Assembly (NCBI GenBank): GCA_963576565.1
Contig: OY755040.1
Coordinates: 81,094,541-81,158,540 of the forward strand
DNA: 64,000 bases
Direction: 5' to 3'
From: Aspidapion aeneum
Lineage: Eukaryota > Arthropoda > Insecta > Coleoptera > Brentidae
The position numbers and the translations under genes are program-made. Shown piece by piece: positions 1 through 64,000 of this stretch (positions within the stretch are counted from its first letter, which is position 1; each line of letters starts with the position of its first letter). A model generated the notes under the pieces. It was not told the origin of the DNA and made no database searches. It saw only the letters and a program-made list of their open reading frames with translations.

Positions 1-230
1 ATAAAAATACTGGTTCTAATAAAAAACGAAATAAGAAGTTTACACCTCTAAAAAAAAAATTCTAAATATATTCCAAAATATTCAAAAATTGACCGCGAAC
101 ATGGAAAAGTCACTGGCTCAAAATATAGGTCTTTTAAGCAAAAATCACACACACATAAAAAATACTCTGCCAATATATGAGCACCTAAGCTTTAGGTACT
201 AGAGTTATAGTGTACGTGTGAGCTAATATA

Positions 231-580
231 ACTAAAACCTAAAATATATTTTATTCAATTCCAGACTCAATTACCTTTCGTTTGATACCACACAAGCCAT
301 GTCTTGACTTAAACTCTAATTTTTGAAATCTACCCCCACCCTTTTTCTAAAACAAACCAAAGTGTATTTTGTTTAACTCCAGAAGAAAGAAATTTCGTTT
401 GATATCACACACGCCGTATTTTCACTTAAACTCTATTTTTTTAAATTTACCCCCACCCTTTTTTTAATATAATCTAAAATGTATTTTATTTAACTCCAGA
501 CTCAATTACATTTCGTTTGTACACACACGCCATATTTTCACATAAACTCTAATTTTTGAAATCTACCACCACCCTTTATT
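231..580. repeat. About 120-bp tandem repeat, three units
   Basis: Three imperfect units, each with a TTTCGTTTGATA-like stretch, a CACACACGCC-like stretch, then CTTAAACTCTA and a pyrimidine tract CCCCCACCCTTT. The same array occurs reverse-complemented at about 40790-41145 inside the short copy of the hairpin-capped element, so the array is a constitutive part of that element and not a local expansion. Confidence 0.75.
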
Positions 581-584
581 TCCT

Positions 585-1735
585 TCTCAGGTTCGCCTTC
601 TTTATTATATAGCATTTTTTGTAGTCAAATATATACATTTTGGTAAAATTATTACAACATACAATACAATAAATACGGTTTTGCCCACAAGAGTAGTCTC
701 GCGTGTGGGCTAAGAAAATCGCACTTAAGTAAGTAAATATAAAGATTACCTAATAATAGTCTTAAAGAAAAAGCCCAAAAAAAAGTCACCAAAATAAACT
801 ATAAAATTAAGTGTTTAAGGATAGTATTACACTAAAGTAATAAATAAATAATTTCCATGTAAACAAAAAAAAATCCTACTAGTTTAGTTTAGTTTAGTTT
901 AGTTTAGTTTAGTTATATAAATAATATAAAGTTAAAGAAATAATAATAACAAACAAATAAATAAGTACAAAAATACATACTAAACATATACAAAAATATT
1001 TTTACAGTATTTGTTAATTTCGTTCATCACGAAGACGATGAATTTCAGTTCTACTAATTTCTGTCGTCAGCATAGATTTAATGGATTTTTTTAATTTTTG
1101 AGCTGTCTGCGAGTTTGTGAATAAAACTGAAATCTTTTCAAGCACATTACTGCATAAATATACAAAACTTCTTTGACCTATGGTTTCTTTCATTTGTGGT
1201 CTTACAATTGAAGATTGTTTATGTCTAGTATTGTACATATGTTCTATATTTTGGACAGCAATCTTTTTATTAAATATGCAATGATTTGAAAATAAAATTG
1301 TTTCAGATCAAAAATATTGCTTTCCAAAAATAATATATCTGTAGGGTATGTTTTGTTCTTCCTATAGATAATTTTAATCAGCCACTTTTGAATCACGTCA
1401 ATAGTTTTTAAGTAGCTTTTTGTAACTCCCCCCCATGCTATTAATCCGTACGATAAGTGTGATTGTGCTAAAGCGTAGTACAGAATTTTAAGTTGGTTAA
1501 CAGCGAAAATGTTTTTGTAAAATCTAAACAGTGGCAAAAGGGTTCTTAATTTTTTCATAACATAGTCGACATGATAATTCCATCTTAAGTGACTGTCAAT
1601 GTAAACTCCGAGGTATTTAAAGTGTGTACACTTTTTTATTTCGACAATTTTTGAGTTGTGAGAAAATGCTAAGAATATACTAAACTTATAGTTCAGACAA
1701 GATTCGGGAAAATCCACTTTCTAGAAGCATTTTAT
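585..1735 (-). mobile_element. 5'-truncated non-LTR retrotransposon (LINE) fragment
   Basis: The minus strand encodes the C-terminal part of a LINE reverse transcriptase. Positions 1717-1244 read through FKYLGVYIDSHLRW and a thumb-like segment LSYGLIAWGG. After a frame change, 1238-1014 carries the TIGQRSFVYL block often seen near the end of LINE ORF2. Everything upstream (endonuclease, palm motifs) is missing, as expected for 5' truncation. The probable 3' region is AT-rich and holds the pentamer array at 881-914. The short copy of the host element lacks this insertion. Confidence 0.7.
881..914. repeat. (AGTTT)n microsatellite
   Basis: Nearly seven perfect AGTTT pentamers. The unit differs from the arthropod telomere repeat TTAGG, so it is not telomeric. 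It lies downstream of the LINE ORF2 remnant on the minus strand and may be part of its 3' tail. Confidence 0.85.
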
Positions 1736-2212
1736 ATTACTTTTTGCCAACTCTAAATATTGACAGGGGCTGAGGTATTCAAGATGGCGGCCAAAATGGC
1801 GGCGGAATTTTAAATTGCCGCTGGAAAGCCCAAATTGTCACAGGTGTACATTTGGAATATATATTTGTATATTTAAAAAATAATAACACATTATTTCTTT
1901 TTTAAATGGCTGCAAAAACCTCCAAAAAGCCCCCCAGACCCATTTTCAAATGGGATCATCTCGACCCAAGACCTAGCTTAGGTACCAAATTTCATTCAAA
2001 TCGGGCAGGTGGTTTTTGGGTTATGCATACAGACAGACAGACAGACGGCGCGACAAAAAAGTTTCAAAATCATCTGAAACGCAAAGATATATAAAAAAAC
2101 TTGAAATCGGATGAACTTTTTTTTTCTCGAAAAAATTAGGATCACCATAGCTCACACCTCTATTATAGTATACTATCTACTACTATTATAGTATAGTAGT
2201 AGTGTGAGCTAA

Positions 2213-3229
2213 TATCGAAGCCATATAGTGGTCGGTTAAATTCAAAAATTTTGGACTGCTTAAATACAAAACCATTTTTTGGCCAAAATTTAAAAGTGTA
2301 TTGCTGATAGAGAACTAATATATGAAATTAATTTTTTTAAAGTAGAAAAATAAAAAATCAACCGCAAACTTGGAAAAAACATTGTTTTAAAACAACAATT
2401 TTTAAAGCGAAACTGAAATGGTTGGTGATTTTTTATTTTGCAGTTAAATTTGGGTTGCCGAATTTTTTTTTAATATATACTGGCTTTTAAGTGATATCAA
2501 AAAAATCAACATATAGCTGGTAACTGATAGTATTGAGATGTTTAAAGTTGGGTTTTTGATTTTTTTACAAAATTACCAAGTCATATACTAGAATAGTGTA
2601 AGTTCTTAATATAATTTAGAAGCCTGAAATAAATGGAATTAACGCGTTAGTAAGGGTGCTAACTCTATTTTATTTTATTTTTACCAAAACTCAAAAATAT
2701 TTATAATTTTCGAAAAGAGTGATATTTTAAGCTCTTAATAAATACAAAAAAAAACCGAATTATTTGCTGTAATGGTCAGCCATTCCCCTTAATCCGACCC
2801 TAGGTACGGCCATAAGACAAACAAAATAATCCGCTAAATTTAACATTTATTAAAAAACTTCCTATTTTATTTATTTTGTTTTTAAAAATATAGAAACACA
2901 AAGATATTGTGTTACATTAAGCTTGTTTAGTACGTAGGTGTTATTATACCTTATACTACAGAAATTTATGACTATATACCTACGTTTTAAAATCGCCCCG
3001 GTCTTTTTCGTAGGATAGAAAACGCAGTATCTACCTATAATTTTTTTGTAATTTTGGCTTGTAAAAAATAAAAATAGGGTTAGAACCAAATGCTTCTTTT
3101 CTTATAACTTTTAAGCATCAGTATTTTGATAGGCTTGCTTGTATTTGTAGGAGTATCTGTCATAATTGCAGTAAATTTTTTCAAAAAATTAATTTTATGT
3201 ATAACTTTATATTAAAAATGTAAAATTTT
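2213..3229. other. No gene seen; partial inverted repeat units
   Basis: AT-rich, with no supported coding region. Around 2345-2400 there is a stretch (ACCGCAAAC followed by TGGAAAAA) that matches, in the opposite orientation, part of the long-period repeat at 3.2-5.7 kb. Similar sequence occurs at 95-125. The hairpin-capped element therefore appears to have inserted into this repeat family. Confidence 0.45.
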
Positions 3230-5700
3230 TAAATTGTGGCCAATAAAGTTTAAAAAAGTGGTTATGTATAAATAGTTCAAAATCTTTGAATTTTGCGGAT
3301 AACGCCCCAGCTTTGTATTTTTAATCCTGCTACAGATTTTTCCTGCAATATTTTTCAAAATTTTTAAAAGCAAACTATAGGCAGACTTAAAAGAAATAAA
3401 AAAAGTATGTCAGAGAAAACCTCAACAGAAATTTCTTGATGGAGTTAAAAAATTCAAGTTTGAAAAAAATCACTACTTTGGAAAATTAACTTTTTTTTTT
3501 CTTGAAATAAAAAATATTTCTAATAGTTGTGTTAGGCGGACCGAGAGAGACGTGTCTCACATAATTAAAACCGTAATAAAAATATTTTGACTCTTTTCGA
3601 TTTTGAGTTATTTTGATAGAAGTAAGAAGGGGCAAACTGGCAAGTTAAGGGCACTGAAACTTAGCTTAGATTGGACTACCAACCAATTTTTTTTACTTCT
3701 CCTAAGTCAATGTAGAAATTTGCCAATTTTTATGAAAGTCCCGCGAAAATTGACGAAAATGGCGATATTAAAAAAAAAACTGAAAAATATCCAAATATAA
3801 ACGCTTTTTGCTACTTTGATGGGCGCACCCAAAGCCTAAGATTTTTGTATATATTTTCCACATATTTCATGAATAAACACAAAAAATGGCATGAAATACG
3901 ACACTATGAGGCATCGGGCCCCCCCAAGACATATTCCTGGGTGCGCTACTGCCACTAAAAAATTTACACCGTTTGAAAACTTGTCTATATTAAAACAAAA
4001 TATTTCAGGGGACCCAAAATTATACGAAAAATAAGAAATCCCCAGCCGTTCATCTTCAACCATGTAATTTTTATTTAAAAAACCATTATTTTAAACCATT
4101 ATTTTAAACCAGTACTTTTTCCACGTTTGCGGTAAATTTTTTAATATTTTGAATCATATTTATCTTTTTTTTTAGAAAGTAAATTTTGCATTTAGTTCTC
4201 TATTAGAACCACTAAATAGTCTTTTGAGTTTTGTTCAAATAATATTTTAAAAAAGTGATTTGTATAAATAGTCCAAGTCTCTAAATTTTGCGAAAAACGC
4301 GACAGCTTGGTATGTGATTCTGCTATAGATTTTTCCTGCATTTTTTTTATAATTTAACAAATGAGGTATAGCCAGACTCAAAAGGAATAAAAAAAGTATG
4401 TCAGATAAAATCCGCCTCAGAAATTTCTTGACAGGTAAATTTGTCAAAGTTTTGAATTTGACATTATTTTTCCTGAAATCGATAAATATTTGTAGAACTT
4501 GTGGTACATAGGCCCATAAAGATAGGTCTTACCTTATCAAAACTGCAATAAAAAAATAATTGACTTTTTTTGATTTTGAAATATTTTGAAAAAAGTGGAA
4601 AGGTGCAAAACAGAAAGTTAAGGGCACTGATACGCAACTTATAGTGAAGTATCAACCACTTTTTTTTAAGTATTTACTTTACTTGAATCGGTCTCCAATC
4701 ATGCCAATTGTTGTCAAAATCCCCCAAAAATTGACGCCAATGGCGGTTTAATGCCCGACCAGTATACGATTTGAATATCTATTAATAAAAACTGAAAAAT
4801 ATCAACTTTAAACGCTTTTTTGCTACCACTTACCAAGTATATTTTTAAAAAATAATTACACCGCTTAAAAGCTTATCTATGGTAGAACACAGGTTTTCGG
4901 GGGACCCAAAATTAAACGTAAAATAAAAAATCCCCAGCCGTTTAACTCCAAAAGTGTAATTTTTGCGTAAAAAAACCGTTATTTTGAACCAATGATTTTT
5001 TCATGTTTGCGGTAAATTTTTAATTATTTTGGATTATATTTATAATTCGTTTTTTAAAAAAGTAAATCTACAAATTACTTCTCTATAAGAACCGGTAAAA
5101 AGTCTTTTAAGTTTTAGTCAAATAAGATTCTAAAAAATTGTTTTGTATAAGCAGTCTAAAATCTTTGAATTTTGCGAAAAACGCGACAGCTTGGTATTTG
5201 TCATTCTGCTACAGATTTTCCCTGCAATGTTTTTTTTAAATTTTAAAAGGTATGATATAGCCAGATTCAAAAGGAAGTAAAAAAAAGTATGTGAGATAAA
5301 ATCCGCCTCAAAAAGTTTTTGACAGGGTTAAAAAATTCAAGTTTAAAAAAACTTTTGTAAATTTTCAAAGTTTTGACTTAAACATTATTTTTCTTAATAT
5401 TAAATAAATATTTTTAAAAGTTGCGTTACATAGGCTTATAGAGACGGGTCTTGCCTAACAAATGCTATTAGAAAAAATATTTTAGCTGTTTTGGATTTTG
5501 AGATATTGGAAAAAAATTGGGTGGTGCCAATTTTAAATTTAAGGACACTGATACGCAGTTACGAGTAGAGTACCGACCAAAAAAATTTTTTTTTCAATAA
5601 CCTTGAGTCGATCTTCGAACGTACAAAGTTTGATCAAAATCACCAAAAATTGTGTTTTGCTGCCCGACCATATGGCCCCACGCTGTATAATAGTTTTTGG
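3230..5700. repeat. Three long-period (about 0.87 kb) direct repeats
   Basis: The anchor TTTTGCG recurs at 3291, 4286 and 5170 with extended flanking similarity: GACAGCTTGGTAT, TCTGCTA-AGATTTTCC, AAAAAAGTATGT, and later GGGGACCCAAAATTA with CCCCAGCCGTT. Spacings are 995 and 884 bp. The first unit is longer because it contains the 126-bp GC-capped element at 3821-3946, and removing that gives about 869 bp. Units have diverged considerably and hold no supported ORF. The third unit fades near 5700. A satellite or tandemly repeated transposon interior would both fit. Confidence 0.7.
3821..3946. mobile_element. 126-bp GC-capped MITE, copy 1
   Basis: Begins GGGCGCACCC and ends GGGTGCGC, forming short terminal inverted repeats around an AT-rich core that includes CCACATATTTCATGAATA. 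The core recurs at about 30338-30375 and 48198-48232, also capped by G/C runs. It interrupts one unit of the long-period repeat, since the neighbouring units lack it. No coding capacity, so this is a non-autonomous element of unknown superfamily. Confidence 0.6.
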
Positions 5701-6816
5701 TAACTAGTATTAAAAATTTTCAATAAAATAAAAACAAAATATAAAATTTAAGTAGGGAGGGGATAATATTTTATTAGGTACTTATATCTAATTTCTTCTA
5801 AGATTGTTCTTTAGGGGCTTATTGGATAAACGATAAAAAAATTGTGAAATTACGAAAACCATATTTTTACAGTTTCCCCCTATTTGAGGAGGTTGGAGAG
5901 CATTCTTTAAGATTATCTGATTTCGCTGAAAATTGGTATATAATAGTTCTTGATATATAAAATTAAAAATTTTCGTGAAAATTAATTGTATGTATGTATA
6001 TGAAATTTAAGTGAGGAGGGGGGTAATCTAATCTCCTACTTTCTCTAATTTCTCTTAAAATTGGTGTGTAGGGGCTAATCGGATTAAGGAAGATTTATTT
6101 GGTTAGATTTTAAAAACTATGAAGTTGAAAGCTTCTTGCCCCCCCCCCCTCGCGTTTTAGTACGTAGGTCCGATTTTGTCTAAATTTCATGTATGGGTTG
6201 TTCTTGAAAAATCGTAACATTGCATGTAATTAATTTGTATATTTAAAACCACTTATTCTTTTGAAATCATAATAAGTGTATAGTTAGTGTACCCAAAGGC
6301 TAACATTTTCCAGCAGCAATGAACTCTCCACAAAATATCTCCATGGAAGTAAAACTGTTCACACTATGTGACATGTCACGTGGTGTGATCTGTAATTTTC
6401 AAAGTTAATAGATTTGAATAGTACAAAAAAAATTTCGAGATAATAAAATTGATTTTGGTGATTATTAAAGTGGACCAAAACTAAAAAATTTTAATTTCTA
6501 AAAAATATTTGCTGATATCAGTTTTTAGTATCTTTACAAAAAAACAAAAAATCCATCTGTAATTAATTTTACTGTCACTGGCGTGGTCAGATGCAGTCAC
6601 AGGTTTTTTTTAATCTGCCATCACTGCTTAATTTACCCATCTGATTTACCTGAAAACAGGGTAGCACCAATTTAAGGATGTACTGTGAAATGGGTTATAT
6701 AATTCAGTTTTTGTGAAGTTCTAGTGATGTTAAAATAGATTTAACGTTTTGGCCGAGATAAGTGTCACACGTGTTTCTACAAATATAAGGAGTAAATAGT
6801 AAAATATTTACAAAAG
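5701..6816. other. No gene or recognisable element
   Basis: AT-rich sequence with short repeats of the phrase TTTAAGTGAGGAGGGG / TTTAAGTAGGGAGGGG near 5747 and 6006. No ORF, RNA or transposon end could be supported on either strand. Confidence 0.5.
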
Positions 6817-6962
6817 TGGAATTTCGTACCCGTGAATTTAAAAATCAAACAAGTTTCGTGGCTAATCGGGCAAAAAGGAGTTTTTTGTTTCCCTTATATT
6901 TTTCCGTGGGTAGCCTGAAAGCTTAACCTCACGGGGGTCCAAGATCTAATGGACACCTAATA

Positions 6963-7010
6963 AGTGTTGACAGTTAACCGTTTCGTCCTTATGGGACTCC
7001 TCAGAACACT
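6963..7010 (-). ncRNA. Hammerhead ribozyme, satellite copy 1
   Basis: Read on the minus strand this is the same 48-nt motif as at 7497-7544, with all core nucleotides, both strands of stem I, and stem II conserved. It lies in the oppositely oriented satellite unit, so a transcript of the plus strand would not contain an active form from this copy. Confidence 0.88.
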
Positions 7011-7496
7011 GCTGGTCAATGTGACAAACCTTGCGAAGGTAATCAGACGGTTTTGTCTCTAATTAAATGTAATTAGTGAGCGAACTATAGCAAGAGGCGC
7101 CATCTACCGAGATACGAGAGAAACAAAAAACTAAAAGCAGGCGAAAACACTGCTATACAATGTCGATCAATGAAAAGATCGAATGCAAATAAAAGAAAAC
7201 AACTATAGTCCGTGACATACGACAGCTCTTTGTCTTTCAGGCCGGATCAATACAGATTGCATTTTTACCCGTCTTCAAGACAGTGAGCGTCAATCAACGG
7301 AATTTTTAAGCCAAATAATACTAACAAACGTGGAATTTCGTACCCGTGAATTTAAAAATCAAACAAGTGCTTTTAGTTTTTTGTTTCTCTCGTATCTCGG
7401 TAGATGGCGCCTCTTGCTATAGTTCGCTCACTAATTACATTTAATTAGAGACAAAACCGTCTGATTAACTTCGCAAGATTTGTCACATTGACCAGC

Positions 7497-7544
7497 AGTG
7501 TTCTGAGGAGTCCCATAAGGACGAAACGGTTAACTGTCAACACT
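7497..7544 (+). ncRNA. Hammerhead ribozyme (type I), satellite copy 2
   Basis: All elements of a minimal hammerhead are visible. Stem I is AGTGTT (7497-7502) paired with AACACT (7539-7544). The conserved core is CTGAGGA (7503-7509), fitting CUGANGA. Stem II is GTCC/GGAC (7510-7513/7519-7522) with loop CATAA. Then comes GAAA (7523-7526). Stem III is ACGG/CTGT with a TTAA loop, including one G-U pair. The predicted cleavage follows C7538 in the GTC context. The family self-cleaves RNA by transesterification. Stem III is short, so activity may depend on loop contacts or dimers. Confidence 0.92.
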
Positions 7545-8010
7545 TATTAGGTGTCCATTAGATCTTGGACCCCCGTGAGGTTAAGCTTTCAGGCTACCCA
7601 CGGAAAAATATAAGGGAAACAAAAAACTCCCTTTTGCGCGATTAGCCACGAAACTTGTTTGATTTTTAAATTCACGGGTACGAAATTCCAGGTTTGTTAG
7701 TATTATTTGGCTTAAAAATTCCGTTGATTGACGCTCACTGTCTTGAAGACGGGTAAAAATGCAATCTGTGTTGATCCGGCCTGAAAGACAAAGAGCTGTC
7801 GTAGGTCACGGACTATAGTTGTTTTCTTTTATTTGCCTTCGATCTTTTCATTGATCGACAGTGTATAGCAGTGTTTTCGCCTGCTTTTAGTTTTTTGTTT
7901 CTCTCGTATCTCGGTAGATGGCGCCTCTTGCTATAGTTCGCCCACTAATTACATTTAATTAGAGATAAAACCGTCTGATTAACTTCGCAAGATTTGTCAC
8001 ATTGACCAGC

Positions 8011-8058
8011 AGTGTTCTGAGGAGTCCCATAAGGACGAAACGGTTAACTGTCAACACT
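8011..8058 (+). ncRNA. Hammerhead ribozyme, satellite copy 3
   Basis: Identical to the copy 514 bp upstream over the whole motif, with predicted cleavage after 8052. A plus-strand transcript spanning both would release a linear monomer of exactly 514 nt, with a 2',3'-cyclic phosphate and a 5'-hydroxyl if cleavage follows the usual chemistry. Confidence 0.9.
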
Positions 8059-8168
8059 TATTAGGTGTCCATTAGATCTTGGACCCCCGTGAGGTTAAGC
8101 TTTCAGGCTACCCACGGAAAAATATAAGGGAAACAAAAAACTCCTTTTTGCCCGATTAGCCACGAATC

Positions 8169-8669
8169 ATGTTTAATTAGTAAAATATTTATTTTCAAAA
8201 CTGTTCCAAGTACCAGAAGAAGCATGGGCGTAGTCAGGGTGAGGCAGGGTGGGGCACTTGCCCCACCCTGGCTTGTCACCTGCCCCATCCTGGCTTTAGC
8301 TCATTTAATAATACGAGAATTAAAGGAGAAATAAATATTTGATTGTATATTTTTTTTGATTTTTTGCTCCACCCTGAGTAATAGTGACAGTTTTGCTTTT
8401 TTTGTTATTTAGACATTTAGCTAAATGTCACTTGTGTGAACATCACTGGTGTGATCTTTTAGAATGTTTTATTGACAACACATTGGTGACATATTTTATA
8501 AGGGTGCCCGTTTATGTACAGTCCACCTGCATTCCTAGACTGTCAGTTGTGTGCACTAGAAACTATCGGACAAACTCGTTAACTAGCACACAAGATAGGG
8601 GCTAGGACTGCAGGCAGACTGTGTGTAAATGGGTAGCTTAATTTAAAAAATCAATAGTTTTTAGAAATC
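8169..8669. other. No gene; short GC-rich palindromic patch
   Basis: Apart from a GC-rich patch at about 8226-8296 (GGGTGGGGCA and TGCCCCACCC face each other, with CCACCCTGGC and CCATCCTGGC repeated), nothing is recognised. The patch resembles a small degenerate inverted-repeat element. An open frame at 8384-8605 has no recognisable domain and is not supported as a gene. Confidence 0.45.
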
Positions 8670-9090
8670 AAACGCCGAACATGTGTTATTTGACCTATCC
8701 TAGCAATATCATCTTGATGTCTGTCGGTGTGTGTGTATGTCTGTCCTAACACGATAGCTCCTAGGCCGCTGAACCGATTTTCATAAAATGTTTAGGTAAA
8801 ATAGCGTTCGACACTCTAACGAGCTGATTAGATTTTGGTCAAAATCCAGAAATGCTAAAATTTTAACGGAGCATTACATTAATATGCGGTTTTCGGAATA
8901 TAGTTGACTACATTTTGTTTAATAAATTTGTGTTATATCGAAAAATTTTGTAGGAGCTTTAGTTTCTGAGATATTTGCAAAAAAACCTGTTTTAAAAGTT
9001 GATATATTATGGCTTCTCTTGAAGTGTGCTAATAGGTTAGCTAGGAAGGATCAGATCCGTCATGGATCAATTTATTTTTATTTGGTTGTA
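8670..9090 (+). repeat. Dispersed repeat, copy 1 (partner at 30985)
   Basis: Aligns collinearly with 30985-31440. Shared phrases include CCTAGCAATATC, TGATGTCTGTC, ACGATAGCTCCT, GAACCGATTTTCA, AATATGCGGTTTTCGGAATATAG and GTCATGGATC. Copies have diverged by substitutions and indels. No ORF is conserved between them, so this is an old non-coding dispersed family. Confidence 0.75.
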
Positions 9091-9430
9091 TCTTTATATA
9101 TAATAAATATTTTAACTTTTTAAAGTATATTGTCACTGGTGTGATACTGTTGTCACTCGTGTGAACACAAAAACAAAAATAACTCAAAAACTAAAGATTT
9201 GTTATCTCGATCACATATCACATTTTTGTATGTTCGACCATAGCAACATATTGTAATCACTTAAAAAGTGGTAAATCAGTTTTTGTTTTTTTGAAAACTA
9301 TTAACTTAAATGTTACCTTATTTTAAGAACAACCCATATAGGGGTATTTGAGGCCGATGATCAAAAATATTTATCTAGATATATACAGCAAGATAAAAAT
9401 ATACATTTTGGAAAGATATTTAGAAAAATT

Positions 9431-10100
9431 ATACAGGGTGTCCTGTATCTTAGAGGCCATAGTGCAGCACACATCTGTTTTTAAGAGATAGGATTTTTAA
9501 AGTTAGAGGAATGGGGAGAAAGGGTTTTACAAAAAAAAAGAAAATCTGTCACAGCCAGCTGATTGCTCAACTAATTGTGATTAAAAAATGTGGTATTCCT
9601 TTTTTTGTTAAAATTAGAAGTTGAGGTTCGGTTCAGTTTGGTTCGGTTCCTTAACCTCCAAAAATGTAGAAAAAATTATAATTTTTTAAAAAATAATTCT
9701 TGCTTGCTTATTCTTTCAAAAAATATCAATAACATTTTATTATTATGTCCTCGTTTGAGGCTTTTTATTAACAAAAAATATGAAAAAAAACCTTGCGTTC
9801 AATATAGCATTTATAAAAGTTTATACCAAAAAAATAGTTTTTTCTAAAAAAAGTAATTTTTTTCAAAATATTTTTTATTTCTTAACTTATTGCTCATGTT
9901 CTAATACACGACTTTCATATTTGTACTGCGTTTTTTTAAAAAGTTGTTATCAAAAAAGTTTAAAAAATTGCCAAATTTGATGCTCTGTATCTCGACAAAG
10001 AAAGAGTTTTGACCCATGCAGTATAGAAACTTTTTTATCAGACATGACCTCGTCTATCACCTGTTGGCCAATGGCCCCTAAGTTATGGGATTCCCTGTAT
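9431..10100. mobile_element. 670-bp TIR element (ATACAGGG ends)
   Basis: Starts ATACAGGGTGTCC and ends GGGATTCCCTGTAT, giving an imperfect inverted repeat of about 13 bp. The interior is AT-rich, with no transposase remnant recognised. The two overlapping ORFs inside (9590-9847 and 9780-9980) have no recognisable domain and are not annotated as genes. Probably a non-autonomous DNA transposon, but the boundaries rest only on the terminal similarity. Confidence 0.5.
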
Positions 10101-10149
10101 ACATAGGGGCCAAACATCCCGAAGTGTTTAGAAGGTACACACTAAAATA

Positions 10150-12300
10150 TATCTATCTATTTAGCCTTCTTTGATCCATCTTTGGATATAGGCCTTCCTC
10201 AATATCTTCCACTCTTCTCTGTCTCTCGCCGTGTTCATCCATCGAGTCCCCGCATATTTTTTCAAATCGTCCGCTCATCTCATTTGGGGTGTTCCCCTAC
10301 TTCTTTTATTTTGCCAAGGTCTCCAGTTTATAGTACATTTGTTCCATCGATCGTCTTTCTGTCTGATATTATGATCGGCAAATTTCCATTTTAATTTTTG
10401 TACCTTTCCTCAAACCTCCCGTCCTTTTGTTTTATTTCTTATCCATTCATTCTTTTTCTCTTTTCTATCTGCTAGCTTTACATGTAACATTTGTATTTCC
10501 ATTGATCTTTGGGCTTTTGTTACCTTATCCATGTTTGATTTTGTGTGTCCAGGCCTGGGATCCATATGTGAGCACAGGAAGAATACATTGGTAATACACT
10601 TTCGTTTTAAGGTACTAAGGGTATTTTTAATTTTTTTAAATGTAGGTTAATTTACCGAATGCTGCCCAGGCCAATCTTACTCGTCTCTTGATTTTAGCCT
10701 TTTGCTTTCCTTTTTTTAACTTATTTACTTATTAACTACAGTGTTATCACCGTATTTTCCAGGTGATTTGATATTTTTCATTTTCTTTAATACTCTCTTT
10801 ATTTCCGCTTGCTTATTTCGGGTTGTAGTTCTGAGTTTATGTTCTTTATTTTTGTTTGGAGTTTCTTTGTGGTTTCTCGCAATGGTTTCCCTTTTGTTTG
10901 GAATAATTCTGTAGAGAATAGCTCTGTGATATTTTTAGTTTTTATGCCGTTCATATCCTTTATTTTAATTATTTCATATCAACCTAGAGTCGGTTTTAGA
11001 CATTTCATATTTCTGTTATTTGCTGTAACTCTCGCAACAATTATTTCTTGGTACTCCTTTATTTTCTTTTATCACTTTTCTTATCGTTTTATTTATTTCT
11101 GTGTATTCTATCGATGTTCCATGTTCCATGTTCCTTTTTATCAGTCTTTATCTCGTCTGATCTACAATTTTCTCTCTTTTTGCCTTTTTGTGCGACATAT
11201 TTTCCTACTTGTGTCATAGCTCTTCTGTCAAGTTGTTTATTGTTACTGTTAATTTTTCAGTTTTCATTTGAAATTGATATCAATGCAGATTTTTGTTCTG
11301 ACCATCCTGTGATCACTGCCTGTTGTAAAGCTATTTAAGACTGTTACATATCTAATGATGTTTATTTCGGTAGTCAGTATGTAATCATTTCGTTTCTTGT
11401 TAATCCATTAGCGCTGAGCCATGTCCACTTTCGTTGCGGTTTCTTCTTATAGAACGAATTCATTGTGTACAGGTGTCTTTGCTCTAGAAAATTCATTAAG
11501 GTTGTGCCCCTGTCATTTCTTTCGCCATATCCAAAATCCCCTATTTTAGTTTCTATGTTCATTTTCTCCTAATTTGGCATTGAATTCTCCCATTACTATC
11601 GTAAGATGGGTTTTTTGTTATTCCATAGCTTTGGAGATATCTTCATAGAATGCTTCGATGTGCTCGACATTATAGGTAGAAGTTTACTTGGATAGTGATG
11701 TTCTTTTAATTTTTGGTGTAAGATAGGCAACGCGATCTGAGATTCCTTTAATAGTTTGTACGTGTTTACTTATGGCTTTATTTATTATAATATTATTTTC
11801 TTCGTTACCTTTATGGTACAGTAGAATACCAGATTTCATTTTTATCCGGTTTTCTGATTTTCGCATGGTTTTTGACAAGCCTACAATGTCTCATTTTTTT
11901 CTTGTCAGCTGTGCCTCCAGTTCATCAATTTTTTCGTCGCGTCGGTGTTCATCGATCTAAAATTATATGTTGCAATTGTTAGTTTTACTTGTTTTTGTCT
12001 TGTTTTTGAATGTTTCATAAGCGAATTCTTCCCCCAGATTCCTTGAGGCAGACCATAGAGTGTTCTGAGTGTTTCCTTCCCACCTGGAGAGCATTTCCTT
12101 TCGTTTTCAAATTCGCCATGATTTCTCCATTATGGGGGTAGTTGCGTTAAAACACCAAACTTGCCAGGCGTGTTGGTGAGTTTTTATTCAGCCGCCCATT
12201 TTGGGATAGACGCTGTTTGCAGTCGCTCATTCTCAGTCAGACGGTGCAGTGTTTAATATTTTATATTATCCCTAAAAGAAGAAGAAGGGCTATGTTCGCC
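10150..12300 (-). mobile_element. Decayed RTE-like LINE, internally deleted
   Basis: On the minus strand the 5' part (about 12130-11374) encodes pieces of an APE endonuclease: a segment with DIVGLSKT, then ISDRVAYL, then GDFGYGERNDRG and RKWTWLSANG followed by NEM. The 3' end (10340-10150) encodes the terminal block with MR-ADDLKK and a downstream ARDREEWK. The palm reverse transcriptase motifs between them are missing. Positions 10740-11090 match 63675-63990 closely, which places both in the same family. Frames are broken at many sites, so no product is expected. Confidence 0.75.
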
Positions 12301-14184
12301 GTACCGAGCTCCTTTCTCTCCGCCTTTCATACCGGTGTGGTCTTCTCCAGTATCCCTGGGAAAAGGACCCTAGACAGGCGCTAACCTCCAGGTCAGAGAG
12401 TACCTGGAATCTACGGAAAGCAGGGTCGATTCATTGCCCCTGATCTAATGAAGTCTACCTGTACTCGTTCTAAAATATATTTATTAAAAATTTAAATCTT
12501 GCTTAAAAATTTTCAATAGATTTTAAATTTGGCATAAAAACTCTTGACTTGACCTCTATAGTCCGGAGCCTAAGCCACTTTTGTCTGCATATTTGCGTAC
12601 CGTAATGAAACTTGGCACGATTTTAATACAAACACTATGGTATTATTTTACGAAGTGGTACTCATCCCGAACCCAGTGCAGAGCAAGGATAGAGTGTTTT
12701 ATTTTTAATTGCATCTATCTCATTAAAATTCTGTATAAAATTAAAATGTAAAGCTAGAGCAATGAAACTGGACGCCGATTATAAGGACATATACGTTTTT
12801 ATTTTAAGCGAGAAAAAAATTATATTGTTTCATTATCTTCCAAGAAATAAAAAATAATAATATTTTTTTTGAAAAATTTATGGTGTGGATGTAGAGTAGA
12901 AAAAAAAATTCCAGGCGGTTAGTTAGCAAGATAACTTGCTAAAATTTACTGTGACCATTAACAAATTGTTTCTCTTTAAAACATGTATTGCTAGATTGGT
13001 GTGACATATACAGGGTCGGAGTACAGGGGGGTTTTAATTAATAATTGTAAATTAATAAAAGGTATGTGGATTTCTTAGACGTAAAAATATTTTCCAAAAA
13101 TATATACCAAATAAAAGATACTTAAATTTTATATATATTTTACGAAAAGAAAATGAAAATTTTGGTGAACTGTTTAAAATACAGGCTGTTTTTAAAACCA
13201 AGTTACATTTATATGATCAATTTAAGTAGTTTTTTTTTATGACGACGTTACAAATCACTATGAAAAACTCAAAGTCAGTACGTTACAACAATACTAGTAC
13301 AGCTTTCATTTTCTTAAATTAAAACATTTGTACAGAGTGTTAAAAAGTAACTAGACAATAAAGTTTTTTCGTCATTTTTTATTTAAGTGCTGAAAATTCA
13401 AACAACTCTAGATATGCCAAATAAACATTTCATTGCAATCACTATATTCTCCTTTATAAACCATTTATCATACTCTATTTTTGTGACAAGCGCTGCATCA
13501 TTACCATTTTCTGAATGTATATAATGGGCAACAAAAACTTTGCTGTAATTTTTACTGTTTTTTACATTATTTATTTTAGCTACTGCATTAATAAGAATTT
13601 TGCAATAAAACTTAACACAATTTGTTAACTTATTACAGGCTATAACACAAATATTAATTTTTGTGTAATTTTGTAATATGCTGAAAGATACAAGGTGATA
13701 TTAAAAAAATCATGTAAAAAGTAGTAGTCTCAAACTTTGGGTCATACCGGTTAGGCAGTTTAAGATACTTTCTGAATTTTTACAACTTTTAAAACTAAAA
13801 GAACGCCTTTCTCACATGGTGTACATTCTTTAATTTAGCTTTGTAATTGTAAGAAAATACATGATGTTTCTTTTGTCAATATTTAATTTTTTTTTAATAC
13901 GTAAAATATTATTTCCAGCACTTTTAAAATTAGAAAATATACAGTAGATAGTTAAACTGTTAACCACCTATGTAGGTTAGTTAGAGACTTTAAAACATAC
14001 ATGGTATTCGAATTAAAGTCGGTAATATTGTTAACTTTCTTATTATCAAAAAGGTCGGTTAAGTTATTAGGCAAAATTTTAATATTTTTTCCGCACTAAA
14101 TTGGTGGAACAAGAAAATACTAAAAATAGTAACAAAAATTTTTAAAAGATACACAAAGTATACAGTACCAGCAATCGATTTTTT
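12301..14184. other. No gene recognised
   Basis: About 12300-12470 is moderately GC-rich and may be the 5' leader of the RTE-like element. The rest is AT-rich with no supported ORF, RNA gene or transposon end. Isolated TATACAGGG-like words at 13009 and 13331 resemble ends of TIR elements, but I could not pair them. Confidence 0.45.
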
Positions 14185-14185
14185 T

Positions 14186-14198
14186 TAAATATATGGAT
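14186..14198. repeat. Target-site duplication of Jockey-like copy 1 (left)
   Basis: TAAATATATGGAT immediately precedes the poly-T (minus-strand poly-A) end of the LINE and is repeated at the truncated 5' end, 16318-16330. A perfect duplication of 13-15 bp is the signature of target-primed reverse transcription and indicates a recent insertion. Confidence 0.85.
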
Positions 14199-16317
14199 TT
14201 TTTTTTTTTTTTTTTTATTTGTCAAACACACTTTGTTTTTTTTTATTACAATCTAGTCAGTAAGACTAATTAGCAATTTTGTTTTAACTTAATTTACTAG
14301 AAAAGTCAGATTTAAACTTAGGGTTCACTCAACAGTTCTCCCTGCTTTGTTTAGTCTGTAACTCACAATTGTGTTGTGTTTATAGCATTATTTTGTTTTA
14401 TGTGTAATTCACTTAGTTTACTAGCTCAAACGGCTGCACTCTTTTTAGTCGTCGAACTAGCATAGTATTGCCTAGAAGCTGAATTGCTTCCACATTCACA
14501 TGCCGATGGAGTCTATCTGCATGGCTTTTTGCGTACTTTTTTATAGTCTCTGCTACAGTTTCGATTTTTAGATCTCGATGAAGGTCACTATTTCGAACGT
14601 ACCAAGGTGCATTCACAATGTTTCTTAATACTTTATTTTAAAATCTCTGTACAACTAGAATGTTACTCTCTTTAGCACAACCCCATAGTTGAATACCATA
14701 TGTCCATACTGGTTTCAGTATTTGTCTATAAAGCAGTAACTTATTATGAATTGTTAAATTGGACTTCCTTCCAATTAGCCAGTTCATTTTTCTATACCTT
14801 ATCTCAAGTTTTTTTTTTTTCTTAACATGTGCTTTCCAGCGCAATTTGGTATCAAGTGTCATACCTAGATATTTTGCCTGATTCGAATATGGTACTGGAA
14901 TGTTGTTAATTGTTATTTGTATGTGATTTATATTTTTGTTTGTAAAATCAACATGAATTGATTTGGTTTCATTTAATTTTATTCGCCACTTTGTGGTCCA
15001 ACTGTGAATTTGGGTGACTGCATCCTGAAGTTTCTCTATGCATTTTTCAATAGATTTTTCTACCGTCAATAAACCAGTATCATCGGCAAATGTTGCTAAG
15101 TGACAATTTTCTGGCTTTGGGATATCACAAGTGAATAATAAGTATAGATAAGGGCCTAGTACGCTACCCTGGGGCACGCCTGCTTGAATTTCTCTTAAAT
15201 TTGAGTATGAGTCTTCCTGTTTTACTCTAAAATGTCTATCAGATATGTATGATTCCAAAATATCCGAATACTGTTTTGGCAGAAACCTTTTTCGTTTAAA
15301 ATTAAGGCCTTCATGCCACACTTTGTCAAATGCTTGTGCTACATCTAGAAAAACTGCAGAACAAACTTTTCCCTCTTCTAGTGCTTTTTCTATTATATTA
15401 GTAATTCTGTGTACTTGATCTATCGTGGAATGCTTGTCTCGAAAACCAAATTGATGAGATGGAATAATTTCTTGTGTTTCTATGATGGGTTTTATTCTTT
15501 TAAGCAATAATTTTTCATAGAGCTTGGATATAATTGGCAGCAAAGATATTGGCCTGTAAGATGACACGTCATGGAGTGGTTTTCCCGGTTTTGGAATCAT
15601 GATAACTTCTGCAACTTTCCACAGTTTAGGTACGTACCTAAGCCTAAAAGACGCATTAATTAGGTTGCATAGTTTTACGATAGCTTTTCTGGGGAGTTGT
15701 TTTATGACTACCCCGTTAATAAGATCATACCCTGGGGCTTTTTTCGAATTAATATTTTTGATTTCTGTTAATATTTCTTTTGGTGATGTTAGCTTAATAT
15801 GGTCCTCGATTTGATGGGGTTCATTTAAATGAAAGTGTTCATCTGGTGCTTCGTGGGGCTGAAATGTTTTTTCTAAATGACTTGCAAAAATATCTGCTTT
15901 TTCTTCGTTACTCCTTGCCCACTGGTTGTTAGATTTTCGTATGGGTGGAATTTGGATAATTGGTCTTTTAAAATCTTTGGTTGCTTTCCAAAGGGAATAG
16001 TCGGTATTTTTATCATCTGTAAGCTCATTAAGAAAATGGTTAATAGATTCATTTTTTATTACTAGAATTTCTCGCCTAATGCGCTGCGTCATGTTGTTGA
16101 GATTTGTTTTGTCCCGAGGATCACGGCTTTGTTGCCACTTTCTTCTTAGTTTCCTTTTTTCCAATATAAGGTCTCTAATTTCCTTTGGATAGTTTTTTCC
16201 CTTAAAAATTCTCTTTGGTTTTGGACTGTTTTCCCAAGCTGCTTGTTGAATATTAGTAACAAAATAATCAACTTCTTTATCGATTTGTTCTGGCGTTTGC
16301 AATGGTACTGATAGGTT
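14199..16317 (-). mobile_element. Jockey-like LINE, 5'-truncated copy 1
   Basis: Minus-strand element ending in a homopolymer tail (T-run at 14199-14217). It retains the 3' two-thirds of ORF2 plus the 3' UTR. It is nearly identical to the longer copy at 40170-45267, from which the uninterrupted structure is known. Homology to that copy stops abruptly at about 16317, where the duplicated target begins. High identity between the copies points to a recently active family. Confidence 0.93.
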
Positions 16318-16341
16318 TAAATATATGGATGATTCTACCAA
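14413..16341 (-). pseudogene. Jockey-like ORF2 fragment (reverse transcriptase)
   Basis: Open from 16341 to a stop at 14638-14640, then in frame to 14413. Reverse transcriptase motifs are clear: PGYDLINGVVIK, YRPISLLPIISKLYEK, QFGFRDKHSTIDQV, the D-containing VFLDVAQAFDKVW, GVPQGSVLGPYLYLLF and the active-site FADDTGLLTV. A thumb with KYLGMTLDTKLRW follows. The endonuclease is absent through 5' truncation. The stop in VVQRF* replaces a Gln codon found in the other copy (CAA to TAA). The first eight residues come from flanking DNA. Confidence 0.92.
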
Positions 16342-17238
16342 AAGTGGGCTAAATGGATATCATTTTTGGTCATTGCCTTTAAATAACAGTACAGCACAGT
16401 AAATAATTGTTTTTTTCAAATTTATGTAACTAATTCGGTGTAAGCTAAGAAACATTTATTTTCCCTAATTTTAGGAATTATTGCATAAAAATTCCAGAGG
16501 CATGAGTACCACAGGAATAAGTTTTTTAATGGTTTTCCAATCTAAATCAAAATCTATTTAGACTACTTAACTTATAAACAAAGTTCCTACACTTATAATT
16601 TTAAAACAATCAACAAAAATATTATACTATTTATATCAGTCGAATATTTACTTACCAGAGGAATAATAATTAAAGCGTTCCTTTTTGATTTCTCTGAAAA
16701 AAACTAATTTTCTGCCGAAAATAAAAAGATCTATAACTTAAACCAAACTAAAGTTGACATTATCTGTCACAACTTGTCACCTTCACAAGTAAATTAGATA
16801 TCCAGGGCCGTCTCTTTCTCTAGAAATTAACCGGTGGTATTCACAAATATTGTGTTATTAAAAATGGAGCACGCTTAAAATTGTAAAATTTTCCGGAGAA
16901 AATGTAAATTCGGATTTTCAAAAATATGACTGCAAACTTAAGTTTTATCAATTTTTTGATAAATAGTTAAGACTTGGTTAAATATTATTTATTAGGATAT
17001 TTTTCAATCGGAGTTTTTAATATTTGGTTTGGGACTACACCAGAGGAATGAGGTATTTGCTTTATAATAAAAAAAATTATAAACTTGCAATTTTTTTTAT
17101 ACATTAAACTCAAATGCTCCATAAAGAAAACATTTCGTTTTAAATCTTATAACTAAAACTATGCTTCATTTGCAGTCTGTGTTTGAAAAATATGCATTCC
17201 CACTCCACAGCACCATTTTTGTAGAATCATCCATATAT
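16321..17238. mobile_element. 918-bp element with 30-bp imperfect TIRs
   Basis: The left end 16321-16350 begins ATATATGGATGATTCTAC. The right end 17209-17238 is its imperfect complement (GTAGAATCATCCATATAT). No transposase is encoded, so this is a non-autonomous TIR element. The Jockey-like copy landed at its outer left edge, so the LINE's target-site duplication copies the first bases of the TIR to 14186-14198. Confidence 0.6.
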
Positions 17239-18547
17239 AAACAAAAGCTGTCTTATAACTTTTTCTTTTTAAGTAAAAACTTATTAATGAAAAATACAGT
17301 AACATTAATTTTATAAAAAATATTTTTTACATAATGTGCATTATCATTATTTCTCAAATACCTATTTAATTATCACTTCCGACAACCAATCTCAAACAGG
17401 ATGCAATTATGTAATTTTATTAAAAGTGTAAGCTTTGGTGTTCAAGAAATGGCAGATTATCCTAAAAATTCAAAATTCTAGATACTTGATTCCACATTTA
17501 CTTAAGTTATCAATATTTATTAAGGCTTCGTCAGGTATTTTTAATAATCCCTGGCGTAAAATGCGAGAATAGTTGGTGGCTCTTCTCGGGTAAAACCAGA
17601 TTAAGGTGTCAGTTTTGACATATCATGTGAACAGTTTGACGTATTGACTCAATTAATATTTATTTTGGTTTAGAATACTAAATTACCTAGAAATCGATAC
17701 CCCACACGACCACTTTAGACGGAATAAGATTTTAACAATTTAACCTCCTAGCTTTTGCTTCCTCTCCCCTCAAAAGAAACCTTATTTCCAACGTTTAATT
17801 TTAATAGATTTTTTTTAATTATAAGCTACATAATAATAAGGTAATAATATACAGAGTGTAATTTTAATGATGAACCAAAGTTTAAGGGGTGGTAGGGAAG
17901 GTCAAAAGAGAAATATATTTCTATTGCACTTTGCATCAAACCTCTTTATTTTTTAGGTACAGTGTCAAAATTAACTTTTTTTCGATTTTATCGATTCGAT
18001 CATAACTTCTTTTTTAAAATGCGCAACAAATTCCAGGCATAGTCTTTTATTTGATATTCAAACACTTAACACTCAATAGTAAAAACAAAACATCCGCACA
18101 ACACAAAGGTAAAAATTAAACTGATTTGCGGGTAACTATTAAGTAGCTAAGAAATCAGTTAATTATATGGCCAAATTACAAATAGTAGTTAGCGGTTAAA
18201 CCCCTTTTATCTCATTACCTGTGCCAAATCCAGGAATGACCCATAACTACCTTAAACACATTCCACTGATCTGACTAAATTCACCGTTTTTATAAACTAA
18301 AGTCATTTGTCTAATCCAAATAATCAATCATTTATAACACATCACCTGACTTAAAACAACAATTTTTTACTGCAATTTTTTATTTTTCATCTGAATTAAT
18401 ACTGCGATGAACCTAAATTATGAGCGTTTCAAAGTTTTAACAGGCAGCATACAAACCTTCGAAAAAGAAAGGACATAAATTGTTTTAAAAGTAAGCAACG
18501 AATAAATAAAATCTTAAAAATAAAACTAGCTTTGACCACGCACTAAA
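17239..18547. other. No gene recognised; one dispersed repeat
   Basis: AT-rich with no supported coding region. Positions 18028-18150 share a collinear stretch with 30578-30690 (TTCCAGGCATAGT, then TTTTATTTG, then AAAATTAAA). Around 17850 an ATACAGAGTGT word resembles a TIR-element end, without a visible partner. Confidence 0.45.
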
Positions 18548-18549
18548 TA

Positions 18550-19130
18550 TAGTGAAACCTCCTATAAGCGGACACTCCCGGTTTCATCGATTTTGTCCGC
18601 TTATGAGGGAAAGCTCCGAAATTTTAATAAATATTTATTAACAATTTCCGCTGCTTGAGTTTTTCCGATATTAAATTTTTCCGCGATCTTTTATCCTGAT
18701 AGATGTTCCTTCCCCAAAACGGTAAGAACTTACATGTTTTTCACGTAAACTAAGAAGTTTTTTTTACTAGGCTTCATTTTAAACAGATCTATTACTACCC
18801 ATCTGAACAATAAAAATAAAAAACAGCAATCCCGCTGAATAGAATATGTTGTGAATACGACAGAAGTATTTAGTCACCGTATTAAAACGGAAATTGATAA
18901 TTCCCCGGCTGCAGAGTGCGTTTTTGCCAACATAGCCCATGTCGTGCAGTACTCCGTCCCGTTGTCAGAGATTTGCGTCCGGTTAAGGGAGATTTTAAAA
19001 ATGTTTAACCAAATAAAATTGTCCGCGTCCGGTTATTAGAGTGTCCGGTTATAGGAGTGAATGAAACAAATTTGTCCGCCTAAAGGAAGTATCCGCTTAA
19101 TAGAGGTGTCCGCAAGGAGAGGTTTCACTG
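18550..19130 (-). mobile_element. Internally deleted pogo/Tigger-like transposon
   Basis: Terminal inverted repeats (T/C)AGTGAAACCTC are followed inside by several GTCCG/CGGAC motifs. The element is flanked by TA dinucleotides at 18548-18549 and 19131-19132, the target duplication of Tc1/mariner-pogo elements. The minus strand preserves part of an N-terminal helix-turn-helix of CENP-B/psq type, with the phrase KIAEKFNIGKTQAAEIVNK around 18695-18640. The DDE catalytic domain is gone and the reading frame is broken, so this copy could only move with transposase from elsewhere. Confidence 0.85.
18640..18780 (-). pseudogene. pogo/Tigger transposase HTH remnant
   Basis: A short minus-strand frame starts MKPSKKNFLVYVKNM and stops. 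A second frame downstream reads KIAEKFNIGKTQAAEIVNK. This matches the general form of the DNA-binding helix-turn-helix at the start of pogo/Tigger transposases. Only about 45 codons remain, in two frames. It is useful mainly for classifying the surrounding TIR element. Confidence 0.7.
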
Positions 19131-19303
19131 TATTCACATCGTTTATTCCTCAATAAGGAACGACCATCCGTTCGGAGCGCGCGTAAGTTTTAGACTGAAA
19201 TTTAAAATCATTTTAATAAACCAAATAGGTGTTCAAATTTAGCAAAGCACCTGTGAACTAAATAGATCAAAGATTTTTTAAACGCATTAACTGCCCTCCG
19301 AAA

Positions 19304-20009
19304 ATGGTATTTGTTTGCATGAAGAATCTTTTTCAGTAAGTACTTTTGATTTTTTACAGATTATTTATTATTAAACGAATACAGGATAATTTTTAAAAAA
19401 GAAACTAAAAAGTATTAAATTTTAGTTTTATATACTTTTAACTTTTTATAGAAAATTTATTATTACTAAAAACCTTACATGAATCCAAGATAATATTTTT
19501 ATAAAAAAAATATTCTTAATTTTTTAATAGCAAAGAAATTATATTGAATTTTAATTTATTTGTCTTAATTTTGATGTTATTATTTTTTCAGTTTTGGAGT
19601 AAAGAAGATAAGTTTAAAAGGTGATAAAGCCTTTGTCAGACTATCATATTCACCTAGAACAGAAACCATAGACAAAAAATTCGGTAAGCTGCCAGTGAAG
19701 TATTATCGAATAAAGGCGGATGATGATGAAGAAATTGCTATCCTACAGCGAGCGATAGAAAGATACCAAATTAATGTTGATCAACCTATGGAGATTGAGA
19801 CAACAAAAAATTTGGCTGTGTTACCACCACCACCACCACCCTCCGATCCAATGGAAATAACAGCTGTTGGAGAGTCGTCTGGGGGACCAACAGCAGCAAC
19901 ATCTACAAAAGCAGTAGATACCACCCAAGCACAAAGAAGAAGAAGCAGAAAGGGTGTGGTGTCCACTGTATCCGAAAAACAAACAACAAATAATAAGTCT
20001 CTTCGATGA
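19304..20009 (+). CDS. Two-exon gene of unknown function, 149 aa
   Basis: Exon 1 is 19304-19335 (32 nt from an ATG) and exon 2 is 19592-20009. The 256-bp intron starts GTAAGT at 19336 and ends in a T-rich tract plus CAG at 19591. Splicing restores one continuous frame of exactly 150 codons including the stop. The product is charged, with DDDEE, a run of six prolines, a Thr/Ala/Ser-rich stretch, and a basic RRRSRKG patch near the C terminus that could be a nuclear localisation signal. An AATAAA-type poly-A signal series lies at 20064-20080. It converges with the next gene. I do not recognise the family. It may be an accessory gene of the Polinton-like element, or host. Confidence 0.6.
19336..19591 (+). 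other. Predicted spliceosomal intron
   Basis: The 5' site is CA|GTAAGTA. The 3' site follows TATTATTTTTTCAG. Without splicing, the exon 2 frame has no convincing ATG near its start. Removing the intron joins an ATG-led exon in frame. Confidence 0.6.
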
Positions 20010-20083
20010 AGAGGATCCTTTAACACAAACCCAAGCTTTTTTTTAATTTTTAATATTTTGCTAAAATAAAATAAAATAAAAGG

Positions 20084-20577
20084 TTAAAACTGAATATGCT
20101 TTTTATTTAAATACCATCTATTTAACAAAATTACATTTTCTCTAGCACAATTTAAATAATAATTATTATGCATTTCACAGTGAAACTTATCATTACAATA
20201 ATTTTTTAATTTATTAATATTGGGACATCCCAAGTCATATAAATCTACAACATTATTATTAACTAAATTACATAACCAAACTTTTTTTCATTTCCTTTTA
20301 CAAACACAGTTTCATTTTGAATTAAATCCTTAATAAATAAAGCGAGGTTTTCAAATGGTAAATAACTAAAATCAAAAGTGTCCCAATTTATACCATGAAG
20401 TTTGTTTGTATTCCATTCAGCTTGATGTTTAAAGTCTTGATGTAACCAGATGGACTTCATGGGTAAATTAACGATATGGTGCCGAACTTCATTAGTATAG
20501 GTGTTTAATATAGCTATTTCCTTACATATAAATTCAGTGTCTTTGTACTGGAAACCTTGCACATCCAAAATAAACAT
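20084..20577 (-). pseudogene. Conserved Polinton accessory protein, frameshifted
   Basis: Starts ATG at 20577 with MFILDVQGF, followed by a strongly conserved-looking N-terminal half. The first frame runs to a stop at 20263. The reading clearly continues in another frame after a seven-T homopolymer at about 20283-20289, down to a stop at 20084-20086. The downstream part contains DLGCPNINKLKNYC and paired Cys/His residues (FHCEMHNN, LNCAREN). The protein may be nuclease-like, with an Asp-containing first strand and C/H-rich tail, but no catalytic set can be proved here. Tail-to-tail with the two-exon gene on its left and 3' of the capsid genes. Confidence 0.65.
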
Positions 20578-20588
20578 TTTTTTCTTCT

Positions 20589-21823
20589 TTAAACTACCCT
20601 TACGGTACTGGTTAGAGGGTTGTATTTCACAAGTCGATCGTGTAATATTAAACAGTAGGCTATAGTTTTATCAGGTACAGCTTTTTTCATTTCAAACTCA
20701 ATTCTAATGTCAACTGCACCACCTTTGAGCACGTCTTCACTCTGTCGAGAGCAGTCGATAACTACCAGTGGAGCATCATTTTTAAAGCCTATCGGGTGAA
20801 AACAAGGTTCGCTTTGATCGTGGTAATAATAGGATTTTTGAAACTGGGCATACATTTCATATAGAATAGCATACTGATTGTTATCAAAATCTAAATTTAA
20901 ATTATCATATGAAAAAACTTCGGAGTTTAAATAGACTTTTAAATTGGTTAATGATAAGTGGTCAAAACGGCTCATATTTTTACTAAACAAGTTTTTTCTA
21001 TCTGTCTGAAATCCAATAATAATGAAACGTGATGTCTCCAGTTGATTTGAAGTTTTCACTGCCCATGTGTGATTAGTGGTAGTTTGAAGTTGTGGATACT
21101 CATGCAATTCCCAACTTCGAAAACTAATATTAATATCTCTGTTACCCTCTAAATACTTGTAAAGGCGTAATTTTTGATCATCTGACACTCTAACATGTGG
21201 AATTTTCCAATGAACTTTATTTAACACCACCTTATATTTTTCTTTTTTATCCTCAGTTTCAATTAAAGCGTTTAAATCGGAATTGCTGCGAATCAACACG
21301 AGTTCTTGTCGTACATTTAAAATAATCTTGTGATGGTCCTCAAATACCCCCATAAGGGTTTTTAGGGGTAAACATATATTGAAATTACCGGAACCGCTGT
21401 GGTAGTATCTAATATAGGTGGATTTTCTTTAAGTGTCCAACCAGCATTTTGAAGGGTGTTACCATCACTTTCCTTGAATGAGCAGTAACCTTTTATTGTT
21501 GATGTAATCCCAGGATTTCTAACACGGTCCACAATCACCCCTCCTAACTCATAACGAATTTCATCAAATAAATGTGCTAAACCATTGTTTACAAAGTGCA
21601 CATTAGTACTGGCAGTATTGTCATCTTTCAGTACTTTTCCTTCAAGGTAAAGAACACTTTCACTAGGCAGGGTATAGATGTCTTGAGTTTGTATCGGAAT
21701 TTGAATTTCATCATTGTTGTTTAAGGTGGTTGAAGCATATGGTTGATGAGTGTGTAGTTGGTAACTCACAATCGAATTATCATAGAGCACGTTTTCACCC
21801 ACTCGTAGAATGTTACGACTCAT
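20589..21823 (-). pseudogene. Major capsid protein (double jelly-roll), frameshifted
   Basis: The N-terminal frame begins at the ATG at 21823 (MSRNILRVGEN; an upstream TTG at 21832 is less likely) and ends at 21362. The C-terminal frame is open at 21353-20589, with NVRQELVLIRSNSD near its start. The two lie in different phases, with the break at about 21370-21390. Together they give about 410 residues, within the expected range for the Polinton hexon-like capsid protein, which forms the pseudohexameric capsomers. Typical strands include YQLHTHQPYAS at the N terminus and a conserved Arg/Lys-rich close. Order in the block is accessory, capsid, small protein, penton, protease. Confidence 0.85.
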
Positions 21824-21940
21824 TTTTTTCAAAACACTTTAAACTACACCGCACTGAAAAAAATATTCTTCTTATACCACAACTGACACGTACTTTTAAA
21901 TTATACCAAAATTTCTTAAGTCTTTTGCCTATGATGGTAG

Positions 21941-22132
21941 TTATTGTCCTTTTAGTTTAAATCCTAAAGATACTAAAAAAGCTCTATTTTCAGGTGTTAG
22001 CTCTTTGACTAGCTGTTTATTACTAAATGGTGGTACACTATCAATCTTCTTATAAATTTTATTACTTTCCTCTAAGGCGGTAATTTCTTCATAAGGAATA
22101 CCAAAAGTATTATGATTATACAAAAACACCAT
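21941..22132 (-). CDS. Small conserved protein between capsid genes, 63 aa
   Basis: Intact ORF from ATG 22132, just downstream of the penton-like gene (about 2 bp gap) and upstream of the capsid gene. The C terminus, LTPENRAFLVSLGFKLKG, looks structured and constrained. The N-terminal half is polar and may be flexible. Position and tight spacing argue that it is a genuine virion-block gene. I cannot assign a function, though a minor virion or cement-like role is possible. Confidence 0.6.
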   Translation of the reverse strand: MVFLYNHNTFGIPYEEITALEESNKIYKKIDSVPPFSNKQLVKELTPENRAFLVSLGFKLKGQ

Positions 22133-22134
22133 TT

Positions 22135-22833
22135 TTAAACGGATTTTTTTAGATGCAGCCTAATCGTGACCACTTCTCCACGAAAATTGATGGGTTTTCC
22201 ATCTTGGTCAGTTATTTTAAGTAAAATATCATCAATATAATGAGTGCTGATTGGTAGATATATCACATTTGAGGGTCTTTCTATAATTTTATAACCTCGA
22301 GGAGAAGAGGGGTAAAACATGTCTAACATGTGCACTGCTTTTCCGTTATTATAAGAGTTTATAACCAAGTTGCACTCAACACATATAGCATTCACTTTTA
22401 ATATATCAACCGGATTTTCAGATATATGTTTTTTATCTGCCTCTAGAGTTTATCCTGCAAATCCTAGTAAACTTCCAATGGAATTTTCCTTTTCAAAATT
22501 AATCTTTTTATTGCATATAACCTCACACTGTAAGGTATTATGGTTAGCTGTTATACTTATTTCAAATTGTTCCTCCTTTAAAGTTTGCTTTGAGTATTTA
22601 TTTAGCAAATCGTTTAAGTCCTTAATTTCGTATGACCTCTCAGGTATTTTTATAATTTTATCATCATTAAAGCAAAATAAATTATTTGAACTATCCACAT
22701 TCGGTATTGAGTTGTAACTTTCGAAATTAATGAGCCCCAAATCATATTGCTCAAGCTCGTTTAGCACTATAGGTGGATAGATGTTTGCTGAAAGGAGTGA
22801 TGATTTTCCGGATAAGGTAAAGGTGTAGGACAT
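22135..22833 (-). pseudogene. Minor capsid protein (penton-like single jelly-roll), nonsense mutation
   Basis: The likely start is the internal ATG at 22833 (MSYTFTLSGKSS), not the 5' one at 22872. The frame is interrupted by TAA at 22450-22452, and exactly the same frame then continues to 22135 (NAICVECNLVINSYNNG, PSNVIYLPI). The full span is 232 residues, suitable for the single jelly-roll protein that occupies the capsid vertices in Polintons. One substitution suffices to explain the break. The gene lies directly downstream of the protease (62 bp). Confidence 0.82.
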
Positions 22834-22894
22834 GTTTACTATATAGCGGGTCACTGATAAATGAAAAACCATGTAGTTTAGTAGACGTTTTTTA

Positions 22895-23311
22895 TTAACC
22901 CTTAAAGTAATACAAAAAACTTAAACACAAGTGTCCACAATTTACAGAATCATAAGTCTGGTAGAACTTATAATTATACAGTATTTTTGAGTCACCATTA
23001 GAACTAAAGTATCTTACAGATTCTATAGGAGGTCGTAAATTACCAAAACTATCAAAATAGTGTACATTATTTTTAATTTTCTTATAACAAGTCCAATGAC
23101 TTCCTGATCCTCTGCTACTATCTAAATTAATTATCCCCGACTCAAATTTATGTATCTTTGAGGGTAGTTCATCTCTCATAAACACACCTCTAAAATGTTT
23201 AATTTTTAACAGCTTTGTATACTTTTTTAGGTAAATATTTGTAAGAGCTCGCTGTGGTAGTGAAATCGGTAAAGTTTTCTTGAAAAACTTTAGGTTTTTG
23301 TTTTTTGACAT
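22895..23311 (-). CDS. Adenovirus-type maturation protease (C5-like cysteine protease)
   Basis: A 138-residue intact ORF. The catalytic set of the adenain/Ulp1 fold is visible in order: His72 in GSHWTCY, Asp87 in YFDSFG, Gln118 in YQTYDSV, and nucleophile Cys125 in NCGHLC. The family processes capsid and core precursors during virion maturation. It is shorter than adenain but usual for Polinton versions. The start at 23311 overlaps the 3' end of the pX-like gene by 22 bp in another frame. This is one of few virion genes here without a disabling mutation. Confidence 0.9.
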   Translation of the reverse strand: MSKNKNLKFFKKTLPISLPQRALTNIYLKKYTKLLKIKHFRGVFMRDELPSKIHKFESGIINLDSSRGSGSHWTCYKKIKNNVHYFDSFGNLRPPIESVRYFSSNGDSKILYNYKFYQTYDSVNCGHLCLSFLYYFKG

Positions 23312-23790
23312 CCACCTTTGTGTAAAAAAAGACCCATTCCTAGTTTATATGGTTTGAGAAATAATCCTTTACCCATAGCAATGGACTCCATACTTTGGTT
23401 ATGTCGTTGAGCCTCTTGCAATTGTTGATTTGCAGATTAAGCAGCATTAATGGCTTTCACTATTCCTGCGGTGCCGCTGCTTAAAGCACCAAGGGCAGAG
23501 AGAGTCGCCATGATTGGTATTAGAGGCAAAAAACAACCCTTTTTTGGTAGTTTTATTATTCGTGCAGGTCGTACTTTTCCTTTGTTTTTTTCCGCTGTCT
23601 TGAGAGCAACTTTGACTGCAGTTTCAAAGTCTTGTGGTTTTCGTTGTTTTAATCTATCCTTTATCTTTTTTGTTGCTTGACTGAAACTCAATTTTTTGAT
23701 TTTTTTCTTTACAATTCGTGCCCTCTTTCTTTTAAAAGTTGATGTTTTTTTACTTTTTATGGGTTTTCTTGATTTTCTCGTTTTACTCAT
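23290..23790 (-). pseudogene. pX-like basic core/membrane-active protein, nonsense mutation
   Basis: From ATG 23790: a very basic N terminus (KKIKK, KRKRAR), a middle that ends in KLPKKGCFLPLIPIM, then a Gly/Ala-rich hydrophobic segment (ALGALSSGTAGIV). This arrangement is that of adenovirus pX/pVI-related proteins of Polintons. TAA at 23437-23439 interrupts it, and the same frame continues with a Gln-rich helix and GKGLFLKPYKLGMGLF to a natural stop at 23290-23292, inside the protease start region. Probable role: condensing DNA and/or membrane disruption on entry. Confidence 0.78.
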
Positions 23791-23871
23791 TTTTTAAGAA
23801 TGATGTTACTACCTTGAAAGTTTACACAAGAATGAAAGCAACTGATATGTGTGTTTGAAGGTGTTTAAGAT

Positions 23872-24742
23872 TTATATAACTTTTGGTTTTTTAATGTTGC
23901 TATGCATATTGTCATTTTCTTCACCATCAATGCATAATCTCCGCTTTAGGGACTTCTGCTCCAATGGTCCTTCACTCAAAACAGCAGTTGTGTCGGTTTT
24001 TGGTAATTTAAAGGGAACATCAACCGAATCGCTTAACTTTCTCTTTCTTTTGACTTTTAAAAATTTTGGTAATTTAAAAGGAATATCCACCGAGTCGCTT
24101 AACTTTCTCTTTCTTTTGACTCTTAACAATGTTGGTTCTTTATGTAAAGGGGGTGAATTAGTTTCCATAGCTTCTGTTTCAGGTTCATCTTTTTTTACTT
24201 TTTTTAACCGTGGTTTTCTTGGTTTAGATGATGATGATTTTCTCGTTGTTTGTGATGGATTTTTAATTTGACCCTCTAGAGTTTCAAGAGAGCCTAAATA
24301 ATTTTTTGTCATCTTTATCCCACGTTGAATCATATTTAGGCACTGACGCACTGCCTTTAAACGTGGCACTTGATCACTTTTTGATAAATAATTTACCATA
24401 CCCATCCCTAGGTTTAGCTTGGTACCCATAGCAGCAGCCACACCAGAAGCAGCCAGTTTTTCATACAAGCCTGAATCCGTTGCTCGCATCCGTTCTAAAG
24501 CTTTTCTCATTAAAACTTTATCTGCCTCATGACGGTCGGTCAACTCCATATTAGTTGAATAGGAAATGTCATGATCTTTGCATGCTGTATCAAGCTGGTT
24601 AATACCTTTATCCCCTCTGGCTAAACGTTTCTCAAGCTTAGTCCCAGGTCCACAATAAGATATGCATTTCGAAGGGCAGATTATTTATAGCACTGTTCAA
24701 CAACCCTTGCCCTTTAACGTTTGAACTAACATAGTACTTCAT
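23872..24742 (-). pseudogene. Phospholipase A2-domain virion protein, frameshifted
   Basis: The first frame starts at ATG 24742 (MKYYVSSNVKGQGLLN) and stops in about 35 codons. The PLA2-like domain is in another phase from about 24670: calcium-loop YCGPGT at 24640-24657, then DTACKDHDISYS with the catalytic His-Asp at 24568-24573. An Ala/Gly-rich stretch and a basic tail follow, to the stop at 23872. This is the same type of domain used by parvovirus VP1 for endosome escape. The tail contains two tandem copies of a 22-residue unit with VKRKRKLSDSVD (24000-24132). The break lies at about 24655-24670. Confidence 0.8.
24000..24132. repeat. 66-bp tandem duplication inside PLA2-gene tail
   Basis: Two consecutive, nearly identical 66-bp units encode VKRKRKLSDSVD followed by I/V-PFKLPK. 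The duplicated element is a basic cluster plus Ser-Asp, resembling a nuclear localisation signal. The duplication preserves the frame. Confidence 0.85.
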
Positions 24743-24840
24743 AGCGTTTCACTTAAGACTAAATAAAAACGAGGGTCTTTACTTTTTTTTATACATTACC
24801 AGTTCAACAGTGTTAAGTTGACATAATATTTCTATAGAAA
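24743..24840. promoter_or_regulatory. Divergent promoter region
   Basis: A 98-bp gap separates the leftward virion block from the rightward ATPase gene, with starts at 24742 and 24841. It is AT-rich and holds TATA-like words (TTTTTTTTATACA at 24785-24797). Both transcription blocks must start in or near here. The assignment is inferred from gene geometry only. Confidence 0.45.
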
Positions 24841-25523
24841 ATGAAAAAGATTGTTAAACAAAAAGTGCGTTTAGAAGTTAAAAACCATGATATTAATGCA
24901 AGTACTACATCAAGACATGGTTTCCTGTTTCCATCATCTATTAGATGTCTTATTGTGGGCCCATCAAACTGTGGAAAAACCAACCTTATATTGAGCCTTT
25001 TGGAACATTCAAACGGTTTAAAGTTTAAAAATGTGTATGTGTATTCAAAAAGTCTATACCAGCCAAAGTATTTATATTAGGAGAATCTATTAAAACCCAT
25101 TAAAGAAATAGGGTACTATGCTTACAACAGTGGCGAAAATATAATTCCTCCATCAGAAGCAAATCCGTTTTCCATTTTCATATTTGATGACGTAGCCTGC
25201 GATAAACAAGATGTGATGCGTACTACTTTAGTATGGGTCGACATAATAATATTGACAGTTTCTATCTCTCTCAAACATATGCAAAAATACCTAAACATTT
25301 AATAAGAGACAATGCCAACGTTTTAATTTTATTCAAACAAGATTTACTAAATGTAAAATATATATACACCAACCATATTGGCACTGATATGACATTTGAT
25401 GAATTTCAAAAGATGTGTGCATACTGCTGGAAAAAACCGTATGATTTTTTGACAATTTTTAAAGATTGTGATATTGATAAGGGAAGATATCGGTATCGTT
25501 TTGATAACTTTATATATCTTTAG
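24841..25523 (+). pseudogene. DNA packaging ATPase (A32/FtsK-HerA type), two breaks
   Basis: Starts at ATG 24841. Walker A GPSNCGKTN is at residues 40-48, and Walker B FIFDDVACD is at about 25178-25204. The frame is broken by TAG at 25078-25080 (same frame continues) and by a frameshift near 25225-25232, after which 25233-25523 carries SLSQTYAKIPKHLIRDNAN, including the sensor-like Gln. The full span of about 227 residues is normal for Polinton ATPases, which pump genomic DNA into preformed capsids. It is the first gene of the rightward block. Confidence 0.87.
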
Positions 25524-25583
25524 ATTCAAATACTTCTTAGTGTTAATAGTTATAACGCACCTGTAGAGATAACATAGATAAAA

Positions 25584-26795
25584 ATGTCAGAAGAAAACAT
25601 AAAAATGGTTAGTGGTGAAAAAAACTTAAAGAAACAATTAATTTCTAAAAGAAAAATAATACGTGAGAAATTAAATTTGTTAAAACAGGGTCAGATTTCA
25701 CAGGCTAACCTATTTCAACCCATTACAAAACACTTGGAAAATATTGAATCTAGTTTAACCGATAAAAATCCTCCGAAACTGGTCAATATACCTTCATTAT
25801 CACCCAGATTGACAACTCCTCAAAAAATCAAGCAAGAAAACGAAAAACAACAACAAGAAAAACAGGAAGAACTTGAAGATCTGCAAACTTCATCGCTTTT
25901 TCATAAGAATTTTGATAATAACAGTGCAGAAGAAGATGAAAAACATATGCATGAACCAAGTGTTTACATGCAAGACTTATTCCAGTCAACTCCTCGAAAT
26001 CCAAATCCTACAACACCGACAACCGAAAAGAGAGCTAAACGAAAATTAAATTTTTCTTTAAGTGCTAAAAAACTAAATAAGCCCACCACAAGTGGTTACT
26101 TTTTGAGAAAAGCAGTGTTAAAAGATGCAGCAGAGAACTTTACACAGAATGAGGCCAAAAAGCAAGAAGAGTTTGAAAACGGACGACTTAGAGACTTGAT
26201 GAATAAATCTGAGAATGACTACTACAGTCAGTTTCATCCTTCACTTGCAAGCTATATTAAAGAATTTTTAGATGATCCATCCACCGTGCCTTCTGACCCA
26301 CAAAATTATTTTTCCAAGTTTCGTGTAAGGCGAGATGATATTGACAATTTTTATATTGTTGATTCGAAAATTGATTTTGATGGAGCTGATTTAATTATAA
26401 AAGGTAAACGCTATAAAGGTACACATGGTTTGTACAAATTACTCTTTCGAAAAAATATGCCTACAAAGTACACCCAAGATGACGCAGACGCCTTTCGAGA
26501 CATTATTGAACACACCTATGCAAACAGAAAACATCATAAGGCCTCTGGAGATGTGATAACCGATAGCTACTCAACCAAATTTAAGAAACTGTTTAGTGAC
26601 ATATATAAAGGTGGAAATCTAGAGGAGGAGATGGAGTACTCCGATAGTCCTATAGAGTACGTGTACTGGGATAATCCCAATGAACTTGTAGAACGGTTAC
26701 GTTTATTATTAGCATCTCAGACAGCTGGCAACACAGGTCACACAAACGAAATCTACTCCATAGTTGAGGAGCTGCAAGAAGCCAATATTATTTAG
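25584..26795 (+). CDS. Conserved 403-aa Polinton protein of unknown function
   Basis: Intact ORF between ATPase and integrase. Residues 1-60 are basic and helical. Residues about 60-170 are low-complexity, rich in Gln/Glu and Ser/Thr/Pro (runs such as EKQQQEKQEE). Residues about 210-403 look globular: a block with KGKRYKGTHGLYKLLF, and a highly structured C terminus with DNPNELVERLRLLLASQTAG. By layout this is the long protein commonly found beside the integrase in arthropod Polinton-like elements. Its role is unknown, and a structural or DNA-bound function is only a guess. Absence of stops over 404 codons, while neighbours are broken, is notable. Confidence 0.75.
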   Translation: MSEENIKMVSGEKNLKKQLISKRKIIREKLNLLKQGQISQANLFQPITKHLENIESSLTDKNPPKLVNIPSLSPRLTTPQKIKQENEKQQQEKQEELEDLQTSSLFHKNFDNNSAEEDEKHMHEPSVYMQDLFQSTPRNPNPTTPTTEKRAKRKLNFSLSAKKLNKPTTSGYFLRKAVLKDAAENFTQNEAKKQEEFENGRLRDLMNKSENDYYSQFHPSLASYIKEFLDDPSTVPSDPQNYFSKFRVRRDDIDNFYIVDSKIDFDGADLIIKGKRYKGTHGLYKLLFRKNMPTKYTQDDADAFRDIIEHTYANRKHHKASGDVITDSYSTKFKKLFSDIYKGGNLEEEMEYSDSPIEYVYWDNPNELVERLRLLLASQTAGNTGHTNEIYSIVEELQEANII

Positions 26796-26802
26796 AACAG
26801 AG

Positions 26803-27738
26803 ATGGTTAATAATTTTATTACAGATGTTAAGCAACAAGTAGTTAATGAAATACACAAACCGGCTAGAATTAATTTTTTACGATGTAGAGTGATTGTGAA
26901 ATCACTAAATGATCTATTTCAAGCAGATCTTGTGGAGATGATACCGTACGCAAACGAAAACAAAGGTTTTAAATACATTTTAGTGGTTATTAACTGTTTC
27001 TCGAAATATGTTTGGGCCTATCCATTAAAAACAAAAACTGGGGAAGAAGTGTCAAAAGCTATAGAAAAAGTGCTTAAAGAACAGGTACCACTTCATCTTC
27101 AAACCGATCATGGGAAAGAGTTTTACAATTGGACTATAGAAAAACCGTTGAAAAAATACAAGGTCAAACACTATAGTTCATTTAGTGAAAAAAAGGCTCA
27201 AATTGTTGCGAGGGTAAACCGAACCCTTAAAAACCTAATGTGGAAAGAATTTAACTATCAAGGATCTTACAAATGGTATGGTATCCTACCAAAGATTGTT
27301 CAAATTTATAACAATCGGAAACATCGAACTGTAGGGATGAAACCCTCAGAGGTGCGACAAAAACATGACAAACTATTGCTCAAAACGGTCTATAATCATA
27401 TAAAGATTACATTTAAACCAAAATACAAGGTTGGTGACCATGTTCGAATTTCAAAACTACGAGGTGTGTTTGATAAGAAATACATGCCAAATTGGTCTAC
27501 TGAAATTTTTACTGTTAAGAAAATTCAGCTCACTAACCCAGTAACATACCTATTAGAGGATGCTAGTAAAAATGAAATTAAGGGAGGATTCTATGAACTT
27601 CAGCTGCAAAAAGTAAAATATTCTGATATATATTCAGTAGAAAAAATTTTAAAACGTGTCAAAAATAAAGTGTTTGTAAAGTGGTTAGGATTTGATAATA
27701 AACATAATAGCTGGATAGATAAAAGTAATGTTGCTTAG
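26803..27738 (+). CDS. Retroviral-type integrase with chromodomain, catalytic Glu lost
   Basis: The chosen ATG at 26803 gives 311 residues (the longer frame from 26764 overlaps the upstream gene). The rve core shows the first Asp at residue 42 (QADLVEM) and the second at residue 102 (LQTDHGKEF). At residue 136, where the third acidic residue should be (34 positions on), the sequence reads IVARVNRT: GCG (Ala) at 27208-27210. A C-terminal chromodomain ends in FVKWLGFDNKHNSWI. The N-terminal zinc-binding region is short or absent. The family joins element ends to target DNA. With Ala at the catalytic Glu this copy should be inactive although its frame is open. Confidence 0.9.
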   Translation: MVNNFITDVKQQVVNEIHKPARINFLRCRVIVKSLNDLFQADLVEMIPYANENKGFKYILVVINCFSKYVWAYPLKTKTGEEVSKAIEKVLKEQVPLHLQTDHGKEFYNWTIEKPLKKYKVKHYSSFSEKKAQIVARVNRTLKNLMWKEFNYQGSYKWYGILPKIVQIYNNRKHRTVGMKPSEVRQKHDKLLLKTVYNHIKITFKPKYKVGDHVRISKLRGVFDKKYMPNWSTEIFTVKKIQLTNPVTYLLEDASKNEIKGGFYELQLQKVKYSDIYSVEKILKRVKNKVFVKWLGFDNKHNSWIDKSNVA

Positions 27739-27868
27739 TACTAAATAAAGAGAAACATATAAAACTTATTGGTGTATTTTATTTACTAATTTTCTTAAAA
27801 TATAATTACATTTAGAATAAATATTTAATGGGAACAACCATCCTCTAATTATAGAAGTTACTAAATAA

Positions 27869-28333
27869 CTAAAATTTTAAAAGTTTCTTCCCATTTCGAA
27901 TATTAGTTGACTCTTCCATTTGCTCATCTTCATAAATTCTCCCCTCTTCTGGTTTCATATGTTTCTGACGCATCTCTTCAAAAAACTCTGGAGAGAGATG
28001 TGTTTGATACTTTAATAAGTATTCCCAGTCGATGCGCCATTCATTTTCTCTTATAAAATTTTCAGACATTCGTTGATAACGACAAAGAAAAGGCCAATAG
28101 AGTTCGCTTTTAAACATATGCATAAACGCTTCGCTTAAATTTTGATATCTAGACACATTGGGCCAATGCATCTTATTAATATAGGTCGCCATAAACATAT
28201 CAGATAATCTTTGTTTGCGACAAATTACTTCCCAGTTCACATGGTCACAAAACCATCCAATAAAGTCCTCTGTAATAACTGGTGACGCAGAGATCTCATC
28301 CCACACTTTATTAATACTATTATTTTCAACCAT
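27869..28333 (-). CDS. Repeat protein (W-x-Q-x-LSE-x-F type), 154 aa
   Basis: Start placed at ATG 28333 (the longer frame begins with TTG). It contains about four tandem units of roughly 28 residues: VNWEVICRKQRLSDMFM, HWPNVSRYQNLSEAFM, YWPFLCRYQRMSENFI and DWEYLLKYQTHLSPEFF. Each has Trp, a hydrophobic pair, Gln, Leu-Ser-(Glu/Asp) and an aromatic. Such short helical repeats suggest a solenoid for protein binding. A Glu-rich acidic tail follows. No function can be assigned. The gene points leftward toward the integrase, tail to tail, outside the core virion blocks. Confidence 0.6.
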   Translation of the reverse strand: MVENNSINKVWDEISASPVITEDFIGWFCDHVNWEVICRKQRLSDMFMATYINKMHWPNVSRYQNLSEAFMHMFKSELYWPFLCRYQRMSENFIRENEWRIDWEYLLKYQTHLSPEFFEEMRQKHMKPEEGRIYEDEQMEESTNIRNGKKLLKF

Positions 28334-28431
28334 CTTTAAAAGCGTTCTTTCTGAAAGTAAGAGTTTCAACTTATAAATCCCTCTATTTATAGGTTGAAAT
28401 AAAAGTAACCTTTGACCTTTGATACTTCTTT

Positions 28432-28605
28432 TTAACCTCGATAGCCTTGTTGAATATATTTCTTAACTTCTTCGTTTTTCTTCTGTTCACAAGAGCTGTG
28501 TTTTGTTACAATCCAATCAGCAGGTCGATGTGGATTTCCTTTGGTACAATAGATGCAACGGGGTTCTTTTATTCTTGGTTTATTCCAGTCATAGGTTGGT
28601 AACAT
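28432..28605 (-). CDS. Small Cys/His protein, 57 aa
   Basis: ATG at 28605, stop at 28432-28434. Four candidate zinc ligands: CIYC near residue 18, then an HRP His and a C in the SSCEQKK segment, spaced like a small zinc-binding domain. The rest is basic. It lies 98 bp upstream of the repeat protein in the same direction, so the two may be cotranscribed. Not recognised. The small size makes it tentative, but Cys pairing and position support it. Confidence 0.45.
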   Translation of the reverse strand: MLPTYDWNKPRIKEPRCIYCTKGNPHRPADWIVTKHSSCEQKKNEEVKKYIQQGYRG

Positions 28606-28791
28606 TGTATTTGGTTGAAAACAAAAACACTAAGTTTTGATGATCTACACTGTTCAACGGTTGACTATAAAATAACCAACGCAGTAGGTTCAATAGTTTT
28701 AGCATAGATGAAATAATCCTTTATCTGCATCTACAATTTAAGATAAATCAGTTTTACTGTGTCTGTCGTAGCGATAGGTTGTGCGTGTAAA

Positions 28792-29001
28792 ATGAGAAAA
28801 TGTTCCCAACCACCATCAATTTATCATAATTTTCGCTGTGATAAATGTGGAAGAGTAGACATAGTTAAAATAAGCACAGGCAACAAAATTGCTTCATATT
28901 TGTGTGATATTTGTAGAAATACAAGTCCAGGAAAAAACCAAGGAAATATTTTCCGAAATACAACAACGATACGTGGTAAATTAAAATTCAGAATACAGTA
29001 A
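28792..29001 (+). CDS. Small Cys-rich zinc-ribbon-like protein, 69 aa
   Basis: True ATG at 28792 (an upstream GTG frame from 28759 is less likely). Two CxxC knuckles, CDKCGR and CDICRN, 25 residues apart, form a plausible zinc ribbon, with basic residues at the C terminus. Its stop is followed one base later by the ATG of the next ORF at 29003, suggesting a bicistronic arrangement. Possible nucleic-acid binding or transcription factor-like role (inferred from the fold pattern only). Confidence 0.5.
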   Translation: MRKCSQPPSIYHNFRCDKCGRVDIVKISTGNKIASYLCDICRNTSPGKNQGNIFRNTTTIRGKLKFRIQ

Positions 29002-29002
29002 G

Positions 29003-29323
29003 ATGGACTTTCAAAATAATTATTGGTCAACTAAAATTGACTTTGAGCTAGAAGGACTTTTAAAAGAGAAAAGTTATGAAAATATTTATAAATGGTTAGC
29101 AGAATGGATATATTTTGGGTTTGATTCATGCAGGTACATCATTGAGGAAAAACTACCAACATTATACCCATTATTATCTAAAATATGGAAACGTAAATTA
29201 ACAGAGGCAGCGCTGGAATATACAAAAATATATCCAAACTATGACGTGAAAAAACATCTTCAATCAATTATTTTTAAATTTGATGGTCGAGATGAGTGTG
29301 GTTTCTATGATATATATGAATAA
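29003..29323 (+). CDS. Hypothetical protein, 106 aa
   Basis: Intact ORF directly after the Cys-rich gene. Rich in aromatic and charged residues, with helical segments (FELEGLLKEKSYENIYKWL) and an acidic end (GRDECGFYDIYE). No family recognised. An AATAAA-like motif lies just downstream (about 29321). Last gene of the Polinton-like element on this side. Confidence 0.45.
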   Translation: MDFQNNYWSTKIDFELEGLLKEKSYENIYKWLAEWIYFGFDSCRYIIEEKLPTLYPLLSKIWKRKLTEAALEYTKIYPNYDVKKHLQSIIFKFDGRDECGFYDIYE

Positions 29324-29489
29324 AAATATATAATTAAAACATACTTTTAGTTTTTATTTAAGAATTATTTACTTTGAGACATCCTGTATAGCATAAATAA
29401 CCAGCTGTATTAGATAAAATAGGAACGTGTGCGGGTCATAAGGTTATCCTATAACTGCATAAACAATGATAAGAGATACACAGACAATC

Positions 29490-29620
29490 CTGATTAATTT
29501 AAACAAATATTTTTAAAAATTATTTTATTTTTTAACACACAGAGAAAATAACAGGCTATCCCGATTAAATTTAACAAATATTTCTAGAAATTATTTTATT
29601 TTTTAACCAACAATTACCTA
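29490..29620. repeat. Imperfect direct duplication, about 65-bp period
   Basis: The phrase CCTGATTAATTTAAACAAATA with its AT-rich continuation (TTATTTTATTTTTTAAC) at about 29500-29549 is repeated at about 29567-29607 starting CCCGATTAAATTTAACAAATA. It lies just outside the last small ORFs. Confidence 0.75.
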
Positions 29621-29624
29621 GCTA

Positions 29625-29855
29625 AGGCCTTTTTCACATTAGGACTTACCTAGCTCAGGCTAAGCGAGTGAAGTGGCTATCTTACTGGCTGGCACCTAAC
29701 TCATTGCCAATAGGGCCTTTCAACAGCTAAGGCCTTACCTAGACCAGGCGAAGCTAGTGAAGTAGCTAGCTTACTAAAAAAACCACCTCATTTTACCTAC
29801 TCTCGCATTGGCACCTAACTCATTAGGGCCTTTCAACAGCCTCTGGTTGTTACGT
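29625..29855. repeat. Imperfect tandem repeat (CTAAGGCCTT...GGCACCTAAC)
   Basis: Two units share AAGGCCTT, CCTAG-CAGGC-AAGC-AGTGAAGT-GCTA, then GGCACCTAACTCATT and AGGGCCTTTCAACAGC. The moderately GC-rich composition contrasts with neighbours. It could be terminal sequence of the Polinton-like element, but no matching inverted copy exists on the left side. Confidence 0.65.
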
Positions 29856-29927
29856 CATTGCTGACAGCTTCTTGCACACTTCTTTTAGCCCCAAGGTCAG
29901 ATCAAGTTCACTAATTCAGCAGCAGGT

Positions 29928-29950
29928 CATCCACTTCGGAGAAGTGGATG
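29928..29950. other. Perfect 10-bp hairpin
   Basis: CATCCACTTC and GAAGTGGATG face each other with a GGA loop. No poly-T tract follows closely, so it is not evidently a terminator. It may be a recombination or replication structure of the element's end. Confidence 0.6.
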
Positions 29951-30305
29951 GCATGGTTAACAATTGCATGAGAACCTCCACTACTACACTACTCTTTACA
30001 ATACAATAAAAACTGTTTCTTTAATTTGACATTATTAAATTTAATTATCCAAGAATATAGGCTAATTCACTTTTTAATTACAAAAAACTTGCAATTACCG
30101 AGTAAGAGACCAAGTATTTTGCGTAAAATGTGTTGTTCAAGCTTTCTTGTATTTTATTTTTTTTAAATCGCACCCCTTAAAATTACAGCATAACAAAAAA
30201 TAATTTTGAAAAGGAATAATTTCGCAGGAAGTTTCTTGTTTGAAACAACTTTTTTAACAGAAGCTCTTCTTAAATGTTTTGAGGGCTTGTAGTAGTATAT
30301 AGGGT

Positions 30306-30465
30306 ACGTGGGGGGCCCGCCCCCTCCCCCCGAAACTAAGATTTTTTTAGATATTTTCCACATATTTCATGAATACAAACATAAAATAGCATAAAATACG
30401 ACCTCATGGGGTCTCGGGCCCCCCCAAAACGGTCTCGGGCCCACCCGAAACGTTTTTTTATATAC
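30306..30465. mobile_element. GC-capped MITE, copy 2
   Basis: Carries the same core as 3821-3946 (AAGATTTTTTTAGATATTTTCCAC then ATATTTCATGAATA, here from 30338) between G/C-rich ends (GGGGGGCCCGCCCCC on the left; TCTCGGGCCC repeated on the right). The right end appears duplicated. Confidence 0.55.
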
Positions 30466-30984
30466 GCCACTGGTACCAGTAGGTACCTAGCATATAAATT
30501 ATGCAGGTACTTACCGTTCAGGATCTTTTGAAATGAAACATAGATATTTTCTGCCCCCCTTCCCATGCCCCACAATTTCCAGGCATAGTATTTTATTTGG
30601 TAATCGTTTTGTAAACAAATGAAAACAACAAACACACTCCAAAAACCACAGCTAAAAATTAAATTATTAGCCGGTGTATTTTTATCTGCGATTTCAGTGA
30701 CAGATATCCACCGTAGACCCCAATGCAATTTATTTTTCCAAACGGTTTGTTGTCTCTTTTCTGCGTTTGCTCTTCTCAGGATAAACTGACTAAACCTTAC
30801 TTGCTACATACACATGCCACAGAAAAAAAGTTGCCGGTTACCAATTCTTTACTATTCCTTTTTTCATCTATTTATTTTGAGATTGGGCACACGGCCGTCA
30901 AAGCATATATTTTGTAGGACAAATATTTTTACTTTCCTGGCCCGCGATGGTATTGTTTCCGACGAACAATGTTTTTTTGAGATA
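30466..30984. other. No gene recognised
   Basis: Contains the partner (30578-30690) of the dispersed repeat at 18028-18150. ORFs here have no recognisable domains. Confidence 0.45.
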
Positions 30985-31028
30985 TTTGGGTGTATTTTGA
31001 CCTCTCCTAGCAATATCGTCCTGATGTC

Positions 31029-31073
<45 letters not shown>

Positions 31074-31440
31074 CTATCCGTAAAACGATAGCTCCTGAAC
31101 CGATTTTCAGGAACTGTTCAGGTAAAATAACGTTCGATACTGTAACTAGCTAAAGATATTGGTCAAAATTCATCAATGCTAAGGACAGTTTTTTGTCAGT
31201 TAAAAAATGTAAAAAATTCTTTTAACGAAACCTCGCACCAATATGCGGTTTTCGGAATATAGTAGACCATATTTTTTTTAAAAAGTTGCGGTGTAACCAA
31301 AAACTTTGTAAGACCTTTCGTTTCGGATATATTTACAAAAAACTGTTTTCAATGTTGATTTAGCAGGGAGTTTACTTGATTGGAATGTGCTAATGGGCTA
31401 GGAAGTTATTAGATCGGTCATGGATCCATTTATTTTATGT
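30985..31440 (+). repeat. Dispersed repeat, copy 2, with (TG)n microsatellite
   Basis: Collinear with 8670-9090. The CTGTCTGTGTG segment has expanded into a perfect (TG)n run at about 31030-31068, which explains most of the length difference. The open frame running through this microsatellite is not a gene. Confidence 0.75.
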
Positions 31441-33535
31441 ATGAAATCATAAAATCTTTACATTTAAGGAAATTATTAATTGTTACTAATTAATTATTTA
31501 CAGCAACTAAATTGAAATTTAGCGCCTGCGCACTCTGTTAAGCTTAGACTCACTAAGAATTTGAATGAAGTGTCCGACACTACGCTGCGCTACACGGCAC
31601 GGCAATAAAGATTAAATTCGTTATGTCGCACTTTAGAAATAACTCTTTTTTTTTTTGAAAAAAGGTTGGACGTCTCAGAAAAGTAAAGTTATTTAAGAAA
31701 TTTCTGCCTGAAAAAAATAGACCGGTGTACTGTGGACTATCAATTTTAATGAACAATGGCAGACAAAAATAAAAATGAAACCACTGTTAAAATGTAATTC
31801 ACTGTTAATCAAGTGGACTAAAAATACCTTTTGCCAAGTGGCTAATTTAATTTCATTCAAATTTAAATTCAAAATAAACTTTACTGTCTGAATGTTAATA
31901 CTTTCATTGACAAAGCAAATCCTATAATGTACTTAACAGTAGCTACCTTTATTTGTCACAACCTAGTCTAGAAATGTTAATTGGCTAATCAACTTTAAGT
32001 TGAGTTTAAAATTTTAATTATTTTCACATAGATAAAAAAATTTATATTAAAAAAATAAATATTTAAAAGGTCTAAAAGAGATTCTACACAAAAACACTGA
32101 CAGTTAAAAACCTTTATCTAACAAAACCTAAGAATTAATAAATCATAATATGTCTTTTATATTAAACTCAGTGAAAATTTAAAATACGAAATCAAAAGCA
32201 AGGTTAGTTTTTTATTATCTTTTTTAATGCACTCGAGTTTTTTACTAAAATTCGGTAGTTTGGTTTGTAAAAAGCCATAAATCTAATAAAAATAAATAAA
32301 TAAATATAAATAAACAAAAAGTTGAACGGGTGTGAAACTACTAAATTAACGATTGTGTTATACTTATCTTTGTTGTTCCAAAATATATTTTTTTTGCTCT
32401 GAATGTTCCCGTTATTCTTAGTAACAATAACGGCCACAGCTGTCAAATTTTCTGTTATTTTAACTGACCCAAAATGTCTCTAAAGACAGTTTTAAACCTT
32501 TATCTGTAAAACCTAAGAATTAATAATTATACTATGTGTTCTCTATAAAACTCTGTCAAAAAGACGCAAAAACAACATTAACAGCAAAAACATAAAAATT
32601 AATACATTTTTAAGTTACAGAACGTGAAAACAATGATTTTACAACACTCAAGAATAAACAATTTAACCCTCATAAAATTCCCTTAAGGGGGCATACTTCG
32701 TCCGAAAACTTACCATTTGACAACACTGATATCGCGTTTTTTGGCCAAATCTTTGTTCTAATAGAAATAGAAAACGAGAAAGCGGAACGCGTCGAAATTT
32801 TGAGGGGTAGTTTTTTAAAGCATTTTTAACAACTGTATCTTAGCAGTTTTTCGCAAAATCTTTTTATTCAAAATATAAAAAAAAAGTTATGGCTAAAACA
32901 CAACAAATATTTCAAAACAATGTTTGACATTTCAGTAGCCTAATTGTGTTATAGAAAACTGTAGCGAAATTGTTTCGATTTTTGTATTTTTTTGGAAATG
33001 TACAAAGGAAAATCAAAAATCTAACAAGATACGTTTAAAGATTTTTAAAAAATCTTGCATATGAACAGAAATAATGTTTCAACTAGTTTTTTATAGAAGA
33101 GATCTATTAGGATTTACAAACGCGTGCTCAATTTTATATTTGATGCAGGACACCAAATCAGACAAGAGCCATCAACCTCCTGACTGCAGCGCCACCCCAT
33201 ATACCGGGGGCAAGTCAATTCGATTGAGAAAATTTAACTAAGATCACGTGACCCGGATTATCACATTTTCAGATATTTTGAAAAAATAAAATGTCGTTTA
33301 ATATAAGTTAATATAAGTTAAATGATTATAAGTATGTATTTATAGACATACAATTTTTTCTATTTAGAACACGTTTTTTTAAGGGCTGGCCATAGCGTAA
33401 CAAACAAAATCACGGAATTACGAACCAATTTATAAGATAGTTTTTGATAATTAGTATATTGCTCAGTTAACAGAAGCTTGTGCTTAACTTCACTGAGTTG
33501 AAAATAAAGCCCTTTTCATTTATTTATTTATTACA
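31441..33535. repeat. Gene-free repeats, including LINE 3'-tail-like unit
   Basis: Positions 32290-32690 match, reverse-complemented, 62440-62800: ACGGGTGTGAAAC, GTTATTCTTAGTAACAATAACGG and AAGACGCAAAAACAAC are shared, ending in a TTTA-rich tail. Within the region, 32095-32200 and 32480-32590 share TTTATCT-AAAACCTAAGAATTAATAA, so a part is duplicated. No coding region is seen. The rest (32700-33535) shows nothing recognisable. Confidence 0.6.
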
Positions 33536-33539
33536 TAAC

Positions 33540-33835
33540 AAGAGAAGAAAGTGACAAATTTCACACGAGCGTGAAAAAGTTACTTTCTGTCTAGTTATGG
33601 ACGCTAATTTTCCTACGAACACTGTTGAACTATACTAATTTTTGTAAAAATTGGTGTTTAATTTTGCGTAAATCAAATGAAACTGCTTTTCGCACGTGTG
33701 GGAAAGTAGTTTGCAACACATGTGCGAAAAAGTATTGTGACAGTTAAACACTTTCCATACATGTGCCATGTGCCGAAGTACTAAAAGTACTTGTAACACA
33801 TGTGCGAAAAAATTTCTGCACACGGATGAAATTTA
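33540..33835. repeat. Repeated palindromic words (CACATGTGCGAAAAA)
   Basis: ACACATGTGCGAAAAA occurs at about 33717 and 33797. CGCACGTGTGGGAAAGTA (33690) and CACACGAGCGTGAAAAAGT (33561) are variants in alternating orientation with TTACTTTC nearby. Together they suggest a short MITE with internal palindromes. Boundaries are unclear. Confidence 0.45.
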
Positions 33836-34569
33836 ATGTTTTCTGAGGATGCAAATCGTGTAAAATCCAACATTTTCATATGTGGTCGCAGGAAATAGTA
33901 ATTTACCTAACCAGTGCGGAAGACGCACACACATTCGTTAAGTATGTTGGTAAAATATTATTTCTACGAGGTTGTGGAAACAAAAATAAAGTACTCCAAT
34001 AAAAACAACTCATTTATTATATTTAATTTACAATGATTGCCGAAAACTTTACTTCTTATCCTGTGCAGCATCTGTGGATCAGGAGATTTTCGTTTTCATA
34101 TCAATGATATCGGAAGGTCTTTAAATATATTTTGCTCTGGATGTATTTGGAGGCAGGCTCATAGTAACATTATGTGTTCCATCCTATTGTGGCTAAGTCT
34201 TCTTCGGGATTATCAGTATTTTCTATCACAGTAAATAAACACTTTTTTTCTATTTTTATTTATAAGATGAAATGTCATCTCCTGGTTTTTGACAAAAAAA
34301 TAGGCTTTGTTATTTACTCTATTCTTTTATTTTTTCTGTTGCTATTGGAAAACTAGCCGCCCACTTGTGTTTTTAAGCAAAAATTAACGTCAGTGTCAAA
34401 CTCAAAATGTGTTGTTTTTTTGTCATCTCTAAAATGTTAGTAAGGCCCACAATTTAGAAACCGAATAGGTGTCCCTAGGACTCTAATATGTAGTGCCACC
34501 TATTGACTGATATTTAAATATTTTGCCTTGTTGTCGTTTGCTTAAAAAATTGGCTGAATCGAATTTGTC
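33836..34569. other. No gene recognised
   Basis: No supported ORF, RNA or transposon end. Frames at 34037-34234 and 34174-34356 lack any domain signature. Confidence 0.45.
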
Positions 34570-36960
34570 GCCTTAAACTATATAAAGCCTTGTCGACTAA
34601 GAACTATTTAACTGATTTGCGTAAATATTTATACTCAGTTTTTTCTGGTATGTCCTGGGGCAGATGGTTACAGATCTTAATGCCCTCTTGAATCATGGAA
34701 TTTTTTGTAAGAGCAGACCTTGGAATAGGCAGAGGCAGATTATTCTGGCATATATTGTAAATCCTGTCCTGATTATAATTGAAGAATTTTTTAGAAATCA
34801 TCATCATTATCATAACATACCGACTCCAAAATAAATATGCTAGGTAGCATCAGTATACCTTCCTGTTTAAACAACGGTCTACATGTTTCCCGAGAATCTG
34901 TTTTACACAATTAACGTACAGCTCTTTTCTGCAAGATAAATACAGACTGTATTGACTTCCGCGTTGAGTAGCCCCAAAAAGCTATACCCTATCTTATGTA
35001 TAAGTTCGTATTTAATGGTTCTCATTATGTAACATGAGCTTGCCAATTTCTTATTTAACCACTCAATATGAGTTTCAAATTTTAATTGACTATCTATATG
35101 AAGACCAAGAAATTTAGAGGTGGACACATTTTCTAATATTTTATCTTGAAGTTTAGCGTCAGCTATATTAAATTTAAACGTCAATATGTTGTCACACCAC
35201 ATTTTAATATCTTGCAGATTGTTGTCTATGACAGGTTTTAATGCGTTACGACCTCTTGCTGTTCATAAGCCATTGGTGTCATCAGCAAAAGCTGTTAGCT
35301 TTCCCGAAACAGGCAGTGACAGCAGATCATTCACATACATAAAAAAAAAGATCGGACCCAGCACAGAACCCTGAGGCACACCATGTATAATTTTCACCTT
35401 ACTTCCCCTGTCAGCAAGCGTCGAGGTAAACCAACAAAGCTTACTTCCATCAACATCATAATGCTACATAATCAAAAGCCTTTGAAAAGTCAAAAAACAC
35501 TGCCGCGGCAACCTCTTGGTCAATAAAGTTTTAAAAAAAGTGTTCTAAAAATTAAAAAATAGCGTCATTTGGTCCTTTGCAATTTTGCAAATCAAACTGG
35601 TTAGGATTTAAAATAATATGTTCCTTAAAGTATGCAAGCAACCGTTCTTTCAATACCTTCTCGGTCACCTTTGAAAGAGTACTCGACAGAGAAATTGGTC
35701 TATAATTTCAAGGATCTGCGCTGATCCCTCCCTTAAAAATTGGTAAGACTTTGGCGGATTTAAGACAGGAAGGAAATACACCCATGCTCAGAGACCAATT
35801 TATACATGATGCCAGTACTTCCAAAGTCCTTTTTTACAAAGATTTGGTCAATACCGGATGCATTTTGCTATTTAATAGTTTTAAATATTTCTTGATTTCC
35901 TGCTTACTAGTAAGCATAAATTTAAACTTTTCAGTACGGTTTACCAGTGGTAAGTGGGACAAAACATCATTTGATTTTAGATAATTTTTCCGCAATGGTT
36001 GTATACAATATGTTAAGCTGGTAACGGTCAATATCTATGAGTTACGGGATTGTGATTTTGTACCTTGAATTTCGTTAATTATATGCCAATATTTTCTGAT
36101 TTTATTTTCGGCTTTATTAATTTTACATTCGTAGTATTTCCGTTTTGCTTCCTTTATTACATGTTTGTAGATTAACCTATATTTATTAAAATAATCTAAA
36201 AATGTTTTACTGGTAGTAAATTTTCTAATTGTGTAATTTTTTTCCGGCAGTTTTAATTCCTTTTATTACCCAACGTTTTTTGTCTTGGGTTTAATAAAAT
36301 TGAAAGCTTTGCATAGGATCATTGAATTTCAAACATTGACTCCAATTAATGTGACTTGCTATATCTGTAAAATTTTTAAAATAAGGTTTATTATAAATTC
36401 TTTGTTTAATACTAATCTTTTTTTGGCGAATGTTATCGAATCGAGTTGGTTCGTTGACAAATACTTTTAAATTACAAGAATTTAATAAGCTCATTAAAGT
36501 TAATATTTAAGTGGCCGCCAAGGACAATAATTCTAGAATTCAGATAAAATTTGTCTAAGATATGTTTAAAGGGGCCTACAGACACGCGAGCATTTCTTGA
36601 GATTAGTACGCGCGAACTAATCTCTGCATACATGTACGATTGGTGGAATTGCCTGCACACACGAAGACAAAACTAAACGTTCTAAACATAAACACGATAT
36701 TATCAATGCGTTTTGCCTAGACACCGAGAGATTTGCTCGCGTACATCGTGCACGCGAACAAATCTTCGAGAGATATTTTAGGGGGATATTGTCTACACAC
36801 GAAGAGATTAGTATGCGCAAACTTGTACGCGCGTACTAATCTCTAGAAATGTTCGCGTGTCTGTAGGCCTCTTAAGACTATCTAAAAATATTGAGTTTCT
36901 TTACATATACTAACGAGAATTCAAAAACGCTTTTTACTATAAATTATCATACTTAACAAA
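34570..36960 (-). mobile_element. LINE-B, duplicated copy (minus strand)
   Basis: Pseudogenic non-LTR element read right to left. It contains the end of an APE endonuclease (RIIVLGGHLNIN, 36540-36500), a connector (36494-36291), RT fragments in several frames (SSTLSKVT region near 35680, the AFADDT active-site complement at about 35280-35290) and the C terminus with FLGLHIDSQLKFETHIEWLNKKL (35202-34903) and 34813-34604. The closest relative is the plus-strand LINE-B pieces at 52470-53660 and 61390-62430. A deletion removes the IYRPPS motif around 36890. Confidence 0.75.
36570..36871. mobile_element. 302-bp palindromic MITE with TTAA flanks
   Basis: Inserted in LINE-B. TTAA is at 36566-36569 and 36872-36875. 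Terminal inverted repeats GGGGCCTACAGACACGCG and CGCGTGTCTGTAGGCCTC extend inward over AGATTAGTACGCGCG and its complement. The uninterrupted site is seen in the other LINE-B copy (about 52620-52640). TTAA duplication fits piggyBac-type transposition. Non-coding. Confidence 0.82.
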
Positions 36961-37204
36961 ACATGTTGCTTCAAAGTTCGACAAAAAGTTATTGTTGCTC
37001 GATTAATTAATCTGCTCTCAGAAATCTTTACATTTCTCACGTCAAAAGTTCTACTTAGTAGAGTTTAAACAAATCAAATAATTCGTTAAACAATTACAAA
37101 ACTGTGATATTTATTAGAAATAACCAAGGAATTTGTGCACAAGATAAGGTGTTTTCGGGTGTCGTGGAACAATAAAAATAAATAAAAGCTGATTTGAAGG
37201 CATC

Positions 37205-39032
37205 ATGAATTGTGGACTATGTGATTCTCACGTAAGTCCTATGTATTATGTAGTGCGCTTTGCAAGAAGCGATATCATAAGGAATGTGTCAAGGTGCCTA
37301 CTGAGGTCGTTAACTTTCTGACCAATGTAAGAGGATTGCACTGGAAGCGCAATGCCTGTGATTCTGGCGTTGAAGAAAAACTACAAGAAATAATGTCTGC
37401 TCGTTTAACCACACAATGCTCAAACTTACTGCAAAATGTTTCTGAAAAATTGGAAGAAATTGGCGACAATATCGCTCAAACTCTAAGCGCCAAATGTGAA
37501 TCTAAGTTTTCTGTAATCCCTTATTTTGGACACACCTCTGGACACACCTCTGAACAACCTTTTTCATACTCTGCTCAGCGGCGTAGCGTGGGGGGGGGGG
37601 GGGTTCTTCGCCGTTCAAATCCCAAAGCATCATGCATCGCGATAAGAAAGACAAAAGCAAACAAACTCAGTGCACCTGTAATTCTTAATAATAGATAAAA
37701 TATTCCCGTAACACCTACCTAGGGAGCCAAGCGCGAGGGGGCGCCCAAATAAAGAATTGAAAATAAATTAGCCCCAAAAATTTTCGCTTGTAATTTTTCA
37801 AAAAAGACAATGTTTTTAAAATTTTCGTCTGCGGCGCCATTTTTTTCGTTAAATCTACTAGTTTTCTACTGCGGTGCCATTTTTATTCAGATACTTAATT
37901 TTTTTTAAACTTTCGCCTGCGGTGCAATTTTTACAAGCTTTCTGTGTTGTTTTTGTTTTTTTTTTTAATTTTCGCCTGGAACGCAATTTTTTTAATTTTT
38001 CAGTGGTTTTTTTTAGTTTAGCCGTTTTTTTCCGCAAAGTATTATTGTGTTTAATTTTCGTGGAGTAACGGTTTAGGTAAGGAGGCGCCAAATTTATTGT
38101 TTGCCTACAAAAAAAGACCTAGCTACGGAACTAACTAACTGCGGCGCTTAAATACCTTTGAAACTAACCAAAACTTTTGTATTTGGTCCCATTTTTCCCG
38201 AAAATTTTGGCGCCTTATTTTGTTCAATAATATTAGTTTTATAAAATTTTTCTTTGTAATTTGCTTTCGTTCTTATTAAAAATTTTCTTCTTTGGCACCA
38301 TTTTTTCCAAAAAAATTTCTTCGGTTCGATTTTTTCCAAAAAGTACTTGGTGTAAAGTGTTTTTGTTTTTTTTTTCCAAAAAACTAAATATTAACCAGCT
38401 AGGGTATCGGTAGCGTGCCATTTAAATTCGACACCATAGTAATATAAGCAATTTAATTAATAATAACAAAAAAAGTAGGAAGCTATGTTAATTTGATACT
38501 TATTTCTACCTAAAAAAAAATTGGCGCCCTTTTAATCCTCTACCCCCTCCGCCCTTCGAACCACGCTACGCCGCTGATTCTGCTGCTTTACAAAAACCTT
38601 CTAAGTTGATTGTTCGCCCAAAAAATACTGAGCAAACGCCTACGTACGCTAAAGCTGCTATTTGGGACAATCTGAATTTGGAAGAGAGCAATATTCGGTT
38701 GAACACTGTCAAACATATTTCTAAATGGGGAATTTAGCCGGGATGTGGTAGCAATTCTGATACTGCTAAATTTTGCGAAATGGCCAAGAAAAAAGCTAAC
38801 TGATGACTATGACATTATTGAGATTCAAGGATCTAAGCTACGCGTTAGAATTCTTGGGCTCTCAGAGAATATTGATCCCAGTGTATTATTAGATTTGCTG
38901 CGTAGACAGAATTCCTTTGATTCTCATGATGGAAAATCTTGCCCTAACTGTAACAAAGAAGATTACGTACCTAAATGTTCTAACTGGGAATTCCACAACT
39001 CTAAATACCAAAATAAATTTTCTAACCAATGA
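37205..39032 (+). pseudogene. LINE-A ORF1 (PHD-finger protein), broken
   Basis: Cys/His ligands at the start (CGLC, then HKEC, then CDSG) fit a PHD-type finger. A coiled-coil-like region follows (LLQNVSEKLEEIGDNIAQTL), then after the transposon insertion a helical segment ending in CPNCNKED. This type of ORF1 is found in CR1-related LINEs and probably binds element RNA or chromatin. At least one frameshift near 37235, the insertion, and a stop at 38736-38738 destroy it. Confidence 0.65.
37576..38576. mobile_element. 1001-bp non-autonomous hAT-like transposon
   Basis: Perfect 16-bp TIRs CAGCGGCGTAGCGTGG and CCACGCTACGCCGCTG. The 8-bp flanks ACTCTGCT (37568-37575) and ATTCTGCT (38577-38584) match at 7 of 8, the target length of hAT elements. 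The homologous LINE-A copy at about 51765 shows the unoccupied site. The interior repeats TTTTCGCCTG and GCGGCGCCATTTTT variants and has no transposase. Confidence 0.88.
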
Positions 39033-39765
39033 CCACGGCCAAAATTGTGGCACATTTAGCTTGCCGCAACTTTGAACTGTCTGAAAAAAATTAGGCCCAA
39101 AGGAACCGTGGGACCTGATAAGATAGCAGCATTTTTTGTTAGGGATTGCTCTTCTATTTTGGCACTTCCTTTAACCAAAATTTTTAATTTGTGTATTGTA
39201 TCTTCCAAATTTCCGAAATCCGTTTTTAAAAAGGGTGAAGTTAATAAGGTGGAAAATTATAGGCCTGTGGCAATAAAAAGATAATTTTTCCAAAATATTT
39301 GAGATAGCCCCAAACGATCACTGGAGCTTTTATCTGAAAAAAAAATATCCCCTTTGCAGCATGAATTTATAAAAGGTCGTTTAACAGTAACAAACTTTAA
39401 ACAACATGTGAATAATTTGCAATTTGGTATTTGGTAATTATATTGGCAAGTCGCCCAGTGGCGATCAGAAATTTTAACACACGAAAAGGTGATCTCATGC
39501 TTTCAGACGTTGATTCTTTACGTCTAATTTGAGTTATCATACCTTTGACAGTGGGAAAGAAGAATTTAGAGAGATCAGTTGGATGACTTGGTCGAGTTAT
39601 TAATTTGTAATTTGCAATTTGGTATTTGATAAGTAACATACTTATTATGCGTTACTCAATATATAACTGATGCATTTGATGATTGTCTGCAGGTAGATGT
39701 AGTATATACTGACTTTTTAAATGCCTTCGATAGGCTCGACCACAGTCTGTTGATAAATGTATTAT

Positions 39766-39930
39766 AAACTGGAGACCTTAGGAAAATAAAAGAAGTAGGG
39801 GAAGACCCCAAATGAGATGAGCGGACGATTTGAAGAAAACCCACAAGAACTAAATGGATGAACACGACGACGGACAGAGAAGAGTGGAAGATATTGGGAA
39901 AGGCCTATGCCAAAGATGGATTGAAGAAGG
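39766..39930 (+). mobile_element. RTE-like LINE 3' end (165 bp)
   Basis: Nearly the same as the 3' end of the RTE-like element at 10150-10340 (reverse complement): AAACTGGAGACCTT, GAAGTAGGGGAA-ACCCC, AATGAGATGAGCGGACGATTTG and GAAGAGTGGAAGATATT. A severely 5'-truncated insertion that abuts the LINE-A break. Confidence 0.8.
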
Positions 39931-40158
39931 CTAAATAGATAGAATAGAAAGAGACAAAACTTTGAAGCAATATCAGAGAAAGTACAAAGAATTAAGAATC
40001 AGCAATATCGAGTTGAAGAGTCAGATAAACATTTTAAGGAACAAACCAAAAATGGAAAGCAATTTACGGTATTCTTAATTGATGATTCCAAACAGACAGA
40101 AAGTTGTATTTCATATAATTTTTCGCCCCAAACAGATATTGAATGCAGTGACATTGAT

Positions 40159-40169
40159 AGTTTGCGTAA
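40159..40169. repeat. Target-site duplication of Jockey-like copy 2
   Basis: GTTTGCGTAAA at the poly-A side is repeated beyond the 5' end at about 45268-45278, in front of the resumed LINE-B ORF1. Joining the flanks restores an open frame of LINE-B. Confidence 0.85.
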
Positions 40170-40379
40170 ATTTTTATTTTATTTGTCAAACACACTGTGT
40201 TTATTGTATTACAATCTAGTCAGTAAGACTAATTAGCAATTTTGTTTTAACTTAATTTACTAGAAAAGTCAGATTTAAACTTAGGGTTCACTCAACAGTT
40301 CTCCCCGCTTTGTTTAGTCTGGAACTCATAATTGTGTTGTGTTTATAGCATTATTTTGTTTTATGTGTAATTCACTTAG

Positions 40380-43300
40380 TTTACTAGCTCAAACGGCTTC
40401 TTTCTTTTTAGTCTTCCAACTAGCAAAGTATTGTCTAGAAGCTGAATTGCTTCCACATTCACATGCCAATGGAGTCTATCTTCATGGCTTTTTGCGTACT
40501 TTTAGCTCACACATATACTATACTATAGTAGTGTGAGCTATGGTGATCCTAATTTTTTCGAGCAAAAAAAAGTTGCTCCGATTTCAAAATTTTTTATATA
40601 TCTTTGCGTTTCAGATGATTTTCAAACTTTTTTGTTGCGCCGTCTGTCTGTCTGTATGTCTGTAACGACCAACGCGCATAACTCAAAAACCGCTTGGCCG
40701 ATTTTAATGAAATTTGGTACCTGGGCTGGGTTTTGGGCCGAGATGGTCCCATTTAAAAATGAACAAAATCCACCGAACACAAACCAAATAAAAGGGTGGG
40801 GGTCGATTTCAAAAATTAGAGTTTAAGTGAAAATATGGCGTGTGTGATATCAAACGAAAGGTAATTGAGTCTGGAGTTAAACAAAATACATTTTAATTTA
40901 TTTTAAAAAAATGGTGGGGGTATATTTTAAAAATTAGAGTTTAAGTGAAAATATGGTGTGTGTGATATCAATCGAAAGGTAATTGAGTCCGGAGTTTAAA
41001 AAAATACATTTTAGTTTTTGTTTTTTTAAGGGTGGGGGTAGATTTCAAAAATTTGAGTTTAAGTCAAAACATGGCTTGTGTGGTATCAAACAAAAGGTAA
41101 TTTAGTCTGGAGTTGAATAAAATATATTTTAGTTTTTAGTTATATTAGCTCACACGTACACTATAAATATAGTACCTAGTGTGAGCTTAGGGGCCCATAT
41201 ATTGGCAGAGTATTTTATAGTCTCTGCTACAGTTTCGATATTCAGATCTCGATGAAGGTCACTATTTCGAACGTACCAAGGTGCATTCACAATGTTTCTT
41301 AATACTTTATTTTGAAATCTCTGTACAACTAGAATGTTACTCTCTTTAGCACAACCCCATAGTTGAATACCATATGTCCATACTGGTTTCAGTATTTGTC
41401 TATAAAGCAGTAACTTATTATGAATTGTTAAATTGGACTTCCTTCCAATTAGCCAGTTCATTTTTCTATACCTTATCTCAAGTTCTTCTTTTTTTTTCTT
41501 AACATGTGCTTTCCAGCGCAATTTGGCATCAAGTGTCATACCTAGATATTTTGCCTGATTCGAATATGGTACTGGAATGTTGTTAATTGTTATTTGTATG
41601 TGATTAATATTTTTGTTTGTAAAATCAACATGAATTGATTTGGTTTCATTTAATTTTATTCGCCACTTTGTGGTCCAACTGTGAACTTGGGTGACTGCAT
41701 CCTGAAGTTTTTCTATGCATTTTTCAATAGATTTTTCTACCGTCAATAAACCAGTATCATCGGCAAATGTTGCTAAGTGACAATTTTCTGGCTTTGGGAT
41801 ATCACAAGTGAATAATAACTATAGATAAGGGCCTAGTACGCTACCCCGGGGCACGCCTGCTTGAATTTCTCGTAAACTTGAGTATGAGTCTTCCTGTTTT
41901 ACTCTAAAATGTCTATCAGATATGTATGATTCCAAAATGGCAGAAACCGTTTTAGTTTAAAATTGAGGCCTTCATGCCACACTTTTTCAAATGCTTGTGC
42001 TACATCTAGAAAAACTGCAGAACAAACTTTTCCCCCTTCTAGTGCTTTTTCTATTATATTAGTGATTCTGTGTACTTGATCTATCGCGGAATGCTGTCTC
42101 GAAAACCAAATTGATGATATGGAATAATTTCTTGTCTTTCTATGATGGGTTTTATTCTTTTAAGCAATAATTTTTCATAGCTTGGATATAATTGGCAGCA
42201 AAGATATTGGCCTGTAAGACGACACATCATGGAGTGGTTTTCCTGGTTTTGGAATTATGATAACTTCTGCAACTTTCCACAGTTTAGGTACATACCTAAG
42301 CCTAAAAGACGCATTAATTAGGTTGCATAGTTCTACGATAGCTTTTCTGGGGAGTTGTTTTATGACTACCCCGTTAATAAGATCATGCCCTGGGGCTTTT
42401 TTCGAATTAATATTTTTGATTTCTGTTAATATTTCTTTTGGTGATGTAAGCTTAATATGGTCCTCGATTTGATGGGGTTCATTTAAATGAAAGTGTTCAT
42501 CTGGTGCTTCGTGGGGCTGAAATGTTTTTTCTAAATGACTTGCAAAAATATCTGCTTTTTCTTCGTTACTCCTTGCTCACTGGTTGTTAGATTTTTGTAT
42601 GGGTGGAATTTGGATAATTGGTCTTTTAAAATCTTTGGTTGCTTTCCAAAGGGAATAGTCGGTATTTTTATTATCTGTAAGTTCATTAAGAGAATGGTTA
42701 ATAGATTCATTTTTTATTACTAGAATTTCTCGCCTAATGCGCTGCGTCATGTTGTTAAGATTTGTTTTGTCCCGAGGATCACGGCTTTGCTGCCACTTTC
42801 TTCTTAGTTTCCTTTTTTCCAATAAAAGGTCTCTAATTTCCTTTGGATAGTTTTTTCCCCTAAAAATTCTCTTTGGTTTCGGACTGTTTTCCCAAGCTGC
42901 TTGTTGAATATTTGTAACAAAATATTCAACTTCTTTATCGATTTGTTCTGGCGTTTGCAATGGTACAGATAGGTTTATTTTTTCTGACAGACTTTGTTTA
43001 AAACTAATCCAGTCAGTCAGTTTATTAACTAGTGAAATATTTGCTTCTTTCTTTATTATGTTTTTACTAAGAGTTAGAATAATAGGTAAATGATCTGAGT
43101 GTAAATCAAAACTTTTCTTTATATTTACAAAACTTAAAGATATATTTTTTACTATAAAAAAATCAATTAGATCTGGAATTTTTCCTGGATCTGTTGGATA
43201 GTATGTGAGCTTACCAGTTGATATCGGCTCACATTGATATTCACTAATAGCTTGCAAAAGTTCTTTCCCTTTAGAATTCATCAGTCTAGATCCCCAGTAG

Positions 43301-43728
43301 GTATTTTTTGCATTAAAGTCACCTCCAATTATAAAACGGTTTCCTAATTTTCTGAGAAAATTAAGATATTGATTTTTCTTTAGTAAGTGCCTTGGTGGTA
43401 TATAGACAGCACTTATGACTAATGTATATATTTTGGTTTTTACACTTACTAATGTAGCTTGAATCTCTATGGTTTTATATCCCATCTCCTCATAGTGTGA
43501 TATATTTTCTTTAATTATTACAGCACTTCCCCCATGTGCAGTATTGCTAGGGTGAGTTGTATGATACAATCTATAACCTTTAAATTTAATGTGAGAATGG
43601 TTAGTGAAATGCGTTTCTGACACAAGACAGACGTCAATTTTTTCTATGTATAGAATAACTTGCAACTCTTGCTGGTGTTGCAAGAGACCATTGGCATTCC
43701 AAGCTAGGATTCTAAGATTACTGACCAT
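40380..43728 (-). pseudogene. Jockey-like ORF2 (endonuclease-reverse transcriptase), broken
   Basis: ATG at 43728 overlaps the ORF1 stop by 11 bp. The APE endonuclease is at 43728-43000: RILAWNANGLLQHQ, VSETHFT, SAVYIPPRH, IIGGDFNAKNTYWGS and SDHLPIILT. A stop replaces a Trp codon at about 42577 (NNQ* against NNQWARSNEEK in copy 1). RT then continues with a small deletion near 41938 and the FADDT motif at about 41755. The C-terminal part is interrupted by the hairpin-capped element at 40504-41212 and ends near 40380. Confidence 0.9.
40504..41212 (+). mobile_element. Hairpin-capped element, short copy inside Jockey-like ORF2
   Basis: The left hairpin is AGCTCACAC (40504-40512) / GTGTGAGCT (40531-40539). 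The right hairpin is AGCTCACAC (41147-41155) / GTGTGAGCT (41179-41187), followed by GGCAGAGTATTTT. Three about 120-bp repeats lie between. Comparison with the intact Jockey-like copy at 14527-14545 shows the empty site inside a T-run (GTACTTTTTTATAG), so any target duplication is at most a few T residues. No coding capacity. Confidence 0.85.
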
Positions 43729-45110
43729 TTTGAGGCATATTGGTAGCTCCGTTATTGCTACTTTCTAGTTTAGTTAATCGCTCATCAAGTTTGTTCAATT
43801 TCTCCAAAATTAATTGTAGTGTTTGTTCCATAGTATTTTGACTACTGATATTAATATCAGGTATAGTAGCTGTTGCTGCTACTTGGCTGTATGTCTTTGT
43901 CACAGAGTTTTGTGTGACTGTGTTTCTTGTCTGTTGGTTTTGTCTATTTGTACTCACGTTTGGTATGAGATTCGGTTTCTTAGGTTTATTTTTCAATTTT
44001 TGTATTTCCTTAGCAACAAGGCATCCTCTGTAGTTAGCAGGATGCTTGCCTCCACAGTGGATGCATTTTGGCTCAGATTCTTTTGGTTTGGAGCATTCTA
44101 CAGTAAGATGTTTCCCCGCGCATTTTACGCAACGTGGTTCTTTAGCGCAATGTTTTTGCGTGTGTCCATAAGATTGACATCTTTTGCATTGAGGGACTAA
44201 CTTTGAGGTTTTTAGTGCTTTTATTTCCACTTCAATCCCAAGGATACTGGAAATTTCAAAAATTTTGTTGATATATTCATCGTGGCTAAATGTGAGCATA
44301 AACATGTTAAGAGGTTGTCTTGTTCTCCATTTAAGTTTGTTGCTGGCCTCCAGCGCCTTAAAACCTTTTTTTTGAAGATCAGCTACAATTTTTTGTGGGT
44401 CACATGAGAAGTGTAGCCTATTCGCTATTACTCTAATTGGCCTTATTTGTTTTCGTATGAGTGCCATTGATGATTTATTTCATTAAGCATTTTAGTAACC
44501 CGCAGATAGCTGTCTGTGTCTTGTACATTTATTTTAATATTTTCGTTATTTAAAACTTTTATTTTAACTCCTTGTATGATATTTAACTTTTCATAAATAT
44601 CATTAAAATTATTTACGCCATTTACCATAATCGGTGGAGGTAATGGAGCTTTTTTAACCTTAGTAGGGGGTTCTTTATTTTGTCTTTTATTGGAGGGCTC
44701 TCCAGTGCCCGAGCTTTGTTGTGGTGGTGAGAGTGAAGTATCCATTCGACGTTTTTCCAACCTTTTCCTTTTTGTCTGATCCACTCAGTTTCTCTTGCCA
44801 GATTGTCCTCATCAGTAATGTAGTCCATGTCAGACTCTTCTTTTTTAGTGACTTTTGTCTCTAAATCTTCAAATTTTGTTTGCATACTTTCCAGTTGACT
44901 TCGGAGATAATCCACTTGTACACTAAGTGAATTTTTTTCGTGTTGGGATTTTTTCCATTCGCTATATAAAACTTCTTCATTTTGTGTTCTAGCATGGCTA
45001 TCCTGAAATAATTCGGCATTATCCATTTTTTCTTGATTTTTTTTGGGCTTTTCGCTAATTTTCAAAACAAGTTTCACAGGTGATGGTACCCTTTTTTTGC
45101 TTTTAAACAT
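43718..45110 (-). pseudogene. Jockey-like ORF1 (gag-like), two frameshifts
   Basis: The N-terminal frame is 45110-about 44780, with a coiled coil (VDYLRSQLESMQTKFEDLETK). The middle frame is to 44443, and the third frame 44467-43718. The last holds an RRM-like segment (HFSCDPQKIVADLQ) and three CCHC knuckles: CKRCQSYGHTQKHC, CVKCAGKHLTVEC and CIHCGGKHPANYRGC. Gag-like proteins of this kind package LINE RNA. The ORF1 stop TAA at 43718-43720 overlaps the ORF2 ATG. Confidence 0.88.
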
Positions 45111-45267
45111 GATATATTATTTATAATAAACATTGTTTATTGATTTTTAACACAAATTTTTCGCGCGCGAGGTTTATTATAAACAAAACAAACTTCGACT
45201 TTGACCTCGTTAGTACTATCATGCAGGTACGATGCAATACAACCGTACCAAACTTGCGATCGAACGA

Positions 45268-46316
45268 ATACTGTTTGCGTAAAATGAAGGAACAAATAAA
45301 AAACCTTCGACTGTCTAATTCAGAGTGTCTAAAAAAGTGGAAGGATAGAAAGAATGACTCAACACCCAACAAGAAAAATTAACCGACCTGTGCGCTAATA
45401 ACACCACTTTAAAAATTATTGTTGAATACTTGAGATGGAAAAAGATATAGCTGAGGTGAAAAGCCTAAAATGTTTGAATCTGTTTGCTACGCTGAAACCG
45501 AAAATGGTGATATTATTAATGAAAAGGCAAAATCAAATCTAAATTTCAATTCCAGCAAGAAATTACACCTAGTACTTATAGTGGGCGAAAGCACAATAGT
45601 AGATTTTTACAAATTCCTAAAAATTCACAAAGGAGACAATTACAAAGGTTTTAACTATTGCAAAACACAATGCAACTCTAGAACAAATTGTTTAAGATAT
45701 TTATACTCTTACAAAATATTTTACGCGAGAGGATTACGTCATTGTTTCAGGTGGTCTAAAAGCCGTGGAGGACAGATTGACAGGAAGATTATTGAGGTAC
45801 AGCTGTCAGATCAGGTATCAATTTAATCATGATATCAGTGTTACTGTGGTGTAACAAAAAAATTCTAAATAAATTCATAGATAAAACCAATATTTTTATG
45901 TTTAATATACTTCAGCAAGTTTGTAAGCTATTCCTAAACTTAAACTCGTTTTTAAACTCATCTTTAATTTCAATAGATTTTTATCTTTGAAGTATTTTGC
46001 GAAAATAAAGCTAGGTCAGCGTATTGACAATTTTGTATTAAACTTTAAAACCTCTGTAGAAGGTAACAAGATTTCGCTTTCTAATACTTTTTTAGACCAG
46101 AAGATGGCAAAGAGAGCAAGCAACACCGTAAGTTGTAGCTTTTCTCCTTAACCTACAGTCAATGCGAAACAAAATAGATGAACTTTATATTTTAATTGAA
46201 AATACAAATTTACCAATATTCATTCTTTTGACAGAACATTGGTTGACTGAAAGCGAGCTATGTTACATTCCAGAATAAAGCGTTGTCGCAAAATACTGCA
46301 GTGAGGGGTGTTATGA
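45268..46316 (+). pseudogene. LINE-B ORF1 end and ORF2 start
   Basis: 45285-45382 continues the coiled coil interrupted by the Jockey-like copy (KEQIKNLRLSNSECLKKWKDR). 45470-45826 has LHLVLIVGESTIVDFYKFLK, resembling the esterase-like or GDS-type second domain of some CR1-type ORF1 proteins, though the active-site context is altered. 46141-46280 is the beginning of an APE endonuclease (NLPIFILLTEHWLTE). The sequence is cut at about 46317 by the 3' end of LINE-A. Confidence 0.65.
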
Positions 46317-47564
46317 CATGGTTATGGTTATTTATTTTTTTATTTATATATACAATTACAGAATAGGAAGTAGAAGAAATACAAAATTTAAATAGATATT
46401 AAAAAAGAAAAAAGAGAGCTAAGCTCAAAAACGTATTGAATTCTAATCAAAATTAATTGGAAAAAAATTATAGTAATAGAATACTTAAATCTAAACATTA
46501 TAAAAAAAAATTAATTAGGATTATATTTTTAAAACTCTCTAAAAACCCTTTCTTATAGTCTAAGCTAAAAACACAGTTTCTTAATTTGAGCTACAGTGCA
46601 GTTAAATATATCTAGTCTGCCGACAAATTTATGGCAATTATTACACATGTCATGCAACGGTGAATATTTGTTAACACTAAGTCGTGATGTGGGTAAGTAG
46701 AAGCTACGTGGATACGATAAAGTAGCCTAGGAACCAGGAATAATATTTGCTCTAAAAATTGTGGACAAGCAATTTTACCCCCCAAAACTTTGGACATATA
46801 AATTATCTGAGATTTGGTTCTTCATCTTGAAGAGATTCCACTTTATGCCTTAATCATTATGGTGAAACCCGATTTGAGGATAAACACCATCAAGTCTGAA
46901 TGAAAGATATCTAAGAAAGCTTCGTTCCACTGATTCAAGATGTTCAACATGGACACCGTAATGAGGATTCCAGACGATAGCACTATACTCCAATACAGAT
47001 CGCACAAAAGCAAAGAACAACATTTTAATATAGTCAGTGTTAGTGAAGTTACGAGTATTTCTCATTATAAAACCCAACGATTTGTAACATTTATTGACAA
47101 TATCAGCAATATGATCAACAAATGACATTGTGGGATCAAAAGTCACTCCAAGGTCCTTAAAACCTTTAGGCCTGTTCAGAATTTGCCCATCTATAGAATA
47201 ATCAATTCTGAAGTTTCAGGCATGATTCCAAATTCCCGCTCTTATATATAACTTCAAATTATCTGCATATAATAAAACTTCGAGTTCTAGACCATTTACA
47301 ATACTATTAATGAAAAGTATAAAGAATAGTGGGACCAGAACAGACAAATGCAGCACACTCGACTACTGCATTTAACATATTGAGTACGGCGTTTTAGGTG
47401 GGTAGGGGACAATTCGCTGCGGCCGATTCGCAGAAGCCGATTCGCCGCGGCCGATTTGCCGTGGGACAATTCGCCGTCGGCCGATTCGCCGCGGGGACAA
47501 TTCGCCAACTAGGCATTTGGGGTTAGTATACAATTCAACAATTTTTTTTATTAGAAAAATAAAT

Positions 47565-48475
47565 AAATTGGCGGATCCAAAATGGCGGATTTTCCCATTT
47601 ATGAACCGATATGCATCAAACTCGGAACTTTGGGGTGTTTCAGGTCGCTAATTATGATTTCTAACTTAAACATAAAAAAAAACAAAATGGCGGATCCGAA
47701 ATGGCGGATTTTTCCATTTATGAACCAATATGCATTAAATTTGGAATTTGGCGGGTGTTTTAGGTCCCTGATTATGATTTCTAACTTAAACTTTTAAAAA
47801 ATCAAAATGGCGGTTCCACAATGGCGCACTTTCTCATTTATAAAACGATTTGCCTCAAACTTGAAACATCGCGGCGCTTTAGTAACTTACAACAATTTTT
47901 GACTTGAATTTTAAAAAATCAAAATGGCGGATCGGAAATGGCGGATTTTCCCATTTATGTACCGATATGCATCAAATTCAGAACTTTGGGGTGTTTCAGG
48001 TCGCTAATTATGATTTCTAACATAAACTTTAAAATATCAAAATGGCGGATCCACAATGGCGCACTTTCTTATTAATAAACCGATTTGCCCTAAACTTGAA
48101 ACATCCGGGCGCCTATAAGGTAACTCAATACAATTTTTGACTTAAATTTTAAAACCTGAAAATGGCGGAGTCCTCGGGCGTAGGCCCCCCAAGCCTAAGA
48201 TTTTTTTAGATATTTTTCACACATTTCATGAATAAAAAAATTAAACAGTATAAAATTCGCAATCATAAGGCTTCGGCCCCCCAGAGGCATTAGCCCCCCC
48301 CAATTTTGAGGCAAATCAGTTTATAAACAAGAAAGTGCGCCATTGTGGAACTGCCATTTTCATTTTTTTAAATTAGGTTAAAAATAATAATCAGCGACCT
48401 GAAAGATCTCAAAGTTCCGAGTTTGATGCAAATCGGTTCATAAACAGAAAAATCCGCCATTTTATTTATTTATAT
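47565..48475. repeat. About 118-bp minisatellite, direct then inverted units
   Basis: Five plus-oriented units contain AAAATGGCGGATCC-like words, CCATTTATGAACCGATATGC and TTATGATTTCTAAC (47565-48165). After a GC-capped MITE (48175-48300) about one and a half units follow in reverse orientation (48305-48470). The array is internal to the MULE-like element and forms a potential large foldback. Confidence 0.85.
48175..48300. mobile_element. GC-capped MITE, copy 3
   Basis: Shares AAGCCTAAGATTTTT and CATTTCATGAATAAA with 3821-3946, between GGGCGTAGGCCCCCC and GGCCCCCCAGAGGCATTAGCC-type ends. It sits at the switch point between direct and inverted minisatellite units. Confidence 0.6.
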
Positions 48476-50636
48476 TTATAAAAATTTAATTGTATTTTAC
48501 TAACCACCAAATAAAAGTTTGAAAAAGTTATGATCAAACAAATAAACAAATATATTATATGAAGTCAAGCAAAATAAAACTGTTTAAATAATTGCCAATG
48601 GTATAATATCATAAAACAAAAAATTTCGCGGCGAATTGTCCCCGAGGCGAATCGGCCGGCGGCGAATTGTCCCATCCCCGTTTTAGGTACGAGGAACAAA
48701 AAATAACAGAGTGTGGTCGAGCCTATCAAATGCTTTCAAAAAGATACTACATCTAACTGCAGACAATCATCAAATGCATCAGTAATATATTGAGTCAGGC
48801 AAGTTTGTTACTGTTGAACGACCTTTTATAAATCCATGCTGCAAAGGGGATATTTTATTTTTTAGATAAAAGCACCAGTGATCTTTTAGGGCCATCTCAA
48901 ATACTTTGGAAAAACCCTATAACACAGGCCTATAATTTTTCACCTTACTAACTTCACCCTTTTTAAAAACTGGTGTAATTTTAAAGATTTTCCAGGATTT
49001 CGGAAATTTGGAATTTACAATACACAAATTAAAAATTTTGGTTAAAGGAAGTGCCAAAATAGAAGCGCAATCCCTAAGAAAAAATGGTGGTATCTTGTCA
49101 GGTCCCACGGTTCCTTTGGGCTTAATTTTTTTCAGACAATTCAAAACATACTTAGTTGCGGCAAGCTAAATATGCCACAATTTTGGCCGTGGTCCTTGGT
49201 TAGTTACACTGACATTGTCACAGGTTTCTTGGCCATTATTCATCGCGAATGACTCCCGAAAGAATCCTGAAAAGGATTCCGCAATTTCCCCGGGGCCATC
49301 CACAATTTTCCCCGTTTGATCAATCATGGAATTAGGTAGATCTAAATCACCTTTTTTTGATTTTATATACTACCAGAACGCTGAGATATTAGTTTTAATA
49401 TCGTTTTTTAAACGGGAACAATGTGCTTTAAAACTATTATTTATGTTGTCTTTAATTTCCCTTCTTAATTGCCGAAATTCGGTAAAGTCCGTGGGATCCC
49501 TATAATATTTGTACCTTTTCGATATCTTATGTTTCTTTTTTATCGCTTTTATTATATCAGGTTTAAACCACGGGGGATAACTACATTTTTTTGTTTTGTC
49601 TTTGAGACATAAATATCAAATGTTTCATACAGCTTCTGATAAAAAGCATCTCACCAATAAGCTTCATCACAGTCAGTCAGACTATCCAAGAAATTCCATT
49701 TGATTCCACAAAGACTCTGGTGTAAACCTGGAAGGTTAGCATTTTGAAAATTGTAAAAAACGTTTAATTCGGTGACTTTTTTATTTTTAGATTTAGACAC
49801 ATATTTAAAAAGGCAAACAAGAGCAGGGTGTATTAAGATTTCTCTGACAAGAGTAGTATTGGCTCGTTCTACATCATCATTCATCTGAATTGTAAACGTC
49901 GTTGAATGGGATCAGATCCATAAAGTTAATCAAGTTAAGAAATGGTAACAGCCTATTGCAGATTTTTTTCCTTCTTTCACGTAAGCTGAAAACTCCCTCA
50001 GATTAAAGTATCCCAGAATCACTAAACTAGCACTGTTATTAATTTTAAAAACTGTCTCATAGTACTGACTATTTAGGTTGGGAGGAATATAGAACAATAT
50101 AATATATACTGAGGTAAACTCCAACGAAATTTTTGCACCTGCCACATTGACTAAAGGGATGTTTTCAAAACCTATACCATCTAAATTAAGGTTTGTTGAT
50201 GTGAAACTCTTAAATTAAAATTAATGTAGTTTAAATTTTTGTTTTTTTAGCAAAAGGATTTTATGAATGATAGTTTTAACCTTACGTGTTTATTGGTACC
50301 ATAAGTGTAGTATTTTGTTTATTTTTATTTTTATTTTTTGTTAGATTTGACAGGTTTTTAAACCTCATATTTTTATAATAATAACAATTCATTTGTTTAT
50401 AAAATTTTAAAGTAAAATGTTCTTCGATCAACACTCACCCCTGTTCGCTGTACTTATGGACCCAAGAAACATTTCTATCTGAGTAAGTTTACTTTGGACT
50501 ATAGATAGATAATAGAGAATAATCCTAGGTTGAACATATAAACATAAAAAAAAAATTAAAGACAATAAAAAATGTTATTAGATTTTGTTACATTTCTTTT
50601 CCATGTAAAACTATAGAAACTGTTCATTGTTTTTAG

Positions 50637-50680
50637 GGCTTGAAAAAGGATTAATTAAATCCGAAACGTTGCCAAAGGTA
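50637..50680 (+). ncRNA. Degenerate hammerhead-like hairpin, left
   Basis: CTTGAAAAA is followed by hairpin GGATT/AATCC and then CGAAACGTTGCC. The layout (CUGANGA-like box, stem II, GAAAC) resembles the short hammerheads known from Penelope-like elements, but the core box deviates at several positions, so activity is doubtful. Confidence 0.4.
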
Positions 50681-51460
50681 CGTTAGTTTCTTTTTGGTCT
50701 GTCCTCTACCCACGAATACCTACCTGTCCTTTTTAATGTTGTTAATTTCTGTGGTTAATTCTTCATTATTACTACAAATATTTACGGCTCTTAAATACAA
50801 ACTTCTTATAACTCCTTGTTTTGTTGCAACAGAATGATTAGACTTAAAATTTAGGCACTGTCCCGTGTGTGTAGGTTTCCTATATACAGTGGTTTGAATG
50901 TTTCTGTCTAATCGCTTGACAAGAACATCCAAAAAAGGTAAGGCCGAATCTTTTTCAATTTCCATGGTGCACTTGATTGTTGGTCAAATACCGTTTATAT
51001 GGTGTAGAAAATTCTGTAGTTCGTTATCATTTTCCGGCCATATAATAAATGTGTCATCCATGTATCGTAGCCATAGTTTTGCTTTGACTCTTGCTGTGTT
51101 GATCGCATGGTCCTCGAACCACTCCATGTAGATGTTTGCTACCACTGGCGAAAGAGATGAACCCATTGAGAGTCCATCATTTTGCGCGTAAAACTTTTCA
51201 GTTTAGCAGATCATGCATGGTCAAATGATCACAGGATTCAGTGGTCAGAAGCTAAAGTTTTACATAAGGAGTCGCAATGGCGAAAACGAAAGTTTATTGA
51301 AGCTGCGTTTATGGTCAACCAAGCACGGACATACCAAACATATGGAAACCACTCCTTAAGGAAAACAGGCGTCTTAGGATTAAAAAGGGGGCGGGCCGTC
51401 ACACCTAACTGCACACCAAGTAGTATAAGTAGTAGCCTAGAGACTAGATTGTTTAGTTTA

Positions 51461-51505
51461 CACTTGATAACGGTTAGAGATAATTACTAACCGAAACGTC
51501 GTGTT
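51461..51505 (+). ncRNA. Degenerate hammerhead-like hairpin, right
   Basis: ACTTGATAA, perfect 7-bp stem CGGTTAG/CTAACCG, then GAAACGTCGTG. The stem and GAAACGTC fit a Penelope-type hammerhead. The 5' box TTGATAA differs from CUGANGA at two positions. Confidence 0.45.
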
Positions 51506-51589
51506 TTTAAATAAAGACAATGGAAGTCCGAAATTTTATTTCTACACAATCGTTGTCTACGAGTTTCAAACAACATTAGTCAGTCTGTT

Positions 51590-52127
51590 CAATCCTTGCA
51601 CATTTTGATGGTAAACAGATAAATTATGACGAGAACGAAAAAGCTTAGAGTTTGAAGAAAAATTGTTGTCATTTGTAGTGAGAGCTTGATTTTCTAGTAC
51701 AGTACTATCCTGTGGTTGCTAGTATTTTTTGGGCGAACAATCAACTCAGAAGGTTTTTGTAAAACAGCAGACTATGAAATAGGTTGTTTAGAGGAGTGTC
51801 CAGAGGTGTGTTTAAAGTAAGGGATTACAGAAAACTTAGATTCACATTTGGCGCTTACAGTTTGAGCGATATTGTCGCCAATTTCTTTCGATTTTTCAGA
51901 AACATTTTGCAGTAAGTTTGAGCAACATTATTTCTTGTAGTTTTTCTTCAACGCCAGAATCACAGGCATTGCGCTTCCAGTGCAATCCTCTTACATTGGT
52001 CAGAAAGTTAACGACCTCAGTAGTAGGCACCTTGACACATTCCGTATGATATCGCTTCTTGCAAAGCCCACTGCATAATACATAGGACTTACGTGAGAAT
52101 CACATAGTCCACAATTCATGATGCCTT
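51590..52127 (-). pseudogene. LINE-A ORF1, second copy, broken
   Basis: Complement of the PHD-type ORF1 at 37205-37700, with the same start MNCGLCDS and the LHWKRNACDSG segment, and the hAT-free version of the site occupied at 37576. Frameshifts occur in the finger and in the coiled-coil region (near 51925). Confidence 0.7.
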
Positions 52128-54423
52128 CAAATCATAGCAGCCACTCAGTACACACTCGTTAACTTTGTAGAAATCAACTTTTATTTATTTTTATTGGTAA
52201 ACGACACCCGAAAATACCTTATCTTACACCGTTTTTTGTGCACAAATTCCTTGGTTATTTCTAACAAATATCACAGTTTTGCAATTATATAACAAATTAT
52301 TTGATTTAATTAAACTCTACTAAGTAGAACTTTTTATTACGAGTAGACTGGTACCAAATTTACGAATTAAAAGACACTTTTGACGTGAGAAATGTAAAGA
52401 TTTCTTAGAGCAGATTAATATTGTTCTTTATCTTAAGAAACTCGAAACGAAACATCCAGCAACACTAACTTTTTGTCAAACTTTGAAGCAACATGTTTTG
52501 TTAAGTATGATAATTTAATAGTAAAAAGCGTTTTTAAATTCTTGTTAGTATATGTAAAGAAACTCAATATTTTTATTATATGTATATATAGACCACCCTC
52601 ATGTAGCCCTACATTGTTTTTAGATAGTCTTAAAAATTTGTTAGAAAAATTTTATCTGAATCCTAGAATTATTGTCCTTGGCGGCCACTTAAATATTAAC
52701 TATAATGAGCTTATTAAATTCCTGTAATTTAAAAGTATTTGTCAACGAATTAACTCGATTCAGGAACATTTCGTCAAGCACAATAGATTATATTTTTAGT
52801 CATAAACTTTGGTAGCAGAAATAAAATTCGCCAAAAAAAGATTAGTATTAAACGAAGAATTTATAGTAAACCTAATTTTAAAAATTTTACAGGTATAGCA
52901 AGTCACATTAATTGGAGTCAATGTGTGAAATTCAATGATCCTATGCAAAGCTTTTAATTAAAGCTTTCAATTTTATTAAATCCAAGACAAAAATACGTTG
53001 GGTAACAAAAGGAATTAAAACTGCCGGAAAAATATTACACAATTAGAAAATTTACTACCAGTAAAACATTTTTAGATTATTTTAATAAATATAGGTCAAT
53101 CTACAAACATGTAATAAAAGAAGCAAAAAGGAAATACTACAAATGTAAAATTAATAAAGCCGAAAATAAAATCAGAAAATATTGGCACATAATTAACGAA
53201 ATTCAAGATACAAAATCACAATCCCGTAAACTCATAGATATTGACCCTCACGAGCTTAACATATTGTATACAACTATTGCGGGAAAATTATCTGAAATCA
53301 AATGATCCTTTGTCCTACTTACCATCGGTAAACCATACTGAAAAGTTTAAATTTATGCTTACCAGTAAGCAAGAAATCAAAAAATATTTAAAACCATTAA
53401 AAAGCAAAATACATCCGGTATTGACCAAATCTCCGTAAAAATACTTAAAAATCTGCCAAAGGGCTTTGGAAGTATAAATCATGTATAAATTGGTCTTTGA
53501 GCATGGGTGTATTTCCTTCCTGTCTGAAATCCGCCAAAGTCTTACCAATTTTTAAGGGAGGGATCAGCGCAGATCCTTGAAATTATAGACTAATTTCTCT
53601 GTCGAGTACTATTTCAAAGGTGACCGAGAAGGTATTGAAAGAACGGTTGCTTCCATACTTTAAAGAACATATTTTTTTTTCAAATTTGCGCATCACCACG
53701 AAGGGTCATTAGCGCACGATGATAAGATAATCTTGGTATTTTATATACATTGTAATAACTTACAGTCTTTTAAAAAGGCAAGCACACTGTTTGTATTTTC
53801 AATTTTGTTGTTTAGTAAAACACTGATGTTTCCAGATAGTTTATGTTTTTGTCTTTCGTTTATATACGACACGCAATCGATTAATATATGCTTTATTGTA
53901 ATAATTTCTCGACACTGTGCGCATTCGGGGGGGTTTATTTTTTTTTAAATGTATTCGTGTGTTAATTTTGTATGACCTATTCTAAGTCGAGATAGATAAA
54001 CTTGCACTTTTTGCGATTTGGTCAAGAAAGACCATGGTTTCGTTGATTCTCTAATTTCACGTAACTTAGAGTTTGACATGTTCCAATGATCTTGCCAGAT
54101 GTTTAGCACTTTGAATTTAATAAATGTTTTAAAATCACTGCACACTATTTGATTGATAGAAGGAGTGTCACCATCAGTTATTGCCAGTTTCGCCTGTTGG
54201 TCTGCCATTTTATTGCCTACGATACCGACATGTGATTCTTCTTGTATCTCAAAAAGTATATCTTTAATCATTTGGACTACAGGATGTTTTGGGTAGAGTG
54301 AGCCGACTGACTGAATTGAACTTAGAGAGTCAGACAAGATTAAAGCTAAATTAAGCCTGTTGTTAACAATATACTTTAACGCCTCATAGATCGCATACAG
54401 TTCTGCTGTGTACACACTGGTAT

Positions 54424-56934
54424 AAATAAATAAATAAAATAAATAAATAAATAATGCCTTTATTTTGTAATATATACACATCTTAGTAACAAAGAATTAT
54501 TAGAGGTGGCGATATTCGCATTCCATGCGCTTTTCAATATAACCACCAATAGCAAGAAACAAATATACCTTTTAATAAAAAGTGAAAACCATGCATATAA
54601 AAATAATTTATATTAATTACAGCTTACAGCTAAACACACACAAAAAAAAATGTTATTCAAAAAATACTTTCAATTGCGCCCTTAACACACTATTGATAAA
54701 AGAACCTTTTGCCTTCCTTTTTAAATTGACCAAAGTTAGAAAGATTTTTTATATTTGGGGGAATTTGGTTATAACACTTCACCGCACAATAACTAAATGA
54801 TCTTTGAAACAAATTCGTGCGATGGCGAGGCACACGATATAGCCCACCATGCCGTGTAACATGTCTGTGATCTGTACCAGTTCTGACCAATTTTGAAAGC
54901 AAATATGGTGGAGAGTTATTTTTGGTTAGTTTGTAAATGAAACAGCTTAAGGAAACACTAAATCTCTGTGACAAGAGCAACCAACCAGAGCTTCTTAGAG
55001 TATCAGACACATGGTCGTACTTCCTCAATCCATAGCAGTACCTAACACAAGAGTTTTGTAGCCTTTGTAGGCTCGTTCTGTCCCTCATTGTTAAAGCCGG
55101 CCAATAAACTATATTGCAATAGGAAATTTGGGACAGAACAAGGCTATCACAAAGTTTTAGTTTAATATCTTTACTTAAAAAGTGTTTATGAAGATATAAT
55201 GACTTGAGTTTATAAAACGATTTTTGCAATATAACATTGACGTGTTTAGTAAACCGCAGATCCGAGTCAAGCCAGAGTCCCAAATTTTTACAGAAATCAG
55301 AGAAAATTATTGTTTGTCCGCCTAGGACAATTTCAAAGTTACCATTAGAAATTGCCTCTTTGTTACTTCCAAAAATCATCATTTGGGTTTTTGTTTTGTT
55401 TAGTGTTAGACAGTGAGCATCAGATACATGTTCAATGACAGCTAAATCTTGGTTTATCTTTTCGGCCGCTAGTCCGAGGTCTGAGAACTCAAATGAAAAC
55501 TTAATTTGGAAATCATCAGCGAATTGATGACTATGACAGTTTGTTAAAAACAGCATCGGGCCTAGGACGCAGCCCTGCGGTACGCCTCTTGTGATGCCAG
55601 CAAAGTCTGAAGCATCACTGTTCCAAAGAAGTATCTGTTCACGTCTTTCCAGAAACTCAATAAAGCGTTTCACTGCTAGATTGTCAAGTCCAAAATACTT
55701 TAACTTGGAAGCCAATATTATATGATTTAAGTTGTCAAAGGCCTATAATCAAGTAGAATTATGCAAGTGTTAAGTTTTTGATCATTCGCAGATAATATAT
55801 CATCAGTGACCTTAAGCAGTGCTGAAGTGGTGGTATGAAACTCTCTAAAACCTGACTGCGTTATGGGTAAAATTTGATTTTCTGTTAAATATTGCTTTAA
55901 TTGATAATAAATTATTTTCTCAGCAACTTTCGAAAGCGTAGGAAGAATGCTTATGGGGCGGTAATCCCCAAAGCCAGTCGGAGATGATTTTTTTGCTACA
56001 GGAATAACGTTAGCACTCTTCCATGCACTCGGAAAAGACCCAGATAATAAACATTTGTTAATAATGAAAGTTATATGTTTAGTAAGCTCCGGAGTAACTA
56101 ACTTTAACATTTTGAGGTCTATGCCATCCGTACCTTTGGCATTAGACTTCATTGTAGAAAAAGCCTTGTTAATGTCTGCCTTTGAAACCTCCTTAAAAGA
56201 GAATATATTTTCAAATGACAATCAATTTTCGATTAAGATTCTGATTTTCTGGGAATCGCTCCTGCTTTTTTGTCAAGGGTCTCAAGGGGAAATCTTGCGT
56301 AAGACACCCGGCCTACTTGCCTGCCAGAGTCATTTCACCTCTACCAGGAGAGGCCCCCGGATAGTGTCGTATTCCTACCGACTAAAACCTCTCGATTGTG
56401 ACTCCAACCTGCCTGGCGGCAAGTCACTGCACTATAGTCATGGCCTATTGTGCACCCTCTTGGTTCCTAGGCTAACCACTCCATTATTAAGCCATTACTG
56501 TAATTATCTAAAATAAAATCACTAACGGCTTGAGGCGTATCCCCCCCTATAAAAAAGTTATTAAATTCATTAAGGTCCCCGACCTCGAAGCTGTAGCTAT
56601 CCTGTGGGTTACTAGTTACATTAAGCCAACGTAAATATTTCCAAAACGTCCCAGTATCTTTCTTAAATTTGTTCTGTAAAAAGCTTTTCTTTTCATTTCG
56701 TATGCAAGTGTTAACAAAATTTCTTAACTCCCGATACTCTTGAAGAGATACGTCGGTTTTTGTTTGCTTATATCTGAGTCGCGCTTTATTTCTGAGTCTT
56801 TGTAGTAATTTAATATTGTCAGTGATCCATGGAGCAGGCGGTTTTTTAATACGGTTGGTTTTAAAGGGAGCATGCATATTGAACAATTGAATTAAATTAG
56901 AATTGAAAAACTCGACCATATTATCAAAATTCGG
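54424..56934 (-). mobile_element. LINE-D (CR1/Jockey-like), 5'-truncated, nested in I-like LINE
   Basis: The minus-strand RT is nearly complete: 57000-56500 connector (PAPWITDNIKLLQRLRNKAR), 56221-55727 (KGTDGIDLKMLKL, YRPISILPTLSKVAEK, QSGFREFHTTTSAL), 55715-54690 (GVPQGCVLGPMLF, FADDFQIK, LGLWLDSDLRFTKHV, and a C terminus with RSFSYCAVKCYNQIP). The 3' tail is (TTTA)n at 54424-54456. The 5' boundary coincides with an (AG)n run at 56936-56959. A 255-bp foreign piece interrupts it at about 56222-56480. Confidence 0.82.
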
Positions 56935-56935
56935 G
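54690..56935 (-). pseudogene. LINE-D ORF2 reverse transcriptase, broken
   Basis: Palm motifs are present, including the FADD active site at about 55520 and PQGCVLGP just before. One break near 55720 separates the fingers from the palm (LLDY region, frameshift). The foreign insert interrupts at 56222-56480. Without those two events the coding region would be open over about 650 codons, so this copy is fairly young. Confidence 0.8.
56222..56480. mobile_element. GC-richer 255-bp insert, unidentified (SINE-like?)
   Basis: Interrupts LINE-D ORF2 between NYSNG and FENIFSF. Composition differs from the surrounding AT-rich LINE (phrases CACCCGGCCTACTTGCCTGCC, CAACCTGCCTGGCGGCAAGTC). No ORF domain and no convincing pol III A/B boxes. 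Confidence 0.45.
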
Positions 56936-57544
56936 GAGAGAGAGAGAGAGAGAGAGAGTGTATATTTTGTCAGCTGGAATGTAAGAATTTCGGTATCTTT
57001 TATAATAACTGCTGCTCCAACACCCTCCAAGCTTTTCGATGCATCTGTATATATTTTGACATGGGCCTTCATATTTTCTGTTATACTTGCAAGTTCTTTT
57101 TTGATTAGATCTGGACTTGTGTTAGCTTTATCAAACTGTATCATGGAAAATATGCACTTCGGGGTCTCAATATACCATGGTGGTTGCTGTGGTTCGTACA
57201 TTAAAAAATCAGGTAAAATTTCTTCCACCTGAGCTTGATATCTTTTTGTCCGTTCGTAAAAAGATGGAGTTGCGCGTGGTCTTTGTTGGTAAATGTGCCC
57301 AAAATTGTTTTCCATGAGGTTTTATTTAATTGGATTTGAGTAGTTACTTAATGCTTTACCTGCATATGAAAGACCATGGTACATTCTTCTTAGAGTTAGA
57401 GGGGGTTCCCCCGCTTCACACAGAAGACTCTCAACAGGACTCGTGAGGTAGGCACCTAGGATAATACGCAGGCAGGAATTTTGAACCACAGTTATTAAGT
57501 GTAAAATTGAAGAGGATGCCGAAGCATATGCTACACATCCATAA

Positions 57545-58905
57545 TCAATTTTCGGTCTTATTAAGCTTCTGTAAATAACCATCAATGTTGAACTGTCGGC
57601 TCCCCGAAGATCTATGTGCTATTACTTTTAATAGGTTAATGTTGGTTTGGCATTTTTTTACAAGATTTTTTATGTGCAAATTCCAACTAAGTTTTTGGTC
57701 CAAAACCATACCCAAGAATTTTATTGATTTTCTACATTCAAGTACAGTGTTGTATAGTCGGAGACTTGGATTTACAGGTTCTGTGCGTTTTTTGGAGAAC
57801 AGCATTACATTGGTCTTCTCTGTTGAAAATACGAACCCTGAGTTATATGACCATTGCTTGTAAAATATTTTCCATTGATTTAATACATTTCCCTTTTAAT
57901 TTTAAGATTAAGTCATCAGCAAATATTCCAGCTTTTACTGGAGCTTTGATGATGAAAAATATCATTTATAGCCGCTAGAAATAGAGTTACACTTTACCCT
58001 TGAGGTGTTCCGTTTTCTTGAGTAACTTCATCTGAATAAGTATTGTTTACTTTTACTTGAAATATTCTATTTTGTAAAAAGTTTTGAAGAAAAAACGCCA
58101 TGTTACCACCGATGTTCCAGTCTTTGATTTGCTGAAGAATTTTGCGTCTCCATGCTGCATCATATGCCCTCTTAATATCGAAAAAGATTGCTATTAAGTT
58201 TTGGTTATTGGCAAAAGCATCGTGTATTTCTGATTCTAATTCGACAATGTTGTCTTGTGTCGATCTGTTTCGACGAAAACCGCTTTGGTGGGAATCTAGT
58301 AGGTTTTTGTTCTCCAGAAACCAGCATAATCGTTGATTCACAATCTTTTCAAAAAGTTTGCACATGACACAGGATGAGAGAGATGGGTCTATAGGACTCT
58401 GGATTTATTTCAGGCTTTCCTTCTTTAAGAATAGGAACTATTATTGCTTTAGCCCACAGGGTGGGAAAAACCTGCTGGGTCCAGATTACGTTGAAAAATT
58501 TTAGTAAAACTTTCATGTATTTTTTAGACTGTTTAATGTTTCTGTAAATTCTGTTATGGTTATTGGAGTGTTCAAAGATGTATCTCCTTCATTAAATGAC
58601 AATTGTTCCTGTTCTGTTTGTAGCTTATAACTCAAAAATTGTGGATTCAAGGTTTTATTCGCGGAGTTGAGATGGTAAGTTTGTGCTAAAGCGTCACTAA
58701 TAATTTTACTATCTGTGATAGTTTGGCCTGCATATACCAACTTTTGGATATTTGAATAACTGCTTCTGCCTTCGATATTCCTAATTTTGTTGCATACTAC
58801 TGCACTTGTGGTACTTGGATTTAAGCTTCTCACGTAGTTTTGAAAAGACTCTGTTTTGCTTTTTTTCACAATGAAACGAGACTTTGTCCTGAGTTTTTTT
58901 AACAA
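57545..58905 (-). pseudogene. I-like ORF2 reverse transcriptase, broken
   Basis: Segments in order: 58905-58513 (connector), 58365-57994 (MCKLFEKIVNQRL, HQSGFRRNRSTQDNIVELES, IFFDIKRAYDAAWRR, ENGTPQG), then a stop-interrupted palm with IFADDL at about 57930-57913, and 57805-57545 (KFLGMVLDQKLSWNLHIKNL). The thumb continues to 57322. Several frameshifts. Confidence 0.8.
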
Positions 58906-59336
58906 AATTTGGTTTTCTTGGGTTGGGTGGCGTTTAAATCTGTTAAATGCATTTTTACACTCATGGATGGCATTGGCGCAGTCGCTGTTCCACCACGGAA
59001 CATATTTTCTGTTTTTTTGGATATGTTATTTTTCATTAGCCGTATTAGCACACTCCGTAATTATTTTGTTGATGTTTTTTAGAAATATATCAATATTGTT
59101 TTCTAAAAGGTTTGGTTCAGGACTCTGTTCTATGAGTTGTTGATATAAGCCCCAGTTGGCATAGGAATCGTTCAGGCTGGTGATTTAAATTGGAAAATGA
59201 TCGCTTTGGTAGAGGTGTGGCAGAACATACCATTTTAAAAATGTTGCTGTGGTTGGGTCTAGAGCAGAGTAGTCGCCAGCATATGTGTTAAATCGAGTCT
59301 GAGTACCGTCATTTAGTAGCACTAAATTTGAGGATT

Positions 59337-59810
59337 CTATAGCCTGTAGAAATATTCTACCTTTAGGTTTAGTGGTTTTACAACCCCAAGATGACAGTTG
59401 AAATCGCCTGTTATTATCCGTGGGGAGTTTACTTGTGAAGCTAGGTCATTTATGTGTTGCTCAGTGAAATCTCTATCAGGTGGTATGTATACGTTACAAA
59501 CTGTTGTTCTCTGTTTAAGCTCCACAGATACTGAAATAGCTTCAAAATTGGTCCTTAATACATTTTCTTCAGCTTTAATTGATTTGTGGACATATATTGC
59601 AACACCACCGCTAGCTTTTCCTTGATCTTGACGACTATGAAAAAAACCATTATAGTGTCTTGGACAGTGTTCTTTTTCAGGTTTAAAATAAGTGTCTTGT
59701 AAACAAATAATAGCGGGTTTTATTTCAGTTATAAGAATTTGAAGCATTTCGAAGTGAGTAAAATAGCCATTTAGATTCCACTGTAATATTTCGTGATTTA
59801 TTTTATGCAT
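59337..59810 (-). pseudogene. I-like ORF2 APE endonuclease, broken
   Basis: HEILQWNLNGYFTHFEMLQIL (Asn), IICLQDTYF (catalytic Glu position replaced by Asp in LQDT), GGVAIYVHK, NVYIPPDRDF and IITGDFNCHLG (GDFN). The frame is lost near 59345, before the SDH motif. It nicks target DNA in active relatives. Confidence 0.78.
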
Positions 59811-59842
59811 TTTATATGTTGTAATTTAATTAAGTGCGAGAT

Positions 59843-61076
59843 TTAATCGGCCTTTGATTCCTGCGACGAGTCACTGGCAGCGTCGTCGCCTAAATCAAAG
59901 TGATTGGCAATCTTTTTCCTAAGTTTGGTTATTTTAGTTTTTGCGCTTCTTGCGGTTACATGTAGATATACGTCTTTTAGCATTTGATTTTGTCCAAGAA
60001 GATCTATTGTGTATTCGATTGTGATGGGAATTGGTTCTGGCGATCCATGTATATTAATAAAAAGGTCCTTCAGTTCTTCATAATCAAATGGAAATTTAGG
60101 CTTATGCGATTCTATAAAATGGAAAAAAAAATTCTGCCGAGTCAGAGCTTAGTGAGTCACTCGTTTTCCTTGCTGTTTTAGATTGTTTTTCGGAGGATGG
60201 TTTTGAGAAAGAATGGGTTATTTGTTCCGAATTTTCAATAGGTGGCGTCTGAATTTCTAAAAAATTTCTCTTTTGTTGATTTACTGGCAGTTCTGCTGCA
60301 GATGTATTTCCGGTTTCTGGATTTTGTTGAGAGGATTCGATCTCAGCTAGATTTTGGGTAGCTGCCGAAAGTTCTGGAGCAGGCTCGTGAGGCAAATTTG
60401 GACATATAGATGCAATATGTCCCGGAGATTTGCATCTAAAACACGACATTCCATCCTGGGAGAGAAACACTCGGTATGATTGGTTATCATGATCAACTAT
60501 GATGGAACTAGGTATGGTGAAATCTTCCGTGGGTGTTATGAACACTTGGCGACGGAACCTTAGGATGTGATTATACTCTGGTTTGGTTACTCCAACTTTA
60601 AGGAATGTTATTGGTGCTACTAGTGTAAAGCCAAGAGAAGTAAATTTTCCTTCTAAAAAATGATGAGGGATCGTCGGACATACGTTCGACAAAATTAGTC
60701 GCTGCGATGGTGTTATAAGTCTTCTAATTTGGATATTCTCTTGATTATTTATTATTGAATTATGATCCTGAATAACCTTATCAACTAACTCTTTGTTTGA
60801 CAGGTAGATGCATATTCGATTGTTGGAGATTGGAGACGAAAAGATTATGTTTTTTGGTCCAATTTTTTCTCCGATTGCAAAGATATATTCTTGCAATGCT
60901 ACATTATTTAGCGCTGGTAACAGAATAGCTTGTTCTCTAGTGGGAAACAATTGTTGTGAGGCTACCATTGAGTAGGATTTGACGTTAGAGGTGGAACTAG
61001 CGGTAGTGGTTTTTGAAACAGTAGGGGAGTTTTTTGGGTCCATGTACTTATGAACCTCGTTCGGTGTAAGACTCAT
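59843..61076 (-). pseudogene. I-like ORF1 (gag-like), one frameshift
   Basis: From ATG 61076. Paired RRM-like region (residues about 50-190, with PTREQAILLPALNNVALQEY and RRQVFITPTED), then a CCHC knuckle CFRCKSPGHIASIC, a Pro/Ser/Gln-rich tail and, after a frameshift in the A-run near 60124, a C-terminal part to the stop at 59843-59845. A nucleic-acid chaperone role is expected by family. Confidence 0.78.
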
Positions 61077-61389
61077 TTTTAGGTTGTTTGTTTATTTTTG
61101 TACCTCATTGAGATTTATTAAAGTGCGGTCCTGTTCAATGGAACGCAAGTCGCCGTGCAGTCTGTTAAAAATAGACGGTTGTGCGCGCGCAACCTTGGTG
61201 TTGATGTTGCGAAAAACGCCTTATTTAGTTGATTATGAACTGGATTTATTGTACTCACTGCGTTATTAGAAATACTTGGGTAATGCTTTTCCACTGGAGC
61301 ACTTTTTTATAAATTTTGAGACGGTATTTTAATTAACAAATAGCTATTAAGTCGGACCAAATTTTCAGCACGTATTAAGTGTTGAATAC

Positions 61390-62440
61390 AGGGATTGTAA
61401 ATCATAACCAGTTTGATTTTTAAAATTGCAAAGGAACAAAGGACGCGATTTTTTTATTTTTAGAACACTTTTTTTCTTAACCTTATTGACCAAGAGGTTG
61501 CTGCGGCAGTGTTTTTTGACTTTTCAAAAGCTTTTGATTGTGTAGCATTATGGTGTTGATGGAGGTAAGCTTTGTTGGTTTACCTCGATGCTTGCTGACA
61601 GGGGAAGTAAGAAGAAAATTAGACATGATGCGCCTCAGGGTTCTGTGCTGGGTCCGATCTTTTTTTTGACGTATGTGAATGATCTGCTTTCACTGCCTTT
61701 TTCGGGAAAGCTAACAGCTTTTGCTGATGACACCAATGGCTTAGGGACAGCAGGACGTCGTAACGCATTAAATCTAATCATAGAGAATAATCTGCAAGAT
61801 ATTAAAATGTGGTGTGATGAACAAACTATGTCCTAATATTCATAAAACAAACATATTGACAGTTAAATTAAATATAGCTGACGCTAAACTTCAAGATAAA
61901 ATATTAGAAAATGTGTCCACATCTAGATTTCTTGGTCTCCATATAGATGGTTAATTAAAATTTTAAACTCATATTGAGTGGTTAAATAAGAAATTGGCAA
62001 GCTCTTGTTACATAATGAGAATCATTAAATACGAACTTGGTAAAAACTTATTGATTCACACATAAGATAGGGTATATCTTTCTGGGGCTACTCAACGCGG
62101 AAGTTAATACAGTCTGTAGAAAAGAGCTGTACGTTAATTGTGTAAAACAGATTCTCGGGAAACATGTAGACCATTGTTATGATAATGATGATTTCTAAAA
62201 AATTCTTCGATTATAATCAGGACAGGATTTACAATCTACGCCAGAATAATCTACCTCTGCCTATTCGAAGGTCTGCTCTTACAAAAAATTTCATTATTCA
62301 TGAGGGCATAGAGATCTGTAATCTGCCCCAGGACATACAAGAAAAAACTGAGTATAAATATTTCCGCAAATCAGTTAAAGAGTTCTTAGTCGCCAAGGCT
62401 TTTTATAGTTTAAGAGAGTTTTATTAGGGTTAAATTGTTT
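61390..62440 (+). pseudogene. LINE-B ORF2, RT palm to C terminus
   Basis: Resumes LINE-B after the I-like insertion: NQFDF, then AAAVFFDFSKAFDCV, PQGSVLGPIFFLTYVNDLL, TAFADDTNGLG (61714-61746), FLGLHID and the C-terminal block YNLRQNNLPLPIRRSALTK (62225-62285). Stops and frameshifts at about 61550, 61835, 61955 and 62060. Confidence 0.8.
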
Positions 62441-62805
62441 ATTTTTGAGTGTTCTAAAACTATCATTGTTTTCACGTTCAGTAACTTAACATTTTATTTA
62501 TTTTTATGTTTTTGCTGTTAATGTTGTTTTTGCGTCTTTTTGACAGAGTTTTATAGAGAACACATACTATAATTATTAATTCTTAGTGCATATCAAAGTT
62601 TTTAAACTGTCATTAGATACATTTTGTGTCAGTTAAAATAACATAAAATTTGACAGCTGTGACCGTTATTGTTACTAAGAATAACGGGAACATTCAGAGC
62701 AAAAAAGATAGATTTTAAAACAATAAAGATAAGCATAACACAATCGTTAATTTAGTAGTTTAGTTTCACACCCGTTCAACTTTTTGTTTATTTATATTTA
62801 TTTAC
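62440..62805. repeat. LINE-tail-like repeat (partner at 32290-32690)
   Basis: Complement of 32290-32690, ending in the same GTTCAACTTTTTGTTTATTTA tail. The duplicated LINE-B copy lacks this sequence at its 3' end (34570), so it is a separate insertion or an alternative 3' end. Non-coding. Confidence 0.6.
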
Positions 62806-64000
62806 TATATATTCCTCTACTTGTTCTATTTTATTTTGGTTTATTCTGACCGTAATAATAATATCTTCATCGGTGTTTGTTATGATTTTAGTTTTAGTGT
62901 AGTTCATGCTTAAGCCTATATTTTTCGCTGTTGTATCCAGTTCTTCCAGCATTTTGATCAGTTCTGCTTTCTTGTCTGTTATTAGGGCGATATCATCAGC
63001 ATATCTTAGGTGGTTCAAGAATTGTCCGTTTACTTTGATGCCTATTTCTTCCTAATCTAAGCTTTTAGAAACATCTTGTAGGGCCTGGTTAAATAATTTA
63101 GGGGATATTGTGTCACCCTGGCTAACACCTCTTCTTATGAGGATTGGCTGGGTTCCTTCATTGATTTTGATTAATGTTGTTGCTTCGCTATATATATTGG
63201 CTATTAAGTCTGTTTATCTGTGATCTATTCGGCTATTAATTAAAGATGCTTTTACTGCCCAGTGCTCAATGCTATCGAAGGCGATTTCGAAATCTATAAA
63301 CGCAATATATAGTGGAATGTTATATTCGTTGGCTCGTTCTATTCTTAAATAAGTGGTCAACTGTACTGAAACCTTTTCTAAAGCCTGCTTGTTCCTTTGA
63401 TTGATATCCGTCAAATGTTGTTGTTAGTCTATCTGTTAGTATTTTCATAAGAAGCTTATAAATTACATTGAGGAGTGTTATAGCTCGATAGTTTTTTAGG
63501 TCTGCTCTATCGCTCTATCTTGTGTAGAATAATGGTTATGTATTCTTTCGATTTGTTTGGGAGTATTTTTTCTTTTAGTATTTTATTCAGGAGAATATGA
63601 AGGGTACTAACTACAGCTTTACCACTGTACTTGAGCATTTCTGCCGTTACTTCGTCTTTTCCAGGTGATTTGTTATTTTTCATTTTGTTTAATGCTCTCT
63701 TTATTTCCGCTTATTTCAGGTTGTAGCTATATGTTTATCTTCTTTATTTTTGTTTGGAGTTTCTTCATGATCTCTCGTGATGGTTTCCTTTTTGTTTGGT
63801 ATATTTCTGTAAAGAATAGTTGTGTGATATTTATGATGTCCTCTTTAACGTTAGTTTCTATGCTGCTAATATCCTTTATTTTAATTATTTCATATCTACC
63901 TAGAGTCGGCCTTAGACATTACATATTTCTGTTATTTTCTGTAACTCTCTCAACTTTCATTTCTTGGCTCTTTCTTTTATGTTCTTTTATCATTTTTCTT
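62806..64000 (-). mobile_element. RTE-like LINE, partial (continues beyond window)
   Basis: The minus strand holds reverse transcriptase: NIPLYIAFIDFEIAFDSIEHW (63330-63265), the YADD active site in NHLRYADDIALITDKKAEL (63018-62960) and NIGLSMNYTKTKIITN (62930-62880). Several frameshifts. 63675-63990 matches 10740-11090 of the other RTE-like copy. The 5' half lies outside the window. Confidence 0.83.

Follow-up and report, generated by a model that had tools for sequence, protein, structure and literature searches.

A 514-nt hammerhead ribozyme repeat of Aspidapion aeneum as a probable retrozyme with the insertion anatomy of Penelope-like elements

The hammerhead array of the window

Is a short array of hammerhead-bearing repeats in the genome of the beetle Aspidapion aeneum part of a satellite, or is it the insertion of a mobile element? 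The array lies in a stretch of 64,000 nt, here called the window (contig OY755040.1, positions 81,094,541 to 81,158,540), for which a first-pass annotation had proposed a satellite with a 514-nt period and a canonical hammerhead ribozyme in every unit, possibly a retrozyme. Alignment of the units to one another resolves the array as one insertion with two opposed arms rather than a plain satellite. Its features are listed below; unit positions (u) are numbered from the predicted cut, with u1 at window position 7539.

6797..8191, no strand assigned: entire insertion including both target-site repeat copies, from the 14-bp direct repeat and the arm alignment
6797..6810, no strand assigned: left target-site duplication (TSD), 14 bp, TAGTAAAATATTTA (cross-locus null maximum, 10)
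6811..7368, minus: inverted arm, u115 (inner) round to u158 (outer, "long" end L)
6963..7010, minus: type I hammerhead motif, from Rfam and motif match
7368..8177, plus: plus arm, u344 (inner) to u125 (outer, "short" end S)
7497..7544, plus: type I hammerhead motif, cut predicted at 7538/7539 by the standard rule
7539..8052, plus: complete 514-nt unit, predicted cut to predicted cut, u1-u514
7662..7696, plus: "tail", the internal copy of the stretch from S (about u124) to L (about u158), placed from the ends of TSD-bounded loci
8011..8058, plus: type I hammerhead motif, cut predicted at 8052/8053 by the standard rule
8178..8191, no strand assigned: right TSD, TAGTAAAATATTTA, a perfect direct repeat

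The minus and plus arms, 1.1 and 1.6 units long, meet at 7368 with one base in common, and the perfect 14-bp repeat overlaps or adjoins the outer ends of both. In each arm the side corresponding to the 3′ end of the RNA faces outward. The repeats within the insertion comprise one direct pair 514 nt apart and two long inverted pairs; the plus-strand motif copies are likewise separated by 514 nt, in agreement with the proposed period. Beyond what had been noted before, the minus-strand motif belongs to an inverted arm of the same insertion, which has 14-bp bounds and fixed outer ends. The tandem unit has a GC content of 0.407 (below 50%) and was counted as being without LTR features (LTR, PBS and PPT were not separate search targets). 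No open reading frame of ≥60 amino acids lies wholly within 6797-8191, making the unit non-coding, and the window insertion lacks the open reading frame for a reverse transcriptase and GIY-YIG endonuclease by which a Penelope-like element (PLE) was recognized. The linear unit folds better than shuffled sequences (z, −3.3; 0/100), a result that by itself gives weak support.

The three 48-nt motifs are identical to one another at the positions first annotated, and no match with up to three mismatches was found in 100 shuffles, although a loose core pattern was near chance (9 matches versus 4.0 expected, with ≥9 in 3/100 shuffles). By the standard hammerhead rules, the 48-mer consists of stem I (AGTGTT/AACACT), the core CTGAGGA, stem II (GTCC-CATAA-GGAC) followed by GAA, and stem III (ACGG-TTAA-CTGT), with the cut presumably after C. 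In the covariance-model search that the first-pass annotation had suggested, all three motifs matched Rfam family RF00163 (type I) end to end, but at 24.7 bits (E value, 0.0033, computed for 1.6 kb times 4,227 families) in a permissive scan; the curated cut-off of this family is 34 bits, and a default Rfam scan of the window therefore listed nothing. For the isolated 48-mer the hammerhead fold was predicted at −8.5 kcal/mol and the minimum-energy fold at −9.1 kcal/mol, a gap of 0.6 kcal/mol; the hammerhead is thus not its single best fold, yet a plausible one.

Variation was assessed in 161 copies of the motif, drawn from 36 other loci, the window and a further locus, L051, with substitutions only and up to nine changes allowed. 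The window's 48-nt motif was reproduced exactly in 104 of these and the core was kept in 144, which, with the end-to-end RF00163 matches, upholds the claim of a type I hammerhead in each unit. No pair of the hammerhead was changed on both sides in any copy, and deviation within the hammerhead (1.06%) was close to that of the remainder of the unit (1.17%); among the copies compared there was no signal of excess conservation or compensatory change. An exact scan of viral contigs with 27 nt of the hammerhead gave no match.

A Polinton/Maverick-like block spans window positions 19575-28462 and includes three recognizable domains.

20589..21428, minus: double jelly-roll capsid
23872..24684, minus: phospholipase A2-like domain
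26764..27738, plus: rve integrase

Two LINE fragments on the minus strand (14638-16359, with a reverse transcriptase, and 41150-43764, with an endonuclease) share protein stretches that are near-identical by eye. Tandem repeats of 117 to 118 bp at 239-581 and 40790-41142 appear, also by eye, to be reverse complements of each other.

Genomic copies and their ends

The assembly searched has 149 contigs totalling 1.29 Gb. Searching it with the unit yielded at least 195 matches (the best 38 of 1,015 first candidates were scored) and one with a 181-nt part gave at least 41 (the best 40 of 257 candidates were scored), with copies dispersed over contigs C1 to C11. In total, 41 other loci were read: 36 clusters from the unit search, which are the copies most like the window since they were drawn from the 38 scored of 1,015 candidates; L051 from a search for the GIY-YIG domain; and four from the 181-nt search. 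Arms exceeded 514 nt in 48 of 62 cases. The longest, 8,286 nt, is a single-armed array of about 16 units (L035, 1051-9336). In L051 the L end of a copy at about 1400-1730 is separated by about 100 bp from a GIY-YIG match that contains two in-frame stops.

Direct repeats of 10 to 14 bp (score, ≥10) flanked 13 of 20 two-armed loci, and 11 of the 20 scored ≥12, the complex loci L020, L041 and L043 having been left out of the count; in a cross-locus null of 380 pairs, 1.3% scored ≥10 and none ≥12. The repeats were 81% AT, compared with 63% for the DNA of the loci read. Only 1 of 14 single-armed loci had a repeat scoring ≥10 (2.2% in the null), and single-armed copies therefore appear to have been joined mostly at their variable end without duplication. 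A rotifer Penelope copy joined by microhomology, likewise without duplication, is described in the available text of PMC3846280.

For most arms the outer end coincided with either of two fixed unit positions, which are separated by about 33 nt. Where a direct repeat was present (17 loci), the 15 S ends fell within u119-129 (median, 124) and the 16 L ends within u154-161 (median, 157.5). One end of each kind was present in 14 of these loci; in the remainder one end was at u102 or u37, or there was none (the single-armed L031). When 67 arm ends from 44 elements were assigned by a motif rule, 31 were L, 27 S and 9 neither. The 23 two-armed elements comprised 18 with S and L, four with L and another end, one with S and another end, and none with two like ends, while the 21 elements with one arm in view ended at L (nine), S (eight) or elsewhere (four). 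That all 18 pairs should be unlike has a probability of 4e−6 if S and L are drawn independently at even odds. One of them, L042, was scored S and L by the rule, yet its right arm continues to u181; with it left out, S was paired with L in 17 of 22 two-armed elements and unlike pairs numbered 17/17. The hand-entered arm list omits a 24-nt piece in L013 as well as L020's second element, the left piece of L038 and the plus arm of L043, the latter two being cut.

As a hold-out, 4 of 31 further loci from the 181-nt search were read. L065 had S and L ends with a 14-bp repeat, L062 an L end and an odd end without a repeat, L064 a single arm ending at L, and L063 neither S nor L, giving S with L in one of the two two-armed elements.

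Odd outer ends occurred at u37-48 (L023 and L062), u21 (the second element of L020), u8 (L037) and u102-104 (L014 and L040); these are possibly further start sites or the result of later truncation. Mapping of ends by greedy extension was abandoned because it overran into AT-rich flanks, and the direct-repeat and motif-rule ends given above were used instead. Also dropped as evidence was a stem that encloses the S site in two PLE families and in the retrozyme: its control failed, 44% of unit positions having a stem of ≥5 pairs in the same geometry.

Machinery, template and alternative explanations

PLE loci were sought through the GIY-YIG domain, which has at least 91 matches in the genome. 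One coding family, with RVT_1 and GIY-YIG domains in L053, was read at nine loci (L053-L061). All seven of its two-armed copies paired S with L, with direct repeats scoring 11 to 15 (null maximum, 9 over 42 cross pairs); its S and L motif ends are 34 nt apart, a distance between fixed motifs rather than a per-copy measurement. The three best-scoring named relatives of the host PLE protein are from the ladybird Coccinella septempunctata (48 to 50% identity), and the PLE-linked domain Pfam PF26215 is listed on relatives in the protein search. A loop-less hammerhead of the PLE type was found in five of the eight loci L045-L052 (L046, L047, L048, L050 and L052). At about position 833 of L055, on the plus strand, is a different hammerhead-like core (CTGATGATGG...GAAACATGTC), perhaps from another PLE family.

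The genomic copies themselves show two end sites that pair one to one, target-site duplications, arms of open-ended length and, in the coding PLE, a like anatomy. The best explanation is that the window holds a single inserted copy of an animal-type retrozyme, a hammerhead retroelement that is non-autonomous and non-coding, has a 514-nt unit and was mobilized by PLE machinery, a reading to which we assign a probability of about 0.82. A multi-unit copy would be transcribed, and its hammerheads would cut the transcript into 514-nt RNA that is circularized, unless the multimer remains uncut. A PLE protein, with reverse transcriptase and GIY-YIG endonuclease, would then cut both strands of AT-rich DNA with a stagger of about 12 nt, and reverse transcription of the element RNA would be primed by the two exposed 3′ ends, with S (about u124) as the starting point of one and L (about u158) as that of the other. 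Synthesis by each enzyme would continue for a variable length that frequently exceeds a full unit, and joining of the two cDNAs head to head would give two inverted arms flanked by a TSD. Within this scheme we infer the cleavage, the circularity and the action of the PLE in trans.

Involvement of PLE machinery is argued because the S and L sites, their pairing and the AT-rich duplications match published PLE behaviour, and because a coding PLE of the same genome has the same anatomy (7/7 with S and L). In the anole PLE, reverse transcription starts at two neighbouring internal sites that flank the tail, and both strands are cut and extended, AT-rich DNA being preferred (available text of PMC11167929). 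In rotifers, according to the portion of PMC3846280 at hand, a typical Penelope copy includes an inverted pLTR, and one of its ends bears a 31-bp tail. The case is weakened by the lack of a match between the unit and the PLE loci compared, by the 9 of 67 ends at neither site and the hold-out result of 1/2, by the repeat in only 1 of 14 single-armed copies, by the absence of excess conservation of the hammerhead, and by a sampling of loci that took those most similar to the window.

The strongest alternative retains both the element and the PLE machinery and differs in the template, which would be an uncut multimeric transcript, with hammerhead and RNA circle irrelevant to insertion. Inner ends of 60 arms were distributed evenly around the unit (Rayleigh P = 0.57), and 3 lay within 12 nt of the predicted cut, compared with 2.8 expected. 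With so many arms longer than 514 nt, this even spread excludes a linear monomer and allows either a circle or an uncut multimer. Long source arrays such as L035 do occur, and anole PLE hammerhead mutants insert normally in vitro, so the hammerhead need not take part in insertion; in the available text of PMC11167929 the dominant substrate is unprocessed RNA, and reads beginning or ending at the hammerhead cut are absent. Against an uncut multimer, units diverged by 1.84% within the same arm and 2.04% between opposite arms but by 2.57% between loci; the within-locus mean was reached in none of 2,000 permutations. Divergence between the arms of a locus was smaller than that from the median other locus in 13 of 16 cases (not in L010, L040 or L041, and with a slight difference in L023, L029 and the window), and alleles rare elsewhere were fixed across both arms in 6 of 16. 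On balance we consider an uncut template a serious contender, at somewhat worse than even odds. The likeness of units within a locus points to a single template species for each insertion but does not prove that it was a circle, and could alternatively have arisen by later gene conversion. Our more specific proposal, that a paired PLE complex acts on one RNA species, starts at S and at L and makes several rounds on a hammerhead-made circle, is put forward tentatively, its chance being nearer one-third than one-half. If it is true, a circular RNA would be the direct template of Penelope-type retrotransposition, and the rule of one S and one L would be a genomic read-out of a two-subunit reaction.

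Could the element instead be a fragment or deletion derivative (pLTR) of a PLE, and not a separate retrozyme lineage? Its insertion anatomy is that of PLEs in this genome, and PLEs have hammerheads at the same place. However, comparison of the unit with loci L045-L056 gave no significant match except to the retrozyme embedded in L051, and the unit's hammerhead has a stem III of 4 bp closed by a loop, whereas those PLEs have, by inspection, the loop-less form. None of the PLE loci compared was a coding PLE with the sequence of the retrozyme itself; since few PLE families were compared, a coding parent may exist, and we regard derivation from a PLE as improbable.

Target-primed reverse transcription of the LINE type yields 5′ inversions and duplications through twin priming, the inverted part having a variable internal start. 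LINE reverse transcriptases are present in the window, but such an origin for the inverted arms is very unlikely, given that 18 of 23 elements have one arm starting at S and the other at L, that a coding PLE has the same ends, and that no poly(A) or simple-repeat tail was seen among the ends listed or in TSD-bounded loci. Just as unlikely is an ordinary tandem satellite spread by unequal exchange, with the inverted copy a chance rearrangement: long arrays (up to 8,286 nt) and the greater likeness of units within a locus would fit, but insertions that are bounded and dispersed over C1 to C11, have direct repeats (13/20) and end at fixed outer points do not, and "satellite" was abandoned as the basic description.

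Relation to known hammerhead elements

The guess that the unit is a retrozyme proved correct in kind. Animal non-LTR retrozymes likewise consist of short non-coding tandem units, each with a type I hammerhead, and share a GC content below 50%, no LTR features, TSDs of more than 4 bp when present (here at 13 of 20 two-armed loci) and co-existence with PLEs (available text of PMC7229834). Their units are described as 150 to 450 bp and their RNAs as 170 to 400 nt (PMC7229834, Cervera and de la Peña 2020, in the portion available); the 514-nt unit lies outside this range, which is not a mechanistic criterion. They differ further in that inverted arms with two PLE-type ends are present here, and the word "inverted" does not occur in the main text of PMC7229834. 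Plant LTR retrozymes are likewise non-coding hammerhead retroelements but have a type III hammerhead, an LTR and 4-bp duplications and are moved by Gypsy-type elements, as stated in the same text.

With PLEs, as described in the available texts of PMC11167929 and PMC3846280, the insertions share the two adjacent start sites, a tail of 30 to 40 nt on one inverted end, the AT-rich target, the short TSDs and a hammerhead just upstream of the start sites; PLEs, however, encode a reverse transcriptase and GIY-YIG endonuclease, whereas the 514-nt unit is non-coding with a closed stem III. The earlier statement that the unit has no obvious relation to a coding transposon therefore holds for its sequence, which has no significant match among the PLE loci compared, but not for its insertion anatomy, which is PLE-like.

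Two further systems resemble the element in part. The pDo500 repeat of Dolichopoda cave crickets is also from an insect, with a unit of about 500 bp and a 49-nt hammerhead; it is described as a satellite making up about 5% of one genome, and no description of its insertion ends was found in the available text (PMC2837043). The W-elements of Schistosoma are satellite-like hammerhead repeats proposed to be mobile, with one presumptive TSD; no PLE end signature was found for them, and "retrozyme" is absent from the main text (PMC8490949, as far as available).

PLEs have been named as strong or likely candidates for the mobilization of animal retrozymes because the two co-occur, are tandem and have type I hammerheads (available portions of PMC7229834 and PMC7761336). 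What is new is insertion evidence that ties a retrozyme to PLE reverse transcription, and no report of the tail pattern in any retrozyme was found among the open-access papers listed by literature searches. The retrozyme insertions themselves bear the PLE start-site pattern, as does a coding PLE of the same genome, which makes the idea of this mobilizer testable at named positions. These findings suggest that hammerhead "satellites" may be recognizable as mobile elements by their two ends.
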